Assembly: GCA_001603805.1 (NCBI GenBank)
Contig: LUZY01000013.1
Location: 62,001-126,000, forward strand
Direction of reading: 5' to 3'
DNA length: 64,000 nt
From: Deferribacterales bacterium Deferri_01
GTDB lineage: Bacteria; Chrysiogenota; Deferribacteres; Deferribacterales; Geovibrionaceae
The notes beneath the pieces were generated by a model. The model was not told where the DNA came from, searched no databases, and saw only the letters and a program-made list of their open reading frames with translations. Position numbers and translations under genes: made by a program. Positions 1 through 64,000 of this stretch are shown one piece after another. The stretch's first letter is position 1. Each line of letters opens with the position of its first letter.

Positions 1-684
1 GAAAGAAGACTTTTTATAAAAGGTTTGGGAGCAATAACACTGATTACCGCGCTCCCTTTTACCGATGCATTAGCATTGGACGGATATCACCATGTTGACC
101 CGGTGAGGGACGGCAGACCAAAGAAAAAGCATAACTATGCTATGGTCATTGTCCAGAACAGATGCATAGGGTGCAAAGCTTGTGAGCTTTCCTGTAAGAA
201 AACATGGAATCTCTCAGAAAAACCTGAAAATTACCGCACAAAGGTTATGTATATCGGTAAAGCTCAGAGTTTTAATTACAGACGATCTTGGATGCCTGTT
301 CTTTGTAATCAGTGCGACAATCCGCCATGTGTATCTGTATGCCCCACCAGTGCAAGCTATAAAAGGGAAGAAGACGGAATCATTCTTGTTGACCCGAAAA
401 AGTGCATAGGCTGTAAAACCTGCATGGCTGGCTGTCCTTATGATGCTAGATACTATGACGAGCGAATACATTCAGTGGATAAATGCACCTTCTGCCAGCC
501 GAGGTTGGAAAAGGGGCTTGAACCCGCCTGTGTTGAAAATTGCCTTATGGGAGCAAGGGTGTTTGGTGATCTTAATGATCCTGAATCCGATGTATCCAAA
601 CTTTTGAGAAAGGCTATGTCATACCATGTGTTGAAACCGGAAGAAGGTACTAAATGCAATGTTTTCTACACAACAAGGACTTAA
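1..684 (+). CDS. 4Fe-4S ferredoxin-type subunit (PsrB/NrfC-like), 5' partial
   Basis: Electron-transfer subunit of a membrane-bound respiratory oxidoreductase of the molybdoenzyme/NrfD type. The frame is open to base 1 and begins E-R-R-L-F-I-K-G, followed by a hydrophobic stretch and an A-L-A cleavage-like site. This is a twin-arginine signal cut by the window edge, so the protein should act in the periplasm. The TTG at 25 is not the real start. Four cysteine groups of the PsrB/DmsB pattern follow (numbered from the TTG): C47/50/53/57, C94/97/102/106, C127/130/133/137 and C154/157/169/173, enough for four [4Fe-4S] clusters. The next gene, 15 bases on, is its NrfD-type membrane partner. The catalytic subunit, if there is one, must lie to the left of the window. 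The substrate (polysulfide, tetrathionate, nitrite, arsenate or other) cannot be told from this subunit. Confidence 0.9.
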   Translation, partial: ERRLFIKGLGAITLITALPFTDALALDGYHHVDPVRDGRPKKKHNYAMVIVQNRCIGCKACELSCKKTWNLSEKPENYRTKVMYIGKAQSFNYRRSWMPVLCNQCDNPPCVSVCPTSASYKREEDGIILVDPKKCIGCKTCMAGCPYDARYYDERIHSVDKCTFCQPRLEKGLEPACVENCLMGARVFGDLNDPESDVSKLLRKAMSYHVLKPEEGTKCNVFYTTRT

Positions 685-699
685 GCGGGAGATAAGGAT

Positions 700-1845
700 A
701 TGTCAGAATTTATTATGAATAATAAAAATATACCCACTATACCGTTTATACTGCTTGGATTTATTCTCTGTGCTGTGGGTGGGGCGGCGGTTGTGATGAC
801 GCTTGTGAATGGTCATGAAGCTATGTACGGCGTCACAAGAGATGTTCCATGGGGGCTTTTGATCTCTACATATGCTTACTTTGTAATAATCTCAACTGGT
901 ATAGCATTCATAGGCGGTTTAGCCCATGCTTTCGGGTTTGAAAAGTATGCTTTGATCAGCAAAAGGATAGTTGTTCTTGCCGTTGTTATACTTCTTGCCG
1001 GTTTCACACAGATTCTTATGGAAGTTGGCAGTCCGCTAAAAATGATCTATATGATGATTTCACCCAATTTTAAAGCACCAATATTCTGGATGGGGCTTTT
1101 TTACGGTATTGAGCTGGTTATTCTTGCTTTTGAGCTTTTTCTTGTATTCAGAAAAAAGAGTTCACATTGGATTGCCGCTCTTACTGGTTTTCTTGCTCTT
1201 TTTGTGGGTGTTCTGGCAACCAGCAACCTTGGCTATGTATTCGGTTCTCTCAGTGCAAAAGCTTGGTATCACGGCATATATTTCTCAGTATTTCTCGTTG
1301 TTTCCGGTGTGACCGCAGGAGCAGGTGTATTGGTGCTTGTTCACTATATCGTCTATAAGGGCAGGGTGCCTGCCGGAATAAGTGATTCACTTACTTCTCT
1401 TGGAAAGCTTATGGGCGGGGGAATAGGCGTTATGTCGTTTCTTTATCTCTGGAAGATGATTTCATCAATTTCAACAAGCCCCGGAGATGCACAGGTTGCG
1501 GCTCAGGCTCTTATCAGCGGTGCTATGAGTATTAATTTTTGGGCAGGTGAAATACTTCTTGCGGTTGTTATTCCGCTTCTCTTGATAATGACGGCTAAGG
1601 GAAGGGTGGGAAACATTGCCCTTGCAGGGTTTGTGTTCCTTATTGGGCTGTTTTTTACAAGATATGATTTTGTAATAGCAGGTCAGCTTCCTCTTGTTAA
1701 AGAAGGCTTTATCGGTTCCGTTCAGCTGGCGTCATACAAACCGTCAATGGCGGAGTGGCTCATATACCTCTTCGGCTTTGGTGTTTTCTTTCTTTTGTAC
1801 TTTTCGGCAGAAAAATTTTTGAATCTGGAGACAGAACACCACTGA
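700..1845 (+). CDS. NrfD/PsrC-family membrane quinol oxidoreductase subunit
   Basis: Polytopic inner-membrane subunit that passes electrons between the quinone pool and the preceding ferredoxin subunit. The 381 residues are mostly hydrophobic, with about nine or ten membrane segments. The N-terminal part (G-x-V-T-R-D-V-P-W-G-L after the first helix) is typical of NrfD/PsrC proteins. The ATG at 700 follows GGGAGATAAGG. The gene lies 15 bases after the iron-sulfur subunit and ends at a terminator-like hairpin, so it is probably the last gene of its operon. Length fits the family (about 320-400 residues). The substrate of the complex is not determined by this subunit. Confidence 0.9.
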   Translation: MSEFIMNNKNIPTIPFILLGFILCAVGGAAVVMTLVNGHEAMYGVTRDVPWGLLISTYAYFVIISTGIAFIGGLAHAFGFEKYALISKRIVVLAVVILLAGFTQILMEVGSPLKMIYMMISPNFKAPIFWMGLFYGIELVILAFELFLVFRKKSSHWIAALTGFLALFVGVLATSNLGYVFGSLSAKAWYHGIYFSVFLVVSGVTAGAGVLVLVHYIVYKGRVPAGISDSLTSLGKLMGGGIGVMSFLYLWKMISSISTSPGDAQVAAQALISGAMSINFWAGEILLAVVIPLLLIMTAKGRVGNIALAGFVFLIGLFFTRYDFVIAGQLPLVKEGFIGSVQLASYKPSMAEWLIYLFGFGVFFLLYFSAEKFLNLETEHH

Positions 1846-1858
1846 TAAGCTCAAATGT

Positions 1859-1890
1859 TTCTGCGGCACGACCCGCCGCAGAAGCTTTTT
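1859..1890 (+). terminator. Rho-independent terminator after nrfD-type gene
   Basis: A 9-bp perfect stem (TTCTGCGGC/GCCGCAGAA) with a 7-base loop is followed by GCTTTTTC. It starts 13 bases after the stop of the membrane subunit and ends at the stop of the convergent regulator gene. Confidence 0.75.
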
Positions 1891-2265
1891 CTAAAGCTGC
1901 TCAATAACCTCTCTCTGTTCAAGGAGAAACAGCTCAAAATTGCGGCAGAACTCCCAGTACAGCTCAAGAACTCTTTCGCCTTCTTCTGTGATCTCCGCAC
2001 CGCCTCCGCCCGCACCGCCTGTTTTTTTAACTACAAGGGGCTTGCGTGCAAGAGAATTCATTGAGTCCACCAGTCCCCATGCTTTGCTGTAAGACATGTT
2101 CAGTGAAGCCGCTGCCTTAGACATTGAACCGTGTTGTTTTATCAGCTCAAGAAAGTGTATTTTACCGAGTCCGAGAAAATTCTTCCCGTCCTTGTCAATC
2201 CATATTCTTCCGCCGTAGGTGAAGTCTCCCACGGCTTTGGAGAACATATCGTTTGATTTATTCAT
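1891..2265 (-). CDS. ModE-type winged-helix regulator (N-terminal domain only)
   Basis: A 124-residue DNA-binding protein resembling the LysR-like N-terminal domain of the molybdate regulator ModE. Residues about 30-60 carry the helix-turn-helix (H-G-S-M-S-K-A-A-A-S-L-N-M-S-Y-S-K-A-W). A glycine-rich wing (G-G-A-G-G-G-G-A) follows, as is usual in the ModE family. The C-terminal molybdate-binding (MOP) domains of E. coli ModE are absent, so if it senses molybdenum it must do so in another way. It lies tail to tail with an oxidoreductase operon of a kind that often contains a molybdenum enzyme, which suits a role in that regulation; this is inference. Confidence 0.8.
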   Translation of the reverse strand: MNKSNDMFSKAVGDFTYGGRIWIDKDGKNFLGLGKIHFLELIKQHGSMSKAAASLNMSYSKAWGLVDSMNSLARKPLVVKKTGGAGGGGAEITEEGERVLELYWEFCRNFELFLLEQREVIEQL

Positions 2266-2342
2266 AGGGGAACCTTTTGCCTTTACTCATTTTTTACTCT
2301 ATTTATAGATCATTTTCGCAGAAAAGTCCGCATGAATAAACG

Positions 2343-2368
2343 AAAAAAGGCGGAGTTTCCTCCGCCTT
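2343..2368 (-). terminator. Rho-independent terminator of the rbsDACB operon
   Basis: Read on the minus strand, an 8-bp stem AAGGCGGA/TCCGCCTT with a 6-base loop is followed by a run of T (bases 2343-2348 are A on the plus strand). It lies 24 bases beyond the stop of rbsB. Confidence 0.85.
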
Positions 2369-2391
2369 AAGGTGTTGGTGTATTCTGAAAA

Positions 2392-3267
2392 TTATTTTGT
2401 TATGAGTTTAAGTCCGACAGGTATGTTTGCGGGAACTTTTTTGCCTTCGAGAACAGCTTTAGCAGTTTCAACACCCTGAGCGCCGATAAAAGATGGCTGC
2501 TGGGCTACTGTGGCGGAAAGCTCTCCGTCCTTAACTGCTTTGACTGCATCGTCTGTGGCATCGAATCCTACCACCATAATCTGTCTGCCGGAAGCCTGAA
2601 TAGCTCTTAAAGCGCCGAGAGCCATTTCATCATTATGAGCGAAAACAGCGTCTATAACAGGTTGAGCCTGAAGGATGTTTTCCATAACATTAAGCCCTTT
2701 TGTTCTGTCAAAGTCTGCGGTCTGACGTGCTATCACCTCAATTTGCGTTCCTTTAAGAGCTTCGTTAAAGCCTTTGCCTCTGTCTCGTGCTGCTGATGTT
2801 CCGGGGATTCCTTCAAGTTCAACAACATTAGATTTTTTACCGAGCCTCTGAACAATGTAATTGCCTGCCATTTTGCCGCCGGCAACGTTATCGGAAGCGA
2901 TGTGGGATACAACCTGACCTGCGTTTGCGCCTCTGTCAAGAGTGATAACCGGAACTTTTGCCCTGTTTGCAATGCGGATTGCATTACCTACGGCGTCAGA
3001 ATCCGTCGGATTGATAAGAATAACCGCCACACCTCTTGAAAGAAGGTCTTCGACATTTGCTATTTCCTTTGCGGGGTCATTTTGTGAGTCGAGAACCACG
3101 AGTTGAACTCCCAATTCTTTTGCTTTTGCTTCCGCACCGTCTTTAAGTGTTACAAAGAACGGGTTGTTGAGAGTGGAAACCACAAGACCTACCGGTTTCT
3201 GTGCAGAGAAGGCCGACATTGCTGTGATAGCAATGAAAGCCGTAACGATAGCTAAGATCCTTTTCAT
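2392..3267 (-). CDS. rbsB: Ribose ABC transporter, periplasmic substrate-binding protein
   Basis: Periplasmic type I sugar-binding protein that delivers ribose to RbsAC. The 291 residues start with a Sec signal (M-K-R-I-L then a hydrophobic core, cleavage near A-F-S-A). The mature part opens with the typical [10 protein letters not shown] strand and contains D-S-Q-N-D-P and L-I-N-P-T-D-S-D-A, as in E. coli RbsB. It is the last gene of rbsDACB, 22 bases after rbsC, and is followed by a strong terminator. Length matches E. coli RbsB (296). The other rbs genes around it support ribose over other pentoses or AI-2. Confidence 0.93.
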
Positions 3268-3289
3268 GCCGATTCTCCTTTTTATATAG

Positions 3290-4228
3290 TTACTTTTTTC
3301 TATCCATAAGGACTGCGATGAGAATCACCGCTCCTTTAGCGATCATCTGGTAGTATGAGGAAACGTTCATCAGGTTAAGCGCATTGTTCAGTATGCCGAT
3401 TATCAGTGCGCCGATGAGTGTTCCGAAGATTGTTCCCACGCCGCCTGCGAGGCTTGTTCCGCCCAAAACAACTGCTGCTATGGCATCAAGTTCGTATCCT
3501 GCTCCTGCTGTGGGCTGGGCGGAAGAGAGACGGGCAGTGATTATTATTCCCGCCAATGCGGAAAGCAGACCGCTAATGGCATATACAGCGGTTTTAACTC
3601 TGTTTACTCTCACTCCGGAGAGTCTGGATGCTTCCTCATTGCCGCCCACGGCATAAACATATCTCCCGAAGCGGGTGTATTTGAGAATGTAGTACGAAAC
3701 CGCAAACACCAGAAGCATTATGAAGACAGGTACTGGAACGCCTAAGATGTAGCCTGTGCCGAACCATGAAAAAACGTCTGAAGCTTCGTCAAAGCCTGTT
3801 GAGATGGGTCTGCCGTCTGTGAAGACAAGTGTTGCCCCACGTAGAAGGGTCATTGCAACAAGAGTTGCTATGAAGGGCTGAACCTTGCCTTTTGTGATAA
3901 TTACTCCTGCGAATGCTCCCAGAACTGTTCCCAGAAGCAGTGTTGTGGCTATGGAGATGTACGGGTCGAACCCGTTTGCGATCATGAAGGCGGCAACAGC
4001 ACCGCATATGGCGAGTATCGAACCGACGGAAAGGTCTATCCCGCCAGTGAGGATGACAAATGTCATTCCTGCTGCCATTACGGCGTTGATCGAGGTTTGA
4101 CGAAGAACATTCAGAATATTACTGACGGTGAGGAATCTCGGACTGAGGAGCGAGACTATCACAGCAAGAATAAGCAGACCAAGAAGAGGTCTGAATCTGA
4201 TTAGGAACTCCTTAACCGTCATTTTCAT
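3290..4228 (-). CDS. rbsC: Ribose ABC transporter permease
   Basis: Inner-membrane permease of the ribose importer (BPD_transp_2 family, works as a homodimer). 312 residues with about eight to ten hydrophobic helices. The family stretches [17 protein letters not shown] and [12 protein letters not shown] are plain. Preceded by rbsA (28 bases) and followed by rbsB. Confidence 0.94.
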
Positions 4229-4256
4229 ATGAATAACTCCGTCTTTTTTGTTTTTA

Positions 4257-5762
4257 TCAGGCAGTTTGTGTCAGCCCGCTTATGGCGAGAGCCATTATTT
4301 TTTCCTGAGTGGCATCAGCTTTTACAATCTCTCCGGCTATGCGCCCGCCGCTCATGACAAGTATGCGGTCGCTCATGCCGAGAATTTCCGGCAGTTCTGA
4401 GGATATCAGTATGATACCCATTCCGTCAGCTTTTAGGAGATTTATAAGCTCGTAAATTTCTTTTTTTGCGCCCACATCAACCCCTCTGGTTGGTTCATCC
4501 AGAATAAGCACCTTGGGTTCTGTCACCACACCTTTGGCTATGGCAACTTTTTGCTGGTTTCCACCGCTGAGGTTCACAACCTTCTGGGAAGGTCCTGTTG
4601 TTTTTATGGACATTTTTTTTATGTATTCCTGTGACGTTTCCGTTTCCTTGTCGTATGAAACATGCCTGAAGGCGTTCTGGTATTTTTTTAAGGCGGGTAG
4701 GGTAATGTTCTCTTTAATTGTCATCCCCAGAATAAGTCCAAGCTGTTTGCGGTCCTCAGAAACGTATGATATTCCTTCTGATATTGCGTCAGCGGGGTGA
4801 CTTACTTTAAGCTGTTTGCCTTCAAGGCGCATTTCACCGGAAATAAGCGGCAGAACACCGAAAATTGTTTTTGCCACTTCGCTTCTGCCTGAACCCATCA
4901 GCCCCGCTATGCCCACAACTTCACCTCTGCGGACCTGAAAGCTTATATCCCGCACGAGCTGGTTTGTCATGCCTTCCGCTTCAAAGATAATTTCCCCCAG
5001 CCTGCATTCGCTTCTTGGGTATCTCTCAAGAAGCGGTCTGCCGACCATTAACTGTATTATGCTTTCCTCATCAAGCTCCGAAACAGGTTTCTCATCCACA
5101 AAAGTGCCGTCACGGAGAATTGTTGCTCTGTCGCAGACCTCAAATACTTCTGATAATTTGTGTGATATATAAACGAGAGCCTTGCCGTCATTTTTGAGTT
5201 CGTTTATTACCTTAAAAAGGTTTTCAGTTTCCACATCTGTCAGTGAGTCTGTCGGTTCGTCCATGATTATAACTTCGGCGTTCATGGAGAGCGCCTTGGC
5301 TATCTCGACCATTTGCGCCTGACCAACGCTAAGGGAGGCAACTTTTTCAGAAGGGGAGGTTTTTTCTCCAAGCCTTCCAAGGTATTCTGCTGCGAGGGAG
5401 TTCATTTCGGAATATTTTATTTTTCCGAAGGAGTTAACAGGCTCACGCCCAAGAAAAATATTCTCACTTACAGTGAGTTCGGGGATAAGGTTAAGCTCCT
5501 GATGGATTATGGCTATTCCCTTATTCTGGGCATCTTTGGGATCTCTCACGGTTAATGGCTTGCCGTTATAAAGTATTTCACCGGAGTCTTTTGTATATAC
5601 ACCGCTTAGAATTTTCATGAGAGTTGATTTTCCCGCTCCGTTTTCGCCAAGGAGAGCCATAACGCCGCCAGCAAATATACGCAGGAAAACATTGTCCAGA
5701 GCTTTGACTCCGGGGAAGGTTTTTGTTATGTTTTTCATCTCAAGAAGCGGCGTCTTAGTCAT
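4257..5762 (-). CDS. rbsA: Ribose ABC transporter, double ATP-binding protein
   Basis: Cytoplasmic ATPase of the ribose importer, with two fused ABC domains in 501 residues as usual for RbsA/MglA. The first domain has Walker A G-E-N-G-A-G-K-S-T, signature L-S-V-G-Q-A-Q and Walker B I-I-M-D-E-P-T. The second has the degenerate Walker A G-L-M-G-S-G-R-S-E, signature L-S-G-G-N-Q-Q and Walker B L-I-L-D-E-P-T-R-G-V-D-V-G. The start codon touches the rbsD stop, so the two are translationally coupled. Confidence 0.95.
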   Translation of the reverse strand: MTKTPLLEMKNITKTFPGVKALDNVFLRIFAGGVMALLGENGAGKSTLMKILSGVYTKDSGEILYNGKPLTVRDPKDAQNKGIAIIHQELNLIPELTVSENIFLGREPVNSFGKIKYSEMNSLAAEYLGRLGEKTSPSEKVASLSVGQAQMVEIAKALSMNAEVIIMDEPTDSLTDVETENLFKVINELKNDGKALVYISHKLSEVFEVCDRATILRDGTFVDEKPVSELDEESIIQLMVGRPLLERYPRSECRLGEIIFEAEGMTNQLVRDISFQVRRGEVVGIAGLMGSGRSEVAKTIFGVLPLISGEMRLEGKQLKVSHPADAISEGISYVSEDRKQLGLILGMTIKENITLPALKKYQNAFRHVSYDKETETSQEYIKKMSIKTTGPSQKVVNLSGGNQQKVAIAKGVVTEPKVLILDEPTRGVDVGAKKEIYELINLLKADGMGIILISSELPEILGMSDRILVMSGGRIAGEIVKADATQEKIMALAISGLTQTA

Positions 5763-6181
5763 CAGAATACGACTCCTGAATGAAGAATAATATTAGAGTA
5801 TGGTGTGCATTCGCCTGTTCTTATTACCGCCTTGGCAGATTTTGTAAGCTCTTTAAACCTCTCGTGGGAAACCATTGCTGTTTCAATCTTTTTACCTTGG
5901 GCTTTTTCTGTTTTCTTAATTACTGCCGTTATCATGTCCCAGACAGTATGGTTTGCCTTTATGATCTCTTCTGCAATGGTGATTTTCTCCACCTGAAGCT
6001 CTGAAAGTACATTAAGCAGAGTGGTGATGAAGTCCGGCACTCCGTTTGTCAGAGCGAGGTCTATACGCTCTGTCGATGCAGGAATCGGCAGACCGGCATC
6101 TGCTATCACAAGAGTATCCGTGTGTCCCATTTCTGAAATAACTGCCGATATACGGCTGTTGAGAAGCTGTCCTTTTTTCAT
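5762..6181 (-). CDS. rbsD: D-ribose pyranase
   Basis: Converts beta-pyranose ribose to the furanose form used by ribokinase. 139 residues, the normal RbsD length. The catalytic histidine lies in S-E-M-G-H-T-D near residue 20, followed by the substrate-site stretch V-I-A-D-A-G-L-P-I-P. First gene of rbsDACB, transcribed away from rbsR; promoter and operators lie between the two. Confidence 0.95.
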   Translation of the reverse strand: MKKGQLLNSRISAVISEMGHTDTLVIADAGLPIPASTERIDLALTNGVPDFITTLLNVLSELQVEKITIAEEIIKANHTVWDMITAVIKKTEKAQGKKIETAMVSHERFKELTKSAKAVIRTGECTPYSNIILHSGVVF

Positions 6182-6202
6182 AACTGCACCCTCTATAATT
6201 TA

Positions 6203-6230
6203 ATGATACCAGACGGTAAGAAGAGATCAA
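6203..6230 (-). promoter_or_regulatory. Candidate promoter of rbsDACB
   Basis: On the minus strand TTGATC (6230-6225), a 16-base spacer and TATCAT (6208-6203) precede rbsD. The twin palindromes lie just upstream of this -35. Confidence 0.5.
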
Positions 6231-6238
6231 GTAAATAA

Positions 6239-6280
6239 TTTAGTAAAATTTTACTAAAAATTTAGTTGAATACAACTAAA
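6239..6280. promoter_or_regulatory. Two palindromic operators in the rbsD/rbsR intergenic region
   Basis: Two related 20-bp palindromes stand side by side: 6239-6258 (TTTAGTAAAATTTTACTAAA, perfect) and 6261-6280 (arms TTTAGTTG/CAACTAAA). Their centres are 22 bp apart, about two helical turns. They share the outer arms TTTAGT/ACTAAA. Placed between the divergent rbsD and rbsR genes, they are the obvious binding sites of the LacI-family regulator encoded next to them. The second overlaps the likely rbsR -35. Confidence 0.75.
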
Positions 6281-6292
6281 ATATGATATAAT
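6266..6292 (+). promoter_or_regulatory. Candidate promoter of rbsR-rbsK
   Basis: A perfect TATAAT lies at 6287-6292 with TTGAAT at 6266-6271, 15 bases apart, shorter than optimal. The -35 is inside the second operator, which predicts autorepression. Confidence 0.45.
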
Positions 6293-6326
6293 AAAGATGA
6301 ATATCCAATCTGAAGGGCAGTTATAA

Positions 6327-7373
6327 ATGAAAAAAAACATTACAGTGGCAGAAATAGCGAAACTTGCTGAGGTATCTCCCGCTGCCGTTTCCCTTGTGCT
6401 GAACGGCAAGCCCGGTGTCGGTCCTGAAACAAGGGAACGCATACTTAAAATAGCCCGTGAACATAGCTATAAGGGGCTTGAAAAAAGTGTTCCCAGAAAG
6501 AGGCACAAGGCGCTGCTGTTTGTGAATATTGTGAAACACGGGCAGATACTTAACGAAAACCATAAAGCATTTATCGCTGATTATATTGACGGGGCACAGA
6601 TGAAGGCGGGTACTAAGGGTTATTCTCTGGAAGTTACCGCTTTTCCGCAGTTTGAGCCGTCAGAGGTTGTGTCATATATCAATTCATCCGATGCTGACGG
6701 AGCGGTGATTCTGGGAACCGAGCTTGATGAAAGCGATATAGCGTATTTTCTCAAGGTGAATGTGCCTATTGTATTTATAGATTTGCTTTATCCTCATATG
6801 CCTTTTGACTTTGTGGATATGAATAATTATTCATCAGTTTACAATGCGGTCTCACATCTTGTGCGTATGGGGCACAAAAATATTGGTATTGTCACCGGAA
6901 ACAGAGAGACAAGCAACTTTATGCACAGAAAGCTTGGTTTTATAAAATCCCTCGAACTGACTGGAATTAAACCTGATGAAAAGTTTTTTTACTCTGTTGA
7001 TTCCAGATATGAGGGCGCATACAGAGATATGAAGGTTATACTCAGTCAGGGTGCAGAGGTACCTTCCGCTATCTTCTGCGTGAATGATATAATAGCAATG
7101 GGATGTATAAGAGCATTAAAGGAGGAGGGCTATGCTGTTCCGGATGATGTTTCTGTGGTGGGTTTTGATAACCTGCCCGCAGCATCCATGACAGAACCTC
7201 CCCTTACAACTGTAAGTGTTTCAAAGAAAAAAATAAGTGCAAAGGCTGTTGGTCTTCTTATGCAGAGAATAAAGGAAGGAAGCCGCATGCCCTATGAAAA
7301 AATAATGATAGGCGGCGAAGTTATAGAAAGAAAAAGCGTAAAATACCTTGCCGGTGCAGAGGAGGATTTATGA
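6327..7373 (+). CDS. rbsR: LacI-family transcriptional regulator of the ribose locus
   Basis: 348-residue repressor of the LacI/GalR family. The N-terminal helix-turn-helix and hinge (I-T-V-A-E-I-A-K-L-A, then S-P-A-A-V-S-L-V-L-N-G-K) cover residues 4-60. The rest is a periplasmic-binding-protein-like sensor domain with the usual F-C-V-N-D-I-I-A and V-V-G-F-D-N-L-P stretches. It diverges from rbsDACB, overlaps rbsK by four bases, and two palindromes fitting a LacI-family dimer lie directly upstream. Ribose as effector is inferred from context. Confidence 0.88.
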   Translation: MKKNITVAEIAKLAEVSPAAVSLVLNGKPGVGPETRERILKIAREHSYKGLEKSVPRKRHKALLFVNIVKHGQILNENHKAFIADYIDGAQMKAGTKGYSLEVTAFPQFEPSEVVSYINSSDADGAVILGTELDESDIAYFLKVNVPIVFIDLLYPHMPFDFVDMNNYSSVYNAVSHLVRMGHKNIGIVTGNRETSNFMHRKLGFIKSLELTGIKPDEKFFYSVDSRYEGAYRDMKVILSQGAEVPSAIFCVNDIIAMGCIRALKEEGYAVPDDVSVVGFDNLPAASMTEPPLTTVSVSKKKISAKAVGLLMQRIKEGSRMPYEKIMIGGEVIERKSVKYLAGAEEDL

Positions 7374-8281
7374 GCAGGTTTTGTGTGGCGGGAAGCCTTA
7401 ATATAGATCTGGTGACGAGAACAAAGCGTTTTCCTAAAAAGGGAGAAACTGTGCAGGGAGAATCCTTCAGCACATTTACCGGCGGCAAGGGTGCTAATCA
7501 GGCTGTGGCTCTTTCCAAACTTGGTGCGGACACAGTTATGATCGGTAAATTAGGCAATGATATATACGCCGCACAATACATGGAATATTTCAGAAAGCTC
7601 GGCGTGAAAACTTCTGGAATAATGCGTGAGGAAACCTCTACGGGTATTGCAGTGATAACTGTTGATGGAGAAGGGGAAAACTTTATTATAATTATTCCCG
7701 GCGCAAACGGCAGAATGGACTCTGAATATATAAAAGATAAAAAAGAGCTGATAGAGCAGGCAGATTTCCTTCTTCTTCAGCTTGAAGTGCCTATGGAAGC
7801 TGTTCTTGAGGCGGCTAGAACAGCCAAAAACGCAGGTACAAAGATAATTTTCGATCCCGCTCCTGCTATGGATGTTCCTGCGGAACTGCTCAGGCTGGTT
7901 GATATAATTACCCCTAATGAGACGGAAGCCGAAGCACTGACCGGAATACGGCCTGACGATGAATCAGGCTTTGAGGCGGCGGGGAAAGCTCTTGCTGAAA
8001 AAGGAGTTAAAGCAGCGGTGATGAAGGCAGGTGCAAAGGGCGCATATATATTTGAAAACGGTGTTTTCACCCATGTGGCTGGCTTCAAGGTGAAAACAGC
8101 AGATACCACCGCAGCAGGCGATACATTCAACGCAGGGCTTGCCTATGCGCTTGGTGAGGGGCTGGAACTAAAAAGTGCAGTGCGGTTTGCCAATTCCGCT
8201 GCTGCTATATCCACAACCAAACACGGAGCGCAGGACGGTATGCCTTCCATTGAGGAGGTTCGCAATCTGGCTGATTCCTGA
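7370..8281 (+). CDS. rbsK: Ribokinase
   Basis: Phosphorylates ribose to ribose-5-phosphate in the cytoplasm. 303 residues of the PfkB family. The substrate motif G-S-L-N-I-D-L-V is at the N terminus, F-T-G-G-K-G-A-N-Q-A-V lies near residue 40, and the C-terminal signature D-T-T-A-A-G-D-T-F-N-A-G carries the catalytic aspartate. ATGA overlap with rbsR means the two are co-translated. With RbsD and RbsABC this completes ribose uptake and entry to the pentose phosphate pathway. Confidence 0.93.
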   Translation: MSRFCVAGSLNIDLVTRTKRFPKKGETVQGESFSTFTGGKGANQAVALSKLGADTVMIGKLGNDIYAAQYMEYFRKLGVKTSGIMREETSTGIAVITVDGEGENFIIIIPGANGRMDSEYIKDKKELIEQADFLLLQLEVPMEAVLEAARTAKNAGTKIIFDPAPAMDVPAELLRLVDIITPNETEAEALTGIRPDDESGFEAAGKALAEKGVKAAVMKAGAKGAYIFENGVFTHVAGFKVKTADTTAAGDTFNAGLAYALGEGLELKSAVRFANSAAAISTTKHGAQDGMPSIEEVRNLADS

Positions 8282-8407
8282 TATTTTCTCTTCACTTATT
8301 CAGTCTCTGTACATATAGTGCATTGAGGTTTACAAATATATTGACTTTTTAAAGCTGATATTTTAGCCTATAAAAAATATAGAATTTATAGATAAATTTG
8401 AACATAC

Positions 8408-8449
8408 AGGGCTGGACAATTCCTTAAGGAAGTTTTTCAGCCTTTTTGC
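8408..8449 (+). terminator. Hairpin with T-rich tail between rbsK and metN
   Basis: The outer arms 8408-8414 and 8438-8444 pair (one G-U), and a self-complementary TTCCTTAAGGAA lies between them. TTTTTGC follows. It may end the rbsRK transcript or act as a leader structure of metN, whose start lies only 35 bases further. The rest of 8282-8480 shows no SAM riboswitch or other motif I recognise. Confidence 0.45.
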
Positions 8450-8483
8450 TTTAGATTATTTTTGACTGCGGCAGAGGGTATTG

Positions 8484-9518
8484 ATGATTGAAATTAATAA
8501 TTTAGGCAAGGTCTATTCCGGAGGCAGAAGCTATACCAGAGCCCTCGGCGGCGTGGATCTTAGTATCCCGAAGGGTTCTGTTTACGGCATAATAGGTTTG
8601 AGCGGGGCGGGCAAAAGCACACTGGTACGCTGCCTTAATCTTCTTGAAAGACCATCCGAGGGGCAGATACTTATAAACGGACAGGATTTGACTGTGCTTT
8701 CCGGTGAAGAACTGCGCAAGGCAAGACGCAGAATCGGCATGATTTTTCAGCATTTTAATCTGCTTTCCTCAAGAACCGTTGCGGAGAATATCGCATTTCC
8801 CCTTGAAATAGACGGGATGAAGAAAGCAGAAATTAATAAAATAGTGGACGAACTTCTCCCTCTGGTGGGGCTTTCAGATAAAAAAGACTCTTATCCTTCA
8901 GAACTTAGCGGCGGTCAGAAACAGAGAGTCGGCATTGCCCGTGCCCTTGCCCTCAAGCCTGATGTTCTCCTTTGCGATGAAGCAACATCTGCCCTTGATC
9001 CGCAGACAACCCTTTCTATTCTTAACCTGCTTAAAGATATAAACCGTGAGCTTGGACTTACTATTGTTATAATTACCCACGAAATGAAAGTGATAAAGGA
9101 AATATGTACCCATGTTGCAGTCCTGCATGACGCAAAGTGTGTGGAGAATGCCACTGTGGAGGAGGTTTTCACTTCTCCGAAATCAGATATAGCCAGAGAA
9201 TTTGTCTCAAGCGTTTTTCCTGCCGAACTGCCGGAGGATTTGCTGCGTGAGCTTTCAAGCCATAAGGATTCGGAACTTGTGCGTATTAACTTCCTTGGCG
9301 ACACAGCCTCAAAACCAATAATAAACGGGCTGATCACAGAATGCGGTGTACAGATAAATATTCTTTACGGCAGTGTGGAGCATCTGCGCTCATCTCTATT
9401 CGGCAATCTTATACTTGAAATAAGGGGAACTGACGAACAGCGTGGTCTTGCCCATGAGTATCTTAAAAGTAACAGTCTTGTTTTTTCATATCTGAACAGG
9501 GGAGGCGCTGATGCCTGA
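8484..9518 (+). CDS. metN: Methionine ABC transporter ATP-binding protein
   Basis: ATPase of the MetNIQ methionine importer. Walker A G-L-S-G-A-G-K-S-T, Q-loop F-Q-H-F-N-L-L-S-S-R-T, signature L-S-G-G-Q-K-Q-R and Walker B L-L-C-D-E-A-T-S-A-L-D-P are those of MetN. The C-terminal part (about 265-345) is the NIL regulatory domain that binds methionine and inhibits transport. ATG at 8484 is preferred to the in-frame TTG at 8481 because AGAGGG ends five bases before it. It overlaps metI by eight bases. Confidence 0.93.
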   Translation: MIEINNLGKVYSGGRSYTRALGGVDLSIPKGSVYGIIGLSGAGKSTLVRCLNLLERPSEGQILINGQDLTVLSGEELRKARRRIGMIFQHFNLLSSRTVAENIAFPLEIDGMKKAEINKIVDELLPLVGLSDKKDSYPSELSGGQKQRVGIARALALKPDVLLCDEATSALDPQTTLSILNLLKDINRELGLTIVIITHEMKVIKEICTHVAVLHDAKCVENATVEEVFTSPKSDIAREFVSSVFPAELPEDLLRELSSHKDSELVRINFLGDTASKPIINGLITECGVQINILYGSVEHLRSSLFGNLILEIRGTDEQRGLAHEYLKSNSLVFSYLNRGGADA

Positions 9519-10188
9519 TTCGGTTTATCTGCTTAAAATGCTTAATCTTGTCTCTCCCGCAGTATGGGAAACTATATACATGGTGTTTGCTTCCGGTGTA
9601 CTTGCCTACATCATCGGTATGCCTCTGGGTATCTACCTTGTTGTCTCCTCAAAGGGGCATATACTCCCCAGCCCTATGGTGGAAAAAACATTGGGTACGG
9701 TGATTAACATACTCCGCTCCGCACCTTTCATAGTGCTTATGGTAGCATTAATTCCTTTTACAAGGGCAGTTGTGGGCACATCCATAGGCACAACAGCGGC
9801 AATTGTGCCTCTTGTCATATCCACTGCACCTTTTGTGGCAAGGATAGTGGAAACATCACTGAAAGAGGTTCCGTCAGGGGTTATCGAAGCGGCGCAGTCC
9901 ATGGGAGCATCTCCTTGGCAGATAATAACAAAAGTACTTCTGCCCGAATCAAAAAGCTCGCTTATATTAGGGGCGGCAATAACAGCAATAAATGTTGTGG
10001 GATATACAGCTATGGCAGGTGCAGTTGGTGGCGGCGGTCTTGGTGATCTCGCAATTCAGTACGGGTATAACCGCTTCCGCACAGATGTAATGATTATAAC
10101 CGTGGCAGTGCTTGTGATTATTGTTCAGCTTATTCAGACACTTGGAATGAGGCTGGCGGTTCGCTACAGCTACGGCAGAAAAATATAA
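9511..10188 (+). CDS. metI: Methionine ABC transporter permease
   Basis: 225-residue inner-membrane permease, about five helices, with the binding-protein-dependent signature E-A-A-Q-S-M-G-A-S-P-W-Q-I-I near residue 128. It overlaps metN and is followed after 20 bases by metQ, the usual metNIQ order. Confidence 0.94.
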   Translation: MPDSVYLLKMLNLVSPAVWETIYMVFASGVLAYIIGMPLGIYLVVSSKGHILPSPMVEKTLGTVINILRSAPFIVLMVALIPFTRAVVGTSIGTTAAIVPLVISTAPFVARIVETSLKEVPSGVIEAAQSMGASPWQIITKVLLPESKSSLILGAAITAINVVGYTAMAGAVGGGGLGDLAIQYGYNRFRTDVMIITVAVLVIIVQLIQTLGMRLAVRYSYGRKI

Positions 10189-10208
10189 GTTCAGCAAAGG
10201 AGGACTTA

Positions 10209-11072
10209 ATGAAGAGTATTAGTTTTAGAAAATTGCTTCTCGGTGCGGCGATTCTGGCTGTATCAGCTATGATTTTTACCGGATGCAGCAAAAAGGAAGA
10301 AAAAGAAACGGCTGCTAAAACTGCTCCTGCTGAAACATCAGCAGTGACTGTTAAAGTGGGCGCAACCCCCGTTCCCCATGTGGAAATACTTGAGTTTGTA
10401 AAACCCGTCTTAGCGGAGCAGGGTGTGAATCTTGAGATAATAACTTTTACAGACTATGTTCAGCCTAACCTTGCCCTTGATAAAGGCGAGCTTGATGCTA
10501 ACTTTTTTCAGCATTTCCCTTATCTTGAATCTTTCAGCGCAGATCACAGCCTGAATCTTAAGGCAATTGCAAAGGTGCATATTGAACCCATGGGCTTCTA
10601 CTCTGTTAAGGTAAAATCCATAGACGAGGTTGCTGCTAACTCTGTTGTGGCTATTCCCAATGACCCCACAAACGGCGGACGTGCCCTTATGCTTCTTGAA
10701 AAATCAGGGCTTATCAAACTTACTGAAGGTGTTGGGGTCAAAGCAACTGTTCAGGATATAGCAGAAAACCCCAAGAACATTACAGTAAGAGCTCTTGATG
10801 CCGCACAGCTTCCCCGTGTGCTTGAGGATGTTTCCGGTGCTGTTATTAATACAAACTTTGCTCTGGAAGCAGGGTTTAATCCTTTAAAAGATGCTGTAGT
10901 TATTGAAGACAAAGAATCACCGTATTCAAACATACTTGTAGTGAAAGCTGAAAGAGCAAATGAAGAGGCTCTTGTGAAACTTGCAGAGGTTCTCACATCC
11001 GATGAAGTGAAAGCCTTCATCGAGGAAAAATATCAGGGCGCAGTAGTACCCGCTCAGGAAGTAATAAGATAA
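10209..11072 (+). CDS. metQ: Methionine-binding lipoprotein
   Basis: Substrate-binding lipoprotein of the methionine importer, NlpA/MetQ family. A signal peptide ends in lipobox F-T-G-C, so the mature protein is anchored through the cysteine near residue 26. A low-complexity K/E/A/T linker is followed by V-K-V-G-A-T-P-V-P-H-V-E-I-L, the MetQ opening. AAGGAGG precedes the ATG. I see no S-box upstream of the operon. Confidence 0.93.
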   Translation: MKSISFRKLLLGAAILAVSAMIFTGCSKKEEKETAAKTAPAETSAVTVKVGATPVPHVEILEFVKPVLAEQGVNLEIITFTDYVQPNLALDKGELDANFFQHFPYLESFSADHSLNLKAIAKVHIEPMGFYSVKVKSIDEVAANSVVAIPNDPTNGGRALMLLEKSGLIKLTEGVGVKATVQDIAENPKNITVRALDAAQLPRVLEDVSGAVINTNFALEAGFNPLKDAVVIEDKESPYSNILVVKAERANEEALVKLAEVLTSDEVKAFIEEKYQGAVVPAQEVIR

Positions 11073-11085
11073 ATAATTAATCGGA

Positions 11086-11115
11086 GGCGGGCAATATGCC
11101 CGCCTTTGTATTTGT
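11086..11115 (+). terminator. GC-rich hairpin after metQ, containing the mprF start codon
   Basis: A 7-bp stem GGCGGGC/GCCCGCC (11086-11092/11098-11104) with loop AATAT is followed by TTTGTATTTGTT. It looks like the metQ terminator, but the best mprF start codon (ATG 11096) begins in its loop and the Shine-Dalgarno GGAGG overlaps its 5' arm. Confidence 0.5.
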
Positions 11116-13717
11116 TCTACATTTCAGGATGCTGATTGTGTTAATATTCCGTATGCGTTTATTGAGCTACCTGAAAAACAGACACTTTCTGCTTTTGCTT
11201 CTTTATGCCGCTCTACTTATCCTTATGGCGGTTTTTCTCCACTCGTTCCTGCATAAGCACAGTATTCACGAGATAATGTCGGATCTTAACGCTATTCCTG
11301 CTTATAAAAAGATTGCAGCAGTGGGGCTTACTGCGTTTAGTTTTCTGATTCTCACCCTTTATGACTTCATGGGGCTTAAATACGCCGGAGCAAAAATAGA
11401 AAAAAAGCAGGTTATGCTTGCTTCCTTTATAAGTTATGCTTTCGGAAACTCCATAGGTCTTTCTATGCTCGCATCCGGTTCAGTTCGTTATCGCTATTAC
11501 TCAGCATGCGGACTCAGTTTCAGCGATATTTCAAAGGTTATCATCTTCACAACGGCAACCCTATGGATAGGACTTATAGCCACAACCGGCATAACTTTTG
11601 TTTTCCATGCACCTTTGATTGAGTCGTCGTGGGGGCTCCCGTTTATAAATTTAAACTATATCGGCATAGCGCTTATCGCGCTGATTATAGGCTATCTGCT
11701 GGTTTTGTTCCGTTACAAGGAGCCTTTCAGCATATACAGTCTTAATGTCAGCCTGCCTTCCCCCTCTCTGGGGTTTATGCAGGTGCTGGTGGGCTGCGCG
11801 GACTGGGTGGTGGTTTCTGCTGTTCTTTATGTGCTTCTGCCTGATTCGCTAAATATAGGCTACTTCACATTTTTAAGCATATTTATGCTGGCACAGACTG
11901 CGGGGCTCATTAGTCATGTTCCCGGCGGTTTACTGGTTTTTGAAACAATTCTTCTGTCATTTCTGCCGCAGGAATCCGTTGGCTCCGCCATCGGGGCTCT
12001 GCTTGTTTTCAGGATAACTTACTATATTCTCCCTCTTCTCGCCGCTGCCTGTCTGATGGGTTTTTCAGAGATATTGAGGCTAAAATCGACTGTAATAAAG
12101 CATCTGCTCTTCGCCGGGAGGCTGTATAACGCCGTAACCCCTATGCTTATGGCTGCTGTGGTTTTTATAGGCGGAACTTACCTGCTTTTCAGCGGTGCAA
12201 CGCCTGTGAACCCCGACCGTCTGCCTCTTTTGGCTAAACTGATACCCTTAAGCCTTATGGAGTCGTCCCACTTTTTGGCAAGTCTCATCGGAATGGGGCT
12301 TATTATACTCTCCAGAGGGCTTTTCAAAAAGATAGATCTGGCATATCAGCTAACCCTGATAATGCTCACTGCCGGTGCTGTTCTTTCACTGCTTAAAGGT
12401 GCGGAGATAGAAACCTTCTTCCTTCAAAGTGTAATCATATTCGCTCTTTTTCCCACACGAAGGCTTTATAACAAGAAAAGCTCATTCTTCGGGGAGGTTC
12501 TTACAAAGGAATGGTTCCTTACCATAATGGTTATTTTCCTTGTGTTTACCTGGCTTGGGTTTTTCTCGTATAAACATGTGGAATATCGGAGCGAGTTGTG
12601 GTGGACATTTACTTTCGATGATCAGGCTCCACGTTTTCTTCGTGCCATGGTGGGACTGTTTTCAATGATCGCTGCCTTGGCTTTTTTCAAACTCATTCAG
12701 CCTTCCAGACCCGTTGCCGCTGTTTATGCTGATGACATGCGCAAGCTGATTGAACCTGTTGTTGCAAAGAGCGAAGACACCACGGCATATCTGGCTTATC
12801 TGCCGGACAAACAATATCTCTTCGGTGAGGATAACAAAAGTTTTATCATGTACGGAACAGAAGGGCGCAACTTCATAAGCATGGGTGATCCGGTCGGGCC
12901 GGAGGAATCAGCGGCGGAGCTTGTATTTCGCTTTCGCAAACTCAGCGAGGAACACGGGTGCAGGGCTGTTTTTTATGAAGTCGGTGCTGACTATATTCCC
13001 CATTATCTTGATGCGGGGCTTAAAGTATTTAAAATAGGCGAACAAGCGAGGGTGAAGCTGACCGATTTTTCAATGGAAGGAAGCCATTGGAGCGGGATGC
13101 GCAACACTCTCAAAAAAGCGGAAAAGGAAGGATGTTCCTTTAGGATCTTCACAAAAGAGGAGATCTCAGACATGCTTCCGGTGTTCAGGGAAATTTCAGA
13201 TGACTGGATGAAATCGAAAAACAGCAGGGAAAAGCAGTTTTCACTTGGCTGTTTTAACGAAGATTACCTGATACGTATGCCCTTTGCAGCAGTAATGAAG
13301 GATGATAAGCCGGTTGCTTTCGCTAATCTGTGGCTGGCTGGTTCAAAACACGAAATATCAATAGACTTAATGAGGTACAGTGACAATGCTCCGAAAGGAG
13401 TAATGGAATATCTTTTCCTGAAGCTGATTCTTCATGGAAAAGAACAGGGATACGAATATTTCAACCTTGGCATGGCTCCTCTTTCCGGTTTTGAGCTTCA
13501 TTCATTTTCCCCGTTCTGGAACAGGTTAGCCGGTATAATGTATAAACACGGGGAAAGATTCTATAATTTCAAAGGTTTACGCAGTTATAAAGAAAAATTC
13601 AAACCACAATGGGAGCCAAGGTATATTGCAGTCCAGAGCGTTTTTGCTCTGCCGTCTGCTCTTAAAAGTGTAGCAAGCCTTATCAGCGGCGGCACAGCGG
13701 GAATTTTCAGCAAATAA
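11096..13717 (+). CDS. mprF: MprF-like bifunctional aminoacyl-phosphatidylglycerol synthase/flippase
   Basis: Large membrane protein that, in the family, transfers lysine (or alanine) from tRNA to phosphatidylglycerol and flips the product to the outer leaflet, lowering surface charge and raising resistance to cationic peptides. Residues about 20-530 form a polytopic flippase domain of about 13-14 helices. Residues about 560-860 are the soluble DUF2156/GNAT-like synthase domain (G-D-P-V-G-P-E-E, R-N-T-L-K-K-A-E-K-E-G, F-N-L-G-M-A-P-L-S-G). Total length 873, close to S. aureus MprF (840). The ATG at 11096 has GGAGG eight bases upstream; ATG 11129 or 11153 would give N termini more like other MprF proteins but have no clear ribosome-binding site. 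Which amino acid is used cannot be told. Confidence 0.85.
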   Translation: MPAFVFVLHFRMLIVLIFRMRLLSYLKNRHFLLLLLYAALLILMAVFLHSFLHKHSIHEIMSDLNAIPAYKKIAAVGLTAFSFLILTLYDFMGLKYAGAKIEKKQVMLASFISYAFGNSIGLSMLASGSVRYRYYSACGLSFSDISKVIIFTTATLWIGLIATTGITFVFHAPLIESSWGLPFINLNYIGIALIALIIGYLLVLFRYKEPFSIYSLNVSLPSPSLGFMQVLVGCADWVVVSAVLYVLLPDSLNIGYFTFLSIFMLAQTAGLISHVPGGLLVFETILLSFLPQESVGSAIGALLVFRITYYILPLLAAACLMGFSEILRLKSTVIKHLLFAGRLYNAVTPMLMAAVVFIGGTYLLFSGATPVNPDRLPLLAKLIPLSLMESSHFLASLIGMGLIILSRGLFKKIDLAYQLTLIMLTAGAVLSLLKGAEIETFFLQSVIIFALFPTRRLYNKKSSFFGEVLTKEWFLTIMVIFLVFTWLGFFSYKHVEYRSELWWTFTFDDQAPRFLRAMVGLFSMIAALAFFKLIQPSRPVAAVYADDMRKLIEPVVAKSEDTTAYLAYLPDKQYLFGEDNKSFIMYGTEGRNFISMGDPVGPEESAAELVFRFRKLSEEHGCRAVFYEVGADYIPHYLDAGLKVFKIGEQARVKLTDFSMEGSHWSGMRNTLKKAEKEGCSFRIFTKEEISDMLPVFREISDDWMKSKNSREKQFSLGCFNEDYLIRMPFAAVMKDDKPVAFANLWLAGSKHEISIDLMRYSDNAPKGVMEYLFLKLILHGKEQGYEYFNLGMAPLSGFELHSFSPFWNRLAGIMYKHGERFYNFKGLRSYKEKFKPQWEPRYIAVQSVFALPSALKSVASLISGGTAGIFSK

Positions 13718-13760
13718 AGAAAGCAGCCGCCTTTGTAATTGTTGTTTTTAATAAGGATAA

Positions 13761-13791
13761 GCCCCTCGCCAGATGGGGGTCTGAGAGGGGC
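13761..13791 (-). terminator. Weak terminator-like hairpin after metE
   Basis: A stem GCCCCTC/GAGGGGC with a 17-base loop lies 10 bases beyond the metE stop. On the minus strand it is followed by TTATCCTTATT, only a weak T tract. It may serve both convergent genes. Confidence 0.4.
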
Positions 13792-13800
13792 ATGTGTTTA

Positions 13801-16032
13801 TTATCCGGCGACAGAATCTTTTGTTGTTTCTGCGCGGATAACTGATGCCGCCTTAGCCATATTTTTTAATGACGGCACAGCCTCTTCATTGTTTCTTGTT
13901 TTTAAACCGCAGTCAGGGTTGATCCAGAGCTGGTCAGGGCTGATATATTCCAAAGCCTGCCTGATAAGCTTATGTATCTCTTCTGATGAAGGAACACGGG
14001 GACTATGAATGTCATATACCCCCGGTCCTATATCTCCCTGATATTGATACTTTTTGAACACTTCAAGCAGTTTCATACCGCCTCTGCTTGCTTCTATGCT
14101 TATTACATCTGCATCCATAGCGTCTATATGTTCCATAATTGAATTAAACTCACTGTAGCACATATGTGTATGAAGCTGAGTCATATCAGATATGCCGGAG
14201 GATGCTATACGAAAGCATTTGACGGCAGTTTTCAGATAGTCCTCCTGATCTGCTTTCTTGAGAGGAAGCCCCTCTCTGAATGCAGCTTCATCTATCTGTA
14301 TAATGCGGCAGCCGTTTTTTTCCAGATCCTGAACCTCTTCCCTTATTGCAAACGCTATTTGTGCGCATACATCAGCATATGGAATGTCTTCCCTTGAAAA
14401 GCTCCACTGAAGTATTGTCACAGGTCCTGTGAGCATTCCTTTGACATGTTTTGCAGTGAGAGATTGAGCATATTTAAACCATTTTACCGTTATGGGAGAA
14501 GGTCTTGACACATCACCATGAATAATGGGAGGCTTAACGCATCTGCTTCCGTAGCTCTGTACCCAGCCGTTTTTTGTAAAAGCGAAACCGTCCAGATATT
14601 CAGCAAAATATTCAACCATATCATTACGTTCGGGTTCTCCATGCACAAGAATATCAAGCCCTAGCTCTTCCTGAAGACTGATAACAGACTCTATCTGCTT
14701 TCTGATGAATGCTTCGTAGCTGTCAGAGCTTAACTTTCCGTTTTTGAACCTTGTTCTCTGTTCCCTGATCTCTTTTGTCTGCGGGAAAGAGCCTATTGTT
14801 GTTGTGGGCATTACAGGCAGATTAAGGGTGCGTGTCTGAATCTCTTTCCTCTTTTTTCTGGAGCTGTTTCTGCTAAGAAAGCTCTCATCATAAATCACCG
14901 GAGCGCTTTTAGGATGGTGATAATCTGCTTCTGGGAGCTGACTAACGCATTCTTCCTCAAAAGCTTTGGTCAGTTCAGCTATTTCACTGCACTTCTGCAC
15001 AGCGAATGCCATTTTATTCTTAACATCCGCCTGCAAATCGGTCTCATATGTAAGATCAACGGGCACATGTAAAAGAGAGGAACCGGAGGAAACAATGATT
15101 TTTTCTCTTCCTATTACGGAAGCAATCTGCTCAAGATTTGTATATGCTTTGCGGCAATCCGTTTTCCATATGTTGCGCCCATCTACAATTCCTGCCGAAA
15201 TGAGCATATGATCGGGCATGTGGTTTGTTATGTGGGTGAAAGTATCTGTCTTGGTCAGGTCTGTATGAAAAGCATCATATCCTGTTTCAAATGCAAGTTC
15301 AGTATTATCACCTGCATCACCGCATGTTGAGGCTATCATCAGCCTGACATCTGTTGAATCCTTTATTTTTCTGTGAACAGGTATAAAATTAAGCCAGGCA
15401 TCTTTTGACATATCTGATGCTAAGAGGGGTTCATCAATCTCTATCCATTCGCAGTAAGGTGAAAGTGATTCAATCAGTTTGATGTAAGCTGCGGTGAGAT
15501 CTTCTGTAAAATCCCACGGGCTGCACCCGTCTGCTTCGCATAATGATAAGAAGGTGATGGGACCAAGGATAACAGGTTTGGGATTAAAGCCAGACCGAAA
15601 AGCTTCTTTCGCCTCAAGCACGGGTTTCGCAGGGTTAAGGCCCACGGCAGATAAACTGCTTATTTCCGGAACAAGGTAGTGGTAGTTGGTGTTAAACCAT
15701 TTTTTCATGCTGAGTGGGCGTATGTCTTTTGTTGCGGAGCCTCTTGCCATCGCAAAATATAAATCAAGGGGATCTGTAATTCTTTTGAACCTTTCCGGTA
15801 TGAACCCGAACATTAACGCTGTGTCCAGAACATGATCATACAAAGAAAAATCGTTTACAGCTACATGTGTTAATCCGCTTTCTTTCTGAATTCTCCAGTT
15901 TTCTGCTTTGATTTCAGATGCTGTCTCATGGAGCTTTCTTTCGGATATTTCACCTTTCCAGAAACTCTCCAAAGCTTTTTTCAGTTCTCTGCCTGCTCCT
16001 ATCCGCGGGAAGCCGGGAATGTGTGATTTCAT
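13801..16032 (-). CDS. metE: Cobalamin-independent methionine synthase
   Basis: Transfers methyl from 5-methyltetrahydropteroyl-triglutamate to homocysteine without B12. From the ATG at 16032 the protein is 743 residues, starting M-K-S-H-I-P-G-F-P-R-I-G as MetE does. The longer frame back to 16167 lacks family similarity, and AGGAG stands eight bases before the chosen start. The C-terminal zinc ligands are visible: H and C in L-H-T-H-M-C-Y-S-E-F, E in I-E-A-S-R-G-G and C in I-N-P-D-C-G-L-K-T-R. The leader of about 400 bases holds a cobalamin riboswitch, so metE should be off when B12 is plentiful. No metH is in the window. Confidence 0.95.
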   Translation of the reverse strand: MKSHIPGFPRIGAGRELKKALESFWKGEISERKLHETASEIKAENWRIQKESGLTHVAVNDFSLYDHVLDTALMFGFIPERFKRITDPLDLYFAMARGSATKDIRPLSMKKWFNTNYHYLVPEISSLSAVGLNPAKPVLEAKEAFRSGFNPKPVILGPITFLSLCEADGCSPWDFTEDLTAAYIKLIESLSPYCEWIEIDEPLLASDMSKDAWLNFIPVHRKIKDSTDVRLMIASTCGDAGDNTELAFETGYDAFHTDLTKTDTFTHITNHMPDHMLISAGIVDGRNIWKTDCRKAYTNLEQIASVIGREKIIVSSGSSLLHVPVDLTYETDLQADVKNKMAFAVQKCSEIAELTKAFEEECVSQLPEADYHHPKSAPVIYDESFLSRNSSRKKRKEIQTRTLNLPVMPTTTIGSFPQTKEIREQRTRFKNGKLSSDSYEAFIRKQIESVISLQEELGLDILVHGEPERNDMVEYFAEYLDGFAFTKNGWVQSYGSRCVKPPIIHGDVSRPSPITVKWFKYAQSLTAKHVKGMLTGPVTILQWSFSREDIPYADVCAQIAFAIREEVQDLEKNGCRIIQIDEAAFREGLPLKKADQEDYLKTAVKCFRIASSGISDMTQLHTHMCYSEFNSIMEHIDAMDADVISIEASRGGMKLLEVFKKYQYQGDIGPGVYDIHSPRVPSSEEIHKLIRQALEYISPDQLWINPDCGLKTRNNEEAVPSLKNMAKAASVIRAETTKDSVAG

Positions 16033-16177
16033 CAGCCATACTCCTTTTGATGAATTCAAGAAGCAGCGCAAATGCAGGGAAGGGGAGATACGACGGAGAA
16101 ATATCGATGCGTATGCTGACAAACAGATACGGGTGATTTTCCGGCATTTGTCCTTCCCGCGGGACATTGCGGCTTCT

Positions 16178-16335
16178 TGTTCAACAGGTCGTCTTCTGGC
16201 TTCCGGCTCCTTTGGGTGTCCGTGTCTTCCCGTTTTTCACAGTGGCACGGACAGGAAATAATGCCGGTTACAGCGGCGCGTCCGCGACGGATTTTCACCG
16301 TCTTCCGTTTCCTGTCAGGTTTAAGGATAAACTCA
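16178..16335 (-). promoter_or_regulatory. Cobalamin riboswitch controlling metE
   Basis: On the minus strand the aptamer core reads in order: GACGGTGAAAATCCGTC around 16287-16303, GCCGCTGTAACCGG around 16264-16277, an arm with GGGAAGACACGGAC around 16218-16231, and the B12 box GCCAGAAGACGACCTG at 16185-16200. This is the order and spacing of the adenosylcobalamin class. About 145 bases separate the aptamer from the metE start. The leader beyond it holds a GC-rich inverted repeat (CCCGCGGG, 16157-16164); how it controls expression (termination or masking of the AGGAG) is not clear. Within 16033-16437 I see nothing else. Confidence 0.93.
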
Positions 16336-16437
16336 TTCTCCGGTAAAAGTCAAAGATTTCCTTGTGAGGTTAAAGTATATATTTAAAGTTTGTACGTTTT
16401 AAGTTAATTTGCGTAAAAAACAGAGTGGAGAAAATTT

Positions 16438-17151
16438 TTGCCTATCTGGAACCCATGGCACGGATGCACAAAGATCAGTCCCGGTTGTGATCACTGCTAC
16501 GTATACAGGATGGATGCACTGCACAATAAGGACAGTTCAAAGGTGGAAAAGACAGGGAACTTTAATTTACCTTTGAAGTGTACTAAATCCGGTGATTATA
16601 AGCTTCACAGCAGTGAAGTCGTGTACACTTGCTTCACTTCCGATTTTTTTCTGAAAGAGGCTGATGAGTGGCGTAAGGATGTTTGGGAGATGATACGCTT
16701 CCGCTCTGATTTGCATTTCTTCATTATAACGAAACGCATCGACCGTTTTTATGCATCTTTGCCGAATGACTGGGGCGAGGGGTATGAGAATGTCACAATA
16801 GCATGCACAGTTGAAAACCAGAAAATGGCTGATTACCGTCTGCCTTTATTTCTTGAGGCACCTGTCAGGCATAAGGATATTATCTGCGAACCCATACTTG
16901 AGGCGATCGATTTATCCGCTTATCTTTCTTCTGTGATTGAGTCTGTTATAGTCGGCGGTGAATCAGGAACAGAGGCGAGGGAATGCAACTATGACTGGGT
17001 TCTTGCCATACGTGAACAATGCAGAGCAGCGGGGGTGTCTTTTACTTTCCGCCAGACAGGCAGACATTTCAGAAAAGACGGCAGGCTATACACCCTCCGC
17101 AGGGAGCTTCACAGGGCACAGGCGAAAAAAGCGGGTATTGATCTTCCTTAA
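16438..17151 (+). CDS. DUF5131 (Gp37/Gp68-like) protein with radical-SAM-like cysteine cluster
   Basis: 237 residues starting with TTG at 16438, seven bases after GGAG; the reading begins P-I-W-N-P-W-H-G-C-T-K, the conserved opening of the family named after phage Gp37/Gp68. The cysteine pattern C-x6-C-x2-C (H-G-C-T-K-I-S-P-G-C-D-H-C-Y) resembles an iron-sulfur site of radical SAM enzymes, and G-G-E-S-G near residue 172 fits a SAM-binding or barrel loop. Function is unknown. It stands alone between the metE riboswitch and a MoaE-like gene, with no phage genes nearby, so it is probably a resident gene. Confidence 0.8.
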   Translation: MPIWNPWHGCTKISPGCDHCYVYRMDALHNKDSSKVEKTGNFNLPLKCTKSGDYKLHSSEVVYTCFTSDFFLKEADEWRKDVWEMIRFRSDLHFFIITKRIDRFYASLPNDWGEGYENVTIACTVENQKMADYRLPLFLEAPVRHKDIICEPILEAIDLSAYLSSVIESVIVGGESGTEARECNYDWVLAIREQCRAAGVSFTFRQTGRHFRKDGRLYTLRRELHRAQAKKAGIDLP

Positions 17152-17166
17152 TGTCTTTACCAGTGG

Positions 17167-17196
17167 TTTACATTTAGCGCATTATTATCTTAATAT
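17167..17196 (+). promoter_or_regulatory. Promoter of the moaE-like gene
   Basis: TTTACA (17167-17172), an 18-base spacer and TAATAT (17191-17196) precede the gene; AAAGGAG gives its ribosome-binding site. Confidence 0.5.
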
Positions 17197-17217
17197 ACAT
17201 TTTTAAAGGAGCTTTTA

Positions 17218-17580
17218 ATGGATATTTCAGCAACAATAGCGGAACTTAAAAAGGATAAAGACTTTGCGGATAATGTGGGAATGATCCTTATCCACAACGG
17301 AACAGTGCGTGGCTGGTCAAGGGGCGACCATTCTTCTGTACAGAAAATGGAAGTATTCAGCGATCTGGAAAAGATTGAGCAGATACGCCTTGATATTGAG
17401 GCTATGGAAGGTATCTATAAAGTGGTTGTTGAAGCCCGTTCCGGTGTCATGGAGCCGGGTGATGATGTGCTTTTTCTCATAGTTGCAGGAGACATAAGAG
17501 AAAATGTTAAGCCTGCACTTGCTCTTCTGCTGGACAGGATAAAGTCTGAAGCTGTCACTAAAAAAGAATACAAAGGATAA
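17218..17580 (+). CDS. MoaE-like protein (molybdopterin synthase large subunit family, divergent)
   Basis: 120 residues resembling the catalytic subunit of molybdopterin synthase, which adds the dithiolene sulfurs to cyclic pyranopterin monophosphate. H-N-G-T-V-R-G matches the F-x-G-x-V-R loop and V-V-E-A-R-S-G-V-M-E-P-G-D matches the H-R-x-G-x-L-x-V-G-E turn. Near the end, D-I-R-E-N, R-I-K and T-K-K-E retain the arginine and two lysines of the active site. The histidine before that arginine and the P-I-W before the last lysine are missing. It stands alone, without moaD. It may be a working MoaE of this lineage or a relative with another role. Confidence 0.65.
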   Translation: MDISATIAELKKDKDFADNVGMILIHNGTVRGWSRGDHSSVQKMEVFSDLEKIEQIRLDIEAMEGIYKVVVEARSGVMEPGDDVLFLIVAGDIRENVKPALALLLDRIKSEAVTKKEYKG

Positions 17581-17607
17581 AAAAAGAGGGGCTAAAAAGC
17601 CCCTTTC
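17581..17607. terminator. Bidirectional terminator between moaE-like and gntR genes
   Basis: A stem AGGGGCT/AGCCCCT (17587-17593/17598-17604) with loop AAAA is flanked by A-rich sequence on the left and TTTCTCT on the right, so it can end the plus-strand moaE transcript and the minus-strand regulator transcript. Confidence 0.8.
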
Positions 17608-17608
17608 T

Positions 17609-18376
17609 CTATATTGCAGTCCATATTTTCTTTTGAGATTTTCTGTATTTTTCTTCGGCAACAGTCATAAGCCGGTCAAACTCAATCAGGTGGTTGCGCA
17701 TTTCCTGCTCTGCTTTTTTTCCGTTGCCTGTAATTACAGCTTCCACAAGGGCATTGTGCATGCCGAGAGGGTGAACCTCATCAGTTGGCGGCTGAAACTC
17801 TTCTGTTATATTTCTTATCAATATTACAAGTGACTTAACAATTGATTCAAGGAACCTGTTCTGGCACATTTCAGCTAGAACATAATGCACTTTCTGCCTT
17901 TCATGAACCGTATCAGGGTATGTATTGTGGCGTCCTTCATTAGACAGTGCTTTTTTAAGTTTCTCTATATATTCTTCAGTATTATTAGCGGCGGCAAGCT
18001 TTGCAACTTCTGGTTCAATGAGAATGCGTGCCTGACAGAGTTCAGGTATGGAAAGTTTGCCGGAAGAGAAAAGATCTCCCCATGCGTCACTAAGTCTGTC
18101 AAATGTAAGATCGTTTACAAACGCACCGCCTGTTGCTCCGTAGCGTATTTCAACAAAACCTGTGGCGGCGAGAACTTTCATAGCTTCTCTTACAACAGTT
18201 CTGCTGACTTTAAACATTTCAATAAGCTCACGTTCAGAAGGTAGTTTGTCTCCTGTTTTGTATCTGCCTGTTATTATTGCCTCTTTAAGCTGGTTAAAAA
18301 CTTCGTCAGATGCTTTAACCTGCCTTACCGGCCGGAATGTGTCCAATTGTTTCTCCGTGTTTGTGGTTTTAATCAT
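17609..18376 (-). CDS. GntR-family (FadR subfamily) transcriptional regulator
   Basis: 255-residue repressor-type regulator. The winged helix-turn-helix covers about residues 20-90, with L-P-S-E-R-E-L-I-E-M-F-K-V-S-R-T-V-V-R-E-A as the signature. The C-terminal all-helical FCD domain (about 110-235) is the usual metal- and carboxylate-sensing domain of this subfamily. It diverges from the cytochrome/flavoprotein reductase operon, and repeated TTAATCAT motifs lie in the shared control region, one across its own start codon. It therefore probably regulates that operon and itself, with the reductase substrate or a related carboxylate as a likely effector. Confidence 0.88.
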   Translation of the reverse strand: MIKTTNTEKQLDTFRPVRQVKASDEVFNQLKEAIITGRYKTGDKLPSERELIEMFKVSRTVVREAMKVLAATGFVEIRYGATGGAFVNDLTFDRLSDAWGDLFSSGKLSIPELCQARILIEPEVAKLAAANNTEEYIEKLKKALSNEGRHNTYPDTVHERQKVHYVLAEMCQNRFLESIVKSLVILIRNITEEFQPPTDEVHPLGMHNALVEAVITGNGKKAEQEMRNHLIEFDRLMTVAEEKYRKSQKKIWTAI

Positions 18377-18618
18377 AATACTTAATCATAAATGCTCTAA
18401 CATTTAATACTATCATGATTGAACGGTTTAAAGTCAAGATATATTCACTGTTTTTATAGATAATTCTATATTTGTCAAAATGATTAGCCATCAAATTTTC
18501 TTTATGTGTTTAATTATTGATAAAACGATGAATCTTTATTAGCCGAAGTATTTTCTGGTGCAATCTCAGAAATAATTATTGACATGATTGGTTATACGAT
18601 TATATGTTTAATCATCAA
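18369..18618. promoter_or_regulatory. Regulatory region with repeated TTAATCAT motifs
   Basis: The 318-base gap 18377-18694 is AT-rich. TTAATCAT occurs at 18369-18376, 18382-18389 and 18608-18615; the inverse ATGATTA is at 18480-18486; ATGATT at 18584-18589 faces the copy at 18608. A small palindrome ATCATGAT lies at 18412-18419. These are candidate half-sites for the adjacent FadR-type regulator. Confidence 0.55.
18579..18606 (+). promoter_or_regulatory. Promoter of the cytochrome-flavoprotein reductase operon
   Basis: TTGACA (18579-18584), a 16-base spacer and TATATG (18601-18606). ATGATT overlaps the -35 and TTAATCAT starts just after the -10, so a bound repressor would cover the core promoter. 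AAGGAG precedes the first gene. Confidence 0.6.
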
Positions 18619-18694
18619 ATGTATGACATATGACATTACATATATCTAAAGTTATACTATTTAAGTTTTAATTTTTTTATTTAAGGAGCTGAAT

Positions 18695-19045
18695 ATGAGA
18701 AACACCAAATCTATCAATACCATTTTGTTTATTATGCTCATTCTTCTTGCAGCGGGTTCTGTACTTGCTTCCGGAGAGCTTAGGGGAGCGCATAAGGAAA
18801 ATGAGATTCAGTGCGCTGACTGCCACGGAACAGATACTCCTGATTCTGCCGCAAAAACATCCGCATGCCTCTCATGTCACGGCGACTACAAGGCTCTTGC
18901 TGAACTCACAAAAGATGTTGAAGAAGCCAACCCCCATGACAACCACATGGGTGAACAGCCTTGCAAGGAATGCCACGGGATTCATAAGCCTTCAAAGCTT
19001 TTCTGCAACGACGGATGCCATAACTTCGATATGACAGTTAAATAG
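18695..19045 (+). CDS. Small periplasmic tetrahaem cytochrome c
   Basis: 116 residues with a Sec signal (cleavage near V-L-A-S) and four haem-binding motifs: CADCH (40-44), CLSCH (58-62), CKECH (90-94) and CNDGCH (104-109). The last has three residues between the cysteines, not two. The layout matches the N-terminal tetrahaem domain of flavocytochrome c fumarate reductases, here as a separate protein. It should take electrons from a membrane quinol dehydrogenase and pass them to the flavoprotein encoded 69 bases downstream. No CymA/NapC-type quinol oxidase gene is next to it. Confidence 0.9.
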   Translation: MRNTKSINTILFIMLILLAAGSVLASGELRGAHKENEIQCADCHGTDTPDSAAKTSACLSCHGDYKALAELTKDVEEANPHDNHMGEQPCKECHGIHKPSKLFCNDGCHNFDMTVK

Positions 19046-19114
19046 AGATTTTTATTTTTTAGGTAACCTTAGGTGCTTACAAAAAGCGCCAAATATATAA
19101 AGAGAGGTTGACTG

Positions 19115-20644
19115 ATGAAACGTTTATTTTCAATCCGGTTTCTGCTTGCGCTTTTAATCGCAGCAGTGGTTTCTTTACCCGCATATGCGGAAAAGGTTTA
19201 TAACACAGACATAGCTATCATAGGAGCCGGTGCTACCGGACTTTCTGCCGGTGTGCAGGCTTCGCTTCTCGGAGCTAAGGTCATTGTAATTGAGAAACAG
19301 GCTATCCCCGGCGGAACAAGTAATTTCGCCGAAGGTCTTTTTGCAGCGGAAAGTTCGCTTCAGATGAGGCAGGGTATTGATGTATCAAAAGAATTCGCAT
19401 TCAAAACAATCATGGACTACTCTCATTGGAGAGCAAACGGTCCTCTTGTAAGCGCATTTGTTAACAAGTCTGCTGAAACTATTGAATGGCTCAAAAAGTT
19501 CGGAATTCAGTACGAATACATAGGCGTGGGCGGTTTCGGCGGTCCTCTTACATGGCACGTTGTGGGTGATTATCTCGGAGAAGACGGTAAACACTACCAT
19601 CACGGTGCAGCAGTTGTTCAGGCTCTTACAAAAGCGCTTAAGGACAACGGAGGTCAGCTCCTTCTTCAGACTCCCGGCAAATCTCTTATAATCAAAAACG
19701 GCAAAGTCGCAGGTGTTGTTGCCGAAGACAAAGACGGCGAAAAAGTTATTATCAACTCCAAAGCTGTTGTGATAGGCACAGGCGGGTTTGCAAACAACAA
19801 AGAAATGATGAAACAGTTTTCCAGATATCCTGAGATGATCTTCATTGGTCAGATTGGTAAAATGGGTGATGGAATCCAGATGGCTTGGGCTGCCGGTGCA
19901 GATAAAGAAGGTGTGGAAGTTATGCAGTCCTACCGTCCCGGTCTTGCGGGATTCCACCCTGCGTCTCACCTTATAGCCGCTGCTGTTCAGCCTTATCTTT
20001 TCGTAGATCCTCAGGGACACAGATACACTGATGAATCAAATATTACTGAGTGGCCTCAGTCGGGTAATGCCCTTGAGAGAATTGGCGGAACAGCTTACTC
20101 AATTTATGACGAAACAACAAAACAGATGTTCATAAACGAAGGTATTCAGATGCCTCTTGGCGAATGGGTAATCTTCGGTACTAAGCTCACCAAGCTTGAA
20201 GCAGACTTTGAAAAAGAATTGGGCAAGCACAACGGCAACGTTTTCAAATGCAACACTATTGAAGAGGTTGCAGAAAAGATCGGTGCTGATCCTGCTGTTC
20301 TTAAAGCAACTGTGGAGCGCAACAACAAAGCAGCTGAGATGCACAAGGATGAGCTTTTCCACAAAAAAGCAGACTACCTCAGATCTGTTAAAACTGCTCC
20401 TTTCTATGTTACGAAGCTTCACCCCAGAGCGCTCGGCACTCTCGGCGGTATAAAAATCAATGAAAAAACAGAAGTTCTCAACACCAAAGGCGCTGTAATC
20501 CCCGGTCTTTACGCCGGCGGTCTTGATGCAGGCGGCATGTACGGCGACAGCTACGATCTCAAACTCGGCGGCGGTACATTCGGCTTTGCTATCAACTCCG
20601 GACGTATAGCCGGTGAAAACGCTGTAATGTTTATCTCTAAATAA
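19115..20644 (+). CDS. Periplasmic FAD-dependent reductase (flavocytochrome c flavoprotein subunit), substrate unknown
   Basis: 509 residues with a Sec signal (cleavage near A-Y-A), a dinucleotide-binding motif I-I-G-A-G-A-T-G-L-S-A-G at about 33-44 and a C-terminal FAD stretch G-G-G-T-F-G-F-A-I-N-S-G-R-I-A-G-E-N-A. It belongs to the fumarate reductase/succinate dehydrogenase flavoprotein family. The acid-donating arginine is kept (R303 in G-H-R-Y-T-D-E). The three other substrate residues of fumarate reductases differ: the Q-x-H-P-T histidine is replaced in M-Q-S-Y-R-P-G (270-276), the H-H-T-M-G-G histidine by L-G-T-L-G-G (G441), and the R-L-G-G arginine by K-L-G-G (K483). It should therefore reduce another unsaturated or oxo acceptor. 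The cytochrome before it and the porin after it support a periplasmic respiratory role. Confidence 0.88.
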   Translation: MKRLFSIRFLLALLIAAVVSLPAYAEKVYNTDIAIIGAGATGLSAGVQASLLGAKVIVIEKQAIPGGTSNFAEGLFAAESSLQMRQGIDVSKEFAFKTIMDYSHWRANGPLVSAFVNKSAETIEWLKKFGIQYEYIGVGGFGGPLTWHVVGDYLGEDGKHYHHGAAVVQALTKALKDNGGQLLLQTPGKSLIIKNGKVAGVVAEDKDGEKVIINSKAVVIGTGGFANNKEMMKQFSRYPEMIFIGQIGKMGDGIQMAWAAGADKEGVEVMQSYRPGLAGFHPASHLIAAAVQPYLFVDPQGHRYTDESNITEWPQSGNALERIGGTAYSIYDETTKQMFINEGIQMPLGEWVIFGTKLTKLEADFEKELGKHNGNVFKCNTIEEVAEKIGADPAVLKATVERNNKAAEMHKDELFHKKADYLRSVKTAPFYVTKLHPRALGTLGGIKINEKTEVLNTKGAVIPGLYAGGLDAGGMYGDSYDLKLGGGTFGFAINSGRIAGENAVMFISK

Positions 20645-20657
20645 CATCCACCTATTT

Positions 20658-20700
20658 CCCGCCGTTCCGTCTTAAAGGGCGGCGGGTTTAATATTTTATT
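20658..20700 (+). terminator. Hairpin with AT-rich tail between flavoprotein and porin genes
   Basis: Stem CCCGCCG/CGGCGGG (20658-20664/20680-20686) followed by TTTAATATTTTATT. It could end most transcripts after the flavoprotein and so keep porin levels lower, or mark an operon end. Confidence 0.55.
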
Positions 20701-20711
20701 GGAGGAATATA

Positions 20712-21941
20712 ATGAGACTCTCTGTTTTGTTTACAGCTCTGGCAGTTCTTTTTGCCTCAGCTTCGGCTTTTGCCGCTGATACTCTGAAGGATGCCTTTGC
20801 AAACGGTACTCTGAAAGGCGAGATACGCAACTATTACTTCGCAAGGGATTTCGATGAAAATACTCCCGATAGGGCAGATATGGCAGTCGGAACGCTTTTT
20901 TACTATAAAACAGCACCCCTTTACGGGATAAGCGCAGGATTTGCTTTCGCTTCATCCAGTGATATTTACAGCGATGACGATAAGGCGGTTTACGGGCTGC
21001 TTCAACGTGACAGCGACGGCAATCATCAGAGCTACACCCGCCTTCAGGAATACTACATTCAGGGCGAATGGTTTGACACAAGAGTAAAATATGGCGCACA
21101 GCAGATTAATACGCCATTTATGAATGCTCACGACATACGTATGATGCCTAAGTCATACGAAGGGTTCTCTATAGTTAATAACAGTATTAAAAACCTCGAA
21201 CTGTCAGCATATTACATCACAGGGTATATGGGCTGGACAGATGATGAAGCCATGGACATTGTTAATTCCGTTAATGCGGCGGAAGATGATGACAAGGCTC
21301 TTATCGTTGCCGGACTGAAATATACACTCCCCATTGAAGCAGCTAAAATCACAGCACAGGGCTGGCATTACAATATGGAGGATGTTTTCAGCTCAAACTA
21401 TGTTCAGGTCTCTGCATCCAAAAAAGCCGGTGATTTTAACCTCTATTTCAACCCTTCAGGTCTTATACAGAAATCCAAAGGTGATGATCTCGGCGGTAAT
21501 TTTGATACTGATCAGTACGGTTTTAATACCGGCTTTGCCGCTTACGGATTTGATGTAACTGGTTTTTATGCCAAGACAGGCGATGATGACCTTTTTGTTC
21601 CTTGGGGTGACGGCAAGGTCATAATCCAGCAGGTTCTTGCAGCAGGCAGAGCAGAGGAAGATGCTTATGCTCTCAAAGTCGGTTACGATTTTTCAAAAGT
21701 TGGTATCAAAGGACTCAGCGCTTATGCTTTCCATACCGTTTACGACACTCCCGAATCAGGAAATAATGCATCTGCTGATATGAGTGAAACAGACCTCAGT
21801 GCCCAATACGGCTTTGGCGGTGCTTTAGATGGTCTCAGCCTCAGAGTCAGATATGCTATGATCAATGTTGATGACGGAGAGGATTACAACGACTTCAGAA
21901 TTTACATAAAATACAACTTTGCCCTTGGCAGTAACAAGTAA
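20712..21941 (+). CDS. OprD-like outer-membrane porin
   Basis: 409-residue beta-barrel protein. A signal peptide (cleavage after A-F-A-A) is followed by G-T-L-K-G-E-I-R-N-Y-Y-F-A-R-D-F, the opening of OprD-type and related epsilonproteobacterial porins. Alternating aromatic/polar strands continue to the end; the last strand is R-I-Y-I-K-Y-N-F-A-L. OprD-family channels often admit small carboxylates or amino acids. Position after the reductase suggests it lets the electron acceptor or its product cross the outer membrane. GGAGGAATATA precedes the ATG. Confidence 0.82.
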   Translation: MRLSVLFTALAVLFASASAFAADTLKDAFANGTLKGEIRNYYFARDFDENTPDRADMAVGTLFYYKTAPLYGISAGFAFASSSDIYSDDDKAVYGLLQRDSDGNHQSYTRLQEYYIQGEWFDTRVKYGAQQINTPFMNAHDIRMMPKSYEGFSIVNNSIKNLELSAYYITGYMGWTDDEAMDIVNSVNAAEDDDKALIVAGLKYTLPIEAAKITAQGWHYNMEDVFSSNYVQVSASKKAGDFNLYFNPSGLIQKSKGDDLGGNFDTDQYGFNTGFAAYGFDVTGFYAKTGDDDLFVPWGDGKVIIQQVLAAGRAEEDAYALKVGYDFSKVGIKGLSAYAFHTVYDTPESGNNASADMSETDLSAQYGFGGALDGLSLRVRYAMINVDDGEDYNDFRIYIKYNFALGSNK

Positions 21942-22011
21942 CAGTAATTAACCTCTATCCGTCTTTTTAGTGAGCATCACCATTAACCCGACGGAAGATA
22001 TACACGTAGCA

Positions 22012-22042
22012 GGCCGGACACGTAAGGGATGCGTGTCCGGTC
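22012..22042 (+). other. 11-bp hairpin upstream of the MFS gene
   Basis: Arms 22012-22022 and 22032-22042 (CCGGACACG/CGTGTCCGG core) pair with a 9-base loop and no following T run. It may be a processing or stability element between the porin and transporter genes. It includes the upstream in-frame ATG at 22029, an argument against that start. Confidence 0.5.
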
Positions 22043-22061
22043 CCTCCTGACGGATATTGAT

Positions 22062-23261
22062 ATGGAAAACAGAAAGCTGTTTACTGCGCTTTTTATTATA
22101 AATTTCTGCATAACCCTTGGTTATGGGGTTGTGGACTCCTTTTTTTCCCTGTATGTGTTTGAACTGGGAGCCAGAGGGGCTCTTCTCGGGGTTCCTCTGG
22201 CTTTCTACTCTGTTTCAAAGATTCTTTTCAGCGTTCCTGCTGGCAGCTCCATATCCAGAGCCGGAGCAGATAAAGTCCTTGCTGTTTCGGTTATTTGCTT
22301 CTGCTGTGTTTCTGTGGGGTATCTGTTTGCCGGAAGTGTAGCGTTTGTGGTGGTTCTGCGTGTTTTACAGGGGGCAGCATGTGCTGCCTTCCGTGCTTCT
22401 GTTCTGGCTGTTTTGGGGCACAACTCACGCAAGTCTGCTTTTGCTTCTGTCAGCGGCACTTTCGACATGTCATTTTATGGCGCTTTGGGTGCAGGACCTG
22501 TTGTCGGCGGGTTTATAAGAAAATTTGCGGGATTTAACGGTGTTTTTATACTTCTTTTTATCCTGTGCCTTGTGTCTCTGATAATTCTGCTTCTGACGAC
22601 TTATGATATAAAAGGCAGAGAAGAATCTTCGGCAGTTTCAGGGAAATCTTTTAAACCGGGCATACAGTATTACGGTCTTGTGTCGTTTATCTTTTTCAGA
22701 GGGTTCGGAATATCTGCCTGTGCAGCATTTCTTCCCCTTTATATTGAACAGGGGATGGCACTTGACAGTCTTCGTTCCGGTGTGGTTCTCTGTATTTCAA
22801 CAGTGTTTATGACATTCAGCCTCCGCCCTTTGAGTATGCTCGGCAAAATGTTTGAGCAGAAAAATATTATAGCATCAGGCGGTGCTGCGGTTTCTATTAT
22901 GTATCTGCTTATTCCGGGTGTGTCAGGTTTTCAGGGCATAATGGTAATATGTGCCGGAATGGGTGTTTTCGGCGCTTTGTCACAGCCTGCATGTACTGCA
23001 GCACTCCTTGAGGAAGGAGAAAAATACGGCACAGGCAAGGCTGTCGGCGTTTTTAATATGTTTATGAATATGGGTTTTGCAGCTGGTTCTCTCATCGGTT
23101 CATTTGTTTACGGGATGTTCGGTATAGAGTATGTATTCATTATATCAGGGATGGCGGGCATTGCCGGGTGTTCAGTCTTTCTGATTCTTTCAGAAAGCAA
23201 TGCCAAGAAAGAATTGACTAAAATCTGTGAAAGAAGCTATGCCTCCAAAACAGAGGCATAG
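22062..23261 (+). CDS. Major facilitator superfamily transporter
   Basis: 399 residues from the ATG at 22062 (M-E-N-R-K-L-F), with 12 predicted membrane helices and R-A-G-A-D-K-V in the loop between helices 2 and 3. The upstream ATG at 22029 adds 11 residues unlike a transporter start and lies in a hairpin. The family member cannot be named. Placed after the reductase and porin, it could carry the acceptor, its product or a related metabolite across the inner membrane; it may equally be a drug exporter. Confidence 0.8.
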   Translation: MENRKLFTALFIINFCITLGYGVVDSFFSLYVFELGARGALLGVPLAFYSVSKILFSVPAGSSISRAGADKVLAVSVICFCCVSVGYLFAGSVAFVVVLRVLQGAACAAFRASVLAVLGHNSRKSAFASVSGTFDMSFYGALGAGPVVGGFIRKFAGFNGVFILLFILCLVSLIILLLTTYDIKGREESSAVSGKSFKPGIQYYGLVSFIFFRGFGISACAAFLPLYIEQGMALDSLRSGVVLCISTVFMTFSLRPLSMLGKMFEQKNIIASGGAAVSIMYLLIPGVSGFQGIMVICAGMGVFGALSQPACTAALLEEGEKYGTGKAVGVFNMFMNMGFAAGSLIGSFVYGMFGIEYVFIISGMAGIAGCSVFLILSESNAKKELTKICERSYASKTEA

Positions 23262-23275
23262 GCTAACTAATCTTA
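23237..23275. terminator. Hairpin terminator between MFS and TolC-type genes
   Basis: A 9-bp perfect stem CTATGCCTC/GAGGCATAG (23237-23245/23253-23261) spans the MFS stop codon and is followed on the plus strand by TAATCTTATTTTTC. It separates convergent genes. Confidence 0.65.
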
Positions 23276-24673
23276 TTTTTCTGCCAGTTTCTCCGGTACT
23301 TTCCAGCCGCCGCCAAGAACCTTGTACATATCAACTGCGGCATTCAGCCTTGTTAAGCGAAGGCTTGCAAGCTGATCCCTCGCCTGAAAAAGAGACACCT
23401 GAGCGTCAAGGACATCAGATAAGCTGTTTGATCCTTCCCTGTATTGAATTTCTGTGAGCCTGAGAGAATATTCAAGCTTGGCAATTGTTTCTTCCTGAAT
23501 ATTTTCCCTTTCCGCACTGTATCCGGATGAATTGAGAGCGTCTTCCACCTCCTGCAATGCAGTGAGGACAGACTTTCGGTAATTTTCGGCGAGAACACGT
23601 TTCTGTGATTCGCTCAGTGCTATCTGGCTGTGTTTTGTTCCGCCGTCAAATATTGACTGCACCACTGAGGCTGATAACCCGAGGCTTGAGGCAGGGTTAG
23701 CCAGAGAAAGAAGGGCGTCTGTTGCCAGCCCCGCCGAACCTGAAAGCGATAAAGACGGGAATAACGCAGCTCTTGCCGCCTCAACGCTGGCTTCCGCCGC
23801 CGCTATCTGTGCTTCCGCCGCTGCCAGATCCGGTCTGCGCAGCAGAAGATCAGAGGGCAGCCCGGCCGATATCTCAGGTACGTTTATTATGTTAAAATCC
23901 TCCGTATCAGTATCGAAGTCCTGCGGTATTGTTCCAGTGAGGACAGCCAGTGCGTTGAGGGTTTGTTTTTTCTCTTCTTCAAGTGAGAGCAGGGTGCTTC
24001 TTCTGCTTAAAACAGTTGACTCCTGATTAAGCAGTTCGGACTTAAGGGCTGAACCGTTGCGATATTTTGCATCGACAATTTTCAGAATCCTTTCCGCTGT
24101 ATAGAGGTTTATCTTTGCATAATCAATCCGTTTTTCGATACTCAGAAGCTGAAAATAGCTTCCTGCGACACCTGCTGTCAGGGTGAGTTTAACTGCGTCA
24201 TAGTCATATTCCGCCGCCTTGAGAGATTCTTTTGCGCTTCGCACTTGTGCTGATATCCGTCCCCAAACATCAACCTCATAGCTCACTCCCAGAGAAAGGC
24301 TTGTGGATTCTGTTGTTCTGGCAGAACCTTCCGCCGGAAAGCTGCGGTTTGCAGATGAGCCGCCGTTAAGATTGACAGAAGGAAACATGGATGCGCCGGT
24401 GCTTTTAAGCTGTGCTTTTGCCTGAATTATACTTTCTGCTGCTGTTGTTATGTCAGGGCTTTGCTCAAGGCTTTTATCTATGAGCTTTGTCAGGTTGGCA
24501 GAGTTAAAACTTACCCACCAATGATTATTAATTTCCGCTGTATTGTTGTCATGCAGAGCAGACCAGGATGAGGGCATGACAGGCGGTGTGAATTTATCAG
24601 CGTTTTTTGCCGCACAACCCGCAGTAAGCACTAAAGCGCAGGCGATATATGTGAGTTTTCTTAAAAATATCAT
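23273..24673 (-). CDS. TolC-family outer-membrane efflux lipoprotein
   Basis: 466 residues of the outer-membrane factor family (NodT/OprM type). The signal ends in a lipobox (L-T-A-G-C), so it is lipid-anchored. Two repeats typical of the family are seen: a long helical region with heptad-like A/L content and the L-L-L-R-R-P-D-L-A-A-A-E-A-Q stretch near residue 275. It lies 9 bases after the MacB-like gene, completing a tripartite pump. Confidence 0.92.
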   Translation of the reverse strand: MIFLRKLTYIACALVLTAGCAAKNADKFTPPVMPSSWSALHDNNTAEINNHWWVSFNSANLTKLIDKSLEQSPDITTAAESIIQAKAQLKSTGASMFPSVNLNGGSSANRSFPAEGSARTTESTSLSLGVSYEVDVWGRISAQVRSAKESLKAAEYDYDAVKLTLTAGVAGSYFQLLSIEKRIDYAKINLYTAERILKIVDAKYRNGSALKSELLNQESTVLSRRSTLLSLEEEKKQTLNALAVLTGTIPQDFDTDTEDFNIINVPEISAGLPSDLLLRRPDLAAAEAQIAAAEASVEAARAALFPSLSLSGSAGLATDALLSLANPASSLGLSASVVQSIFDGGTKHSQIALSESQKRVLAENYRKSVLTALQEVEDALNSSGYSAERENIQEETIAKLEYSLRLTEIQYREGSNSLSDVLDAQVSLFQARDQLASLRLTRLNAAVDMYKVLGGGWKVPEKLAEK

Positions 24674-24682
24674 TATAAACCT

Positions 24683-26623
24683 CTATTCCGAAGCCAAGGC
24701 AGTAACAGGGTTAAGCCCTGCTGCTTTTCTGGCGGGCAGATAACCGAATATCAGTCCTGTGGCAAATGCACACCCGAATGCGGTGATAACCGGAGTCATT
24801 TCATATTTCACAGGAGTGTCGAAAAATGCTACGACAGACGCTGTGCCAATACCGGCGGCAACACCTATAACCCCTCCGAGAGCGGAAACCGTGACCGCCT
24901 CGATCAGGAACTGCTGGAGTATGTTTCTCATTCTTGCTCCTGTAGCCATGCGAATTCCTATCTCCCTTGTGCGTTCAGTAACAGATACAAGCATTATGTT
25001 CATCACACCTATACCGCCTACTAAAAGAGAGATAGCTGCTATGGAGCCTAAGAGTATCGTCATGGTATTCTGAGTTTCAGATACATTTTCAATGAGCGAT
25101 GCCATATTCCTTATCTGAAAGTCTTCAACTCCTCCGTGCATGGCTAATATGGCACTATGAACAGCTTCCTGAGTTTCATCTATGATTGACGTATCCTGTA
25201 CTGCAATTGTGATATTTCTCAGATAATTCTGTCCGGTAAGCCGCAGACTTCCCGTTGTATAAGGAACAAAGACTATATCATCCTGATCCTGTCCGCCGAA
25301 GCCTGCACCCATTTCATCCATAACGCCTATTACCTGAAAGGGAATATTATTAATCAGGATGTAGTTCCCGGTAGGCTCCTGTCCGCTGAAAAGGGCGTCT
25401 GACACAGTTTTTCCTAATACTGCAACAGTGGCATAGAGTTCTTCATCCTCATCGGTGAAGAAAGTCCCTTCAGCAACTTTCCAGTTTCTCGCAATGATGT
25501 ATCCGGGGGATGTGCCGTTTATCCGTGTGGAGTGATCTGAGTCCTGAAAACGGACAGTCACGGAGCTTTCCTGTTCAGGAACCGCTGTTATTATATTCGG
25601 AAGATCTTTTATGGCTTTTACATCTGCGGGTACAAGGGTGGCAACTGACGAACGCCCACGCATATTCGGCGCACCGGGGCGCACATTCATAAGGTTGCTC
25701 CCCATTGAGCTGATTCTGTCTACCACAGCCTGCTTCGCTCCGTCACCTATTGCAAGCATAGTGATCACTGAAGCAACTCCGATAACTATGCCCAGTAGAG
25801 TCAGTATAGTTCGGAAGACGTTGCTTCTAAGAGATCTTACAGCAGTTTTTGCCGCCTCTGTGAGTTCTGCGAAATTTGAAACTTTTTCAGGTTCGTGGGT
25901 TATAATTTCAGGCTTTTTTCCAGCCTCTTTTATTACTGCGTCACTTAAAATATTGCCGTCACTTATTTCAATTATTCTGTCGGCGTATTCGGCAATTCGT
26001 CTTTCATGGGTGATCAGTATTATCGTGTGCCCTTTTGAGGAGAGTTCTCCAAGAAGATTCATCACCTCAGTACCGCTTTTGCTATCAAGAGCCCCAGTCG
26101 GTTCATCTGCAAGGATTATGCGCCCGCCGTTCATCAATGCACGGGCTATGGAAACCCTCTGCTGCTGACCGCCGGAAAGCTGTGTAGGTCGATGGTGTGT
26201 TCTGTCGCCCAGTCCCAGTTCCTCCAGCAGCTCAACAGCCCGCTTTCTGCGTGAATTTTGGGGGATACCTGCGTAGACAGCAGGTACTTCCGTGTTTTCT
26301 GCTGCTGTTGCAGTGCTGATAAGGTTGTAGCTCTGGAATATAAAACCGAATTCCTCTCGGCGGAGTCGTGCCAGCTCGTCCTTGCCGAAATGGGAAACAT
26401 CCTCACCCATAAAACAGTAAGTTCCTGATGTGGGCTGATCCAGACAACCGAGGATATTCATGAGAGTGGACTTACCTGAGCCGGAAGCCCCCATGACTGC
26501 AACAAATTCTCCTTGGTAAATCTTTAAATCTATTCCATGGAGAACCTCAACGGATAGTTCTCCTGTTTTATATGTTTTATAAATGCCCTGTAAGTCAATC
26601 AGGGGCATTTTACTGATGCTCAT
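24683..26623 (-). CDS. macB: MacB-like ABC transporter, fused ATPase-permease
   Basis: 646 residues. The N-terminal ABC domain (1-230) has Walker [10 protein letters not shown], signature L-S-G-G-Q-Q-Q-R-V and Walker [13 protein letters not shown]. One membrane helix near 275-300, a large periplasmic domain, and three C-terminal helices follow, ending [14 protein letters not shown], as in E. coli MacB (648 residues). The start codon overlaps the stop of the adaptor gene. MacB pumps export macrolides, peptides, toxins or haem precursors such as protoporphyrin in known cases; the substrate here is unknown. Confidence 0.93.
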
Positions 26624-27915
26624 TATCTCATCCTCGGCATTCCCATTCCGGGAGGAGGTCCGAAATCACCGCTTCGTTGGGCTGCTGTTTTTGTATCAGA
26701 TGAAAGAACAACGGTTTCGCCTTCTTCCAGACCTTCAGTTATCTGTGCCTGAATACGGTTTGTTATGCCTACTTTGACAAGTCTTGGACTTGTTGTGCCG
26801 TCAGAATTTACAACAATGACTTCACCTGTGCCTGAAAGCTGTTGAGCAGCTTGCCGAGGTCGTTTTCTGAGTGGTGTTTCACTTGTTGTTTGGTTATCGT
26901 TTACCTTTGGACCTTCAGCTTTCTTCTGCTGTTCCTGACTGATGGTTTTAATTGCCGCCACAGGAACAAGCACAGCATTTCTTGCTGATGCTGTTATGAA
27001 AAAAACCTGTGCTGTCATCTGCGGAAGCAGACTGCGTTCGGTATTGTCCACATCAAAAAGCGCATTATAAAGCACAACATTGTTCTCTGTGGTGGGCGTG
27101 GGTTCTATTCTTCTTAATTCGCCGTACCATCTTTTCCCCTGACTTCCCAGAGTGGTAAAGTATGCTCTCATTCCTGTTTTAAGTTTGATGATATCCGCTT
27201 CTGATACCTCTGTCTGCACTGTCATGGTGGTAAGGTCCGCTATCTGGAGGATAGTGGGTGCCGACTGATTGGCGTTCAGTGTCTGTCCCTGACGGGCACT
27301 GACAGAAACCACTGTTCCGTCCATGGGTGCGTATATTTTGGTGTAGTTAAGGTTTGCCTCATCCGCCCGCAGGTCTGACTCTGTCTGGTCTATCTGTGCC
27401 TTGAGCATTTCAAGCTGTGCGGAAGCCGATTTGTATTCCGCATCCGCGCTCTGAACTGTTTCAAGGGTTGTGGCGTCTTCAGCGTAAAGATTCTTCTGCC
27501 TTTTGAGCTGAGTTTCCGAGAGAACAAGCTGGGCTTCTCTGTCTTTTAGCTGTGCCCGCTGGTAACGAAGCTGGGCACGGCTTGCATCAACCTGCGCCAT
27601 GAAAAGGGTAGGGTCTATTTCAGCGAGAAGGTCTCCTGATTTAACTTCACTGCCCACTTCCACATGAATTTTTTTGAGCTGACCTGACACCTGTGCGCCT
27701 ACGTCAACATAATCAAGCGGTTGTAAAGTTCCCGTGGCAGACACAAGAACCTCAATGTTTCCCCTCTGTGCCTGATAAGTGGTTCTTGCCGATGCTGCGT
27801 TGCGTTCTGCAGAAATACCCTTCCAGAGGTTAAATGCAGTTGCGGCAATGATCACAGCAATAATTGCGGATACACTGAAAAAAATGAGTTTCTTCGGTTT
27901 TTTTTGATTGTTCAT
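26623..27915 (-). CDS. macA: MacA-like periplasmic adaptor (membrane fusion protein)
   Basis: 430 residues of the RND/MacA adaptor family. An N-terminal membrane anchor (about 10-30) is followed by a barrel-lipoyl region ([15 protein letters not shown]), a coiled-coil hairpin from about 100-190 rich in Q/A/L, then the second lipoyl half ([10 protein letters not shown]) and beta-barrel. An insertion of about 35 polar residues (E-Q-Q-K-K-A-E-G-P to R-K-R-P-R-Q) is a low-complexity loop. It links MacB to the TolC-type channel. A small ORF lies 24 bases upstream. Confidence 0.93.
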
Positions 27916-27939
27916 ATCATCCCTTGTAAATATAAATCA

Positions 27940-28104
27940 TTAACGGCAACAGACATCAATAGTTTGTCCGCTGCCGCACTTCTTGATAGCAAATTTCATT
28001 CCTGTTTCATGGCTAAACATAAAGCATTGGTAAATAGTTATTAAAAACAATGTAACCTTTTTTGAACGGTGTATTTTCTGCTCAGTTATGTGCAATTTAT
28101 TCAT
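27940..28104 (-). CDS. Possible small protein upstream of macA
   Basis: A 54-residue frame starting M-N-K-L-H-I-T-E-Q-K, with AGAGG nine bases before its ATG, ends 24 bases before macA. It has a short hydrophobic patch (V-T-L-F-L-I-T-I-Y) and four cysteines (27, 43, 52, 53). Its end, K-K-C-G-S-G-Q-T-I-D-V-C-C-R, is like half of a SEC-C zinc motif (C-G-S-G-x5-C-C) but without the first C-P. I do not recognise the protein. It could be a real small gene, a leader peptide of the efflux operon, or chance. Confidence 0.35.
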   Translation of the reverse strand: MNKLHITEQKIHRSKKVTLFLITIYQCFMFSHETGMKFAIKKCGSGQTIDVCCR

Positions 28105-28404
28105 ATCTTTTTACCTCTTAACAGAAGAAGCCGCACCGACCTACAGGAAACGGTGCGACTTCATTAATACAAGACAAAGTTAACTCCTGTTAGTTTACAG
28201 ACGTAAAAAAATTGTCTCAGGAAACATTAATTATTGTATTTTTTGAGGATGCAATTTGTACGTCTGTCGGAAATGACATATTCTGAATTTCCGAAAGGAA
28301 TGGATTTCGGAGCTTAAAAGGAATCTTTCAAGCTGAACGTCGATTAACTGAATAACAATCTTGTTATTTTATGTTAACAAATTTATAGCTACCTAACTTG
28401 CTCT
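28105..28404. other. Structured AT-rich intergenic region between cobS and macA
   Basis: No gene seen. Three inverted repeats follow each other: 28127-28162 (GAAG-c-CGCACCG/CGGTGCG-a-CTTC, 12-base loop), 28197-28267 (ACAGACGTA/TACGTCTGT, with AATTG/CAATT and CTCA/TGAG further in) and 28267-28294 (TCGGAAAT/ATTTCCGA). The first could terminate the cobU-cobT-cobS transcript (minus strand). I see no cobalamin riboswitch core here. Confidence 0.5.
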
Positions 28405-29115
28405 TTACAATTCTTTAAATACAACAAAAACAAAAAGCACAGTTTCGATACACTCTATCATTGCGCCCATGAGATCGCCTGTGATTCCTCCCAGTGAAAA
28501 ACGGTAAAAAAACAGGATAGTGAGAACTGAAAGGACAAACACAAAGTGAAACCATAAGAAGAACGGCAGTCCGCCGAACCATAGAACAGCAAGAGCAAAT
28601 GGTATTATCTGTAAAAGGGCGGTTTTTGATGCGCCGTCTGCAAACATTTTGCCCAGACCGTCCTTACGTGCATAGGGAAGGGCGAGCATGCCTATAACGG
28701 CGGCAAAGCGGGCATAGGCAGGGACTAATGCTATGAGCCATATATCACTCATCTGCGAAAATGCTGACCATTTAGCAATCAGTAGAATAACCACCGCAAC
28801 AATACCCATTGACCCTGCGTGGGGATCTTTCATTATTTCAAGTTTGCGCTCTCTGCTTCTGTGTGAAAAGAGGGCGTCTGCCGTGTCTATGAATCCGTCA
28901 AGATGAAGTGCGCCTGTGACTGCTGCAAGGTAAATCAGCATCAGTACTGGTCTCAGGAAGAATCCGTCAGATACGTAAGAAACCGCCCAGAGACCTGAAC
29001 CTATGAAAAAACCTGTTAGTGCGAAATAGGGAATCATGACGGCGGGTTTGTATTCCCCGCCTGTTCTGAACCTGATTACTGTGAGAAAGGACAAAGCCTG
29101 AATGAAGCCTTTCAT
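28405..29115 (-). CDS. cobS: Adenosylcobinamide-GDP ribazoletransferase
   Basis: Membrane enzyme joining alpha-ribazole (or its phosphate) to adenosylcobinamide-GDP, the last condensation of cobamide synthesis. 236 residues, about six helices. The family signature L-H-L-D-G-F-I-D-T-A-D-A-L, followed by E-I-M-K-D-P-H-A-G-S-M-G, is present. It shares its first base with the cobT stop region in a cobU-cobT-cobS operon. Confidence 0.94.
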   Translation of the reverse strand: MKGFIQALSFLTVIRFRTGGEYKPAVMIPYFALTGFFIGSGLWAVSYVSDGFFLRPVLMLIYLAAVTGALHLDGFIDTADALFSHRSRERKLEIMKDPHAGSMGIVAVVILLIAKWSAFSQMSDIWLIALVPAYARFAAVIGMLALPYARKDGLGKMFADGASKTALLQIIPFALAVLWFGGLPFFLWFHFVFVLSVLTILFFYRFSLGGITGDLMGAMIECIETVLFVFVVFKEL

Positions 29116-30188
29116 TAATCCTCTTTACCTGAAACCGCCGCTTCCTCAAATGTGGCTACATCACGGATTACCGCCGCCGCAAGGTCTATTATCTGCATGG
29201 CGGCAACTGCGCCTGTGCCTTCGCCGAGACGCATACCGAGATCAAGCACAGGCACAAGCCCAAGATGGTTCAGCATGAGTCTGTGACCCGGTTCTTCCGA
29301 AACGTGTCCTGCTATCATATAGTCGAGTGTTTTAGGGGCTACAACCGCAGCTATCAGCGCTCCTGCGGTGGAGATTATGCCGTCTATTACAACTGGGATT
29401 CTGTTATGTGCGGCGGCTATAACTGTTCCTGCGATTGCTCCTATTTCAAATCCGCCTACTTTGGCGAGAACATCCAGACCGTTACCTGAGTCCGGTTTAT
29501 TTATCTCTATTCCCTGTTTTATCATGCTGATTTTATTGATAACTCTTTCGTTTGTCAGCCCAGAGCCCATCCCTGTCATTACTTCCACTGTTTCGCCGGT
29601 GATAACGCTCCCTATGGCGGAGGAGGGGGTGGTGTTGCCGATACCCATGTCACCTGTTGCCACAAGGTTTAAGCCGTGCTTCTTTATCTGTTCACATGTA
29701 ACATCATAGCCCACAAGGATGCACTCTTTCGCCTGTTCTAAGGTCATTGCCGGTTCGGTTGAGAAATCCTTTGTTGATGAAGCGACTTTACGCTGAAAAA
29801 ACTCGGCATTTTCAGAAATCACAGCGTCAGGCATGGAATGGAGAGTTCCCGCATCCGTAACAAATACTTTGACATTTGCCGCATTGGACAGGGCATTGAT
29901 CGTAGCCATTCCGCCCATGAAAGCTCCCATCATCTGTCCGGTAACTTCCTGCGGAAATGCGCTGACACCCTTTGCTGCTATGCCGTGGTCTCCCGCCATA
30001 ACGAATACTGCACGCTTGTCTGTCTGCGGCTTGAGAGTGCTGTATATGGCGCAGAGCTTTTCAGATATGTCATTCAGTCTGCCCATGGCTCTGGGGGGCA
30101 TGATAAGGTTTGCCGTGCGCTCACGGGCTTTTTCATAGACGGTTTTGTTGCTCTCTTTTATGTCTTCAATTATCTGGTTAAGTCTCAT
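29115..30188 (-). CDS. cobT: Nicotinate-nucleotide:dimethylbenzimidazole phosphoribosyltransferase
   Basis: Makes alpha-ribazole phosphate (activated lower ligand) from nicotinate mononucleotide and a base. 357 residues, standard length. M-G-I-G-N-T-T-P-S-S-A-I, A-G-D-H-G-I-A-A-K-G-V-S and L-G-M-R-L-G-E-G-T-G-A are family stretches; the glutamate of the last is the catalytic base region. Start overlaps cobU. Which lower-ligand base is used is not shown; no bluB or bza genes are in the window. Confidence 0.95.
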   Translation of the reverse strand: MRLNQIIEDIKESNKTVYEKARERTANLIMPPRAMGRLNDISEKLCAIYSTLKPQTDKRAVFVMAGDHGIAAKGVSAFPQEVTGQMMGAFMGGMATINALSNAANVKVFVTDAGTLHSMPDAVISENAEFFQRKVASSTKDFSTEPAMTLEQAKECILVGYDVTCEQIKKHGLNLVATGDMGIGNTTPSSAIGSVITGETVEVMTGMGSGLTNERVINKISMIKQGIEINKPDSGNGLDVLAKVGGFEIGAIAGTVIAAAHNRIPVVIDGIISTAGALIAAVVAPKTLDYMIAGHVSEEPGHRLMLNHLGLVPVLDLGMRLGEGTGAVAAMQIIDLAAAVIRDVATFEEAAVSGKED

Positions 30189-30697
30189 TTTTCCCCCTTA
30201 ACATAAAGCGGTTGCCCCGCTACCATCAGTATCACTTTATCTGCGGCATCTGCTATTTTCCTGTTTGCCGCCGCTGTGAGGTTCACATATTCCCTAGCCA
30301 GCTTTTCCGCAGGGACAAGGCCGAGGCTCACTTCGTTTGTAACTATTACTACAGGCTTTTTTGTACCGCTCAGTGCATTTATAAGCCTGTCTGTATATTC
30401 GTCTGCATGCTTCTTATAATACAGAAGATTATTGATCCAGAACGTCAGACAGTCCAGAATAATTATATCATTTTCTTCCGCCGCTTCATGTATAGCTTCA
30501 TCCAGCTCAAGGGGTTCTTCGTAGGTGGTGTAGGTTTCGTCCCTTTCCTGACGGTGTTTTTCTATTTTTCGCCCCATTTCACCGTCAGTTGCTTCTGCGG
30601 TGGCAATGTAGGCTTTTTTTTCATATTGTTCTGCAAGCTTCAGGGCATAGGATGTTTTGCCTGTACCTGCGCCCCCTGTTATAAGAGTGATCATCAT
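30185..30697 (-). CDS. cobU: Adenosylcobinamide kinase/guanylyltransferase
   Basis: Phosphorylates adenosylcobinamide and converts it to the GDP form. 170 residues. P-loop G-G-A-G-T-G-K-T-S-Y-A at the N terminus; the G-R-K-I-E-K-H-R-Q-E-R stretch bears the guanylylated histidine; V-T-N-E-V-S-L-G-L-V-P follows. First gene of cobUTS, divergent from cobD with 86 bases between. Confidence 0.94.
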   Translation of the reverse strand: MMITLITGGAGTGKTSYALKLAEQYEKKAYIATAEATDGEMGRKIEKHRQERDETYTTYEEPLELDEAIHEAAEENDIIILDCLTFWINNLLYYKKHADEYTDRLINALSGTKKPVVIVTNEVSLGLVPAEKLAREYVNLTAAANRKIADAADKVILMVAGQPLYVKGEK

Positions 30698-30783
30698 TTA
30701 TCTCCGTTAAATACAAAATTATTGTATGACAAGATCATTCTTTACGCTATAAAACATTATTATTTTCAGGAGGAAAACATAAG

Positions 30784-31779
30784 GTGAAGCAGGGAAAACA
30801 CGGCGGCGACATATACAAGGCGGCGGCTGAACTTAATGTATCAGTTGATGAAATAAGAGACTATAGCGGAAATGTGAGCCACATTCAGCCGGAATGTTTG
30901 AAAAAGCTGGATACATCACGTCTGCTTTCCGTTCTGCCGGAACCCGAATCAAACACCCTTAAAAAAGTCTATGCCTCTTCCATTAATGTTAATCCTGAAA
31001 ATATATGCGTTACAGCGGGTACAACCGAGGCGATAGAAAAAATATGCCGTCTGTTTTCCGGCAAGAGAGCGAACATTTGTATGCCCACATATTCGGACTA
31101 CGAATATTTCTGTAATATGTACGGCATTAGTGTGAAAACACATCCGGTGCTTGCCCCTGCGGATTTATGCTTTATCTGCAATCCGAACAACCCAACAGGC
31201 AGAACCATGCCCCGTTCGGAGATTTTGGAAATGCTGAAAAGCAGTCCGCAGACTTTGTTTGTTGTTGATGAATCATACATGCCTTTCCACATCAATGAGG
31301 CTGATTTTACACTGAAAAACCACCTTGCGGATAACCTTGTTGTTCTTCGTTCATTCTCTAAGATATTCGGTGTGCCGGGCTTGAGGCTGGGCTTTATGAT
31401 AACCGGAAATACAGAGCTGGCGGAATCTGTCACCAAGCTTCTTCCCCCTTGGAATGTAAACAGCATTGCTCAGGCTGCGGGAGTGCTTCTGACTGATGAA
31501 GACACCACAAAAACCGCAGTAAGGACAGCAAAGTTTAAAAAAGCTTTTTTGCCTGAGCTGGATGGTGTCCACTGGATTGAACCTTTAGAATCTGATGTTA
31601 ATTTTATACTATGTCGTCTTCACGGTGTTGAATCTGCCAATGTTTTCCGTAAATGCCTTGAGCAGAAGGTGCTTATCCGTGACTGCTCAAACTTTGCAGG
31701 GCTGAAGGGCGAGCATATACGCTTCTCTCTCAGGGGTGATATGCAGCCATTAATTGACGCCTTCAGGAATGTGCTGTGA
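30784..31779 (+). CDS. cobD: L-threonine-O-3-phosphate decarboxylase (CobD/CobC-type aminotransferase fold)
   Basis: PLP enzyme making (R)-1-amino-2-propanol phosphate, the linker of the nucleotide loop. 331 residues, class I/II aminotransferase fold. C-N-P-N-N-P-T-G near residue 133 and the PLP lysine in V-L-R-S-F-S-K-I-F-G-V-P-G-L-R-L-G are clear. GTG start with AGGAGG ten bases upstream. The tight link to cbiB (4-base overlap), which uses its product, favours this over histidinol-phosphate aminotransferase, the close relative. No threonine kinase (PduX) gene is seen in the window. Confidence 0.9.
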   Translation: MKQGKHGGDIYKAAAELNVSVDEIRDYSGNVSHIQPECLKKLDTSRLLSVLPEPESNTLKKVYASSINVNPENICVTAGTTEAIEKICRLFSGKRANICMPTYSDYEYFCNMYGISVKTHPVLAPADLCFICNPNNPTGRTMPRSEILEMLKSSPQTLFVVDESYMPFHINEADFTLKNHLADNLVVLRSFSKIFGVPGLRLGFMITGNTELAESVTKLLPPWNVNSIAQAAGVLLTDEDTTKTAVRTAKFKKAFLPELDGVHWIEPLESDVNFILCRLHGVESANVFRKCLEQKVLIRDCSNFAGLKGEHIRFSLRGDMQPLIDAFRNVL

Positions 31780-32756
31780 CACAGTTTATAAGCCTGAACC
31801 TTGTTTCCTGCATTATTGCTTTTTTTCTGGATGATATTTTCGGAGATCCCCGTTCGTCCTTTCATCCTGTGGTGCTGATGGGCAGGTTAAACAGGTTTCT
31901 GGAAAAACGGTTGTATGGTTTGGGTTTTATCGGCGGAATGATCCTGACCGTTTTTTCTGCGGCTTTCTGGACAGGCATTGGGACTTTAATACTCTACTTT
32001 GTCTACGGGTTTCATTTGTACGCATATGTATTTATAAATGCGTTTATCATCTATTCCGCCATAAGTGCAAAGTCCATGAAACAGCACGCAATGAGGGTTT
32101 ATGAGCCCCTTGTGTCAGGTGATTTGCAGTCTGCAAGGCATGAGCTTTCCATGATAGTAAGCCGTGATACTGCGGATATGGATAAGGCGGGGGTTGTTAA
32201 ATCTGCTGTTGAGTCTGTTTCGGAAAATTTTACTGACGGAGTGCTTTCTCCCCTTATCTTTGCCGTATTCGGCGGAGGTGCAGGGGCATTGTTTTTCAAA
32301 GTTGTCAGCACTCTGGATTCAATGATCGGCTACAGAAATGATAAATATGAGAAGTTCGGCAAGTTTGCCGCCCGTCTGGATGATCTGCTTAACTTTATAC
32401 CCGCAAGGATTTCTGTTTTTGTTATATCAATTTCAGCCCTGTTTTGCGGAATGAGCATGAAAAATACCCTTAAAACCGCTTTTAAATACAGAAAAGAGCA
32501 TGACAGCCCGAATTCTGCGCACTCCATGTCCGCCTTCGCTGGTGCGCTTAACCTGCGTCTGGGCGGTGCAGTCTCTTACTTCGGCAAGGTTAAGGACAAG
32601 CCGTGTATAGGTGATGGAACAGCAGAAGCCGAAGCCCTCAGAATAAAAGAGGCTGTGAGGCTGTTTGACACATCCGCAGTGTTTGCCATTGCAGTATGTG
32701 CTGTTGTTTATTTTATTCTGCGTTATTACGGAGGCTGCCCCTTATGCGCCGTATAG
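31776..32756 (+). CDS. cbiB: Adenosylcobinamide-phosphate synthase
   Basis: Membrane enzyme attaching aminopropanol phosphate to adenosylcobyric acid. 326 residues with several helices. Family motifs D-D-I-F-G-D-P, S-R-D-T-A-D-M-D and S-T-L-D-S-M-I-G-Y-R-N-D-K-Y are present. It overlaps cobD upstream and the CbiR-like gene downstream. Confidence 0.95.
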   Translation: MTQFISLNLVSCIIAFFLDDIFGDPRSSFHPVVLMGRLNRFLEKRLYGLGFIGGMILTVFSAAFWTGIGTLILYFVYGFHLYAYVFINAFIIYSAISAKSMKQHAMRVYEPLVSGDLQSARHELSMIVSRDTADMDKAGVVKSAVESVSENFTDGVLSPLIFAVFGGGAGALFFKVVSTLDSMIGYRNDKYEKFGKFAARLDDLLNFIPARISVFVISISALFCGMSMKNTLKTAFKYRKEHDSPNSAHSMSAFAGALNLRLGGAVSYFGKVKDKPCIGDGTAEAEALRIKEAVRLFDTSAVFAIAVCAVVYFILRYYGGCPLCAV

Positions 32757-33415
32757 CCGCACCGTCATTCATAAAAAAAGCGGACAGGATAACTAATGTC
32801 CGTCATCTTAAGGGAATTGTGGATGAGGTGGAGCTTCTGTATATGTCGAGCCTTTATGAAGGGGATGAACCTGACCCTGCAGAAGTTGAGGCTCTTGGGG
32901 CAGAGGGGATGCGCTTTAACGTGCATATGCCTTATGATATTGACCTTGCAGAGAAGGCAAACTGGGCTGTGATAGAAAGGTACGCAGAGCTGCTCAAACC
33001 ATCAGGGGCATATACCCACACAATACATATGCAGGAACAGGATTTATTTTTTGAAAACCTAAGTGAATTTGCAGAAAGAACCGCTGTACCTCTTACCGTT
33101 GAAAACAGCGGTGATGATGCAGACCTTTTCGGCAGACTTCGGGGGATTCCGGTTCAAATATGCGCTGATTTGGGGCATGTTATTCACTACGGCGGGGATG
33201 CAGGCAGACTGCTTGAAGCATACGCCGCAGAAATAGGGCTTATTCATCTCCACGGCTCTGACGGAGTGCGTGACCACCAGAGCCTTGTTCACACAGATAA
33301 GGGTGTTCTGAAAACCATAATGACCTTCTCAGAAGCACATCAGGTGACTGTCTGCATCGAAGTCTTTGAGGAAAAAGGCTTCCTTGAATCCCTTGATATT
33401 CTCCTAAGCCTTTAA
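32744..33415 (+). CDS. cbiR: CbiR-like cobamide-remodelling hydrolase (TIM-barrel, AP endonuclease 2 superfamily)
   Basis: 223 residues from the ATG at 32744, chosen because GGAGG stands nine bases before it; the longer frame is cbiB sequence in another phase. The fold pattern is of a sugar-isomerase/AP-endonuclease-like TIM barrel with candidate metal ligands H-T-I-H-M near residue 89, E-N-S near 115, D-L-G-H near 142, H-L-H-G near 168 and E-V-F-E near 210. CbiR proteins of this superfamily cut the nucleotide loop of cobamides so that CbiB, CobU, CobT and CobS can install a new lower ligand. Overlap with cbiB supports this. Other barrel hydrolases cannot be excluded. Confidence 0.65.
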   Translation: MRRIAAPSFIKKADRITNVRHLKGIVDEVELLYMSSLYEGDEPDPAEVEALGAEGMRFNVHMPYDIDLAEKANWAVIERYAELLKPSGAYTHTIHMQEQDLFFENLSEFAERTAVPLTVENSGDDADLFGRLRGIPVQICADLGHVIHYGGDAGRLLEAYAAEIGLIHLHGSDGVRDHQSLVHTDKGVLKTIMTFSEAHQVTVCIEVFEEKGFLESLDILLSL

Positions 33416-34087
33416 TATAGCCGTTGAGAGATACCCTGCGGATTCTTCAGGCATTTCATTCAGCAGGTCAAAAATCTGTTCATCATCCATAGTTACCCTC
33501 TGGAACAGATACGCCTCGCTAAGCTTATTTTCCCTGACGAAACTTATCAGCACACCGAGTCTTTTATGCACCTTCATCAGCACTACAGATGTAAAACGGC
33601 GTGTAAGCTCCGCAAGCTCTTCATCAGTTTCAGGCATTTCCACCACGCAGAAAGAACCGTCCTTTTCACAGAGCGGCAGATTCATTCTGTTTGCCGATGC
33701 GGAAAATGCGGAGATTCCGGCAACCATTCTGGTATCTATATTTTTTGCTTTCAGTTTATCTCGCAGGTAGTTAAAAGTGCTGTAGACAGGGGTGTCGCCT
33801 ATGGTGACATAGCTTACTGTTTTGCCTTCGGCGGCGAGCTTCTCCATATCTGATGCGAGGGCTGTATAGCGCACATCAAGATCAGCCTTGTTGCCTGTCA
33901 TCGGGAAGTAATACATGTGGATTTTTTCTTCGGGCACGTAGTTTTTAACTATGTCAAAGGCTATGCTCCGCCCTGTTTTGTCGGACTGCGGAACAATGAC
34001 AACATCTGATTTCTCAAGTGTTTTCACCGCTTTAACAGTGACAAGCTCAGGATCGCCCGGACCCAGACCGATTCCGTAAATAATCAT
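33404..34087 (-). CDS. cbiL: Cobalt-precorrin-2 C20-methyltransferase
   Basis: SAM-dependent corrin-ring methylase of the tetrapyrrole methylase family, second methyl addition after cobalt insertion. 227 residues. G-I-G-L-G-P-G-D-P-E-L-V-T-V-K at the N terminus and Y-V-T-I-G-D-T-P-V-Y-S-T near residue 95 are the CbiL/CobI signatures. Its 3' end overlaps the convergent cbiR by 12 bases. It is apart from the cbiDEFGHJ operon and has its own promoter region (34088-34155). Confidence 0.92.
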   Translation of the reverse strand: MIIYGIGLGPGDPELVTVKAVKTLEKSDVVIVPQSDKTGRSIAFDIVKNYVPEEKIHMYYFPMTGNKADLDVRYTALASDMEKLAAEGKTVSYVTIGDTPVYSTFNYLRDKLKAKNIDTRMVAGISAFSASANRMNLPLCEKDGSFCVVEMPETDEELAELTRRFTSVVLMKVHKRLGVLISFVRENKLSEAYLFQRVTMDDEQIFDLLNEMPEESAGYLSTAILKA

Positions 34088-34155
34088 AACATCACCTCAA
34101 TAATATCAAGTCTATAAAAAAGATCTGTGGGTTGTCCATGAATTTATCAGGGTGA

Positions 34156-34193
34156 GGAAAAGAAAACTGCGCCGCCTTAACAGGCAGCGCAGT
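34156..34193 (-). terminator. Terminator of the DUF3649-PepSY-DUF3325 operon
   Basis: On the minus strand a 12-base-armed stem with one mismatch (ACTGCGC...GCGCAGT, loop of four) is followed by TTTTCTTTTCC. It begins eight bases after the DUF3325 stop. Confidence 0.85.
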
Positions 34194-34200
34194 GAGCAAA

Positions 34201-34542
34201 CTACAGAAGTATATTAACAAGGAACAGTGCGGCGGCAAATGGTACTGCCCCCGCTGCGCCTGCAAAAACTTTTCTTGGTGTATAGGTGAGCATCAGCACA
34301 AGCACACTGCCGGAAAGGCTCATGCAGCCGAACCATGCGGTGAGCCCGATGGATATTTTATACTGCATAACACAAGGCACAGCGGCAATAAGCAGGATAA
34401 CCCAGCCGGAAAGCATATAAACAGGTTTCAGGGCTGTGTTAAAGGGCTTATCCATTATCTGTGCGTGGTGCTTTTCCATGCCGAGGGCGATGAGGGTAAA
34501 GCCTGTGAATGTGAGTGCGAGAGTTATAAGTCCTGCCAGCAT
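34201..34542 (-). CDS. DUF3325-type small membrane protein
   Basis: 113 residues with about four hydrophobic helices and the early motif L-G-M-E-K-H-H-A-Q-I, typical of a family found next to PepSY iron-uptake proteins. Function unknown. The start overlaps the stop of the PepSY gene. It is probably a partner of the large membrane protein encoded upstream. Confidence 0.75.
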   Translation of the reverse strand: MLAGLITLALTFTGFTLIALGMEKHHAQIMDKPFNTALKPVYMLSGWVILLIAAVPCVMQYKISIGLTAWFGCMSLSGSVLVLMLTYTPRKVFAGAAGAVPFAAALFLVNILL

Positions 34543-36089
34543 TATTTCACCTCCTTTTTTCCGGAGACAAAAACAGCGGTAACAGCAAGGAGAACACCTG
34601 TTACAAGTGCTGTAAGGTCAAATCCGGCAACTACCATATTCCCCGCAGAGAATGCATTGAACAGGTTCATTGGTGATGTAAAGGCGTTTATAACAGGTAT
34701 AAGGGCGAACATCCCTGCGCACACCCAGAGCTGATCAATCCATGCCTGTTTTCTGTCTCTGATAACGGGATGGATAAATGTAAGCACCCAAACAGTAAAG
34801 AATACTCCGACCTCCCAGCTCATGCGGTCTGCCGAATATGCGGGAACAAGCCTGTTTGCCCAGAAGTAAGCGGCTGTGGCTATGGCGAGTCCCGTTATTC
34901 CGCCTATGTTCAGCACCTCAACAAGCTTGCGCCCGAAGGGTTTGTTTGCGGCTTTGGCTTTCTTCTGCACCCAGATTATCAGACCTGTGGCGGTCATCAC
35001 TGTTCCCATAACGCCTGAGATAAAGAACAGCCAGCGCATGAATGTATCGGCAAAGCGTGCCACATGCAGTGTGCTGAGTGCGTTGAAAACGGAATAAGCT
35101 TTTGATATTGGCTCTGTTCTCATCTCACCGTAGAATCTTCCGTTGCGGAGGCTGTAGTTAACATTGGCATCAGCGTTGCGGCTTCTGTCGGTGTAGGTTA
35201 TTTTATCGCTTCTTACGGGAACAAAAGTCGCCAGCATGTTTCTTTGACCGGGATTGCTGATGTATATCTTGCCTATCTTTTCACCGAGCCTCTTTTCAGC
35301 ATCAGCAATGAGAGGAACTATCGACACAGGAGGATACTGTTCAAAATCAGGGGAGATAACCTCTGCGGGCTGCTCCAGCATTTTTGCCCGCATTTCATTG
35401 TATTCACGCATGAACTCTTCCGTATTCCACGGCAGAAGTATCATCATAAGCAGTAAAAGCCCCGAATATGTGATCATCACATGATACGGCAGAGCAAGAA
35501 CAGCAGTGAAGATGTGGGCGTCCATCCATGAGCGGACTCCCTTTTTGCCTCTGAATGTGAAGAAGTCTTTGAATATGCGTTTGTGGAGTATGATTCCGGT
35601 GATAATAGCTATGAACATAGCCATTGTTGCTATTCCGATTATCCAGCGTCCCAGTGTTTTGTCCATACCGTAAAGCTCGATATGAAAACGGTATAGAAAT
35701 TCGCCGCCGTGAGTTTTACGTGCGTTTGTGTTCTCTCCGGTGGATGCGTCAAGAAAATTCTGGGTGATTTCAGGGCGTATCCCGTATTTGGGATCGATTC
35801 TCACCTTGCGCCATGATGCCTCGATTGTTTTCATACGCTCATCAGGCAGAGCAATAAGCCATCCAGCGGCGTCATCAGGTGCGTTTTTGACCAGAAAGTC
35901 AACAGCCCTGTCAAGTGCGGCGGCGTCCCTTACCACTGATTCATGGGTTTCAGGCTGCATCCAGTGGGTTATCTCATGACGGAAATAGGAAAGTGTACCT
36001 GTGAAAAAGATAACGAAGATAAGCCAGCCGAGTATAAGCCCGCTCCATGTGTGCAGCCAGCTCATTGACTGACGGAATTTTTCCTTCAT
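34542..36089 (-). CDS. PepSY-domain membrane protein (putative iron/siderophore reductase)
   Basis: 515 residues from the ATG at 36089, whose ATGA overlaps the stop of the preceding small gene; a longer frame to 36152 runs through that gene and is rejected. The start M-K-E-K-F-R-Q-S-M-S-W-L-H-T-W-S-G-L-I and the F-F-T-G-T-L-S-Y-F-R-H-E-I helix belong to the PepSY-associated TM family, with conserved histidines in helices that may bind haem. Periplasmic PepSY regions lie between helices. Family members in other bacteria are linked to ferric-siderophore receptors and thought to reduce ferric iron; no receptor is directly next to it here. Confidence 0.82.
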   Translation of the reverse strand: MKEKFRQSMSWLHTWSGLILGWLIFVIFFTGTLSYFRHEITHWMQPETHESVVRDAAALDRAVDFLVKNAPDDAAGWLIALPDERMKTIEASWRKVRIDPKYGIRPEITQNFLDASTGENTNARKTHGGEFLYRFHIELYGMDKTLGRWIIGIATMAMFIAIITGIILHKRIFKDFFTFRGKKGVRSWMDAHIFTAVLALPYHVMITYSGLLLLMMILLPWNTEEFMREYNEMRAKMLEQPAEVISPDFEQYPPVSIVPLIADAEKRLGEKIGKIYISNPGQRNMLATFVPVRSDKITYTDRSRNADANVNYSLRNGRFYGEMRTEPISKAYSVFNALSTLHVARFADTFMRWLFFISGVMGTVMTATGLIIWVQKKAKAANKPFGRKLVEVLNIGGITGLAIATAAYFWANRLVPAYSADRMSWEVGVFFTVWVLTFIHPVIRDRKQAWIDQLWVCAGMFALIPVINAFTSPMNLFNAFSAGNMVVAGFDLTALVTGVLLAVTAVFVSGKKEVK

Positions 36090-36376
36090 GCTCCACCCCA
36101 CATAAGCAGTGCAAGCCCGAACACTGCGGACGGAATGCCCACGCCGAGCCATGCGTAAAGAGGTTTTCTCACGGAAAAAACCCAGATGAAAACGCAGGTG
36201 TACAGAATGAAAAACAGCATGTTAGCTGTGAGAGCCGCTGTTTTAGGGTCGGATGGTAAAATACGTGTAACAATTAAAGTAACTGCGGCACAGCCCCAGT
36301 ATCCTCCGAATACAGCCAGCAGGGTGCGTGTAGCCACATCCAGCCTGTAGACTGCTTTTGCGGAATAATTAAACAT
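36086..36376 (-). CDS. DUF3649-type small membrane protein
   Basis: 96 residues with three hydrophobic helices (V-Y-R-L-D-V-A-T-R-T-L-L-A-V-F-G-G-Y near the start is family-like). First gene of a three-gene operon with the PepSY and DUF3325 proteins; the same trio is common in iron-uptake regions of other Gram-negative bacteria. Function unknown. Confidence 0.75.
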   Translation of the reverse strand: MFNYSAKAVYRLDVATRTLLAVFGGYWGCAAVTLIVTRILPSDPKTAALTANMLFFILYTCVFIWVFSVRKPLYAWLGVGIPSAVFGLALLMWGGA

Positions 36377-36442
36377 CAGTTTCCCTCAATTCAAATTATA
36401 TTAAGAAGGTATGAAAACCTGTCGGGGGTATATTAACAGTAT

Positions 36443-36476
36443 ATTAGATAAGATCAATAAATTTTTATATATCTAA
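36443..36476. promoter_or_regulatory. Candidate operator between DUF3649 operon and cbiP
   Basis: ATTAGAT-AAG-ATCAAT (36443-36458) is an imperfect version of the 16-bp palindrome found in front of exbB (51490-51505). TTAGATA (36444-36450) also pairs with TATCTAA at 36470-36476. The 171-base gap otherwise holds AT-rich sequence and the GGAG of cbiP. Confidence 0.4.
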
Positions 36477-36547
36477 ACTAGTGAGATTTATATCATGCTT
36501 GCTGTTTGAGTGCATATTTATTAAGTTCATTAAAACGGAGAAAAGAA

Positions 36548-37972
36548 ATGGCGAAAGCAATCATGTTTCAGGGAACAGGATCAGGAGTGGGCAAAAGCCT
36601 TCTTACGGCGGGCTTCTGTCGTCTGCTTAAGAATATGGGCTTGCGCACTGCTCCGTTTAAGTCTCAGAACATGGCGCTGAACGCCGGAGTAACCGCAGAA
36701 GGGCTTGAGATGGGCAGAGCGCAGATTCTTCAGGCAGAGGCGGCGGGTATCCTGCCTGATGTGCGGATGAATCCTGTTCTCCTTAAACCGCAGGGGATGT
36801 CAAAGTCACAGCTTGTGCGGATGGGCAGGGTGGAAGGTGTGTTTTCCGCAAGGGAGTATTATGAGCTTTCAGCCGAAAACTTCTCCGTTTCCTGCTCTGC
36901 CTTTGATTCGCTGTCGACAGAATATGATGTTATTGTGATGGAGGGTGCCGGCAGTCCGGCGGAAATTAATCTCCATAAAACTGATATAGTAAATATGCGA
37001 ATGGCGGAATACGCCGGAGCGGATGTTCACATAATAGGCGATATAGACAGAGGCGGAGTTTTCGCATGGATGAAAGGAACTTATGATCTTCTGCCTGCTG
37101 ATTCTGCGAGGCTTGTCAAAGGGTTTATCATAAATAAATTCAGGGGGGATAAAAGCCTGTTGGAACCGGGGATAAAGATGTTTGAAGAGATTGTCCCCAT
37201 CCCTGTTGCGGGTGTTATGCCTTATATGAGGCTGACCCTTGAGGAAGAGGACTCGCAGGATATATGCTCTGATACCGAAAAAGCCGAAATAAAAGCCGGA
37301 GTTATCCGTCTGCCTTATATAAGCAATTTTTCCGACTTCGCGGCACTTAAGGCGATGAAAAATGTCCAGCTCATATATGCGTCTAAGCCTGCTGAACTGA
37401 ATGATTGTGATGTTGTAATAATTCCCGGAAGCAAACATACTGTATATGACATGAATTTTCTCCGTGAAACGGGCTTTGCAGAGGCTGTTGTGAAAATGGC
37501 GGAAAGTAAGCCTGTAATCGGTATTTGCGGCGGGTTTCAGATGCTTGGTGAAACAATATCCGATCCTGATGGGATAGAGGGTGAAAAAGGCGAGACGGCG
37601 GGGCTTGGTCTGCTGGCGTTGAAAACTGTTATTACAAAGCAGAAAGAACTTATTCATAAAGAATATACCGGACAAAACTCATGGAGCGGAATAACCCTTA
37701 AGGGCTATGAAATGCACATGGGCAAAACAGAAACCGGAGATTTGAAAAACCTTGCTGAAAAAGGCGTGTGTACGGCAAAAGGCAGGGTATTCGGAACATA
37801 TCTCCACGGCTTTTTTGAGCATTCAGAAAATATTAAAGCACTTAACAGCCTTATGAACACAGCCTTTGAACCTGTTGACTATGTAAATGAAAAAGAACGC
37901 CAGCTTGATTTACTGGCTGAAACCATAAAGGAAAACTGCAATATAGATTTGATTCTGAAGGATGTATTATGA
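36548..37972 (+). CDS. cbiP: Cobyric acid synthase
   Basis: Glutamine-dependent amidotransferase that amidates side chains b, d, e and g of adenosylcobyrinate diamide. 474 residues from the ATG at 36548 (GGAG nine bases upstream). N-terminal P-loop F-Q-G-T-G-S-G-V-G-K-S and M-E-G-A-G-S-P-A-E-I-N-L are the ATP part; the C-terminal glutaminase has the cysteine in G-I-C-G-G-F-Q-M-L-G and the histidine in Y-L-H-G-F-F-E. Overlaps sirC by four bases. Confidence 0.94.
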   Translation: MAKAIMFQGTGSGVGKSLLTAGFCRLLKNMGLRTAPFKSQNMALNAGVTAEGLEMGRAQILQAEAAGILPDVRMNPVLLKPQGMSKSQLVRMGRVEGVFSAREYYELSAENFSVSCSAFDSLSTEYDVIVMEGAGSPAEINLHKTDIVNMRMAEYAGADVHIIGDIDRGGVFAWMKGTYDLLPADSARLVKGFIINKFRGDKSLLEPGIKMFEEIVPIPVAGVMPYMRLTLEEEDSQDICSDTEKAEIKAGVIRLPYISNFSDFAALKAMKNVQLIYASKPAELNDCDVVIIPGSKHTVYDMNFLRETGFAEAVVKMAESKPVIGICGGFQMLGETISDPDGIEGEKGETAGLGLLALKTVITKQKELIHKEYTGQNSWSGITLKGYEMHMGKTETGDLKNLAEKGVCTAKGRVFGTYLHGFFEHSENIKALNSLMNTAFEPVDYVNEKERQLDLLAETIKENCNIDLILKDVL

Positions 37973-38424
37973 AGTTATCTTATTTCCCGTTAATGATGAA
38001 CATAAGAGGCAGAAGGCTTGTTTTTATAGGCGGCGGCAAAGTCGCCGAAAGGAAAATAAACTCACTGATCCGTATGGAGCCGAAAATTACCGTTATAGCG
38101 GAGTCTGTTACAGACGGAATAAAGAATAATAGTCAGGTTGATGTAATCATAAAATCAGCATCTGCGGATGATATACAGGGGGCGGATCTGCTCTTTGTAT
38201 GTACTGATAACAGAGAGCTGAACCGCAAGATTGCCATTGAAGCCAAGATGAAGAATATACCTGTGAATGCGGCGGATGATCCTGAACTCAGTGACTTTCA
38301 CATGCCCGCAGTCTATATTGAGAACGATACAGGTACGGTTGTGTCTGTTTCCACACAAGGGCGTGAGCCTTCGTTTTCTGCAAAACTGCGTGACAGGATT
38401 GCGGCTTTTCTTTCAGGAGAATAG
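37969..38424 (+). CDS. sirC: Precorrin-2 dehydrogenase (SirC/CysG-N type)
   Basis: Oxidises precorrin-2 to sirohydrochlorin with NAD. 151 residues: an N-terminal Rossmann domain with V-F-I-G-G-G-K-V-A-E-R-K and a dimerisation part with N-A-A-D-D-P-E-L-S-D-F-H. It is shorter than Met8p/CysG (about 200+), lacking most of the C-terminal helical part, so dehydrogenase activity alone is most likely; cobalt insertion would fall to CbiK. Serves sirohaem and B12. Confidence 0.88.
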   Translation: MKLSYFPLMMNIRGRRLVFIGGGKVAERKINSLIRMEPKITVIAESVTDGIKNNSQVDVIIKSASADDIQGADLLFVCTDNRELNRKIAIEAKMKNIPVNAADDPELSDFHMPAVYIENDTGTVVSVSTQGREPSFSAKLRDRIAAFLSGE

Positions 38425-39726
38425 ATGAACGGATTTGTAATCGGAGCAGAAAGGAGCGGATCAGGCAAGACAACCCTGACCACAGGGATAATCCGTGCCT
38501 TATCCGGCAGGGGCAGAAAGGTAGCTCCCTTTAAATGCGGACCGGATTATATCGATACCCGACACCTGACCAGAAGTGCAGGGCATCCGGCGGAAAACCT
38601 TGATACTGTAATGCTGGATACATCCGCTGTGAGGCAGATCTTTGCTGATGGCTGCAAAGGGCGTGATATAGCCGTAGCAGAAGGGGTGATGGGTTTCTTT
38701 GATGGTGTGGATCATGTTGATTTTAAGGGAAGCACATACGATGTCGCTTCCGCACTGGGTCTGCCTGCGGTAATTGTTTTAAACGCCGCCTCAAGTTCAT
38801 ACACCGCCGCCGCTTTTCTCAAAGGATTACAGATATTAAGCGTAAACACGGAAATAGCCGGAGTTATAATAAACAATGCGGCATCACTAAACCATGAGAA
38901 ACTCATTACAGATGCTGTTAAGCATCATACAGATCTGCCCGTTTTCGGCAGTGTACCGAAGCAGAAGGAACCCCTTGTCAAGTCAAGGCACTTGGGCATA
39001 GCGACAGCCCTTGAAACAGAAGAGGCATATTACGCAAAGTGCGCAGAACTGGCAGAAGCATATATCGACATCACCGCTCTTGCCTCGCTTAAAGTTTCCA
39101 AACCTCTTTCAAAAGTGAATGCAGAGTATCCGAAGGCGGATAAAGTATGTGCTGTGGCGTTTGATCAGGCTTTCAGCTTTTATTATGAGGCAAACTTCCG
39201 TGAACTGCGCAGACGGGGCTATGAAATACGCTTTTTTTCACCGCTGAAGGGTGAAACTGTGGAGGAAGCAGAGCTTATCTATTTGGGCGGAGGATACCCC
39301 GAACTGCATGTGATGGAGCTTAACAATCAGACAGCAATGCTTGACTGGCTCCGTGAACATGCGTTATCCGGCGGGCGAATGATAGCCGAATGCGGGGGCA
39401 TGATGCTCCTGACGGACGGCATAAATATTGAAGATGAGTTTCACCGTATGGCAGGTGTTTTTGACGCCGAATGCCGCATGACAGACAGAAGACAGGCTCT
39501 GGGCTATGTAAAAGTAACTGACAACAGGTATCTGAACGGACTCATCGGGCATGAATTTCACTATTCCATGCTTGAAAACATCCGTGAGAAGTATTTCCTC
39601 ACACTTGAAAAAGTTACTTCAAAAGCCCGTTCGGAAGACGCTTTTCTTAAAAACAGGACACTGGCAGGTTATGTGCATTTTCATTTTGCATCAAAGCCTT
39701 CTGTTCTTGATTTAATTCTTGGGTAA
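38425..39726 (+). CDS. cbiA: Cobyrinate a,c-diamide synthase
   Basis: Amidates carboxyls a and c of cobyrinate using glutamine and ATP. 433 residues. P-loop A-E-R-S-G-S-G-K-T-T-L-T, F-K-C-G-P-D-Y-I-D and the C-terminal glutaminase with A-E-C-G-G-M-M-L-L are diagnostic. It starts directly after the sirC stop and is followed by cbiC after nine bases. Confidence 0.95.
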   Translation: MNGFVIGAERSGSGKTTLTTGIIRALSGRGRKVAPFKCGPDYIDTRHLTRSAGHPAENLDTVMLDTSAVRQIFADGCKGRDIAVAEGVMGFFDGVDHVDFKGSTYDVASALGLPAVIVLNAASSSYTAAAFLKGLQILSVNTEIAGVIINNAASLNHEKLITDAVKHHTDLPVFGSVPKQKEPLVKSRHLGIATALETEEAYYAKCAELAEAYIDITALASLKVSKPLSKVNAEYPKADKVCAVAFDQAFSFYYEANFRELRRRGYEIRFFSPLKGETVEEAELIYLGGGYPELHVMELNNQTAMLDWLREHALSGGRMIAECGGMMLLTDGINIEDEFHRMAGVFDAECRMTDRRQALGYVKVTDNRYLNGLIGHEFHYSMLENIREKYFLTLEKVTSKARSEDAFLKNRTLAGYVHFHFASKPSVLDLILG

Positions 39727-39735
39727 GGAGTTTTT

Positions 39736-40347
39736 ATGGATAAAGGTTTAAGCATAGAGAAAGAAAGCTTTGAAATTATAGATTCAATAACCGATCTCTC
39801 CCGTTTTAGTGACGCAGAAAAGGTTATAGTCCGCAAGCTTGTGCATACCACAGGCGATCCCGAATTTGCCGAGCTTACACGCATATTGAAGCTTGAGGCA
39901 GGTATTGAGGCTTTGAGAAACGGAGCACCGGTGATAACAGACGTAACAATGGTTACTGCGGGCATTACCAAGAGATATTTAGGCGAAAGCGGAAATAAGG
40001 TGATGTGCTTTATCAGTGAGCCGGAAGTGATTGAACGTGCTAAGGAGCTTAACCTCACAAGGGCGGAAACTGCTGTTGTGTATGCGGCGGAGAAGTATCC
40101 CGAAGCGGTTTATGCCATTGGCAATGCCCCCACAGCGCTTTTAAAACTTATTGAGCTTACGGAGCAGGGCAGGATGAACCCTGCATTTGTTGCAGGTCTG
40201 CCTGTGGGGTTTGTCAAGGCGGCAGAATCCAAGGATCTGCTGATGAAAACCGCCATACCCCATGTCTCAAACATCGGACCCAAGGGCGGAAGCCCATGCG
40301 CCGCAACGGTGATTAATGGTCTTCTTCTGCTTCGGGCGGGTTTATAA
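39736..40347 (+). CDS. cbiC: Precorrin-8X/cobalt-precorrin-8 methylmutase
   Basis: Moves the C11 methyl to C12, giving cobyrinate. 203 residues with the catalytic histidine in V-R-K-L-V-H-T-T-G-D-P and the G-x-P-V-G-F-V-x-A-x-E-S-K motif near residue 158. Last gene of cbiP-sirC-cbiA-cbiC; its 3' end overlaps the convergent cbiJ by 35 bases. Confidence 0.95.
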   Translation: MDKGLSIEKESFEIIDSITDLSRFSDAEKVIVRKLVHTTGDPEFAELTRILKLEAGIEALRNGAPVITDVTMVTAGITKRYLGESGNKVMCFISEPEVIERAKELNLTRAETAVVYAAEKYPEAVYAIGNAPTALLKLIELTEQGRMNPAFVAGLPVGFVKAAESKDLLMKTAIPHVSNIGPKGGSPCAATVINGLLLLRAGL

Positions 40348-41020
40348 CCACATAGTGTATCTTAAGTATAAGGCATGCGTTCAGCTTTTCCTTAAACCCG
40401 CTGCCTTCACCGCTGTTTTTTGACACAACGCATCCTGCCCCCAGCTCACGGAAAAGCGATGCGTTGAATTCTGTGGTGAAAGGACCCTGCATGGCAATTA
40501 TCCTTGAGCGCTCAAAGCCCGCCTGAACACATTTTTCAATGGATTTTTCATAAGGAAGAATACGCACCCAGCCGTTATGGGCAAATTCGGAAAACCGATG
40601 GATGTTGTTGCTGCCTGTGGTAAAAAATATACGCCCGAACTTAGCCTCACGCAGAAAATCTGCCGCTTCTTCATAGCTTGAAAAGGCATGCACTAGGTCG
40701 GTCTCTTTTATCTCATCCGGTTTTCTTACAAGGTTTGTATAGGGAATGCCGCATTTGCTGGCAACATTCTTGGCTGTTGTTGTTATCTCTGATGCGTGAG
40801 GGTGTGTTGTGTCTATGATCTCTGTGACATGGCGGTTACGGATGAAGTTTTCCATTGTTTCTTCTGTGAAACGGATCTTCATTACATTATCAGGATAACG
40901 GAGGCGGAATTCACGCTCGCCGTAGTCCGTGGCGAGGGTTATTATAAAATCCGTGTCTTTGTCCTTCAGCCCTTCAATAACCTTATGGGTTGCGGAAGTT
41001 CCGCCCAGTACCAGTATCAT
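40313..41020 (-). CDS. cbiJ: Cobalt-precorrin-6A reductase
   Basis: Reduces a corrin ring double bond with NAD(P)H. 235 residues. I-L-V-L-G-G-T-S-A-T-H-K at the N terminus, I-D-T-T-H-P-H-A-S-E-I near residue 70 and M-Q-G-P-F-T-T-E-F-N near 165 are CbiJ/CobK signatures. Last gene of the cbiDEFGHJ operon. Confidence 0.93.
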   Translation of the reverse strand: MILVLGGTSATHKVIEGLKDKDTDFIITLATDYGEREFRLRYPDNVMKIRFTEETMENFIRNRHVTEIIDTTHPHASEITTTAKNVASKCGIPYTNLVRKPDEIKETDLVHAFSSYEEAADFLREAKFGRIFFTTGSNNIHRFSEFAHNGWVRILPYEKSIEKCVQAGFERSRIIAMQGPFTTEFNASLFRELGAGCVVSKNSGEGSGFKEKLNACLILKIHYVVINPPEAEEDH

Positions 41021-41022
41021 TT

Positions 41023-41760
41023 CTATTCTCCGTATTTATCTGTATAGCCCCTTGGGGTGATGAGCTTTCCGTTTTTTATGAAGGTTTTTACGCATCCGAC
41101 GATAAGAACTGTACTCATGTCCAGCTCTTTTGTGTCCAGCTCCGAAAGTCTGCCTGTCCATACCGATTCACCGTCACGGTGTGAGTTCCGGACATATCCG
41201 CAGGCGAGATCCCCCCGTGAGGCGAATACTTGCAAAGTATATTCGATCTGCTCCGTGCGCTTTCTGCTTCTGGGGTTATATACGGCGCATACAAAGTCCC
41301 CTGTGTTTACAGCTTCTATCCGTTTTTTGATAACTTCCCAAGGGGTCAGAAGGTCGGACATGGATATTATTGCTATATCATCCGCCACAGGCGCACCAAG
41401 CCTAGCCGAAGCGGCGAGGGCGGCTGTTATTCCCGGTATTACTTCTATTATATCAGTATCTGCAGCTTTTTCATAAACAAGGGAGGCAAGGGAATAAAGA
41501 GATGCGTCCCCGCCGCAGATCAGAGCAACGGTTTTGCCTGCTTCCGCAGCCTCAACGGCTTTTTCCACCCGTTCCGTCTCGCCTGTCATTCCGTTGGTGA
41601 AAACCTCTGCATCAGGGGATATATATTCCCTGACCGATTCAACATAAGGAATGTACCCGCTTATATAGTCAGCATTTTTTATTGCTTCAAGTGCGGCGGG
41701 GGCGGTGTAGTCAGTTTTGCCGGGTCCTGTTCCCGCCACAAATAATTTTCCTTTAGTCAT
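41023..41760 (-). CDS. cbiH: Precorrin-3B/cobalt-factor III C17-methyltransferase
   Basis: Ring-contraction methylase of the anaerobic branch. 245 residues of the tetrapyrrole methylase fold: V-A-G-T-G-P-G at the start, A-L-I-C-G-G-D-A-S-L-Y-S-L-A-S-L near 80, and C-A-V-Y-N-P-R-S near 158, which is typical of CbiH/CobJ. Overlaps cbiG by eight bases. Confidence 0.93.
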   Translation of the reverse strand: MTKGKLFVAGTGPGKTDYTAPAALEAIKNADYISGYIPYVESVREYISPDAEVFTNGMTGETERVEKAVEAAEAGKTVALICGGDASLYSLASLVYEKAADTDIIEVIPGITAALAASARLGAPVADDIAIISMSDLLTPWEVIKKRIEAVNTGDFVCAVYNPRSRKRTEQIEYTLQVFASRGDLACGYVRNSHRDGESVWTGRLSELDTKELDMSTVLIVGCVKTFIKNGKLITPRGYTDKYGE

Positions 41761-42541
41761 TCAAACCTTCCTTAACAATTGCCACAGTCACTGAGCCCAT
41801 AACGGTGCGGGGCAGAATAACAGAGGGATTCACAGCGGCAAGTATCGCAGACGGTTCTGCAACGCCGGGAATTCCGAAATGCTTCATGGGCGCCTCATGT
41901 TCCTTAAAAGCGTAGAGGCTGTTTTTATATGCTTTTTCAGGGAGAAAACGAATGTAAATATTCAGCTCCTGCACAGCCTGAAGGAGTCCTGATTCATTTT
42001 TCTTAACCCATGCGGAAGCCGCCAGACGCAGGTCCTTTGTCCCTATACCCGCAAGGGCGCATGCACCGTGCACGGCGTGTATTATCTCTTCCTTTGCTGT
42101 ATCCCTGCGGCAGCCGATGCCGATTATGTGGGTTCGGTTTGCCTCTGTTGCGGTGGTTATAACCGGAACAGCGCCGGTTACGGACGAAATAAGGTGGGCT
42201 AGGGCGTTTGCGCCGCCTTCATGTCCGGCTATTGCGCTGATGGCGAACCTGCCGACTTCATCACAAGCTACCACTGCGGGGTCAACATGCTTTGATTTCA
42301 GGTGCGGAGCCGCCATTCTGGTTACTATGCCCTGCGCCATAACAGCGACAATGCTTCCGTAAGTGCCGTCCATGAGTTTTTTAAAGCAGTCACGCAGGAG
42401 TTTATAAGGCACTGCACCATACTCCGCTGCGATTTCTTCCGGCAGATAAAGCTCAAAGCCTGTTTCTGCGCCGATTACTGATGCAAGCCTTGCTCCTTTT
42501 TCGGTTACTGCTATCACCGCTGATTTACGGGCGTGTTCCAT
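41753..42541 (-). CDS. cbiG: Cobalt-precorrin-5A hydrolase
   Basis: Opens the delta-lactone and releases acetaldehyde, a step only in the anaerobic pathway. 262 residues from the ATG at 42541, which has AAGGA eight bases upstream; the frame can run back to 42559. G-Q-I-V-R-like A-Q-G-I-V-T-R, I-A-G-H-E-G-G-A-N and I-G-I-G-C-R-R-D-T mark the N-, middle and C-terminal CbiG parts. Shorter than Salmonella CbiG (about 350), so the middle region is reduced. Confidence 0.9.
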   Translation of the reverse strand: MEHARKSAVIAVTEKGARLASVIGAETGFELYLPEEIAAEYGAVPYKLLRDCFKKLMDGTYGSIVAVMAQGIVTRMAAPHLKSKHVDPAVVACDEVGRFAISAIAGHEGGANALAHLISSVTGAVPVITTATEANRTHIIGIGCRRDTAKEEIIHAVHGACALAGIGTKDLRLAASAWVKKNESGLLQAVQELNIYIRFLPEKAYKNSLYAFKEHEAPMKHFGIPGVAEPSAILAAVNPSVILPRTVMGSVTVAIVKEGLND

Positions 42542-43277
42542 GGGAGAAGTCCTTATCATAAAGCTTTGAGTATGCTCCTTTGCCGTCCAGAGCCTTGCCT
42601 ATAAGTACCAGAGCATGTTTGTTTATACCGCTTTCTTTTATTTTGTTTTCAAGGTTTGAGAGTGTCCCTTTAAGGATACTTTCATCATCCCAGCTAGCTC
42701 TGTAAACCACAGCGGCAGGGGTGTCAGAACTCCAGCCGTTTTTTATGAAGGAGTCAGCTATATCGCCGAACCTGTCCACAGAGAGATAAAAGGCGAATGT
42801 GCCGCCGTGGGCGGAGAGTTTTTCTATGGATTCATCAGCCGGAACAGGGGTTCTCCCCTCTATGCGGCTTATAATAACTGTCTGGGAAATTTCCGGCAGT
42901 GTCAGTTCTGTCCGCAGGGCGGCGGCAGAGGCAAAAAGAGCGGTTACACCGGGGATTATTTCGTATTCAATCCCGATTCTGTCAAGCTCAAGCATCTGCT
43001 CATTCACCGCACCATACAGCGAAGGATCTCCGGTGTGAAGCCTTGCCACGCTTTTACCTTCCGCCACTGATTTTTGCATCACATTAATAATCTCATCCAG
43101 ATTCATGGAGGCAGAGTTATGTATCTCCGCAGTTTCAGTGCAGTGGGTGAGTATATCCTTTGAAACGAGGCTTCCGGCGTATATTACTGTTTCGCATTTT
43201 TTAACAGCATTTATCCCTTTAAGGGTAATAAGCTCCGGATCACCGGGTCCGGCACCTATGAAATAGACTTTTGACAT
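42525..43277 (-). CDS. cbiF: Cobalt-precorrin-4 C11-methyltransferase
   Basis: SAM-dependent corrin methylase. 250 residues: F-I-G-A-G-P-G-D-P-E-L-I-T-L-K-G start, A-R-L-H-T-G-D-P-S-L-Y-G-A near 98, Y-E-I-I-P-G-V-T-A-L-F-A-S-A near 122. It overlaps cbiG and directly follows cbiE. Confidence 0.94.
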   Translation of the reverse strand: MSKVYFIGAGPGDPELITLKGINAVKKCETVIYAGSLVSKDILTHCTETAEIHNSASMNLDEIINVMQKSVAEGKSVARLHTGDPSLYGAVNEQMLELDRIGIEYEIIPGVTALFASAAALRTELTLPEISQTVIISRIEGRTPVPADESIEKLSAHGGTFAFYLSVDRFGDIADSFIKNGWSSDTPAAVVYRASWDDESILKGTLSNLENKIKESGINKHALVLIGKALDGKGAYSKLYDKDFSHGTRP

Positions 43278-43886
43278 TTATTCACCTGTTTTTCTTATCC
43301 CTATCACACAGGAAAGAGCATCTTCGGGTATAGGCTCATCCAGTGTTACTCTGTGAACTATTTCATTATTCATGCTGAGGTTTGCCGCCACCCAGAGTTC
43401 AAAATTCTTTATGAGGCGGCTGTTTTCTTCTATGATCTTTCTTGGGTTGTTGATTTTATCACACAGAATAAGAAATTTATCCGCATTAACTGCTTTTTCT
43501 ATGTCAAATCCGCTCCGTCCGTGGGCGGAAAGGAACACAGCATCCTCCCATGGTTCAGCTATAGCCGCAAATGCTGCCTGAACAACGCTTATTCCCTCTA
43601 TTATCTTAACGTTTTCCCTGCCGAATTCCTTCACGACAGATTTAGCGAGGCTGAAAAATCCCGCATCCCCCGTGACAAGAACGCCGATTTTTTTTCCACG
43701 GTTATTTCTGATAAATTCCAGAGTGCCGCTTATCAGAGGTTCCGGCTCGTAAAAAGGAACATTTACCCAGTGGCGGAATCTCTCCCCGCCTACAGCCGTA
43801 TCTATCTGTGAGAGGGCTTTCTTCGCCCTGCCTGTCAGCATATCAGGGTGTCCTGTTCCAGTGGAGATTATGTATATGTCAGCCAT
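43278..43886 (-). CDS. cbiE: Cobalt-precorrin-7 C5-methyltransferase
   Basis: Tetrapyrrole methylase corresponding to the N-terminal half of CobL. 202 residues; I-S-T-G-T-G-H-P-D-M-L-T at the start, V-L-V-T-G-D-A-G-F-F-S-L-A near 70, F-L-S-A-H-G-R near 117 identify CbiE. There is no CbiT domain: the gene stops at CbiE length and the next is cbiF. The C15-methylating, decarboxylating partner is not in the window. Confidence 0.92.
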   Translation of the reverse strand: MADIYIISTGTGHPDMLTGRAKKALSQIDTAVGGERFRHWVNVPFYEPEPLISGTLEFIRNNRGKKIGVLVTGDAGFFSLAKSVVKEFGRENVKIIEGISVVQAAFAAIAEPWEDAVFLSAHGRSGFDIEKAVNADKFLILCDKINNPRKIIEENSRLIKNFELWVAANLSMNNEIVHRVTLDEPIPEDALSCVIGIRKTGE

Positions 43887-44859
43887 GAGATTGTCCTATC
43901 AGATCGCCTTTCATGTTGAAAAGGAGAACATCGGTTTTTGTAAATCCGTAATCATCCTTGACCTTTGCGCTTATCAGTTCTGCTATACTGCTGAACCCTG
44001 ACGGATGGGTAAGGCATATTTCCTCAACAGTGTTGAAACCAGTCGGGATGCCCAGAACACCGCTCACAAAGTCCTGCGCCTGAGGGGAATGGGCAGAATG
44101 GGTATTGTAGTGTCCCATTGCCAGCTTCGCCAGTTTTCCCGGATGACCGGCGAGGGTGATTTCTGTTATATCATTCTTCCGCAAGTAATTAAAAGCTTCT
44201 CCGAAGTAGTTGCTGACCATCACAGCGTCTTCACAGGGGCGGATGGTCTGCATGTGTTTCTCGCCTATTTTGCCCGCAACAAGGATTATGTGTCTTCCTT
44301 CTGCAAGCTTTACGTCAATTTCGCATTTAAAGGAATCTATAAGAGCGTCAATGCTCATGGGGTGAACTATCCCCGTTGTGCCTATTATCGATATGCCGCC
44401 GATTACACCTATGCGCTCATTAAATGTCTGCGCCGCAAGCCTTTCCCCTTCGGGTACGGATATAGTAACCACTGCTCCCTTTGGTGCGCCTATGGCTTCA
44501 CGCACATTTTCTTCTATCATTTTTCGGGGAACAGGGTTTATGGCAGGTTCACCCACGGGTATCTGCAAACCCGCCTTGGTAACGGTGCCTACCCCTTTGC
44601 CGCCTTTTATTTTTATCATGCCGCTGTCGTTAAGCACCACACAAGCATGTATCTCCGCCCTGTGGGTAACGTCAGGATCATCGCCCGAATCCTTTATGAC
44701 AAACGCTCCCGTTTCAGAGCAAGTGACAGGTATGCCCATACGGCTGCCGTCCGGCAGGATAATATCAATGAAATCAGTATTTATTCCGCTCATACGGTAA
44801 ACGGCATGAGCCTTTGCCGCAGCCGCAGCGGCTGTGCCTGTGGTGAATCCTTTACGCAT
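43879..44859 (-). CDS. cbiD: Cobalt-precorrin-5B C1-methyltransferase
   Basis: Methylase specific to the anaerobic pathway. 326 residues. R-K-G-F-T-T-G-T-A-A-A-A-A start, I-G-I-I-G-T-T-G-I-V-like I-I-G-T-T-G-I-V-H-P-M-S near 158 and L-A-G-H-P-G-K-L-A-K near 236 are CbiD signatures. First gene of cbiDEFGHJ, which reads away from the cbiK riboswitch. No riboswitch is visible on its own short upstream side, and no clear Shine-Dalgarno precedes its ATG. Confidence 0.94.
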   Translation of the reverse strand: MRKGFTTGTAAAAAAKAHAVYRMSGINTDFIDIILPDGSRMGIPVTCSETGAFVIKDSGDDPDVTHRAEIHACVVLNDSGMIKIKGGKGVGTVTKAGLQIPVGEPAINPVPRKMIEENVREAIGAPKGAVVTISVPEGERLAAQTFNERIGVIGGISIIGTTGIVHPMSIDALIDSFKCEIDVKLAEGRHIILVAGKIGEKHMQTIRPCEDAVMVSNYFGEAFNYLRKNDITEITLAGHPGKLAKLAMGHYNTHSAHSPQAQDFVSGVLGIPTGFNTVEEICLTHPSGFSSIAELISAKVKDDYGFTKTDVLLFNMKGDLIGQSHG

Positions 44860-44947
44860 TTTGAGATGGTGTTCCGAAATAAAATATGTGTCAAGGATAA
44901 TTATAATTGACTAACAGGCTTATGTGTCGGAAAATGCCTTAATATAC

Positions 44948-45108
44948 GAGGTGGAGACAGAAACAGGGAATTTGGTTAAAATCCAAAACAGTCCCGCTAC
45001 TGTAACCGGAACGAAACCGCAGTGAGCCACTGTCCATAAAACGGATGGGAAGGTGCGGGAGTAGGCGGCTTTTATGCCGTGCCGGAAGTCAGGATACCTG
45101 TTCTGTTT
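44948..45108 (+). promoter_or_regulatory. Cobalamin riboswitch in front of cbiK
   Basis: In order: GGGAA...GGTTAAAATCC (44974-44984), GTCCCGCTACTGTAACCGG around 44991-45009, an arm with GATGGGAAGGTGCGGGAGTAGGCGG around 45044-45068, and the B12 box GCCGGAAGTCAGGATACCTG at 45081-45100. This is a complete adenosylcobalamin-class aptamer. Between it and cbiK lie GGCACCCC, an AGGATTTCCT repeat, nine T's at 45180-45188 and AGGAGG. A possible promoter TTGACT/GAAAAT lies at 44907-44935. It should switch off the cbiK-to-btuR operon when B12 is abundant. The rest of 44860-45201 holds nothing else seen. Confidence 0.95.
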
Positions 45109-45201
45109 GAACTTTACGAGGATGAAGGCACCCCAATATGCCCCCCATCAGGATTTCCTGTCGCACCCGTATAAAATCATTTTTTTTTAAAGGAGGAGTA
45201 T

Positions 45202-46161
45202 GTGAAACGCATATTCGCAGTGTTCCTTGTTTGTCTGGCTTTTACGGGCGCAGTACATGCAGGAGGAGAGAAGGCAATGGAAGAAAAAACGGCAATTGTT
45301 ATCACATCATTCGGCACAACCTATGAAACAACCCTTGAACCTATTCTCGCTTTGGTGAGGGAGACACAGGCAAAGTATCCCGAAACACCAGTGAGACTGG
45401 CTTTTACTTCAAACATAATCCGCAAAATATGGAACGAAAGAGCGGCTGATTCGGCTTACCGCAAAGAACATCCGCAGATTCCTGAAATGCTTTACGGAAT
45501 AAAAAATGTTCTTGGTGTAATGGCAGATCTCCAGAACCTCGGTTACAGGAGCATTGTCGTTCAGCCTTCGCTTATTACTGATGGTGAGGAGTATGCTGAC
45601 ATGGTTGCTTATGTTGAAGGGCTTGCGGGTATAAAAACCCTTAAACCAAAACTTCAGCCTTTTGTTGCTGTCGGCATTGGTAAACCCCTTACAGGCGCTT
45701 ATTCCCATGCGGAATATCTGGAAACACTGGCAAAGGTGCTTGCTCCGGATATCCAGCGGGCAAAAGATGCTAAAGCAGCTCTAGTTTACATGGGACACGG
45801 AAACGAACATATGTCTCAGGGAGCTTACTATGAGCTTGAGCTTATCCTTAACCGCATGTACGGCGTTCCTGTTATTATAGGTCTGGTTGAAGGTCTGCCC
45901 GATTTTGACTCAGTTATGGATAAACTTGTTGATAAAAAAGTAAAAAATATAATTCTCAAACCTCTGATGTATGTTGCGGGCGATCACGCCGAGAATGACA
46001 TGGCGGGAGATGAGGACGATTCATGGAAAGTTATGCTCACAAAGGCAGGCTTCAATGTTACTCCTGTGCTTGAAGGACTTGGGCACAAACCCGCTGTAAG
46101 GCAGATATTCATAAACCATATGGAAGAAGCCGCCAGAGAGGCAGGAATAAAACTTAAGTGA
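45202..46161 (+). CDS. cbiK: Periplasmic sirohydrochlorin cobaltochelatase
   Basis: Inserts Co2+ into sirohydrochlorin. 319 residues starting at GTG 45202 behind AGGAGGAG; the ATG at 45200 in another frame is followed at once by TGA. A clear Sec signal (M-K-R-I-F-A-V-F-L-V-C-L-A-F-T-G-A-V-H-A) places it in the periplasm, like the CbiK-P form of Desulfovibrio, whereas Salmonella CbiK is cytoplasmic. The mature part opens I-V-I-T-S-F-G-T-T. Likely metal ligands and catalytic groups are H in Y-M-G-H-G-N-E-H-M, E in L-V-E-G-L-P-D-F and H in A-G-D-H-A-E-N-D-M-A-G-D. It is the only cobalt chelatase seen, and leads an operon with an exporter and an importer. Confidence 0.93.
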   Translation: MKRIFAVFLVCLAFTGAVHAGGEKAMEEKTAIVITSFGTTYETTLEPILALVRETQAKYPETPVRLAFTSNIIRKIWNERAADSAYRKEHPQIPEMLYGIKNVLGVMADLQNLGYRSIVVQPSLITDGEEYADMVAYVEGLAGIKTLKPKLQPFVAVGIGKPLTGAYSHAEYLETLAKVLAPDIQRAKDAKAALVYMGHGNEHMSQGAYYELELILNRMYGVPVIIGLVEGLPDFDSVMDKLVDKKVKNIILKPLMYVAGDHAENDMAGDEDDSWKVMLTKAGFNVTPVLEGLGHKPAVRQIFINHMEEAAREAGIKLK

Positions 46162-46162
46162 T

Positions 46163-47005
46163 ATGAACAAGATATCCGTAAGATCCCTTACAAAAGTCTT
46201 CGGCGCTCACAAGGCTGTAGACGGAATAAGCTTTGACGTGGAGGAGGGGAGCATCCTTGCTCTCCTTGGTCCTAACGGAGCGGGTAAAACCACCACAATA
46301 AACATGCTGACAGGGCTCACTATTCCTGCATCCGGCGAAATACGCTATGACGGAACTCTGTTTGATCCGCAGAACAGGAGGATTAAACAGACTATAGGTG
46401 TTGTTCCGCAGCATAACAATGTGGACAGGGATCTTACTGTTTATCAGAACCTCAAAGCCCACGGAATACTTTTCGGAGTGAGCAGTTTAAACAATAAAAT
46501 TGCAAATGCGCTGGATTTTTCCGGGCTTGCCGCACATGCGGATAAAACTGCCGGAAACCTCTCCGGCGGTATGAAACGCAGGCTGATCATTGCCCGTGCC
46601 CTTCTTCATGAACCTTCGGTGCTTTTTCTGGATGAACCCACAGTGGGGCTTGATGCCTCTGTCCGTAGGACAATGTGGGACTTTATACGCAGTATAAATC
46701 AGGATAAGCGATGTACGGTTTTGCTCACTACCCATTACATCGAAGAAGCTGAAATGCTGTCTGACCGTGTGATGATAATGGATAAGGCAAAAATTGTCAC
46801 TGAAGGAACGGCGGCAGGACTGAAGGCGAGGGTCGGCAAATGGGCTCTGGACATATACCGGAACGGTAAAACTGAGACAGAGTTTTTTGAAACCCGTGAT
46901 GCAGGGCTTGAGAGGCTGGGCGCTCTTTCGGATACAGCAAGTATAAGGGAAACAAACCTTGAGGATGTTTATCTTACCATTACCGGCAGGAGAATAGACG
47001 CATGA
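46163..47005 (+). CDS. ABC-2 type transporter ATP-binding protein
   Basis: 280-residue ATPase of the drug/polysaccharide-export (DrrA/NodI) kind. Walker A G-P-N-G-A-G-K-T-T, Q-loop V-V-P-Q-H-N-N-V-D-R-D-L-T, signature L-S-G-G-M-K-R-R-L and Walker B L-F-L-D-E-P-T-V-G-L-D are complete. It begins one base after the cbiK stop and overlaps its permease. The pair is of an export class, unusual directly between a chelatase and an importer. A related pair lies at 60535-62125. Confidence 0.92.
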   Translation: MNKISVRSLTKVFGAHKAVDGISFDVEEGSILALLGPNGAGKTTTINMLTGLTIPASGEIRYDGTLFDPQNRRIKQTIGVVPQHNNVDRDLTVYQNLKAHGILFGVSSLNNKIANALDFSGLAAHADKTAGNLSGGMKRRLIIARALLHEPSVLFLDEPTVGLDASVRRTMWDFIRSINQDKRCTVLLTTHYIEEAEMLSDRVMIMDKAKIVTEGTAAGLKARVGKWALDIYRNGKTETEFFETRDAGLERLGALSDTASIRETNLEDVYLTITGRRIDA

Positions 47006-47739
47006 ACGGCGTAAAAGGTGTTTTATACAGAGAGACACAGGTTCTCCGCAGCAGAATATGGAAGGTGCTTGCATCATCTGCTGTTTCCCCTTTTCTGTTC
47101 CTTGTTGCCTTCGGCTACGGAATAGGGCGGTTCGCCTCTGTGGACGGGGTAAACTATCTTACATTTCTTATACCCGGACTTGTCGCCATGAGCAGCCTTA
47201 ACCAAAGCTACGGCATTTCCGGCGAAATAAATATTTCCAGATTTTACTTTAAGGTCTTTGACGAGTATCTCCTTGCTCCTGTGAGCAGGTGGGAAATTGT
47301 TGCGGGCGAGGTGCTTTACGGAGTAATCAAAGGGCTTATTCCTGTGGTGATAATACTGGCATACGGCTTTATTGCCGGTGCAGGGCTGAAAATGAGCCTT
47401 TTATTCATCCCAGTGATGCTTGTTCATCTGATTGTTTTTTCCCTTCTGGGCATAATTGTTGCACTCGTGGTAAAAAACCACGGGGATCAGATGTCTGTGA
47501 ACACATTTGTGATAACCCCAATGATATTTCTCTCCGGCACTTTTTACCCGGTGGATAAAATGCCTTTTCTGGCAGGTGTTCTGGCTCATATTTCCCCCAT
47601 GACTTACTCAACAAAGCTCATACGATGTTCCCTGATAGGGACAGAGTGCGATATATGGCTGAACATGGGCGTTATGCTCGGTTCGGCGGCTGTGCTGTTC
47701 ATCATAGCAGGACGGATTCTGAACGGGGTTGAAGGTTGA
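47002..47739 (+). CDS. ABC-2 type transporter permease
   Basis: 245 residues with six membrane helices. The ABC-2 motifs P-G-L-V-A-M-S-S-L near 60 and F-L-S-G-T-F-Y-P-V-D-K-M-P near 175 are clear, and N-terminal R-E-T-Q-V-L-R-S-R is typical of NodJ/DrrB-type proteins. Overlaps both neighbours by four bases. Substrate unknown; export of a tetrapyrrole precursor to periplasmic CbiK is one hypothesis. Confidence 0.88.
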   Translation: MNGVKGVLYRETQVLRSRIWKVLASSAVSPFLFLVAFGYGIGRFASVDGVNYLTFLIPGLVAMSSLNQSYGISGEINISRFYFKVFDEYLLAPVSRWEIVAGEVLYGVIKGLIPVVIILAYGFIAGAGLKMSLLFIPVMLVHLIVFSLLGIIVALVVKNHGDQMSVNTFVITPMIFLSGTFYPVDKMPFLAGVLAHISPMTYSTKLIRCSLIGTECDIWLNMGVMLGSAAVLFIIAGRILNGVEG

Positions 47740-48686
47740 AGCTTCTATGGATTCTGATACTCGTAGCAGTATCTGCTGCTGCGTTGTTTGTTGGCTCCAC
47801 AGATATAACCCAGTTCCGCACGGATGAAGTCCAGAGGGATATTCTGCTTAATATGCGGGCTCCCCGTGTGGTTTTTGCAGGGCTGACAGGTGCTATGCTT
47901 GGCTTGAGCGGTTCTGTATATCAGCTTGTGCTGCGCAATCCTCTGGCGGACAGCTTTACCACCGGAGCGGCATCATCTGCTGCTTTGGGGGCTGTGATTG
48001 CCATAGCATTAGGGCTTCCTGCACATCTTGCTTCACCTGTGGCTCTTTTTACGGGGTTAGGCGGGCTGATGCTTGTTTACAGTGTTTCATACCGCAGAAG
48101 CGGAATAAGCCCCATAACTATGATTCTGGCGGGTGTGGTGCTTAATATTGTTGCTTCGTCGGTGATAGGGTTTGTAAAATTCTTTTTTGAAGAATCTCTG
48201 ACCTCCATAGTCTTCTGGCTTATGGGCGGTTTTTATATGATAACATGGGCAAAAACAGCTTTTGCGGCGTCTGTTCTCATTCTCTGCACAGCTTATTTTG
48301 TATTCAGGGCTCGCCCTTTGAACATCCTCGCCCTTGATGAAATGTCCGCTGAAACATCCGGCGTGAATGTACGGAGTGAACGAATGAGGGCGTTTGTGTT
48401 CTCCACTGCTCTGGTGGCTGTTTCTGTGAGTTTTACAGGCTTAATCGGCTTTGTGGGGCTTATTGTACCACACATAGCCCGAAGTTTTTACGGCAGTGAT
48501 GTCAGGCAGGGAATCTTTTATTCCTCCGTTTTTGGCGCACTGCTTATGATAACAGCGGATGCAGTGGCAAGAACAGTTATACCAAACGGTGCGGAGCTTC
48601 CCGTTGGAATAGTTACCGCTGTTCTTGGAGGAATGTTCTTTTTCTATATACTGAGGAGCAGGCAGGCGGAGATCTGGCATGATTGA
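47736..48686 (+). CDS. btuC: FecCD-family (BtuC-like) ABC importer permease
   Basis: 316 residues, about nine to ten helices, of the type II importer class for B12, haem and siderophores. R-A-P-R-V-V-F-A-G-L-T-G near 35 and the late G-L-I-G-F-V-G-L-I-V-P-H-I-A-R are family hallmarks. Operon position under a cobalamin riboswitch suggests a corrinoid or cobalt-tetrapyrrole substrate. No dedicated outer-membrane receptor is adjacent. Confidence 0.85.
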   Translation: MKLLWILILVAVSAAALFVGSTDITQFRTDEVQRDILLNMRAPRVVFAGLTGAMLGLSGSVYQLVLRNPLADSFTTGAASSAALGAVIAIALGLPAHLASPVALFTGLGGLMLVYSVSYRRSGISPITMILAGVVLNIVASSVIGFVKFFFEESLTSIVFWLMGGFYMITWAKTAFAASVLILCTAYFVFRARPLNILALDEMSAETSGVNVRSERMRAFVFSTALVAVSVSFTGLIGFVGLIVPHIARSFYGSDVRQGIFYSSVFGALLMITADAVARTVIPNGAELPVGIVTAVLGGMFFFYILRSRQAEIWHD

Positions 48687-49392
48687 TATTGCAGGTCTTG
48701 AATTTAAACGTGGCGTATTCTCGTTAAGTGTGCCTGATCTCACTGTGCAGAAAGGCTGCAAAATAGCTGTTATTGGCGAAAACGGTTCCGGTAAAAGCAC
48801 GCTTCTGCATGTGCTTACCGGGCTTACCCCCTGTGAAGGCATCTATTACGGCGGAAAAGAGCTTGGCGGAATAAAGCGTAAAGAGCGTGCGGAAATGATG
48901 GCTTTTATGCCGCAGCTTCCGTCAGTTGTTTTTCCGTTTACTGTTTTTGAAGTGGTTCGCCTTGGTGCATACGCAGCAGGACATATGAAGAATGCTGACA
49001 GACTGACGGAAGAAATTCTTAAAACAACTGCCCTTGTCACTCTGCGGGACAGAGCCTTTACGGAGCTTTCCGGCGGAGAGAAGAGAAGGGTGATGATCGC
49101 CCGTGCGCTTAATCAGCGAACTGATGTTCTCTTTCTGGATGAACCTGTATCAATGCTTGATGTAAGGCACTCTCTGGAAATTTTAAAACTTCTGACAGAT
49201 TCGGGCAGAACGCTCATTGCCTCAATGCACGAGGTGAATCTGTCGGTTAAATACTTTGACAGGATATGGATGATGTTAAATGGAAAACTGATATATGACG
49301 TGCCGGCCGGAGAGGTTGAGGCGTCCATGCTTTCGGAGGTGTTCAGTGTTAAGGCTGATGCTCACGCTGACCATTTTACTTTCAGTATTTAG
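48679..49392 (+). CDS. btuD: BtuD-like ABC importer ATP-binding protein
   Basis: 237 residues. Walker A G-E-N-G-S-G-K-S-T, Q-loop F-M-P-Q-L-P, signature L-S-G-G-E-K-R-R-V and Walker B L-F-L-D-E-P-V-S-M-L-D. Overlaps the permease by eight bases and the binding-protein gene by 47 bases. Confidence 0.88.
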   Translation: MIDIAGLEFKRGVFSLSVPDLTVQKGCKIAVIGENGSGKSTLLHVLTGLTPCEGIYYGGKELGGIKRKERAEMMAFMPQLPSVVFPFTVFEVVRLGAYAAGHMKNADRLTEEILKTTALVTLRDRAFTELSGGEKRRVMIARALNQRTDVLFLDEPVSMLDVRHSLEILKLLTDSGRTLIASMHEVNLSVKYFDRIWMMLNGKLIYDVPAGEVEASMLSEVFSVKADAHADHFTFSI

Positions 49393-50131
49393 TGCTAATG
49401 CTGCCGAAAGAGTTGTTATACTTGCTCCCGCTGCGGCGGATATATTCTATAAATTAGGTGCGGGTGATAAAGTTGCCGGAGTTACAAAAAACGTTACGGA
49501 ATTTCCCGAAGCGGTTAAGGTTGGTACGCATATCCGTCCGAATGCTGAGATAATACGCTCCCTGAAGCCTGATTTGATAATTTCCGGCTCTGCTGATTCT
49601 TATTATGCTGATGCTGTTGAGGCTATTACCGGAGCATCAGTTTACAAGTATGACCCGCTGACCCTTGAAGAAATACTGGTTTGTGTCAGGGATATAGGCG
49701 AACTGACAGGCAGGACAGAGCAGGCGGCAAGGCTTGTGGGTGAGCTTAAAGGCAAGCTTATGTCTGTTCAGCCTTTGCCTTCTGTTGCCAAGGTTATTTT
49801 CGAGGTCAGCCAACTTCCTTACACAGCGGCAGGCAGGGGAAACATTGCCTCTTCTGTAATTGAGGCGGCAGGCGGAAAAAATATTGTGGATTCGGATGAT
49901 AAGCTGGTGAAACTCTCACTGGAAAGAGTGGTTGCATCGCAGCCGGATGTTTATATCTGGCAGACAGGACCCATGAACCGCAACCCTGCTCTCCCTGCGG
50001 AGCGTCCGGAGTTTTCAAAAATGAGGTCCAAATGGATACATGCGGATGAAAAGCAATTTTCAAGGGCTAACACAGGATCTTTTGACGCTGTGATTGAGCT
50101 TAATTCCGCCTTGAGGAAACTGTATGAATAA
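49346..50131 (+). CDS. btuF: BtuF-like periplasmic binding protein of the importer
   Basis: 261 residues from GTG 49346, which has GGAGG six bases upstream; this start gives a good signal peptide (L-R-L-M-L-T-L-T-I-L-L-S-V-F-S-A-N-A). An ATG at 49358 is possible too. The mature part is a type III (BtuF/FhuD) binding protein with V-I-L-A-P-A-A-A-D-I-F-Y-K-L-G and L-K-P-D-L-I-I-S-G. Its 5' end lies within btuD by 47 bases. It should capture B12, a corrinoid or a cobalt-tetrapyrrole in the periplasm. Confidence 0.85.
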   Translation: MLRLMLTLTILLSVFSANAAERVVILAPAAADIFYKLGAGDKVAGVTKNVTEFPEAVKVGTHIRPNAEIIRSLKPDLIISGSADSYYADAVEAITGASVYKYDPLTLEEILVCVRDIGELTGRTEQAARLVGELKGKLMSVQPLPSVAKVIFEVSQLPYTAAGRGNIASSVIEAAGGKNIVDSDDKLVKLSLERVVASQPDVYIWQTGPMNRNPALPAERPEFSKMRSKWIHADEKQFSRANTGSFDAVIELNSALRKLYE

Positions 50132-50843
50132 AAAACTTATTATAGTCGGTGCCGGAGTTAATAGAAACTCAATGACACTGGCGGGTATTGATGCTCTTAA
50201 AAATGGCGAAGTTGTTCTTTATGACAGACTTATAGATAAATCTCTTCTTGAATATGCATCCTGCGAATGTATTGATGTGGGCAAACATCCCTATGATAAA
50301 AACTGTGTACGTCAGAAAGATATAAATGAAATAATCCGTGAGCATCTGGAAAAAGGGCGCTGTGTTGTCCGTCTGAAAGGTGGTGACAGCTCTGTGTTTG
50401 CCCGCACAGCAGAAGAAGTTGAAACAGCAAAAGCTGTCGGTGCTGATGTTGAAGTCATAGCGGGGGTAACTTCCGCATCTGCCCTTTCCGCAAAGATGAA
50501 AAGCGCTCTTACTGACCGCCGTAATATTCCCGGTGTGGTTTTCATTACCGGGCACACGAAGGACGGCACTCTGGATGATGCTTACAACTGGAAAGCTCTG
50601 GCAAATCTGGGGCTTACTATTGTGGTTTACATGGGTGTCAGAAACTTTGGTGTTATTGCCGCAAAACTTACCGAAAACGGTATGGATGCTGCTGTTCCGG
50701 TGTTGATAGGCGAGAATATCGGCACAGAAGGTGAGAGAGTAATGTTTACATCACTTAGCGAAGCAGAGAGGTTCATAACTGAAAACAGTGTTAAACACCC
50801 AGCCACAATAATAATCGGAGAGGTAGTTAACCATGCCGGATAA
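50124..50843 (+). CDS. cobA: Uroporphyrinogen-III C-methyltransferase
   Basis: Makes precorrin-2 by two SAM methylations, the entry to sirohaem and B12. 239 residues, stand-alone SUMT. I-V-G-A-G at the start, V-V-L-Y-D-R-L-I near 30, V-R-L-K-G-G-D-S-S-V-F-A-R near 83 and V-I-A-G-V-T-S-A-S-A near 112 are the signatures. It overlaps both neighbours and shares the riboswitch-controlled operon, so precursor supply is under B12 control. Confidence 0.93.
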   Translation: MNKKLIIVGAGVNRNSMTLAGIDALKNGEVVLYDRLIDKSLLEYASCECIDVGKHPYDKNCVRQKDINEIIREHLEKGRCVVRLKGGDSSVFARTAEEVETAKAVGADVEVIAGVTSASALSAKMKSALTDRRNIPGVVFITGHTKDGTLDDAYNWKALANLGLTIVVYMGVRNFGVIAAKLTENGMDAAVPVLIGENIGTEGERVMFTSLSEAERFITENSVKHPATIIIGEVVNHAG

Positions 50844-51354
50844 AACATCATGCGTTCATGTCTACACCGGCAACGGCAAAGGGAAAACAACTGCTGTACT
50901 GGGTCTTTGCGTGCGCTGTGCTGGAGCGGGGTTTAATGTGTATTTCGGGCAGTTTCTCAAAGACGGCAACTACTCAGAGACTGAATCTCTGAAAAAGTTT
51001 GATAATATCACCCATGAAACCTTCGGGCAGAGCGGTTTTATAAGGGGCGAGCCAACAACAAAAGATATACAGATGGCTGAAGACGGCTTTACGAAAATTA
51101 AAGAGGCTGTCTTCTCTGGAAAATACAGGCTGGTGGCGGCAGATGAACTAAATGTCGCTCTATTCAAAGGGCTTGTGAAGAAGGAAGATGTCCTTGAGTT
51201 GATCAAAACATTACCTGATGGTGTCGAACTGGTTTTATCAGGCAGGTACGCCGCAGATGAAATAATAGGGGCGGCGGATCTTGTTACAGAAATGAATGAA
51301 ATTAAGCATTACTACACCCAGGGAATACCCGCCAGAAAAGGCATCGAAAAATAA
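50833..51354 (+). CDS. btuR: Cob(I)yrinic acid a,c-diamide adenosyltransferase (CobO/BtuR type)
   Basis: Adds the 5'-deoxyadenosyl ligand to cob(I)alamin or corrinoid intermediates. 173 residues; P-loop T-G-N-G-K-G-K-T-T-A-V near the start, F-G-Q-F-L-K-D-G and V-A-A-D-E-L-N-V-A near 97 identify the family. Last gene of the cbiK operon, followed by a hairpin. Confidence 0.93.
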   Translation: MPDKTSCVHVYTGNGKGKTTAVLGLCVRCAGAGFNVYFGQFLKDGNYSETESLKKFDNITHETFGQSGFIRGEPTTKDIQMAEDGFTKIKEAVFSGKYRLVAADELNVALFKGLVKKEDVLELIKTLPDGVELVLSGRYAADEIIGAADLVTEMNEIKHYYTQGIPARKGIEK

Positions 51355-51363
51355 TAATTCTTG

Positions 51364-51393
51364 CAGGAGGCCGTACGTTCTGTCGGCTTCCTG
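51364..51393 (+). terminator. Hairpin after btuR
   Basis: A 10-bp stem CAGGAGGCCG/CGGCTTCCTG (one G-T pair) with a 10-base loop starts nine bases after the stop. Only AATTGTTCTC follows, so it is a weak intrinsic terminator. Confidence 0.55.
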
Positions 51394-51489
51394 AATTGTT
51401 CTCCGCTTTCCGGCTCATTCGTTCACTTTTTTCTTTACAAATATTACAAGGCTAAAAAAGTTTCATCATGGTACTAATTTAGCCACTGT

Positions 51490-51505
51490 ATTAGATAGAT
51501 CTAAT
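51490..51505. promoter_or_regulatory. 16-bp palindromic operator upstream of exbB
   Basis: ATTAGAT-AG-ATCTAAT has perfect 7-base arms. It ends 13 bases before the -35 of the exbB promoter, a place for a regulator of the haem-uptake operon, perhaps responsive to iron or haem. It does not match the classical Fur box closely. Confidence 0.55.
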
Positions 51506-51518
51506 TATGTTAAAGATC

Positions 51519-51547
51519 TTGACAATTGTTAGTGGTGTTGGTAATAA
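51519..51547 (+). promoter_or_regulatory. Promoter of the exbB-tonB-hut operon
   Basis: TTGACA (51519-51524), a 17-base spacer and TAATAA (51542-51547), a near-consensus sigma-70 promoter, 27 bases before the exbB start; CGGAGG gives the ribosome-binding site. Confidence 0.75.
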
Positions 51548-51574
51548 GGCTGAAGTAATTCAACGGAGGCTTGT

Positions 51575-52186
51575 ATGATTGAAGAATATTTCAGCAAAGG
51601 CGGAATGATGATGTACCCGCTGCTGTTTTTCTCAATTGTGCTTACAGCAGTTTTTATAGAGAGAATGATTTTCTTTGCCCTTAACAGAAGCTCAAGAAAA
51701 GTTCTGGAAAATGCGGAGCATTCATTTTTTAAAGGTGATTTTAAAACAGCCCTCGCCACTCTTAAAAATTCAAAAGGCGCTATGGAGAAAGTTGCTGCCG
51801 AAATAATAATCCATATAAACTGTTCAAAACATGATCTTGAACATATAGCGGAAAACAGAGCTATTTCAGAATTACAGAGGTTTTCACGCAGCCTGCATCT
51901 GATGGACCTTATTGGCAGGATATCGCCTATGGTTGGTCTTTCGGGAACAGTATTGGGAATGGTGAAGGCATTTCAGTCTATTTCAGCACAAAAAGGGGCA
52001 GTTGATCCTTCAGTTCTTGCCGGAGGTATATGGGAGTCTCTTCTAACAACTGTTTTCGGACTTATGGTCGGGATTCCGGCTCTTATAATTTTTCACATCT
52101 TTGAGAATGAATTAAGCAAAAAAGCCCTGACAATAAAACTGAAAAGCGAGGAAATGATTCGTCGCGCAGGAGCCTGCGTTGATTAA
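51575..52186 (+). CDS. exbB: ExbB/TolQ/MotA-family proton channel protein
   Basis: Inner-membrane stator of the TonB energy complex. 203 residues with three helices: near 15-30, and a pair in the conserved region L-I-G-R-I-S-P-M-V-G-L-S-G-T-V-L-G-M and T-V-F-G-L-M-V-G-I-P-A-L. First gene of the haem operon; overlaps exbD by eight bases. Confidence 0.93.
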   Translation: MIEEYFSKGGMMMYPLLFFSIVLTAVFIERMIFFALNRSSRKVLENAEHSFFKGDFKTALATLKNSKGAMEKVAAEIIIHINCSKHDLEHIAENRAISELQRFSRSLHLMDLIGRISPMVGLSGTVLGMVKAFQSISAQKGAVDPSVLAGGIWESLLTTVFGLMVGIPALIIFHIFENELSKKALTIKLKSEEMIRRAGACVD

Positions 52187-52586
52187 TCTCAGCATGTTCG
52201 CAAGAAAAAGCAGATCAGCGGATATGACACCTATGATCGATATGGTGTTCCTTCTTCTGATTTTCTTTCTGCTTACATCAGTATTTGCTGTTCCTTCAAT
52301 TAATTCTGACCTGCCTGCAAGCAGCACTGAACAGAAAACAGACAAACTCGAAAGAGTGGTCACATTAAAAGCAGATGGACGTGTGCTTATAGGTAAATCA
52401 GAAATACCGATGAGCGGACTTGAAGCGGGACTTAAAAACATGATCACTGAAAGCGGTGACAAGGTGATCACCTTAGCCGCTGATAAAGAAGTAAATTTTG
52501 AATCAATAGTTGCAGTTATGGACAGTGCCTTAAAAGCAGGCGCTGTGTCTGTTGAATTTCTCACGGAGAGCAGAGATGAGAGATAA
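52179..52586 (+). CDS. exbD: ExbD/TolR-family biopolymer transport protein
   Basis: 135 residues, one N-terminal helix containing the conserved aspartate (D-M-T-P-M-I-D-M-V-F-L-L-L-I-F-F), then a periplasmic domain. Partner of ExbB in using the proton gradient. Overlaps tonB by 11 bases. Confidence 0.93.
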   Translation: MINLSMFARKSRSADMTPMIDMVFLLLIFFLLTSVFAVPSINSDLPASSTEQKTDKLERVVTLKADGRVLIGKSEIPMSGLEAGLKNMITESGDKVITLAADKEVNFESIVAVMDSALKAGAVSVEFLTESRDER

Positions 52587-53271
52587 CAGGGGACGTATAG
52601 TTGCCGGAAGTCTTATTTTTTCTATGCTGCTTCATGGGGCTGTTCTCTTTTTAGTAAAGGTCGAGAATGCTCCGGCAGACCAGAAAGAGCCTGAAAGGAT
52701 AACAGTATCCCTCAAACATTTTCAGCCCGAACCGATTGCCGTTCCCGTTGTTGCAGAACCCGTTCCTCCTAAACCGCAGGCTGAACCTGTTGTTAAGAAA
52801 AACCCTCCGAAAAAAATTAAAAAGCCCCTCCCTGTGAGGGAAAAACCCGCTGCTGTTAAGGCAGTGGAGGAAACTGTTCCCGTTGCGGAAGAAGTTCCTG
52901 TTGTATCTGAAGCACCGGCAGAGGTGAAAGTTGCTGCTGTTCATACGCTTGTTCCTGCTCCAAGACCTGTTATGCCTCCCCAGCCGGAGTTTGACTATGA
53001 CAGCTTCAGAGCAAGACTTACAGACGGCATGGTACGCAATAAAAAATACCCTTACTCCGCAAGGCGCAGAGGGTATGAAGGCACTGTGGTTATCAAGCTG
53101 CATATTGACTGCGAAGGAAGGCTTCAGGGCTTAAAAATGGTTGAGTCCAGCGGGTTTGATATATTGGATAATGAGGCGCTTTCCCTTGCCTCATCAGTGT
53201 TCCCCATAAGGGAAAAACTTCCCGAACCTGTGACTTTGCTTATACCTATTGATTACAGCCTGCATAACTGA
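52576..53271 (+). CDS. tonB: TonB energy-transducing protein
   Basis: 231 residues from the ATG at 52576; the earlier in-frame ATG at 52552 lies deep in exbD. N-terminal anchor helix (I-V-A-G-S-L-I-F-S-M-L-L-H-G), a proline-rich E-P/K-P spacer (about 50-135), and a C-terminal TonB domain with Y-P-Y-S-A-R-R-R-G-Y-E-G-T-V-V near 165 and the final P-I-D-Y. It should drive the receptor encoded next. Confidence 0.92.
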   Translation: MRDNRGRIVAGSLIFSMLLHGAVLFLVKVENAPADQKEPERITVSLKHFQPEPIAVPVVAEPVPPKPQAEPVVKKNPPKKIKKPLPVREKPAAVKAVEETVPVAEEVPVVSEAPAEVKVAAVHTLVPAPRPVMPPQPEFDYDSFRARLTDGMVRNKKYPYSARRRGYEGTVVIKLHIDCEGRLQGLKMVESSGFDILDNEALSLASSVFPIREKLPEPVTLLIPIDYSLHN

Positions 53272-53338
53272 AAAAAAGAGGAAAAAAGGGCGGATCCCCC
53301 TGTTTATAGACGTTATAAATCAGACTAAAGGAGAGTTT

Positions 53339-55366
53339 ATGTACAGAAAGTTAATTTTTGTGCTTCCATTGCTTGCGTTTTCTTTAATTTCTACATCCGC
53401 AGCAGATATGGAAACAGAAAAAATCAAAGTAACTGCCACACGAGTCGAGAAGGAAATGAAAGAAGTTCCTTATACAGTTAACGTTATAACGGAAGAAGAT
53501 ATCCGCAAATCGGGTGCAACAAGCCTTGCCGAACTCCTTCGTGATATTCCGGCTGTCCAGATGACAAGCACGGGAGCAGCGGGAGTTCAGAGACTGAGCC
53601 TTCGTGGTGAAAGCAGTTCCAGAACCCTGATAATGGTGGATGGAATGAAAATTACAGAACAGAAGTCAATGGACGGAACACCTTTGCTCATTGATATTAA
53701 CAGCATTGAGCGGATTGAAATAATCAAAGGACCCGGTTCTGTGCTTTACGGTTCCGAAGCCATAGGCGGCGCAATTAATGTTATAACAAAAAAAGGTGGC
53801 GACAGACCGGTTCAGGGTGTTGCCAGCTATACCTACAACACTAACAGTGACTCATATAATGCCGCTGCATCGCTTTACGGCGGTATCAAAAACTTTTACT
53901 ACAGGGCGGAAGTTTCCAAAAACGATTTCGGCAAACGTGAAGACTCCCACGGTGACGAGCTTAAAGGCTCTGAATATGAAAACACCAATATGAGCCTGCT
54001 TGCAGGATATAAAAACAAGAAATTCGATATGGGAGTGCAATACACTGACTACGAGTCAGAGAGTGAGGTTTATGTAGGTGAGATTGAGCCTCCATTTACG
54101 ATGATGCACATGATGCTTCCCGAATGGAACAGGGAAAAATACGCAGGATGGTTTGAATACCGCAATCCGGGCAGTTTTCTTAACAAGGCAAGAATAGATG
54201 TATTTACGCAGGAAACCTATAAAAAATTCATAAATAATATGGATATGACAGTGAGCATGGGTCCGATAACTATGCCGATGTCATACAGAGGGCTCACTAA
54301 AAATACACTCGATACCACAGGTGTTCTTGGTCAGTTTGATTTTGAGATTTCTGATACAAACCTTCTGATAGCAGGTTTGGAATATAATATTGATGACCTC
54401 AACGCCAAAGATAATATCCAGACCTTCGGTGCCCCTGTTGCCACTCTTACGGACACCGATGCAAAGCAGACGACAATGTCTGCATTTTTGCAGGACGAGC
54501 AGATGCTTGGCGATTTTATCCTCAGTGCCGGACTGCGCTATACTAAGGTCAAAAATGAAATAGAAAGCACAAACAATGCAAGTATTCCCGATGAAGATAC
54601 TGACGATGATAATGTAGTGGGCAGTCTTTCACTGGTTTATACAGGCATACAGGACACTGCTTTGCGTGCTATCTACTCCAGCGGTTACAGAACGCCGAAC
54701 CTCCAGCAGCTTTACATGGGAACAACTCACGGCAGCAGCACTCCCACATTTTCAAACCCGGATCTTGATCCTGAAACTTCTGACAACTTTGAAGTTGGTG
54801 TCAGATTCAGCAATAAAATGGCTGATATTGACCTTGCCGTGTTCCACACTAAGTCTGAAGACTACATTACCACTCATACAATTCCTTACGGCAGCGGCAC
54901 TGCTCTTGAGTTCACCAATATTGACAAGGCTGAAACAACAGGAGCCGAACTGATGACTAAGGTTTTCATAGGCGACTTTACACCGTACATAAACGGCGCT
55001 TACATGAGGCGCAAATATGAGCAGGAAGGATTCAGCACCTATAAAAACGGCATTCCCGAAATAACTTCAAGATTCGGTATCCGTCACGATGCCAGATTCG
55101 GCAAGAAATTCGCTTTGAATACCGATATCTACGGACGTTACGCATCAAAAGCGGAGGATGCTGCACCTGATGGAACTGTGGACACCACAGAAGCCTATAC
55201 CACCCTTAATCTTGCTCTCACAGGTTCTTACTTCTACAAAGACGGCAGAAGGATCATGGTAGGGGTTGAAGCCCTTAATATTAACAATCAGGACTATGAG
55301 CTTGCTATGTCTCCCATTCCCGAACCGGGTAGACATTTCATACTCAAAGTATCAGCAGATTTCTAA
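53339..55366 (+). CDS. TonB-dependent outer-membrane receptor, probably for haem
   Basis: 675 residues from the ATG at 53339, behind AAAGGAGAG; an upstream frame to 53249 is ignored. Signal peptide, a TonB-box-like E-K-I-K-V-T-A-T-R, the plug domain (L-A-E-L-L-R-D-I-P-A-V, V-L-Y-G-S-E-A-I-G-G-A-I-N) and a 22-strand barrel ending in F-I-L-K-V-S-A-D-F. Y-R-T-P-N-L-Q-Q-L-Y and N-P-D-L-D-P-E-T-S, with a histidine between them (T-T-H-G-S), resemble the FRAP/NPDL region of haem receptors. The HutW, HutX and importer genes downstream fit haem. A siderophore or B12 receptor is the alternative. Confidence 0.85.
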   Translation: MYRKLIFVLPLLAFSLISTSAADMETEKIKVTATRVEKEMKEVPYTVNVITEEDIRKSGATSLAELLRDIPAVQMTSTGAAGVQRLSLRGESSSRTLIMVDGMKITEQKSMDGTPLLIDINSIERIEIIKGPGSVLYGSEAIGGAINVITKKGGDRPVQGVASYTYNTNSDSYNAAASLYGGIKNFYYRAEVSKNDFGKREDSHGDELKGSEYENTNMSLLAGYKNKKFDMGVQYTDYESESEVYVGEIEPPFTMMHMMLPEWNREKYAGWFEYRNPGSFLNKARIDVFTQETYKKFINNMDMTVSMGPITMPMSYRGLTKNTLDTTGVLGQFDFEISDTNLLIAGLEYNIDDLNAKDNIQTFGAPVATLTDTDAKQTTMSAFLQDEQMLGDFILSAGLRYTKVKNEIESTNNASIPDEDTDDDNVVGSLSLVYTGIQDTALRAIYSSGYRTPNLQQLYMGTTHGSSTPTFSNPDLDPETSDNFEVGVRFSNKMADIDLAVFHTKSEDYITTHTIPYGSGTALEFTNIDKAETTGAELMTKVFIGDFTPYINGAYMRRKYEQEGFSTYKNGIPEITSRFGIRHDARFGKKFALNTDIYGRYASKAEDAAPDGTVDTTEAYTTLNLALTGSYFYKDGRRIMVGVEALNINNQDYELAMSPIPEPGRHFILKVSADF

Positions 55367-55374
55367 GGTCAGGC

Positions 55375-55923
55375 ATGAAAGTTTTGATCATGTATGCAAG
55401 CCGTTACGGAGCAACAGCGGTTATTGCTGAATGGATAGCCGAAAGGCTTACCATTGAGGGATGGGAAACAGAAAGGAGGGAAGCCCGCGAGGCTCCCTCC
55501 GCTTTTTCAGGTTATGACCTTGTGCTTATGGGGTCAGGTATATATGCCAACGGTTTTCTTCCGGAGATGGAAAACTTTATAGAAGAGCGTAAAGACGAGC
55601 TTGCCGAGGTGAAAACAGCCTTTTTCGGCACGGCAATGAAGACAGAGTGCATGTTTGTAAAAGGCAAAGCTATGGGGGGAGTGCAGATATTTGAAAAATA
55701 CGCCGCCCTCACCGGAACATGTATATACGGCGAGATGCTCCACGGGGAGATGGTCTACGCCAGAATGACAGACACGGATAAAAAAGGTATGGACTACTTT
55801 TACCGAATGGCGGGATTCAGCGAGCTTGAAATAGCTGAACGCAAAAAGCCCCGGAGTCTTATGAATAAGGCAGAGGTCTGGGCTTTTACGGAGAATCTCG
55901 TTAAGCGGGTCATGAAAAGGTAA
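55375..55923 (+). CDS. Flavodoxin-domain protein (HemG-like)
   Basis: 182 residues with a flavodoxin fold: FMN phosphate loop Y-A-S-R-Y-G-A-T at 7-14, then M-G-S-G-I-Y-A-N-G near 56. It is similar to the HemG-type flavodoxins, which act in protoporphyrinogen oxidation. Located eight bases after the receptor and four bases before hutW, it is more likely the electron donor of the radical SAM haem-degrading enzyme. Confidence 0.82.
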   Translation: MKVLIMYASRYGATAVIAEWIAERLTIEGWETERREAREAPSAFSGYDLVLMGSGIYANGFLPEMENFIEERKDELAEVKTAFFGTAMKTECMFVKGKAMGGVQIFEKYAALTGTCIYGEMLHGEMVYARMTDTDKKGMDYFYRMAGFSELEIAERKKPRSLMNKAEVWAFTENLVKRVMKR

Positions 55924-55927
55924 GGAT

Positions 55928-57325
55928 ATGGAAAGCTGGTTAAAATTCGTAGACGATGAAAAACGCAGACTGATTTTCGGCAATGAAGAAACTTTTGAAG
56001 CGGCAAAGGCTTATGATAAAAAACGCACTGTTCATGCCGGAATAAGAGGAAAGAATGTCGAGGCGGATAAAACTATGTCTGTCTGGCAGGCAGAGGCGAA
56101 GGCTAAACATTCCTTTGAAGATGCCTGCGTGTATATAAATATTCCTTTTTGCCAGACAAAATGTACATACTGCGGTTTTTTCAAAAACCTGTCCGATGCT
56201 TCGCTGATAGATGACTACACAGAAGCTCTCACAGGAGAAATAGCGGATGCCAAAAATACTCCCCTGTACTCCCATGGGAAGGTAAGGGCAGTGTATATAG
56301 GCGGCGGAACTCCCGGGACGTTATCTGCGATGCAGATTGAAAAAATGCTGAAAGCTGTCCGCGAAAGCCTGCCTCTCTCGAATGACTGCGAAATCACCTT
56401 TGAAACAAGAACTTACCAGTTTGGTGCTGATAAGATTCAGGCATGCGTTGATAACGGTGTAAACCGTTTTTCCCTTGGTGTTCAGTCTTTTGACACAAAA
56501 GCCAGAAGGGCGATTGGCAGGGTGGATGCGGGTGAAAAGGTAATGGAGATGGTAAGCAGGCTTATTTCCATGAAGGAGGCAAGCGTTTCCCTCGATTTTA
56601 TCTTCGGTCTGCCGCATCAGCCGGTTGAAACTTTTCTGAACGATATTCACACTGCTGACTGCCTTGGTGTGGATGGAATGGCTGTTTACCAGCTTAATGT
56701 CTTTGAAGGCGGAAAGATGGACGAAGGGATAAAAAAAGGCAAAACCGAAGCGGTTCCTGAAACCTCAAGGCAGTATGAATACCACTCTGCTGCGTATGAG
56801 ATGCTTTCTGATATGGGATATTCACAGCTTTCCATGTCCCACTGGGTCAGAGGCACTCTGGACAGAAGCATATATAACCGTTTCACAAAATCCGGCTGCG
56901 TGCTTCACGCATTCGGCGCCGGTGCAGGCGGAAGAACAGAAAACTACGGCTATTTTGTTCACCCTGCCGTAACACCGTACAATATGATGAGAGCAAAAGG
57001 AATTAAGCCTGTGATGGGGCTCTCTGAAAAAAATATCATGAGCGGACTTTATGAGTTCATAAACGGACAGATGGATACAGGTATTCTCCGTTTTGACACG
57101 GCTGAAAGGCTTTTCGGAATTAACCTAAAAAGCTTTTTTTCTCCTTTGACAGAATCATGGGAGAAAAGAGGTCTTGTCACTGTGGGCGAGAGAACTATGC
57201 GTCTGCTCCCTGCCGGGCAGTTCTGGTACGTGAATATGACTCAGGCGCTGCTTGATATTCTTGAATTGATACACAGCCAAGGCGTTTATGAACCCGTATC
57301 CGATAAAATAGCAGCTCAGGGCTAG
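55928..57325 (+). CDS. hutW: Radical SAM anaerobic haem-degradation enzyme (HutW/ChuW)
   Basis: 465 residues of the HemN/HemW-related family. The [4Fe-4S] site is C-Q-T-K-C-T-Y-C (I-N-I-P-F-C just before), followed by Y-I-G-G-G-T-P and R-F-S-L-G-V-Q-S-F. ChuW in E. coli O157 opens the haem ring without oxygen by SAM-dependent methylation. Context with HutX, a haem receptor and importer supports HutW over coproporphyrinogen dehydrogenase HemN. The strict-anaerobe setting makes this the iron-release step. Confidence 0.88.
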   Translation: MESWLKFVDDEKRRLIFGNEETFEAAKAYDKKRTVHAGIRGKNVEADKTMSVWQAEAKAKHSFEDACVYINIPFCQTKCTYCGFFKNLSDASLIDDYTEALTGEIADAKNTPLYSHGKVRAVYIGGGTPGTLSAMQIEKMLKAVRESLPLSNDCEITFETRTYQFGADKIQACVDNGVNRFSLGVQSFDTKARRAIGRVDAGEKVMEMVSRLISMKEASVSLDFIFGLPHQPVETFLNDIHTADCLGVDGMAVYQLNVFEGGKMDEGIKKGKTEAVPETSRQYEYHSAAYEMLSDMGYSQLSMSHWVRGTLDRSIYNRFTKSGCVLHAFGAGAGGRTENYGYFVHPAVTPYNMMRAKGIKPVMGLSEKNIMSGLYEFINGQMDTGILRFDTAERLFGINLKSFFSPLTESWEKRGLVTVGERTMRLLPAGQFWYVNMTQALLDILELIHSQGVYEPVSDKIAAQG

Positions 57326-57334
57326 GAGGAAGCT

Positions 57335-57832
57335 ATGCAGACAGAAAAAATTACGGATTATCTCTCAAAAAATAAAAATATGCCTACGCTTTTTGCGGCA
57401 AGAGAACTTGGAGTTTCCGAAAGGGATATTCTCCGCAATATAGATGACGACGGCATTATTGAAGTGGGCGGAAGTTTCTTTGATACGGTTATGAAAGAAG
57501 CCGCAGGGTGGGGTGCTGTTACGATTATTGTAACTAATGACTCTGCAATCATAGAAATGAAGGCATCTATCCCTGTGGGACAGTACGCCAGAGGCTTTTT
57601 TAATCTGCATTCGGAAGAAAGCCCCCTCGGAGGGCATATATCTTTTGAGGAAATTGACAGTATATTCTTTGTGAGCAGACCTTTTATGGGCAAAGAGAGT
57701 CATTCTGTTCAGTTTTTTGATAAGAACGGCAAATGCGCATTTAAAATTTATCTGGGTCGTGACGCATGCGGTAAAGTGCTGGAGTGCCAGAAGGCGGAAT
57801 TCGGTAAACTTAAAAAGAGGTGCCTCGCATGA
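57335..57832 (+). CDS. hutX: Cytoplasmic haem carrier HutX/ChuX
   Basis: 165 residues of the ChuX/HutX family, which binds haem after import and hands it to the degrading enzyme. L-A-A-R-E-L-G-V-S-E at the start (family-like helix), L-N-like F-N-L-H-S-E-E-S-P-L-G-G-H near 90 and V-S-R-P-F-M-G-K-E-S-H-S-V near 115. ATGA overlap with the binding-protein gene. Confidence 0.88.
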   Translation: MQTEKITDYLSKNKNMPTLFAARELGVSERDILRNIDDDGIIEVGGSFFDTVMKEAAGWGAVTIIVTNDSAIIEMKASIPVGQYARGFFNLHSEESPLGGHISFEEIDSIFFVSRPFMGKESHSVQFFDKNGKCAFKIYLGRDACGKVLECQKAEFGKLKKRCLA

Positions 57833-58743
57833 AACGGCTGGCTCTTCTTCTTTTTGCTTTCTGCTTTGGGGCTTTACAGGCATCTGCCTTCACATTCACT
57901 GACGATGCCGGTGACTCATACACATTTGACAAGGTGCCCGGAAAGGTTATTGTGCTGAACAGCTCAAATCTTGAACTCTTCATCGCAGCAGGGGGAAAAC
58001 CTGCCGCATACGGTGAAAGCGGCACAATGCCTGCATATCTCAACGAGTATATCAAGGGCGTGCCATCAGTGGGCAGGGTTCAGAGTCCGGATCTTGAGCG
58101 TATTGTTGCCATGAACCCTGATCTGGTAATAGGGATGAATTTTCCTTTCCACATATCTCTTAAAAACTCTCTGAAACAGGCAGGTATTCCGCTTGCTGTC
58201 TTCGGAGTGCATGACAGAAATGATCTCACTGCAAAAATGGAAATTTTCGGTCAGATAACAGGAAACCCCGATAAGGCATTTCAGAAAGTTGCCTCTATAA
58301 ATTCTGATATCGAAAAAGCACAAAAAACATTCGGCAAGCCCTCTAAAAAGGTGCTTGTGGTATACGGAACACCTGAAAGTTTCAATATGGCTCTTCCTGC
58401 AAGCTTTATAGGAGAAATTGCGGAGCTTGCAGGCGGTATGAATATAGCCGGAAGAGATATGAAAGGCGGAACAGGCATGTACAGCGGTTTTGTCCCTGTG
58501 AGTCTGGAATATGTGACTATGGCTGATCCTGATATGATATTCATCATCTCCCACGGTAATAAAAGTACACCCGCCGCTGATTCTCAGCTTAAAAAGCAAC
58601 CCGCATGGAGCGCTCTCCGTGCTGTCAGAGAGGGAAAAGTGATAAGCCTTCCTTTTGACACATACGGAATAAATCCCACTGTCCGTTTGGGCGAAGCTGT
58701 TCTTGAGTTGTCTTCATTGATGTATCCGGAACTGTACAAATGA
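57829..58743 (+). CDS. hutB: Haem ABC transporter periplasmic binding protein (ChuT/HutB-like)
   Basis: 304 residues from the ATG at 57829 (AAAGAGG eight bases before). Signal peptide ending A-S-A-F, then a type III binding protein of the BtuF/ChuT type (F-T-D-D-A-G-D-S-Y-T-F, N-P-D-L-V-I-G-M-N-F, G-D-like G-V-P-S-V-G-R-V). Position between hutX and the permease implies haem; siderophore or B12 binding cannot be excluded from sequence alone. Confidence 0.82.
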   Translation: MKRLALLLFAFCFGALQASAFTFTDDAGDSYTFDKVPGKVIVLNSSNLELFIAAGGKPAAYGESGTMPAYLNEYIKGVPSVGRVQSPDLERIVAMNPDLVIGMNFPFHISLKNSLKQAGIPLAVFGVHDRNDLTAKMEIFGQITGNPDKAFQKVASINSDIEKAQKTFGKPSKKVLVVYGTPESFNMALPASFIGEIAELAGGMNIAGRDMKGGTGMYSGFVPVSLEYVTMADPDMIFIISHGNKSTPAADSQLKKQPAWSALRAVREGKVISLPFDTYGINPTVRLGEAVLELSSLMYPELYK

Positions 58744-59747
58744 AACATGGTATTCAGACCGATCCTGAAAACGGAAAAAGGCTTGTTACGGCATTTTTCG
58801 GAACAGGACTTCTTTTTTGCGGTCTTCTGATCAGTGTTGCTAAAGGCTCTGTTGGGGTTAGTCTTAGTGATTTTCTTGCGGTTTTCACCGCAGCCGATGC
58901 TAATCAGGGCATATATCAGGTTATTATGAATATACGCCTGCCCCGCATACTCACGGGCGGGCTTGTGGGAATGAACATGGCTCTTTCCGGAGCGATACTC
59001 CAGTCTGTTCTTAAAAACCCTCTGGCAGATCCGGGAATTATAGGTATTTCAGCCGGAGCCGGACTTGCTGCTATGGTTGTGATGATACTCTTTCCGGCGA
59101 TGTCGGCAATTATTCCGCCCGCTGCTTTTCTGGGGGCGGTCGGCGCAGCTCTGATAATCTACTTCATCGCATATAACGGCGGGGCACATACTCTCAGGCT
59201 TGTATTGGCAGGGGTAGCCCTGTCTGCTTTTCTTGCTGCATTTATGTCGGCGCTGACAGTGCTTTTCAGTGACAGAGTTCAGGGTACAGTAAACTGGATG
59301 GCAGGCACTCTCCACGGCAAAAGCTGGAATCATTTTTATATGGTTCTGCCTTACTCCATTGTTGGTTTTTTTGGTGCCGTTTTCGGTGCAAAGTATCTTA
59401 ATATCCTCGCACTGGGAGATGATATAGCCAGAGGGTTGGGGCTTCAGGTGGAAAAAGCAAAGTTTCTGCTCACTCTTCTTGCGGCACTTCTTGCGGCGTC
59501 TGCTGTTTCTGCTGTAGGTCTTATGGGTTTTGTGGGGCTTATTATTCCTCACATAACAAGGCTGATCGTTGGCTCAGACAACAGGTTTCTTATACCGTTC
59601 AGCGCTCTTTTCGGCGCTGTCACAGTTATTTTTGCCGATACTGCGGCACGGACGCTGTTTTCACCCTATGAGCTTCCCGTGGGGATACTCATGGCATTTA
59701 TAGGTGCGCCGTTCTTTCTCTATCTGCTTACAAGGGGGATAAAATGA
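58740..59747 (+). CDS. hutC: FecCD-family haem importer permease
   Basis: 335 residues, about nine helices. R-L-P-R-I-L-T-G-G-L-V-G near 70, N-P-L-A-D-P-G-I-I-G-I-S near 97 and G-L-M-G-F-V-G-L-I-I-P-H-I-T-R near 265 are the family hallmarks. Four-base overlaps with the genes on both sides. Confidence 0.88.
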   Translation: MKHGIQTDPENGKRLVTAFFGTGLLFCGLLISVAKGSVGVSLSDFLAVFTAADANQGIYQVIMNIRLPRILTGGLVGMNMALSGAILQSVLKNPLADPGIIGISAGAGLAAMVVMILFPAMSAIIPPAAFLGAVGAALIIYFIAYNGGAHTLRLVLAGVALSAFLAAFMSALTVLFSDRVQGTVNWMAGTLHGKSWNHFYMVLPYSIVGFFGAVFGAKYLNILALGDDIARGLGLQVEKAKFLLTLLAALLAASAVSAVGLMGFVGLIIPHITRLIVGSDNRFLIPFSALFGAVTVIFADTAARTLFSPYELPVGILMAFIGAPFFLYLLTRGIK

Positions 59748-60538
59748 CAGGATGTCTCAGTGTTGATTCTCTCCGTGCTGGTTACGCAAAAAAGGAAGTT
59801 TTAAAAGGTGTTTCCCTCTGTTTTGAAAAAGGGCGTATAACAACGGTCATAGGTCCGAACGGCTCTGGTAAATCTACTCTGCTTAAAACAGCGGGCAGAC
59901 TTCTTCAGCCTTTCTCAGGTTCTGTTCTTCTTGAGGGGAAATCCATTGCGGAGATGGATGATAAGAGTATAGCAAAAAAACTGGGCATACTTCCGCAGTC
60001 ACCGATTGCTCCTATGGATCTGCCCGTTCACTGTCTCGTTGCCTTCGGACGTACACCGCACCACGGCTTCATGAACCGCTTCAGCAATGAGGACAGAGAC
60101 GCCGTTGACTGGGCAATTAACGCCACCGGACTTGAGGACAAACGTTTTAAACGCATAGGTCAGCTCTCCGGCGGAGAAAGACAGAGAGCATGGATAGCCA
60201 TGTCGCTGGCGCAAAAGCCGGAGATACTTCTTCTGGATGAACCCACAACCTATCTTGATATACACCATCAGTTTGAAGTGCTTGAGCTTCTTCGCAGGCT
60301 TAATGATCAGCATGGTCTTACAGTGGTCATGGTTCTGCACGATCTCAACCTCGCAGCTTCATTCAGCCATAGAATAATTGCTCTGAAAGAGGGGATGACC
60401 GTTGCCGACGGAACTCCGGAAGAGGTTCTGTGCGCTGACAATATCTACAATGTATTCAATATACGCTCAAAGATTATCCGCATAAATGAAGACGGCATAG
60501 AAAAAACCGTTGCCGTGCCCCTTGGAGTGAGACATTGA
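59744..60538 (+). CDS. hutD: Haem importer ATP-binding protein (HmuV/FepC-like)
   Basis: 264 residues. Walker A G-P-N-G-S-G-K-S-T, Q-loop L-P-Q-S-P, signature L-S-G-G-E-R-Q-R-A and Walker B L-L-L-D-E-P-T-T-Y-L-D. Overlaps the permease and the following ABC-2 ATPase. Confidence 0.9.
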   Translation: MTGCLSVDSLRAGYAKKEVLKGVSLCFEKGRITTVIGPNGSGKSTLLKTAGRLLQPFSGSVLLEGKSIAEMDDKSIAKKLGILPQSPIAPMDLPVHCLVAFGRTPHHGFMNRFSNEDRDAVDWAINATGLEDKRFKRIGQLSGGERQRAWIAMSLAQKPEILLLDEPTTYLDIHHQFEVLELLRRLNDQHGLTVVMVLHDLNLAASFSHRIIALKEGMTVADGTPEEVLCADNIYNVFNIRSKIIRINEDGIEKTVAVPLGVRH

Positions 60539-61380
60539 TTTTGAAGATCGAAAACCTGCATAAGCAGTATAAAAATGTGAAAGCCGTGAACGGCGTGAGT
60601 TTTGAGATAAAAAAAGGGGAGATTTTCGGTCTTCTCGGTCCTAACGGGGCAGGGAAAACCACTGTGATTAAAATGATTTCCACTCTGACCAAACCCGATG
60701 AAGGTTTTATTGAGGTCAAAGGTTTTGATGTTGTTAAAAACAGGCACGATGTCAGGAAAGCTGTTGCTGTTGTCCCGCAGGAAAATAATCTGGACGGTGA
60801 TTTAACAGTTCATGATAATTTGCTTGTTTATGCTGCCCTGCGCCGTGTACCGGATGCCAAAAGAAAGGTGCTGGAAATCATGGAGCGCTTTGGCATAGCG
60901 TCAAAAAGGAACGAACTGGTGGATAAACTTTCCGGTGGTCAGAAGCGAAGGGTGATCATCGCAAGGGTAATGCTTGCGGAACCGGAGCTTATTCTTCTGG
61001 ATGAACCTACCCTTGGTCTTGACCCGTCAATACGCAGGGAAATCTGGAATCTGATAGTGCAGATCAAAAACAGAGGCAAATCAATTCTTCTCACAACACA
61101 TTATACGGAAGAGGCTGAAAGTCTCTGCGACAGGGTGGCTATAATGTCTTCCGGTAAAATTAAACGTATGGGCACACCTGAAGAGCTTATAAACGAAGCA
61201 GGACGATTTGTTCTGGAAACCAGCGGACAGGACGGCTGCAGAGTTTTCCGCATAGTCCGCAGCAGGGATGAACTTGATGAGGCAATGAAGGAGAACGGCA
61301 GCGCAGCCTGTACAGTGAGAGATGCCCGCCTTGAGGATGTTGTGGTTATTGAAGGAGGCATTAATGAACACGGTGCTTGA
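60535..61380 (+). CDS. ABC-2 type transporter ATP-binding protein (second pair)
   Basis: 281 residues, DrrA/NodI class. TTG start at 60535 overlapping the preceding stop (TTGA), with GGAG seven bases upstream. Walker A G-P-N-G-A-G-K-T-T, Q-loop V-V-P-Q-E-N-N-L-D-G-D-L-T, signature L-S-G-G-Q-K-R-R-V, Walker B I-L-L-D-E-P-T-L-G-L-D. It shares the Q-loop region V-V-P-Q-x-N-N-x-D-x-D-L-T-V with the ATPase at 46163. Of an export class, fused by overlap to a haem import operon. Confidence 0.92.
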   Translation: MILKIENLHKQYKNVKAVNGVSFEIKKGEIFGLLGPNGAGKTTVIKMISTLTKPDEGFIEVKGFDVVKNRHDVRKAVAVVPQENNLDGDLTVHDNLLVYAALRRVPDAKRKVLEIMERFGIASKRNELVDKLSGGQKRRVIIARVMLAEPELILLDEPTLGLDPSIRREIWNLIVQIKNRGKSILLTTHYTEEAESLCDRVAIMSSGKIKRMGTPEELINEAGRFVLETSGQDGCRVFRIVRSRDELDEAMKENGSAACTVRDARLEDVVVIEGGINEHGA

Positions 61381-62125
61381 TTTTGCTTATGAAACATGGG
61401 CTGTATTTCTGCGTGAGGCGCTTCTTCTTAAGAATAAGCTCACTAAGTTGGGATTTGTTTTTTACTCTCTCACATCGCCCCTGATATACCTTGCCGCCTT
61501 CGGGTTTGGCTTTGGCTCACGCATAAGTTTTGAAGGGGTAAGATACGAATATTTTCTTGTGCAGGGTATCGTCAGTATGACATCAATGATGAACTCATAC
61601 AACCTTGTGATGCTCGCTGTTAGTTACGGAAGACTCCATACAAAAAGCTTTCAGAACCTCATAACGTCACCGGTGTCTGCTCTTTCACTGATGACGGGAA
61701 CTGTGCTTTCAGGTATTCTGCGCGGAGTTATGGCTTCAGTCGTTGTCATTTTAGCAGGTTTTATTCTGTTTGATGTATTCCCTTTTGGCTTTTTCTCTGC
61801 TGTTGCGTTGTTCTTTAACCTGTTATTTGCCGGTTCACTGGGAGTTATTATAGGGTTGTCGATTAAAGATCTGGAAGCAAATGCTGTAATTATGAATTTT
61901 TTTATTATGCCTATGAATTTTTTCTCCGGTACATTTTATCCGGTGGATAATCTGCCCGGTTTTCTGAATAAGCTGGTTTATTTATTTCCGCTTACCCATA
62001 CAAATATCATTATGAGAGCAGAATCAATGACACAACCAGTGCTTTTATCATTAATAATATTGATTATTTTGACATTTATAACCTTCATTGCAGGTGTATT
62101 CATGCTTAAGCGTTATTCTGAATAA
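61364..62125 (+). CDS. ABC-2 type transporter permease (second pair)
   Basis: 253 residues from ATG 61364 (GAAGGAGG before it), six helices. V-Q-G-I-V-S-M-T-S-M-M-N near 65 and F-F-S-G-T-F-Y-P-V-D-N-L-P near 187 match the permease at 47002. Last gene of the haem operon. Substrate unknown: export of haem excess, of a breakdown product or a role with the importer are open. Confidence 0.88.
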   Translation: MNTVLDFAYETWAVFLREALLLKNKLTKLGFVFYSLTSPLIYLAAFGFGFGSRISFEGVRYEYFLVQGIVSMTSMMNSYNLVMLAVSYGRLHTKSFQNLITSPVSALSLMTGTVLSGILRGVMASVVVILAGFILFDVFPFGFFSAVALFFNLLFAGSLGVIIGLSIKDLEANAVIMNFFIMPMNFFSGTFYPVDNLPGFLNKLVYLFPLTHTNIIMRAESMTQPVLLSLIILIILTFITFIAGVFMLKRYSE

Positions 62126-62129
62126 ATTA

Positions 62130-62250
62130 AACCTCTCCTTTTTCCTAAAATAGTTGACAAGTTTTATTTATAGAGTTAGAAAATTAAAACTTTAATTTGC
62201 ATTCCTAACAAACTGTCATCGTTTTAGTTAAATATTCCGAGGGAGAGGTT
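62130..62250 (+). promoter_or_regulatory. Inverted repeat pairing with the ribosome-binding site of the zinc-ribbon gene
   Basis: AACCTCTCC (62130-62138) is the exact complement of GGAGAGGTT (62242-62250), which holds the Shine-Dalgarno of the next gene. The first arm lies before the promoter at 62154, so it exists only in read-through RNA from the haem operon. Confidence 0.4.
62154..62182 (+). promoter_or_regulatory. Promoter of the zinc-ribbon/radical SAM unit
   Basis: TTGACA (62154-62159), a 17-base spacer and TAGAAA (62177-62182) lie 76 bases before the zinc-ribbon ATG. Confidence 0.55.
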
Positions 62251-62257
62251 AAATTTG

Positions 62258-62404
62258 ATGAGAGAAGAAACTGCTGAAAAGCAGACTCATAATGATAAAG
62301 AATACAGATGCCCGAATTGTGGTAAGCTCCTTATGAAAGGGGATGTTAATATTGTTCAGATTAAATGCCCACGCTGTAAAAATATTGTTACTTTCAAAGG
62401 GTAG
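62258..62404 (+). CDS. 48-residue Com-like zinc-ribbon protein
   Basis: Starts at ATG 62258, nine bases after GGGAGAGG. After 17 polar residues it has Y-R-C-P-N-C-G-K-L-L and then I-K-C-P-R-C-K-N-I-V: two C-x2-C knuckles 15 residues apart, a treble-clef/rubredoxin-type zinc site very similar to the Mu-type Com zinc finger, a translation regulator in phage Mu. No phage genes are near, so it is probably a resident member of this family. It may bind RNA or support the radical SAM protein encoded 82 bases downstream. Function unknown. Confidence 0.75.
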   Translation: MREETAEKQTHNDKEYRCPNCGKLLMKGDVNIVQIKCPRCKNIVTFKG

Positions 62405-62486
62405 TGTTCAGTAAGAGTCAAAAAGAACAGTATCTTTATTTTTTCCTATAAGCTATTATTGCCCCTGTTTCCTTCGGGGAGGGCTT

Positions 62487-63842
62487 ATGGGCTCAAATGA
62501 AAATTATTTAAACCGCTTTGTTGAATCAGCAAAAAAAGAATACGGACAAGGGTATGATTCTCTACGTTTTCTAACACCTGAAGAAGCCGTTCGTGCTGTA
62601 TCCAAAAGGACAGAGCTTCTTGAGAGCCTCAAAGGAAAAATTAAATGGGATTACTCAGGCACAAAGACAGATTCCGAAAACCTCTCCCCGGGCTGCCGCC
62701 TCTGCGGAAGCGGTGAGTGGTCATGCCTTTTTATAAATAACAAATGCAACTGTTCCTGCTTTTACTGCCCTGCATCTCAGGATGAAAAGGGCGTTCCCGC
62801 CACAAATACCGTGAGTTTTCCTGCTCCGGAGGAGTATGCGGCATACCTGAAAAAGTTCAGCTTCAAGGGTGCAAGCATCAGCGGTGGCGAGCCTCTGCTC
62901 ACACCAAAACTTACTCTCGCTTTTATCAGAACAATAAAAAAAGCTTTCGGAAATAATATTTACCTCTGGATGTACACTAACGGTACTCTGGCGGATGATG
63001 AAATCCTCGCCAGCCTGCGTGATGCGGGGCTTGATGAGATACGTTTTGATATAGGCGCAACATCATACAAACTGGATAATCTGAAACGTGCCTGTGGAGT
63101 GATACCCACTGTTACTGTTGAGATTCCTGCAATACCTGAGGAAAAGGAGCTTTTACAGAAGCTTATGCCGGAACTTGCGGAAATGGGAGTCAAACATCTT
63201 AACCTCCACCAGTTGAGGCTTACTCCGTATAACTTTGAAAAACTTATTAAGAGAAACTACACATATATCCACGGTGAGAGGGTTACAGTTCTGGAATCAG
63301 AGCTTACAGCCCTTGAGGTCATTAAATACGGAAAAGACAACAACATTAATCTACCCGTCAATTACTGCTCTTTTGTTTATAAAAACCGTTTTCAGGCGGC
63401 AGGAGCGAGAAGGCGTAATGCCGGTTTTATAATGAAGGGTTACGAAACTCTCACCGAAAGCGGATTTATTCGTACTTTCTGCCTCAAAGGAGATAGCAAT
63501 GTACTTACCTCTCTTTCTTCTTCTTTTAGCGAAGGTCTGTTTATGATGAACGGCGGAGAGCTTTATGTACACCCGTCTTTGATGAAAAACCTTGATTTAT
63601 GCGGTATTAAGGTAGTTATAAGATATTCTGCGGCCCGCCAGATGGGTTCTGTGAGCTACCATAACCCGTTTATGGAGGTGAAGGTGACTAAAAGCAAAAA
63701 GATAGCTGTGGAGCGTTACCGCACCGGGGATGAAATTATACTTGGACAGGACGAAGCCGCCTCATTTGCCGATAAAGGAACGCTGCCTGAGAGGCTTGAT
63801 GAATATGAGTTTATAAAAGAAGGCTTGCAGGAATACATATAA
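62487..63842 (+). CDS. Radical SAM protein of unknown function
   Basis: 451 residues. The SAM/[4Fe-4S] motif is C-N-C-S-C-F-Y-C near residue 88 (C-x3-C-x2-C), followed by I-S-G-G-E-P-L-L near 133 and Y-T-N-G-T-L near 160. Before it, C-R-L-C-G-S-G-E-W-S-C adds three cysteines that may hold another cluster or zinc. The long C-terminal part (about 290-450) has no family I recognise. The layout is like activase-type radical SAM proteins. It is next to the haem operon and after a zinc-ribbon gene, with its own GGGGAGGG site; role unknown. Confidence 0.8.
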   Translation: MGSNENYLNRFVESAKKEYGQGYDSLRFLTPEEAVRAVSKRTELLESLKGKIKWDYSGTKTDSENLSPGCRLCGSGEWSCLFINNKCNCSCFYCPASQDEKGVPATNTVSFPAPEEYAAYLKKFSFKGASISGGEPLLTPKLTLAFIRTIKKAFGNNIYLWMYTNGTLADDEILASLRDAGLDEIRFDIGATSYKLDNLKRACGVIPTVTVEIPAIPEEKELLQKLMPELAEMGVKHLNLHQLRLTPYNFEKLIKRNYTYIHGERVTVLESELTALEVIKYGKDNNINLPVNYCSFVYKNRFQAAGARRRNAGFIMKGYETLTESGFIRTFCLKGDSNVLTSLSSSFSEGLFMMNGGELYVHPSLMKNLDLCGIKVVIRYSAARQMGSVSYHNPFMEVKVTKSKKIAVERYRTGDEIILGQDEAASFADKGTLPERLDEYEFIKEGLQEYI

Positions 63843-63949
63843 ATTTTTTTCACTGCCACAGATAAAAATAGGCAGAAGCTGGCTTTAAATTGAGAAACTT
63901 TATTAAAAGGCTGAATATTTAGTACGCTCCCAGCGATCCTCAGACAACT

Positions 63950-63982
63950 TCCCGCTTCTAACGGTACGGGAGATTATTTTGT
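63950..63982 (+). terminator. Weak terminator-like hairpin at the right edge
   Basis: A short stem TCCCG/CGGGA with a 12-base loop is followed by GATTATTTTG. It lies about 110 bases after the last gene. Nothing else is seen in 63843-64000. Confidence 0.3.
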
Positions 63983-64000
63983 TACTTAAAACTTTTATTT

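Follow-up and report, generated by a model that had tools for sequence, protein, structure and literature searches.

In the textbook account of B12 synthesis, cobalt is inserted in the cytoplasm after entering through a cobalt importer. Desulfovibrio vulgaris has a cytoplasmic CbiKC besides CbiKP, and His96 and His103 of CbiKP were reportedly found by Lobo et al. in 2017 to bind haem. CbiKP is a signal-bearing class II chelatase; its gene occurs with cbiL and with btuCDF, which encode a BtuCDF-like importer, behind a B12 riboswitch (PMC545781, PMC11124144). No ABC-2 pair is reported there. Salmonella CbiK is cytoplasmic, relies on Co2+ imported by CbiMNQO and belongs to a cobalt-early anaerobic B12 pathway (PMC7689651). 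The P. gingivalis protein FetB/IhtB (9b86) is a CbiK homologue located outside the cytoplasm with an importer adjacent, and it has been described as a haem-binding protein that stands outside corrin synthesis. In the norpseudo-B12 cluster of Sulfurospirillum multivorans, cbiK is followed directly by btuC-btuD-btuF, and the cluster is PCE-induced (PMC7755780); it includes an MsbA-like ABC protein, SMUL_1565 (PMC4585668), and no ABC-2 pair has been reported in it. We found no published account of a shuttle that inserts cobalt in the periplasm in open-access text.

The locus described here lies in a window of 64,000 nucleotides, the whole stretch of DNA that was analyzed. It is an eight-gene operon led by a cobalamin riboswitch: a Sec signal-bearing cbiK comes first, and the genes of an ABC-2 pair, btuCDF, cobA and btuR follow. 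The features of the operon, and two genes of the same window on either side of the chelatase step, are as follows.

44900..45119, forward strand: cobalamin riboswitch aptamer (RF00174), 89.8 bits over the full model (gathering score 31.5)
45191..45196, forward strand: Shine-Dalgarno AGGAGG for the signal-bearing (upstream) start, with a spacing of 5 nt to GTG 45202, read from the sequence
45202..45261, forward strand: Sec signal peptide MKRIFAVFLVCLAFTGAVHA, called by a sequence rule and conserved in relatives
45202..46161, forward strand: CbiK, putative class II sirohydrochlorin cobaltochelatase, exported form (PF06180; aligns to 2xvx, 1qgo and 9b86)
45261..45266, forward strand: internal, perfect Shine-Dalgarno AGGAGG, 10 nt before ATG 45277
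45277..45279, forward strand: in-frame ATG within cbiK at codon 26, a candidate start for a form that lacks the signal, read from the sequence and compared in relatives
46163..47005, forward strand: ABC-2 exporter ATPase (DrrA/NodI-like), from profile searches
47002..47739, forward strand: ABC-2 exporter permease (ABC2_membrane, PF01061), 99.3 bits, with orthologues in relatives
47736..48686, forward strand: FecCD/BtuC-type importer permease (PF01032, 263.9 bits)
48679..49392, forward strand: BtuD-type importer ATPase, from profile searches
49295..50131, forward strand: BtuF-like binding protein of the periplasm, also signal-bearing; the likelier start is 49358
50124..50843, forward strand: CobA, uroporphyrinogen-III methyltransferase (SUMT; TIGR01469, 206.3 bits, above the cut-off)
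50833..51354, forward strand: BtuR, cob(I)yrinic acid a,c-diamide adenosyltransferase, from a profile search
37969..38424, forward strand: SirC-like precorrin-2 dehydrogenase, predicted to yield sirohydrochlorin (TIGR01470, 86.1 bits, above the cut-off)
33404..34087, reverse strand: CbiL, C20 methyltransferase acting on the product of the chelatase (TIGR01467, 214.2 bits)

This gene order behind a cobalamin riboswitch had been claimed in an earlier note on this DNA, and the profile searches agree with it. The note also had the genes overlapping throughout, which is correct for every junction except cbiK/abc2A, where the two genes are 1 nt apart. One riboswitch is present upstream of the operon. 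In a scan for promoters and terminators, promoter-like sites were no commoner than in shuffled sequences. A haem uptake operon lies downstream of the B12 operon (51575-62125).

The operon shares with D. vulgaris a signal-bearing chelatase that has the same catalytic histidine pair, a BtuCDF-like importer and control by a B12 riboswitch. Unlike the situation in D. vulgaris, its CbiK is the lone chelatase and an ABC-2 pair belongs to the block; the ABC-2 pair also distinguishes it from the S. multivorans cluster, with which it shares the association of cbiK and btuCDF. In contrast to the homologous Salmonella enzyme, CbiK carries a signal, and the only CbiM homologue in the genome is of the nickel type. 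The difference from FetB/IhtB is that cbiK is located in a corrin cluster under a cobalamin riboswitch.

CbiK matches Pfam PF06180 with 223.6 bits (cut-off 26.2) over model positions 2-261 of 262, and its PDB relatives are 2xvx (CbiKP), 1qgo (Salmonella CbiK) and 9b86 (FetB). The catalytic pair in the C-terminal domain is His199 and His262 (His145 and His207 of Salmonella), a pair present in 75 of 75 signal-bearing CbiK homologues. By these sequence features, it is a class II cobaltochelatase with putative activity on sirohydrochlorin. The NCBIfam SiroCoChCbiK model, whose equivalog cut-off of 400 is missed at 167.4 bits, is tuned to nearer relatives of Salmonella CbiK and, therefore, we make no equivalog claim.

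The signal-bearing start is a GTG (45202) behind AGGAGG. In the encoded N-terminus, MKRIFAVFLVCLAFTGAVHA followed by GG, a basic n-region precedes a hydrophobic core, and the cleavage site is of the A-x-A type, as called by eye and with a crude sequence rule, and the signal is kept with changed residues in three relatives (L032, L033 and L034). We rejected an annotation artefact as the source of the signal because an AGGAGG precedes its start codon and relatives retain it despite residue substitutions and an in-frame indel. Thus, the statement in the earlier note that the only CbiK in the window has a clear Sec signal is correct, and the single CbiK holds for the whole genome.

In this genome, which is listed as 100% complete, CbiK is the sole sirohydrochlorin chelatase (CbiK or CbiX) found. 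A genome-wide search for CbiX gave one sub-threshold match, CbiK itself, and so neither a hidden CbiX nor a second CbiK turned up; a separate cytoplasmic chelatase of either kind was the finding that the earlier note would have held against its proposal. The other corrin genes of the window are cobS, cobT, cobU, a cobD/cobC-type decarboxylase gene, cbiB, cbiL, cbiP, sirC, cbiA, cbiC, cbiJ, cbiH, cbiG, cbiF, cbiE and cbiD; cbiT was not noticed among the recognizable ones. As for cobalt uptake, the genome's one CbiM homologue lies outside the corrin cluster and adjoins a gene for a DUF4198 (NikK-like) protein, an arrangement shared with nickel NikKMLQO systems, whereas a CbiMNQO cobalt importer would be expected to have its CbiM in that cluster or away from nickel partners. 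nikK and nikL of such nickel systems have been described (PMC545781). We do not take this CbiM to be a cobalt importer since its neighborhood is nickel-type, although it may still take up some cobalt.

These features suggest that cobalt is added outside of the cytoplasm during B12 synthesis. We propose, with about an even chance of being correct, that cbiK-abc2A-abc2B-btuC-btuD-btuF encodes a shuttle that carries a tetrapyrrole during B12 synthesis. Sirohydrochlorin would be produced in the cytoplasm by CobA and SirC and sent out to the periplasm by the ABC-2 pair, the signal-bearing CbiK would insert Co2+ there and the BtuCDF-like importer would bring cobalt-sirohydrochlorin back to CbiL, perhaps alongside a cytoplasmic CbiK isoform. 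A dedicated cobalt importer would not be needed in such a shuttle because the pathway's own intermediate would serve as the cobalt carrier. A metal-insertion loop of this kind was the proposal of the earlier note, in which it would also keep cobalt insertion apart from iron insertion; the lone signal-bearing chelatase and its conserved link with the two transporters stand, and the transport steps are still a prediction.

From this setting we infer what the two transporters carry and which way: sirohydrochlorin out and cobalt-sirohydrochlorin in. The exporter has the ABC2_membrane permease and partner ATPase that define an ABC-2 system; it reaches no named NCBIfam cut-off, and a sequence search found no PDB relatives of the permease. 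The importer permease belongs to the FecCD family in Pfam, and all three importer proteins are below the NCBIfam equivalog cut-offs (BtuC, 175.6-188.9 versus 334-461; BtuD, 113.8 versus 281; BtuF, 52.1 versus 234). Neither the pocket nor the isoelectric point of BtuF indicates a preference between B12 and cobalt-sirohydrochlorin, and the residues of the pocket do not single out B12 among tetrapyrroles. An invariant histidine (28 of 29 sequences) aligns with what we take to be Trp66 of E. coli BtuF, but the V. cholerae B12-binding protein likewise has a histidine at this position. ABC-2 pairs related to that of the operon adjoin CobN genes in L086, L089 and L090, and one sits behind the haem importer of the window (60535-62125).

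The presence or absence of these genes in other genomes follows the signal. Within the phylum, an orthologous ABC-2 pair and BtuCDF are present in 17 of the 17 genomes that have a signal-bearing CbiK and in none of the six that have a signal-less one (permease orthologues were called at 230 bits or more, the next best being 118 or less). In genus g3 they form an intact five-gene unit away from cbiK (L052-L056). In a second, small phylum, L080 and L082 have exactly the order CbiK-abc2A-abc2B-btuC-btuD-btuF, and L075, L081 and L083 have part of it. A third phylum, with Pelovirga and Desulfovibrio-like genomes, has the same six-gene order in L116 and L140 and a rearranged one in L095, L106, L109 and L138. 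The link on which the earlier note had made its loop depend is, therefore, conserved.

BtuC is near 32 of the 76 signal-bearing CbiK loci and none of the 18 signal-less ones, whereas cbiM is near 2 of the 76 and 8 of the 18; a CbiMQO cobalt importer often adjoins signal-less CbiK instead. In the CbiK tree, five signal-less CbiKs that lack ABC-2 and BtuCDF are nested beside the signal-bearing ones of the window type (support 99/95 to 100/99), and two of them have cbiM close by (L004 and L036). Riboswitches are located upstream of cbiK or cbiA-cbiK in L034, L038, L043-L046, L050, L057 and L067. Phylogenetically independent contrasts are too few and, therefore, none is significant: three pairs agree, none disagree and two show no difference for BtuC, about 2.2 agree and 0.3 disagree for ABC-2, and 1.6 are in the expected direction and 0.2 opposite for cbiM. 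Many signal-bearing loci of the third phylum have no nearby ABC-2 pair, so another exporter would be needed there. An ABC-2 pair adjoins an apparently signal-less CbiK in L149, one is present without any CbiK in G030, and abc2A is broken in G016, which also has no CbiK.

The internal ATG at the end of the signal, which is absent from the earlier note, complicates the shuttle. An internal ATG with a Shine-Dalgarno sequence at 4-11 nt occurs in 17 of the 17 ABC-2-linked CbiKs of the close clade, from two phyla, compared with 3 of 63 control signal-bearing ORFs; the 17 are related to one another and the controls were called with a crude signal rule. The residues before the ATG differ (SGGEKAM, SGDGHM, FAAEMNM, SENSM, SGVCM, GEGM and SEAKM), and signal-less homologues, such as that of Pelovirga, begin at about this position. 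This pattern would suggest that, in this clade, some cytoplasmic CbiK is probably made from the same gene as well and, therefore, that the shuttle need not be the sole route to B12. One could go further and suppose that the internal isoform makes B12 in the ordinary way, which would make a loop unnecessary, and that the exported isoform and the transporters scavenge cobalt or corrinoid and are dispensable for synthesis. We consider this stronger version unlikely. Given the amino acids, the strength of each internal site is only mildly unusual (synonymous P 0.05-0.54 per sequence), and no equivalent start was found in the ABC-2-linked CbiKs L049, L050 and L057 or in 18 of the 36 third-phylum genomes that have a signal-bearing CbiK as the only chelatase.

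It is also rather improbable that the operon reflects plain B12 economy, with BtuCDF importing cobalamin or cobinamide and grouped with synthesis under the riboswitch, the ABC-2 cargo unrelated and the exported CbiK in some other role. BtuCDF is a known B12 importer, that of E. coli takes up cobinamide as well (PMC5269720), and Rodionov et al. read the Desulfovibrio btuCDF beside cbiK-cbiL as B12 transport (PMC545781). However, this explanation does not account for BtuCDF and ABC-2 tracking signal-bearing rather than signal-less CbiK, nor for cobalt insertion in genomes without another CbiK or CbiX. A role in haem or porphyrin handling, in which exported CbiK would bind haem or strip its metal, as proposed for CbiKP and FetB, and the transporters would move the products, is very improbable: apart from Salmonella CbiK, the closest relatives of known structure are CbiKP and FetB, and haem uptake genes lie downstream, but the haem-binding histidines of CbiKP align with Ala132 and Glu139, cbiK shares its cobalamin riboswitch with cobA and btuR, and the genome has no other CbiK or CbiX.

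Returning to the shuttle, we put forward tentatively, and with some doubt, the broader view that extracytoplasmic cobalt insertion is both normal and widespread in the anaerobic B12 synthesis of at least three phyla; a dedicated ABC-2 pump would export self-made sirohydrochlorin to carry cobalt, a BtuCDF-like pump would re-import it and the same gene would yield a second, cytoplasmic chelatase from the internal start. If the shuttle operates, the insertion step takes place outside of the cytoplasm in many anaerobes, which fetch cobalt with an intermediate of their own. The shuttle would explain why many signal-bearing CbiK loci have no CbiMNQO importer and why BtuCDF genes are located within synthesis operons, and it makes a testable prediction about the ligand of the binding protein. 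The annotation of cbiK-adjacent "B12 importers", which are currently read as salvage systems, would then change.

The anaerobic corrin gene set is almost complete within the window, and eight close-packed genes lie behind a cobalamin riboswitch in the order cbiK, ABC-2 ATPase (abc2A), ABC-2 permease (abc2B), btuC, btuD, btuF, cobA and btuR, which bears out the layout described in the earlier note. The CbiK start is the GTG at 45202, with AGGAGG ahead of it, and the N-terminus, MKRIFAVFLVCLAFTGAVHA followed by GG, is a typical Sec signal as judged by eye and by a simple rule. This GTG is overlapped by an ATGTGA start-stop triplet pair (45200-45205). The cbiE and cbiD genes are at 43278-44859; a separate cbiT was not noticed in the cluster. 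A second cobalamin riboswitch (16171-16350, minus strand) lies directly ahead of metE (13801-16167), the B12-independent methionine synthase gene.

44900 (start), cobalamin riboswitch upstream of the eight-gene cbiK block
46163-47005 and 47002-47739, abc2A and abc2B, the ABC-2 pair

A cytoplasmic CbiK or CbiX elsewhere in the genome, if enough for B12 synthesis, would have refuted the proposal of the earlier note, and none was found: a genome-wide search (2.85 Mb, listed as 100% complete) returned one CbiK, and the only match to the CbiX profile was CbiK itself, below the cut-off. The ferrochelatase HemH was found in the genome. CbiK can be aligned with D. vulgaris CbiKP, Salmonella CbiK and P. 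gingivalis FetB. It shares with CbiKP the catalytic histidines (His199 and His262, at the positions of CbiKP His 154 and 216), whereas the haem-binding histidines of CbiKP (His 96 and 103) are replaced by Ala132 and Glu139; these roles reportedly go back to Lobo et al. 2017, a study that PMC11124144 cites. The catalytic pair is retained in all aligned CbiKs, 75 of 75 with a signal and 18 of 18 without.

CbiK is present in 23 of the 51 searched genomes of the phylum. With signals called by simple rules throughout, 17 of these CbiKs are signal-bearing (genome G022 being the weakest call) and six are signal-less. An orthologous ABC-2 permease (at least 50% identity and at least 230 bits, the next best matches having at most 118 bits) is present in all 17 genomes with a signal-bearing CbiK, in none of the six others and in two genomes of the phylum that lack CbiK. 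Fisher's test of 17/17 versus 0/6 gives P ~1e-5 at face value, but these genomes are related. In one of the two genomes without CbiK (G016), a foreign insert of about 2.7 kb splits abc2A (locus L059, 5879-9448); the other (G030, 87% complete) has the ABC-2 pair alone. The G016 insert resembles a DNA-modification island. BtuCDF is also present in all 17 genomes and in most of them adjoins the ABC-2 pair. In loci L043-L046, BtuCDF is directly 3' of cbiK, and the ABC-2 pair is flanking and divergent. In genus g3 (L052-L056), both are away from cbiK, yet they stay together as abc2A-abc2B-btuC-btuD-btuF. The link between an exported CbiK and the ABC-2 pair, whose lack of conservation would have counted against the proposal of the earlier note, holds in the phylum, and the same gene order recurs in two others.

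The first of these, a small phylum covered here by nine species, has the window's order cbiK-abc2A-abc2B-btuC-btuD-btuF in loci L080 and L082, and also in L075, L081 and L083, where contig ends interrupt it. In the third phylum, to which Pelovirga and Desulfovibrio-like genomes belong, CbiK is present in 107 of 246 genomes, and we sampled the 48 single-CbiK loci that were readable within 20 kb, a non-random set. Signals are present in 41 of the 48, and 36 of those 41 genomes lack CbiX. The six-gene order is found in L116 and L140, and a rearranged ABC-2 pair and BtuCDF lie nearby in L095, L106, L109 and L138. Many other loci of this phylum have BtuCDF alone, or neither, within 9 kb, so that if the loop is general, the exporter there would be something else. 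A multi-spanning membrane protein with no Pfam match accompanies signal-bearing CbiK in seven loci (L097, L098, L101, L110, L111, L117 and L153) but none of the signal-less CbiKs in this set, and it could be the cbtX proposed in PMC545781. Nine loci from two phyla (L075, L080, L082, L117, L130-L133 and L154) have a porin-like protein, which matches OprB weakly, close to a signal-bearing CbiK.

When all loci are counted together, 32 of 76 signal-bearing CbiKs but 0 of 18 signal-less ones have BtuC nearby, while cbiM displays the opposite pattern (2 of 76 versus 8 of 18). Only five independent contrasts were available on supported tree branches, with presence scored at genome level for g3 and from HMM matches at third-phylum loci, and significance is out of reach with five: for BtuC, three agree, none disagrees and two show no difference; for ABC-2, about 2.2 agree against 0.3 that disagree; and for cbiM, where the opposite direction is expected, 1.6 follow it and 0.2 run counter to it.

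The signal-less CbiKs have their own surroundings. Loci L004 (Pelovirga), L036, L047 and L048 have cbiM and cbiO within a few kb and neither BtuCDF nor the ABC-2 pair. Within one genus, L046 has the one arrangement and L047/L048 the other, in each case at the same position ahead of cobA. In the CbiK tree, five signal-less CbiKs form a clade nested alongside L034 and the window's three signal-bearing sequences (support 99/95 and 100/99); in a close relative of the window CbiK in this part of the tree, signal, ABC-2 pair and BtuCDF are missing all together. The single CbiM-family gene of the window's genome is outside the corrin cluster and adjoins a DUF4198 gene, the layout of nickel NikKMLQO systems (for nikK and nikL, see PMC545781).

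The main rival explanation invokes dual targeting, with synthesis taking place in the cytoplasm as usual. An ATG at 45277 (codon 26) is just past the CbiK signal, with AGGAGG ahead at a spacing of 10. Such an internal Shine-Dalgarno-type site and ATG are present in all 17 ABC-2-linked CbiKs of the close clade, from two phyla and with varying residues and spacing; the motif is AGGAG or GGAGG in most and only GGAG in L038, L039, L040 and L042. Of 63 signal-bearing control ORFs, picked from this DNA with a crude rule, 3 have one. Compared with random synonymous codons, the individual sites are no more than mildly strong (P 0.05-0.54), and the internal start is absent from L049, L050 and L057, whose ABC-2-linked CbiKs are of a more remote type, and from 18 of the 36 third-phylum genomes with a signal-bearing CbiK and without CbiX. 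These sequence patterns make a cytoplasmic CbiK isoform a likely candidate in the window's clade, but it is not the general explanation.

Three gene contexts hint at a tetrapyrrole as the ABC-2 cargo. The first is the position beside CbiK. The second is another ABC-2 pair in the window, which comes directly after a FecCD importer of the haem type, in an operon that also encodes HutW (TIGR04107, 461 bits) and HutX:

51575-62125, haem uptake operon: exbB, exbD, tonB, TonB receptor, flavodoxin, HutW, HutX, binding protein, FecCD permease and ATPase
60535-61380 and 61322-62125, second ABC-2 pair at the end of this operon (60535-62125), its permease 31% identical to 47002-47739

The third is in other phyla, where related ABC-2 pairs adjoin CobN chelatase genes and, in L089 and L090, are directly behind a FecCD importer. 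The pairs of L086, L089 and L090 are 39-48% identical and lie beside CobN-family chelatase and TonB or FecCD transport genes; possibly they belong to a general tetrapyrrole exporter family. On the import side, the pocket positions of the BtuF-like protein do not discriminate between B12 and other tetrapyrroles.

Parts of this arrangement have been reported. Rodionov et al. described Desulfovibrio cbiK-cbiL with btuCDF under one B12 element, noted cbiK genomes without known cobalt transporters and proposed cbtX as a new one (PMC545781). The norpseudo-B12 cluster of S. multivorans contains cbiK-btuCDF (PMC7755780). We found no published proposal of the loop in the open-access literature.

In conclusion, the best-supported explanation is a shuttle with a putative cargo, in which the ABC-2 pair would send sirohydrochlorin out, the exported CbiK would insert cobalt and the BtuCDF-like importer would return cobalt-sirohydrochlorin to CbiL. 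Dual targeting is compatible with this shuttle, and both could operate at once.
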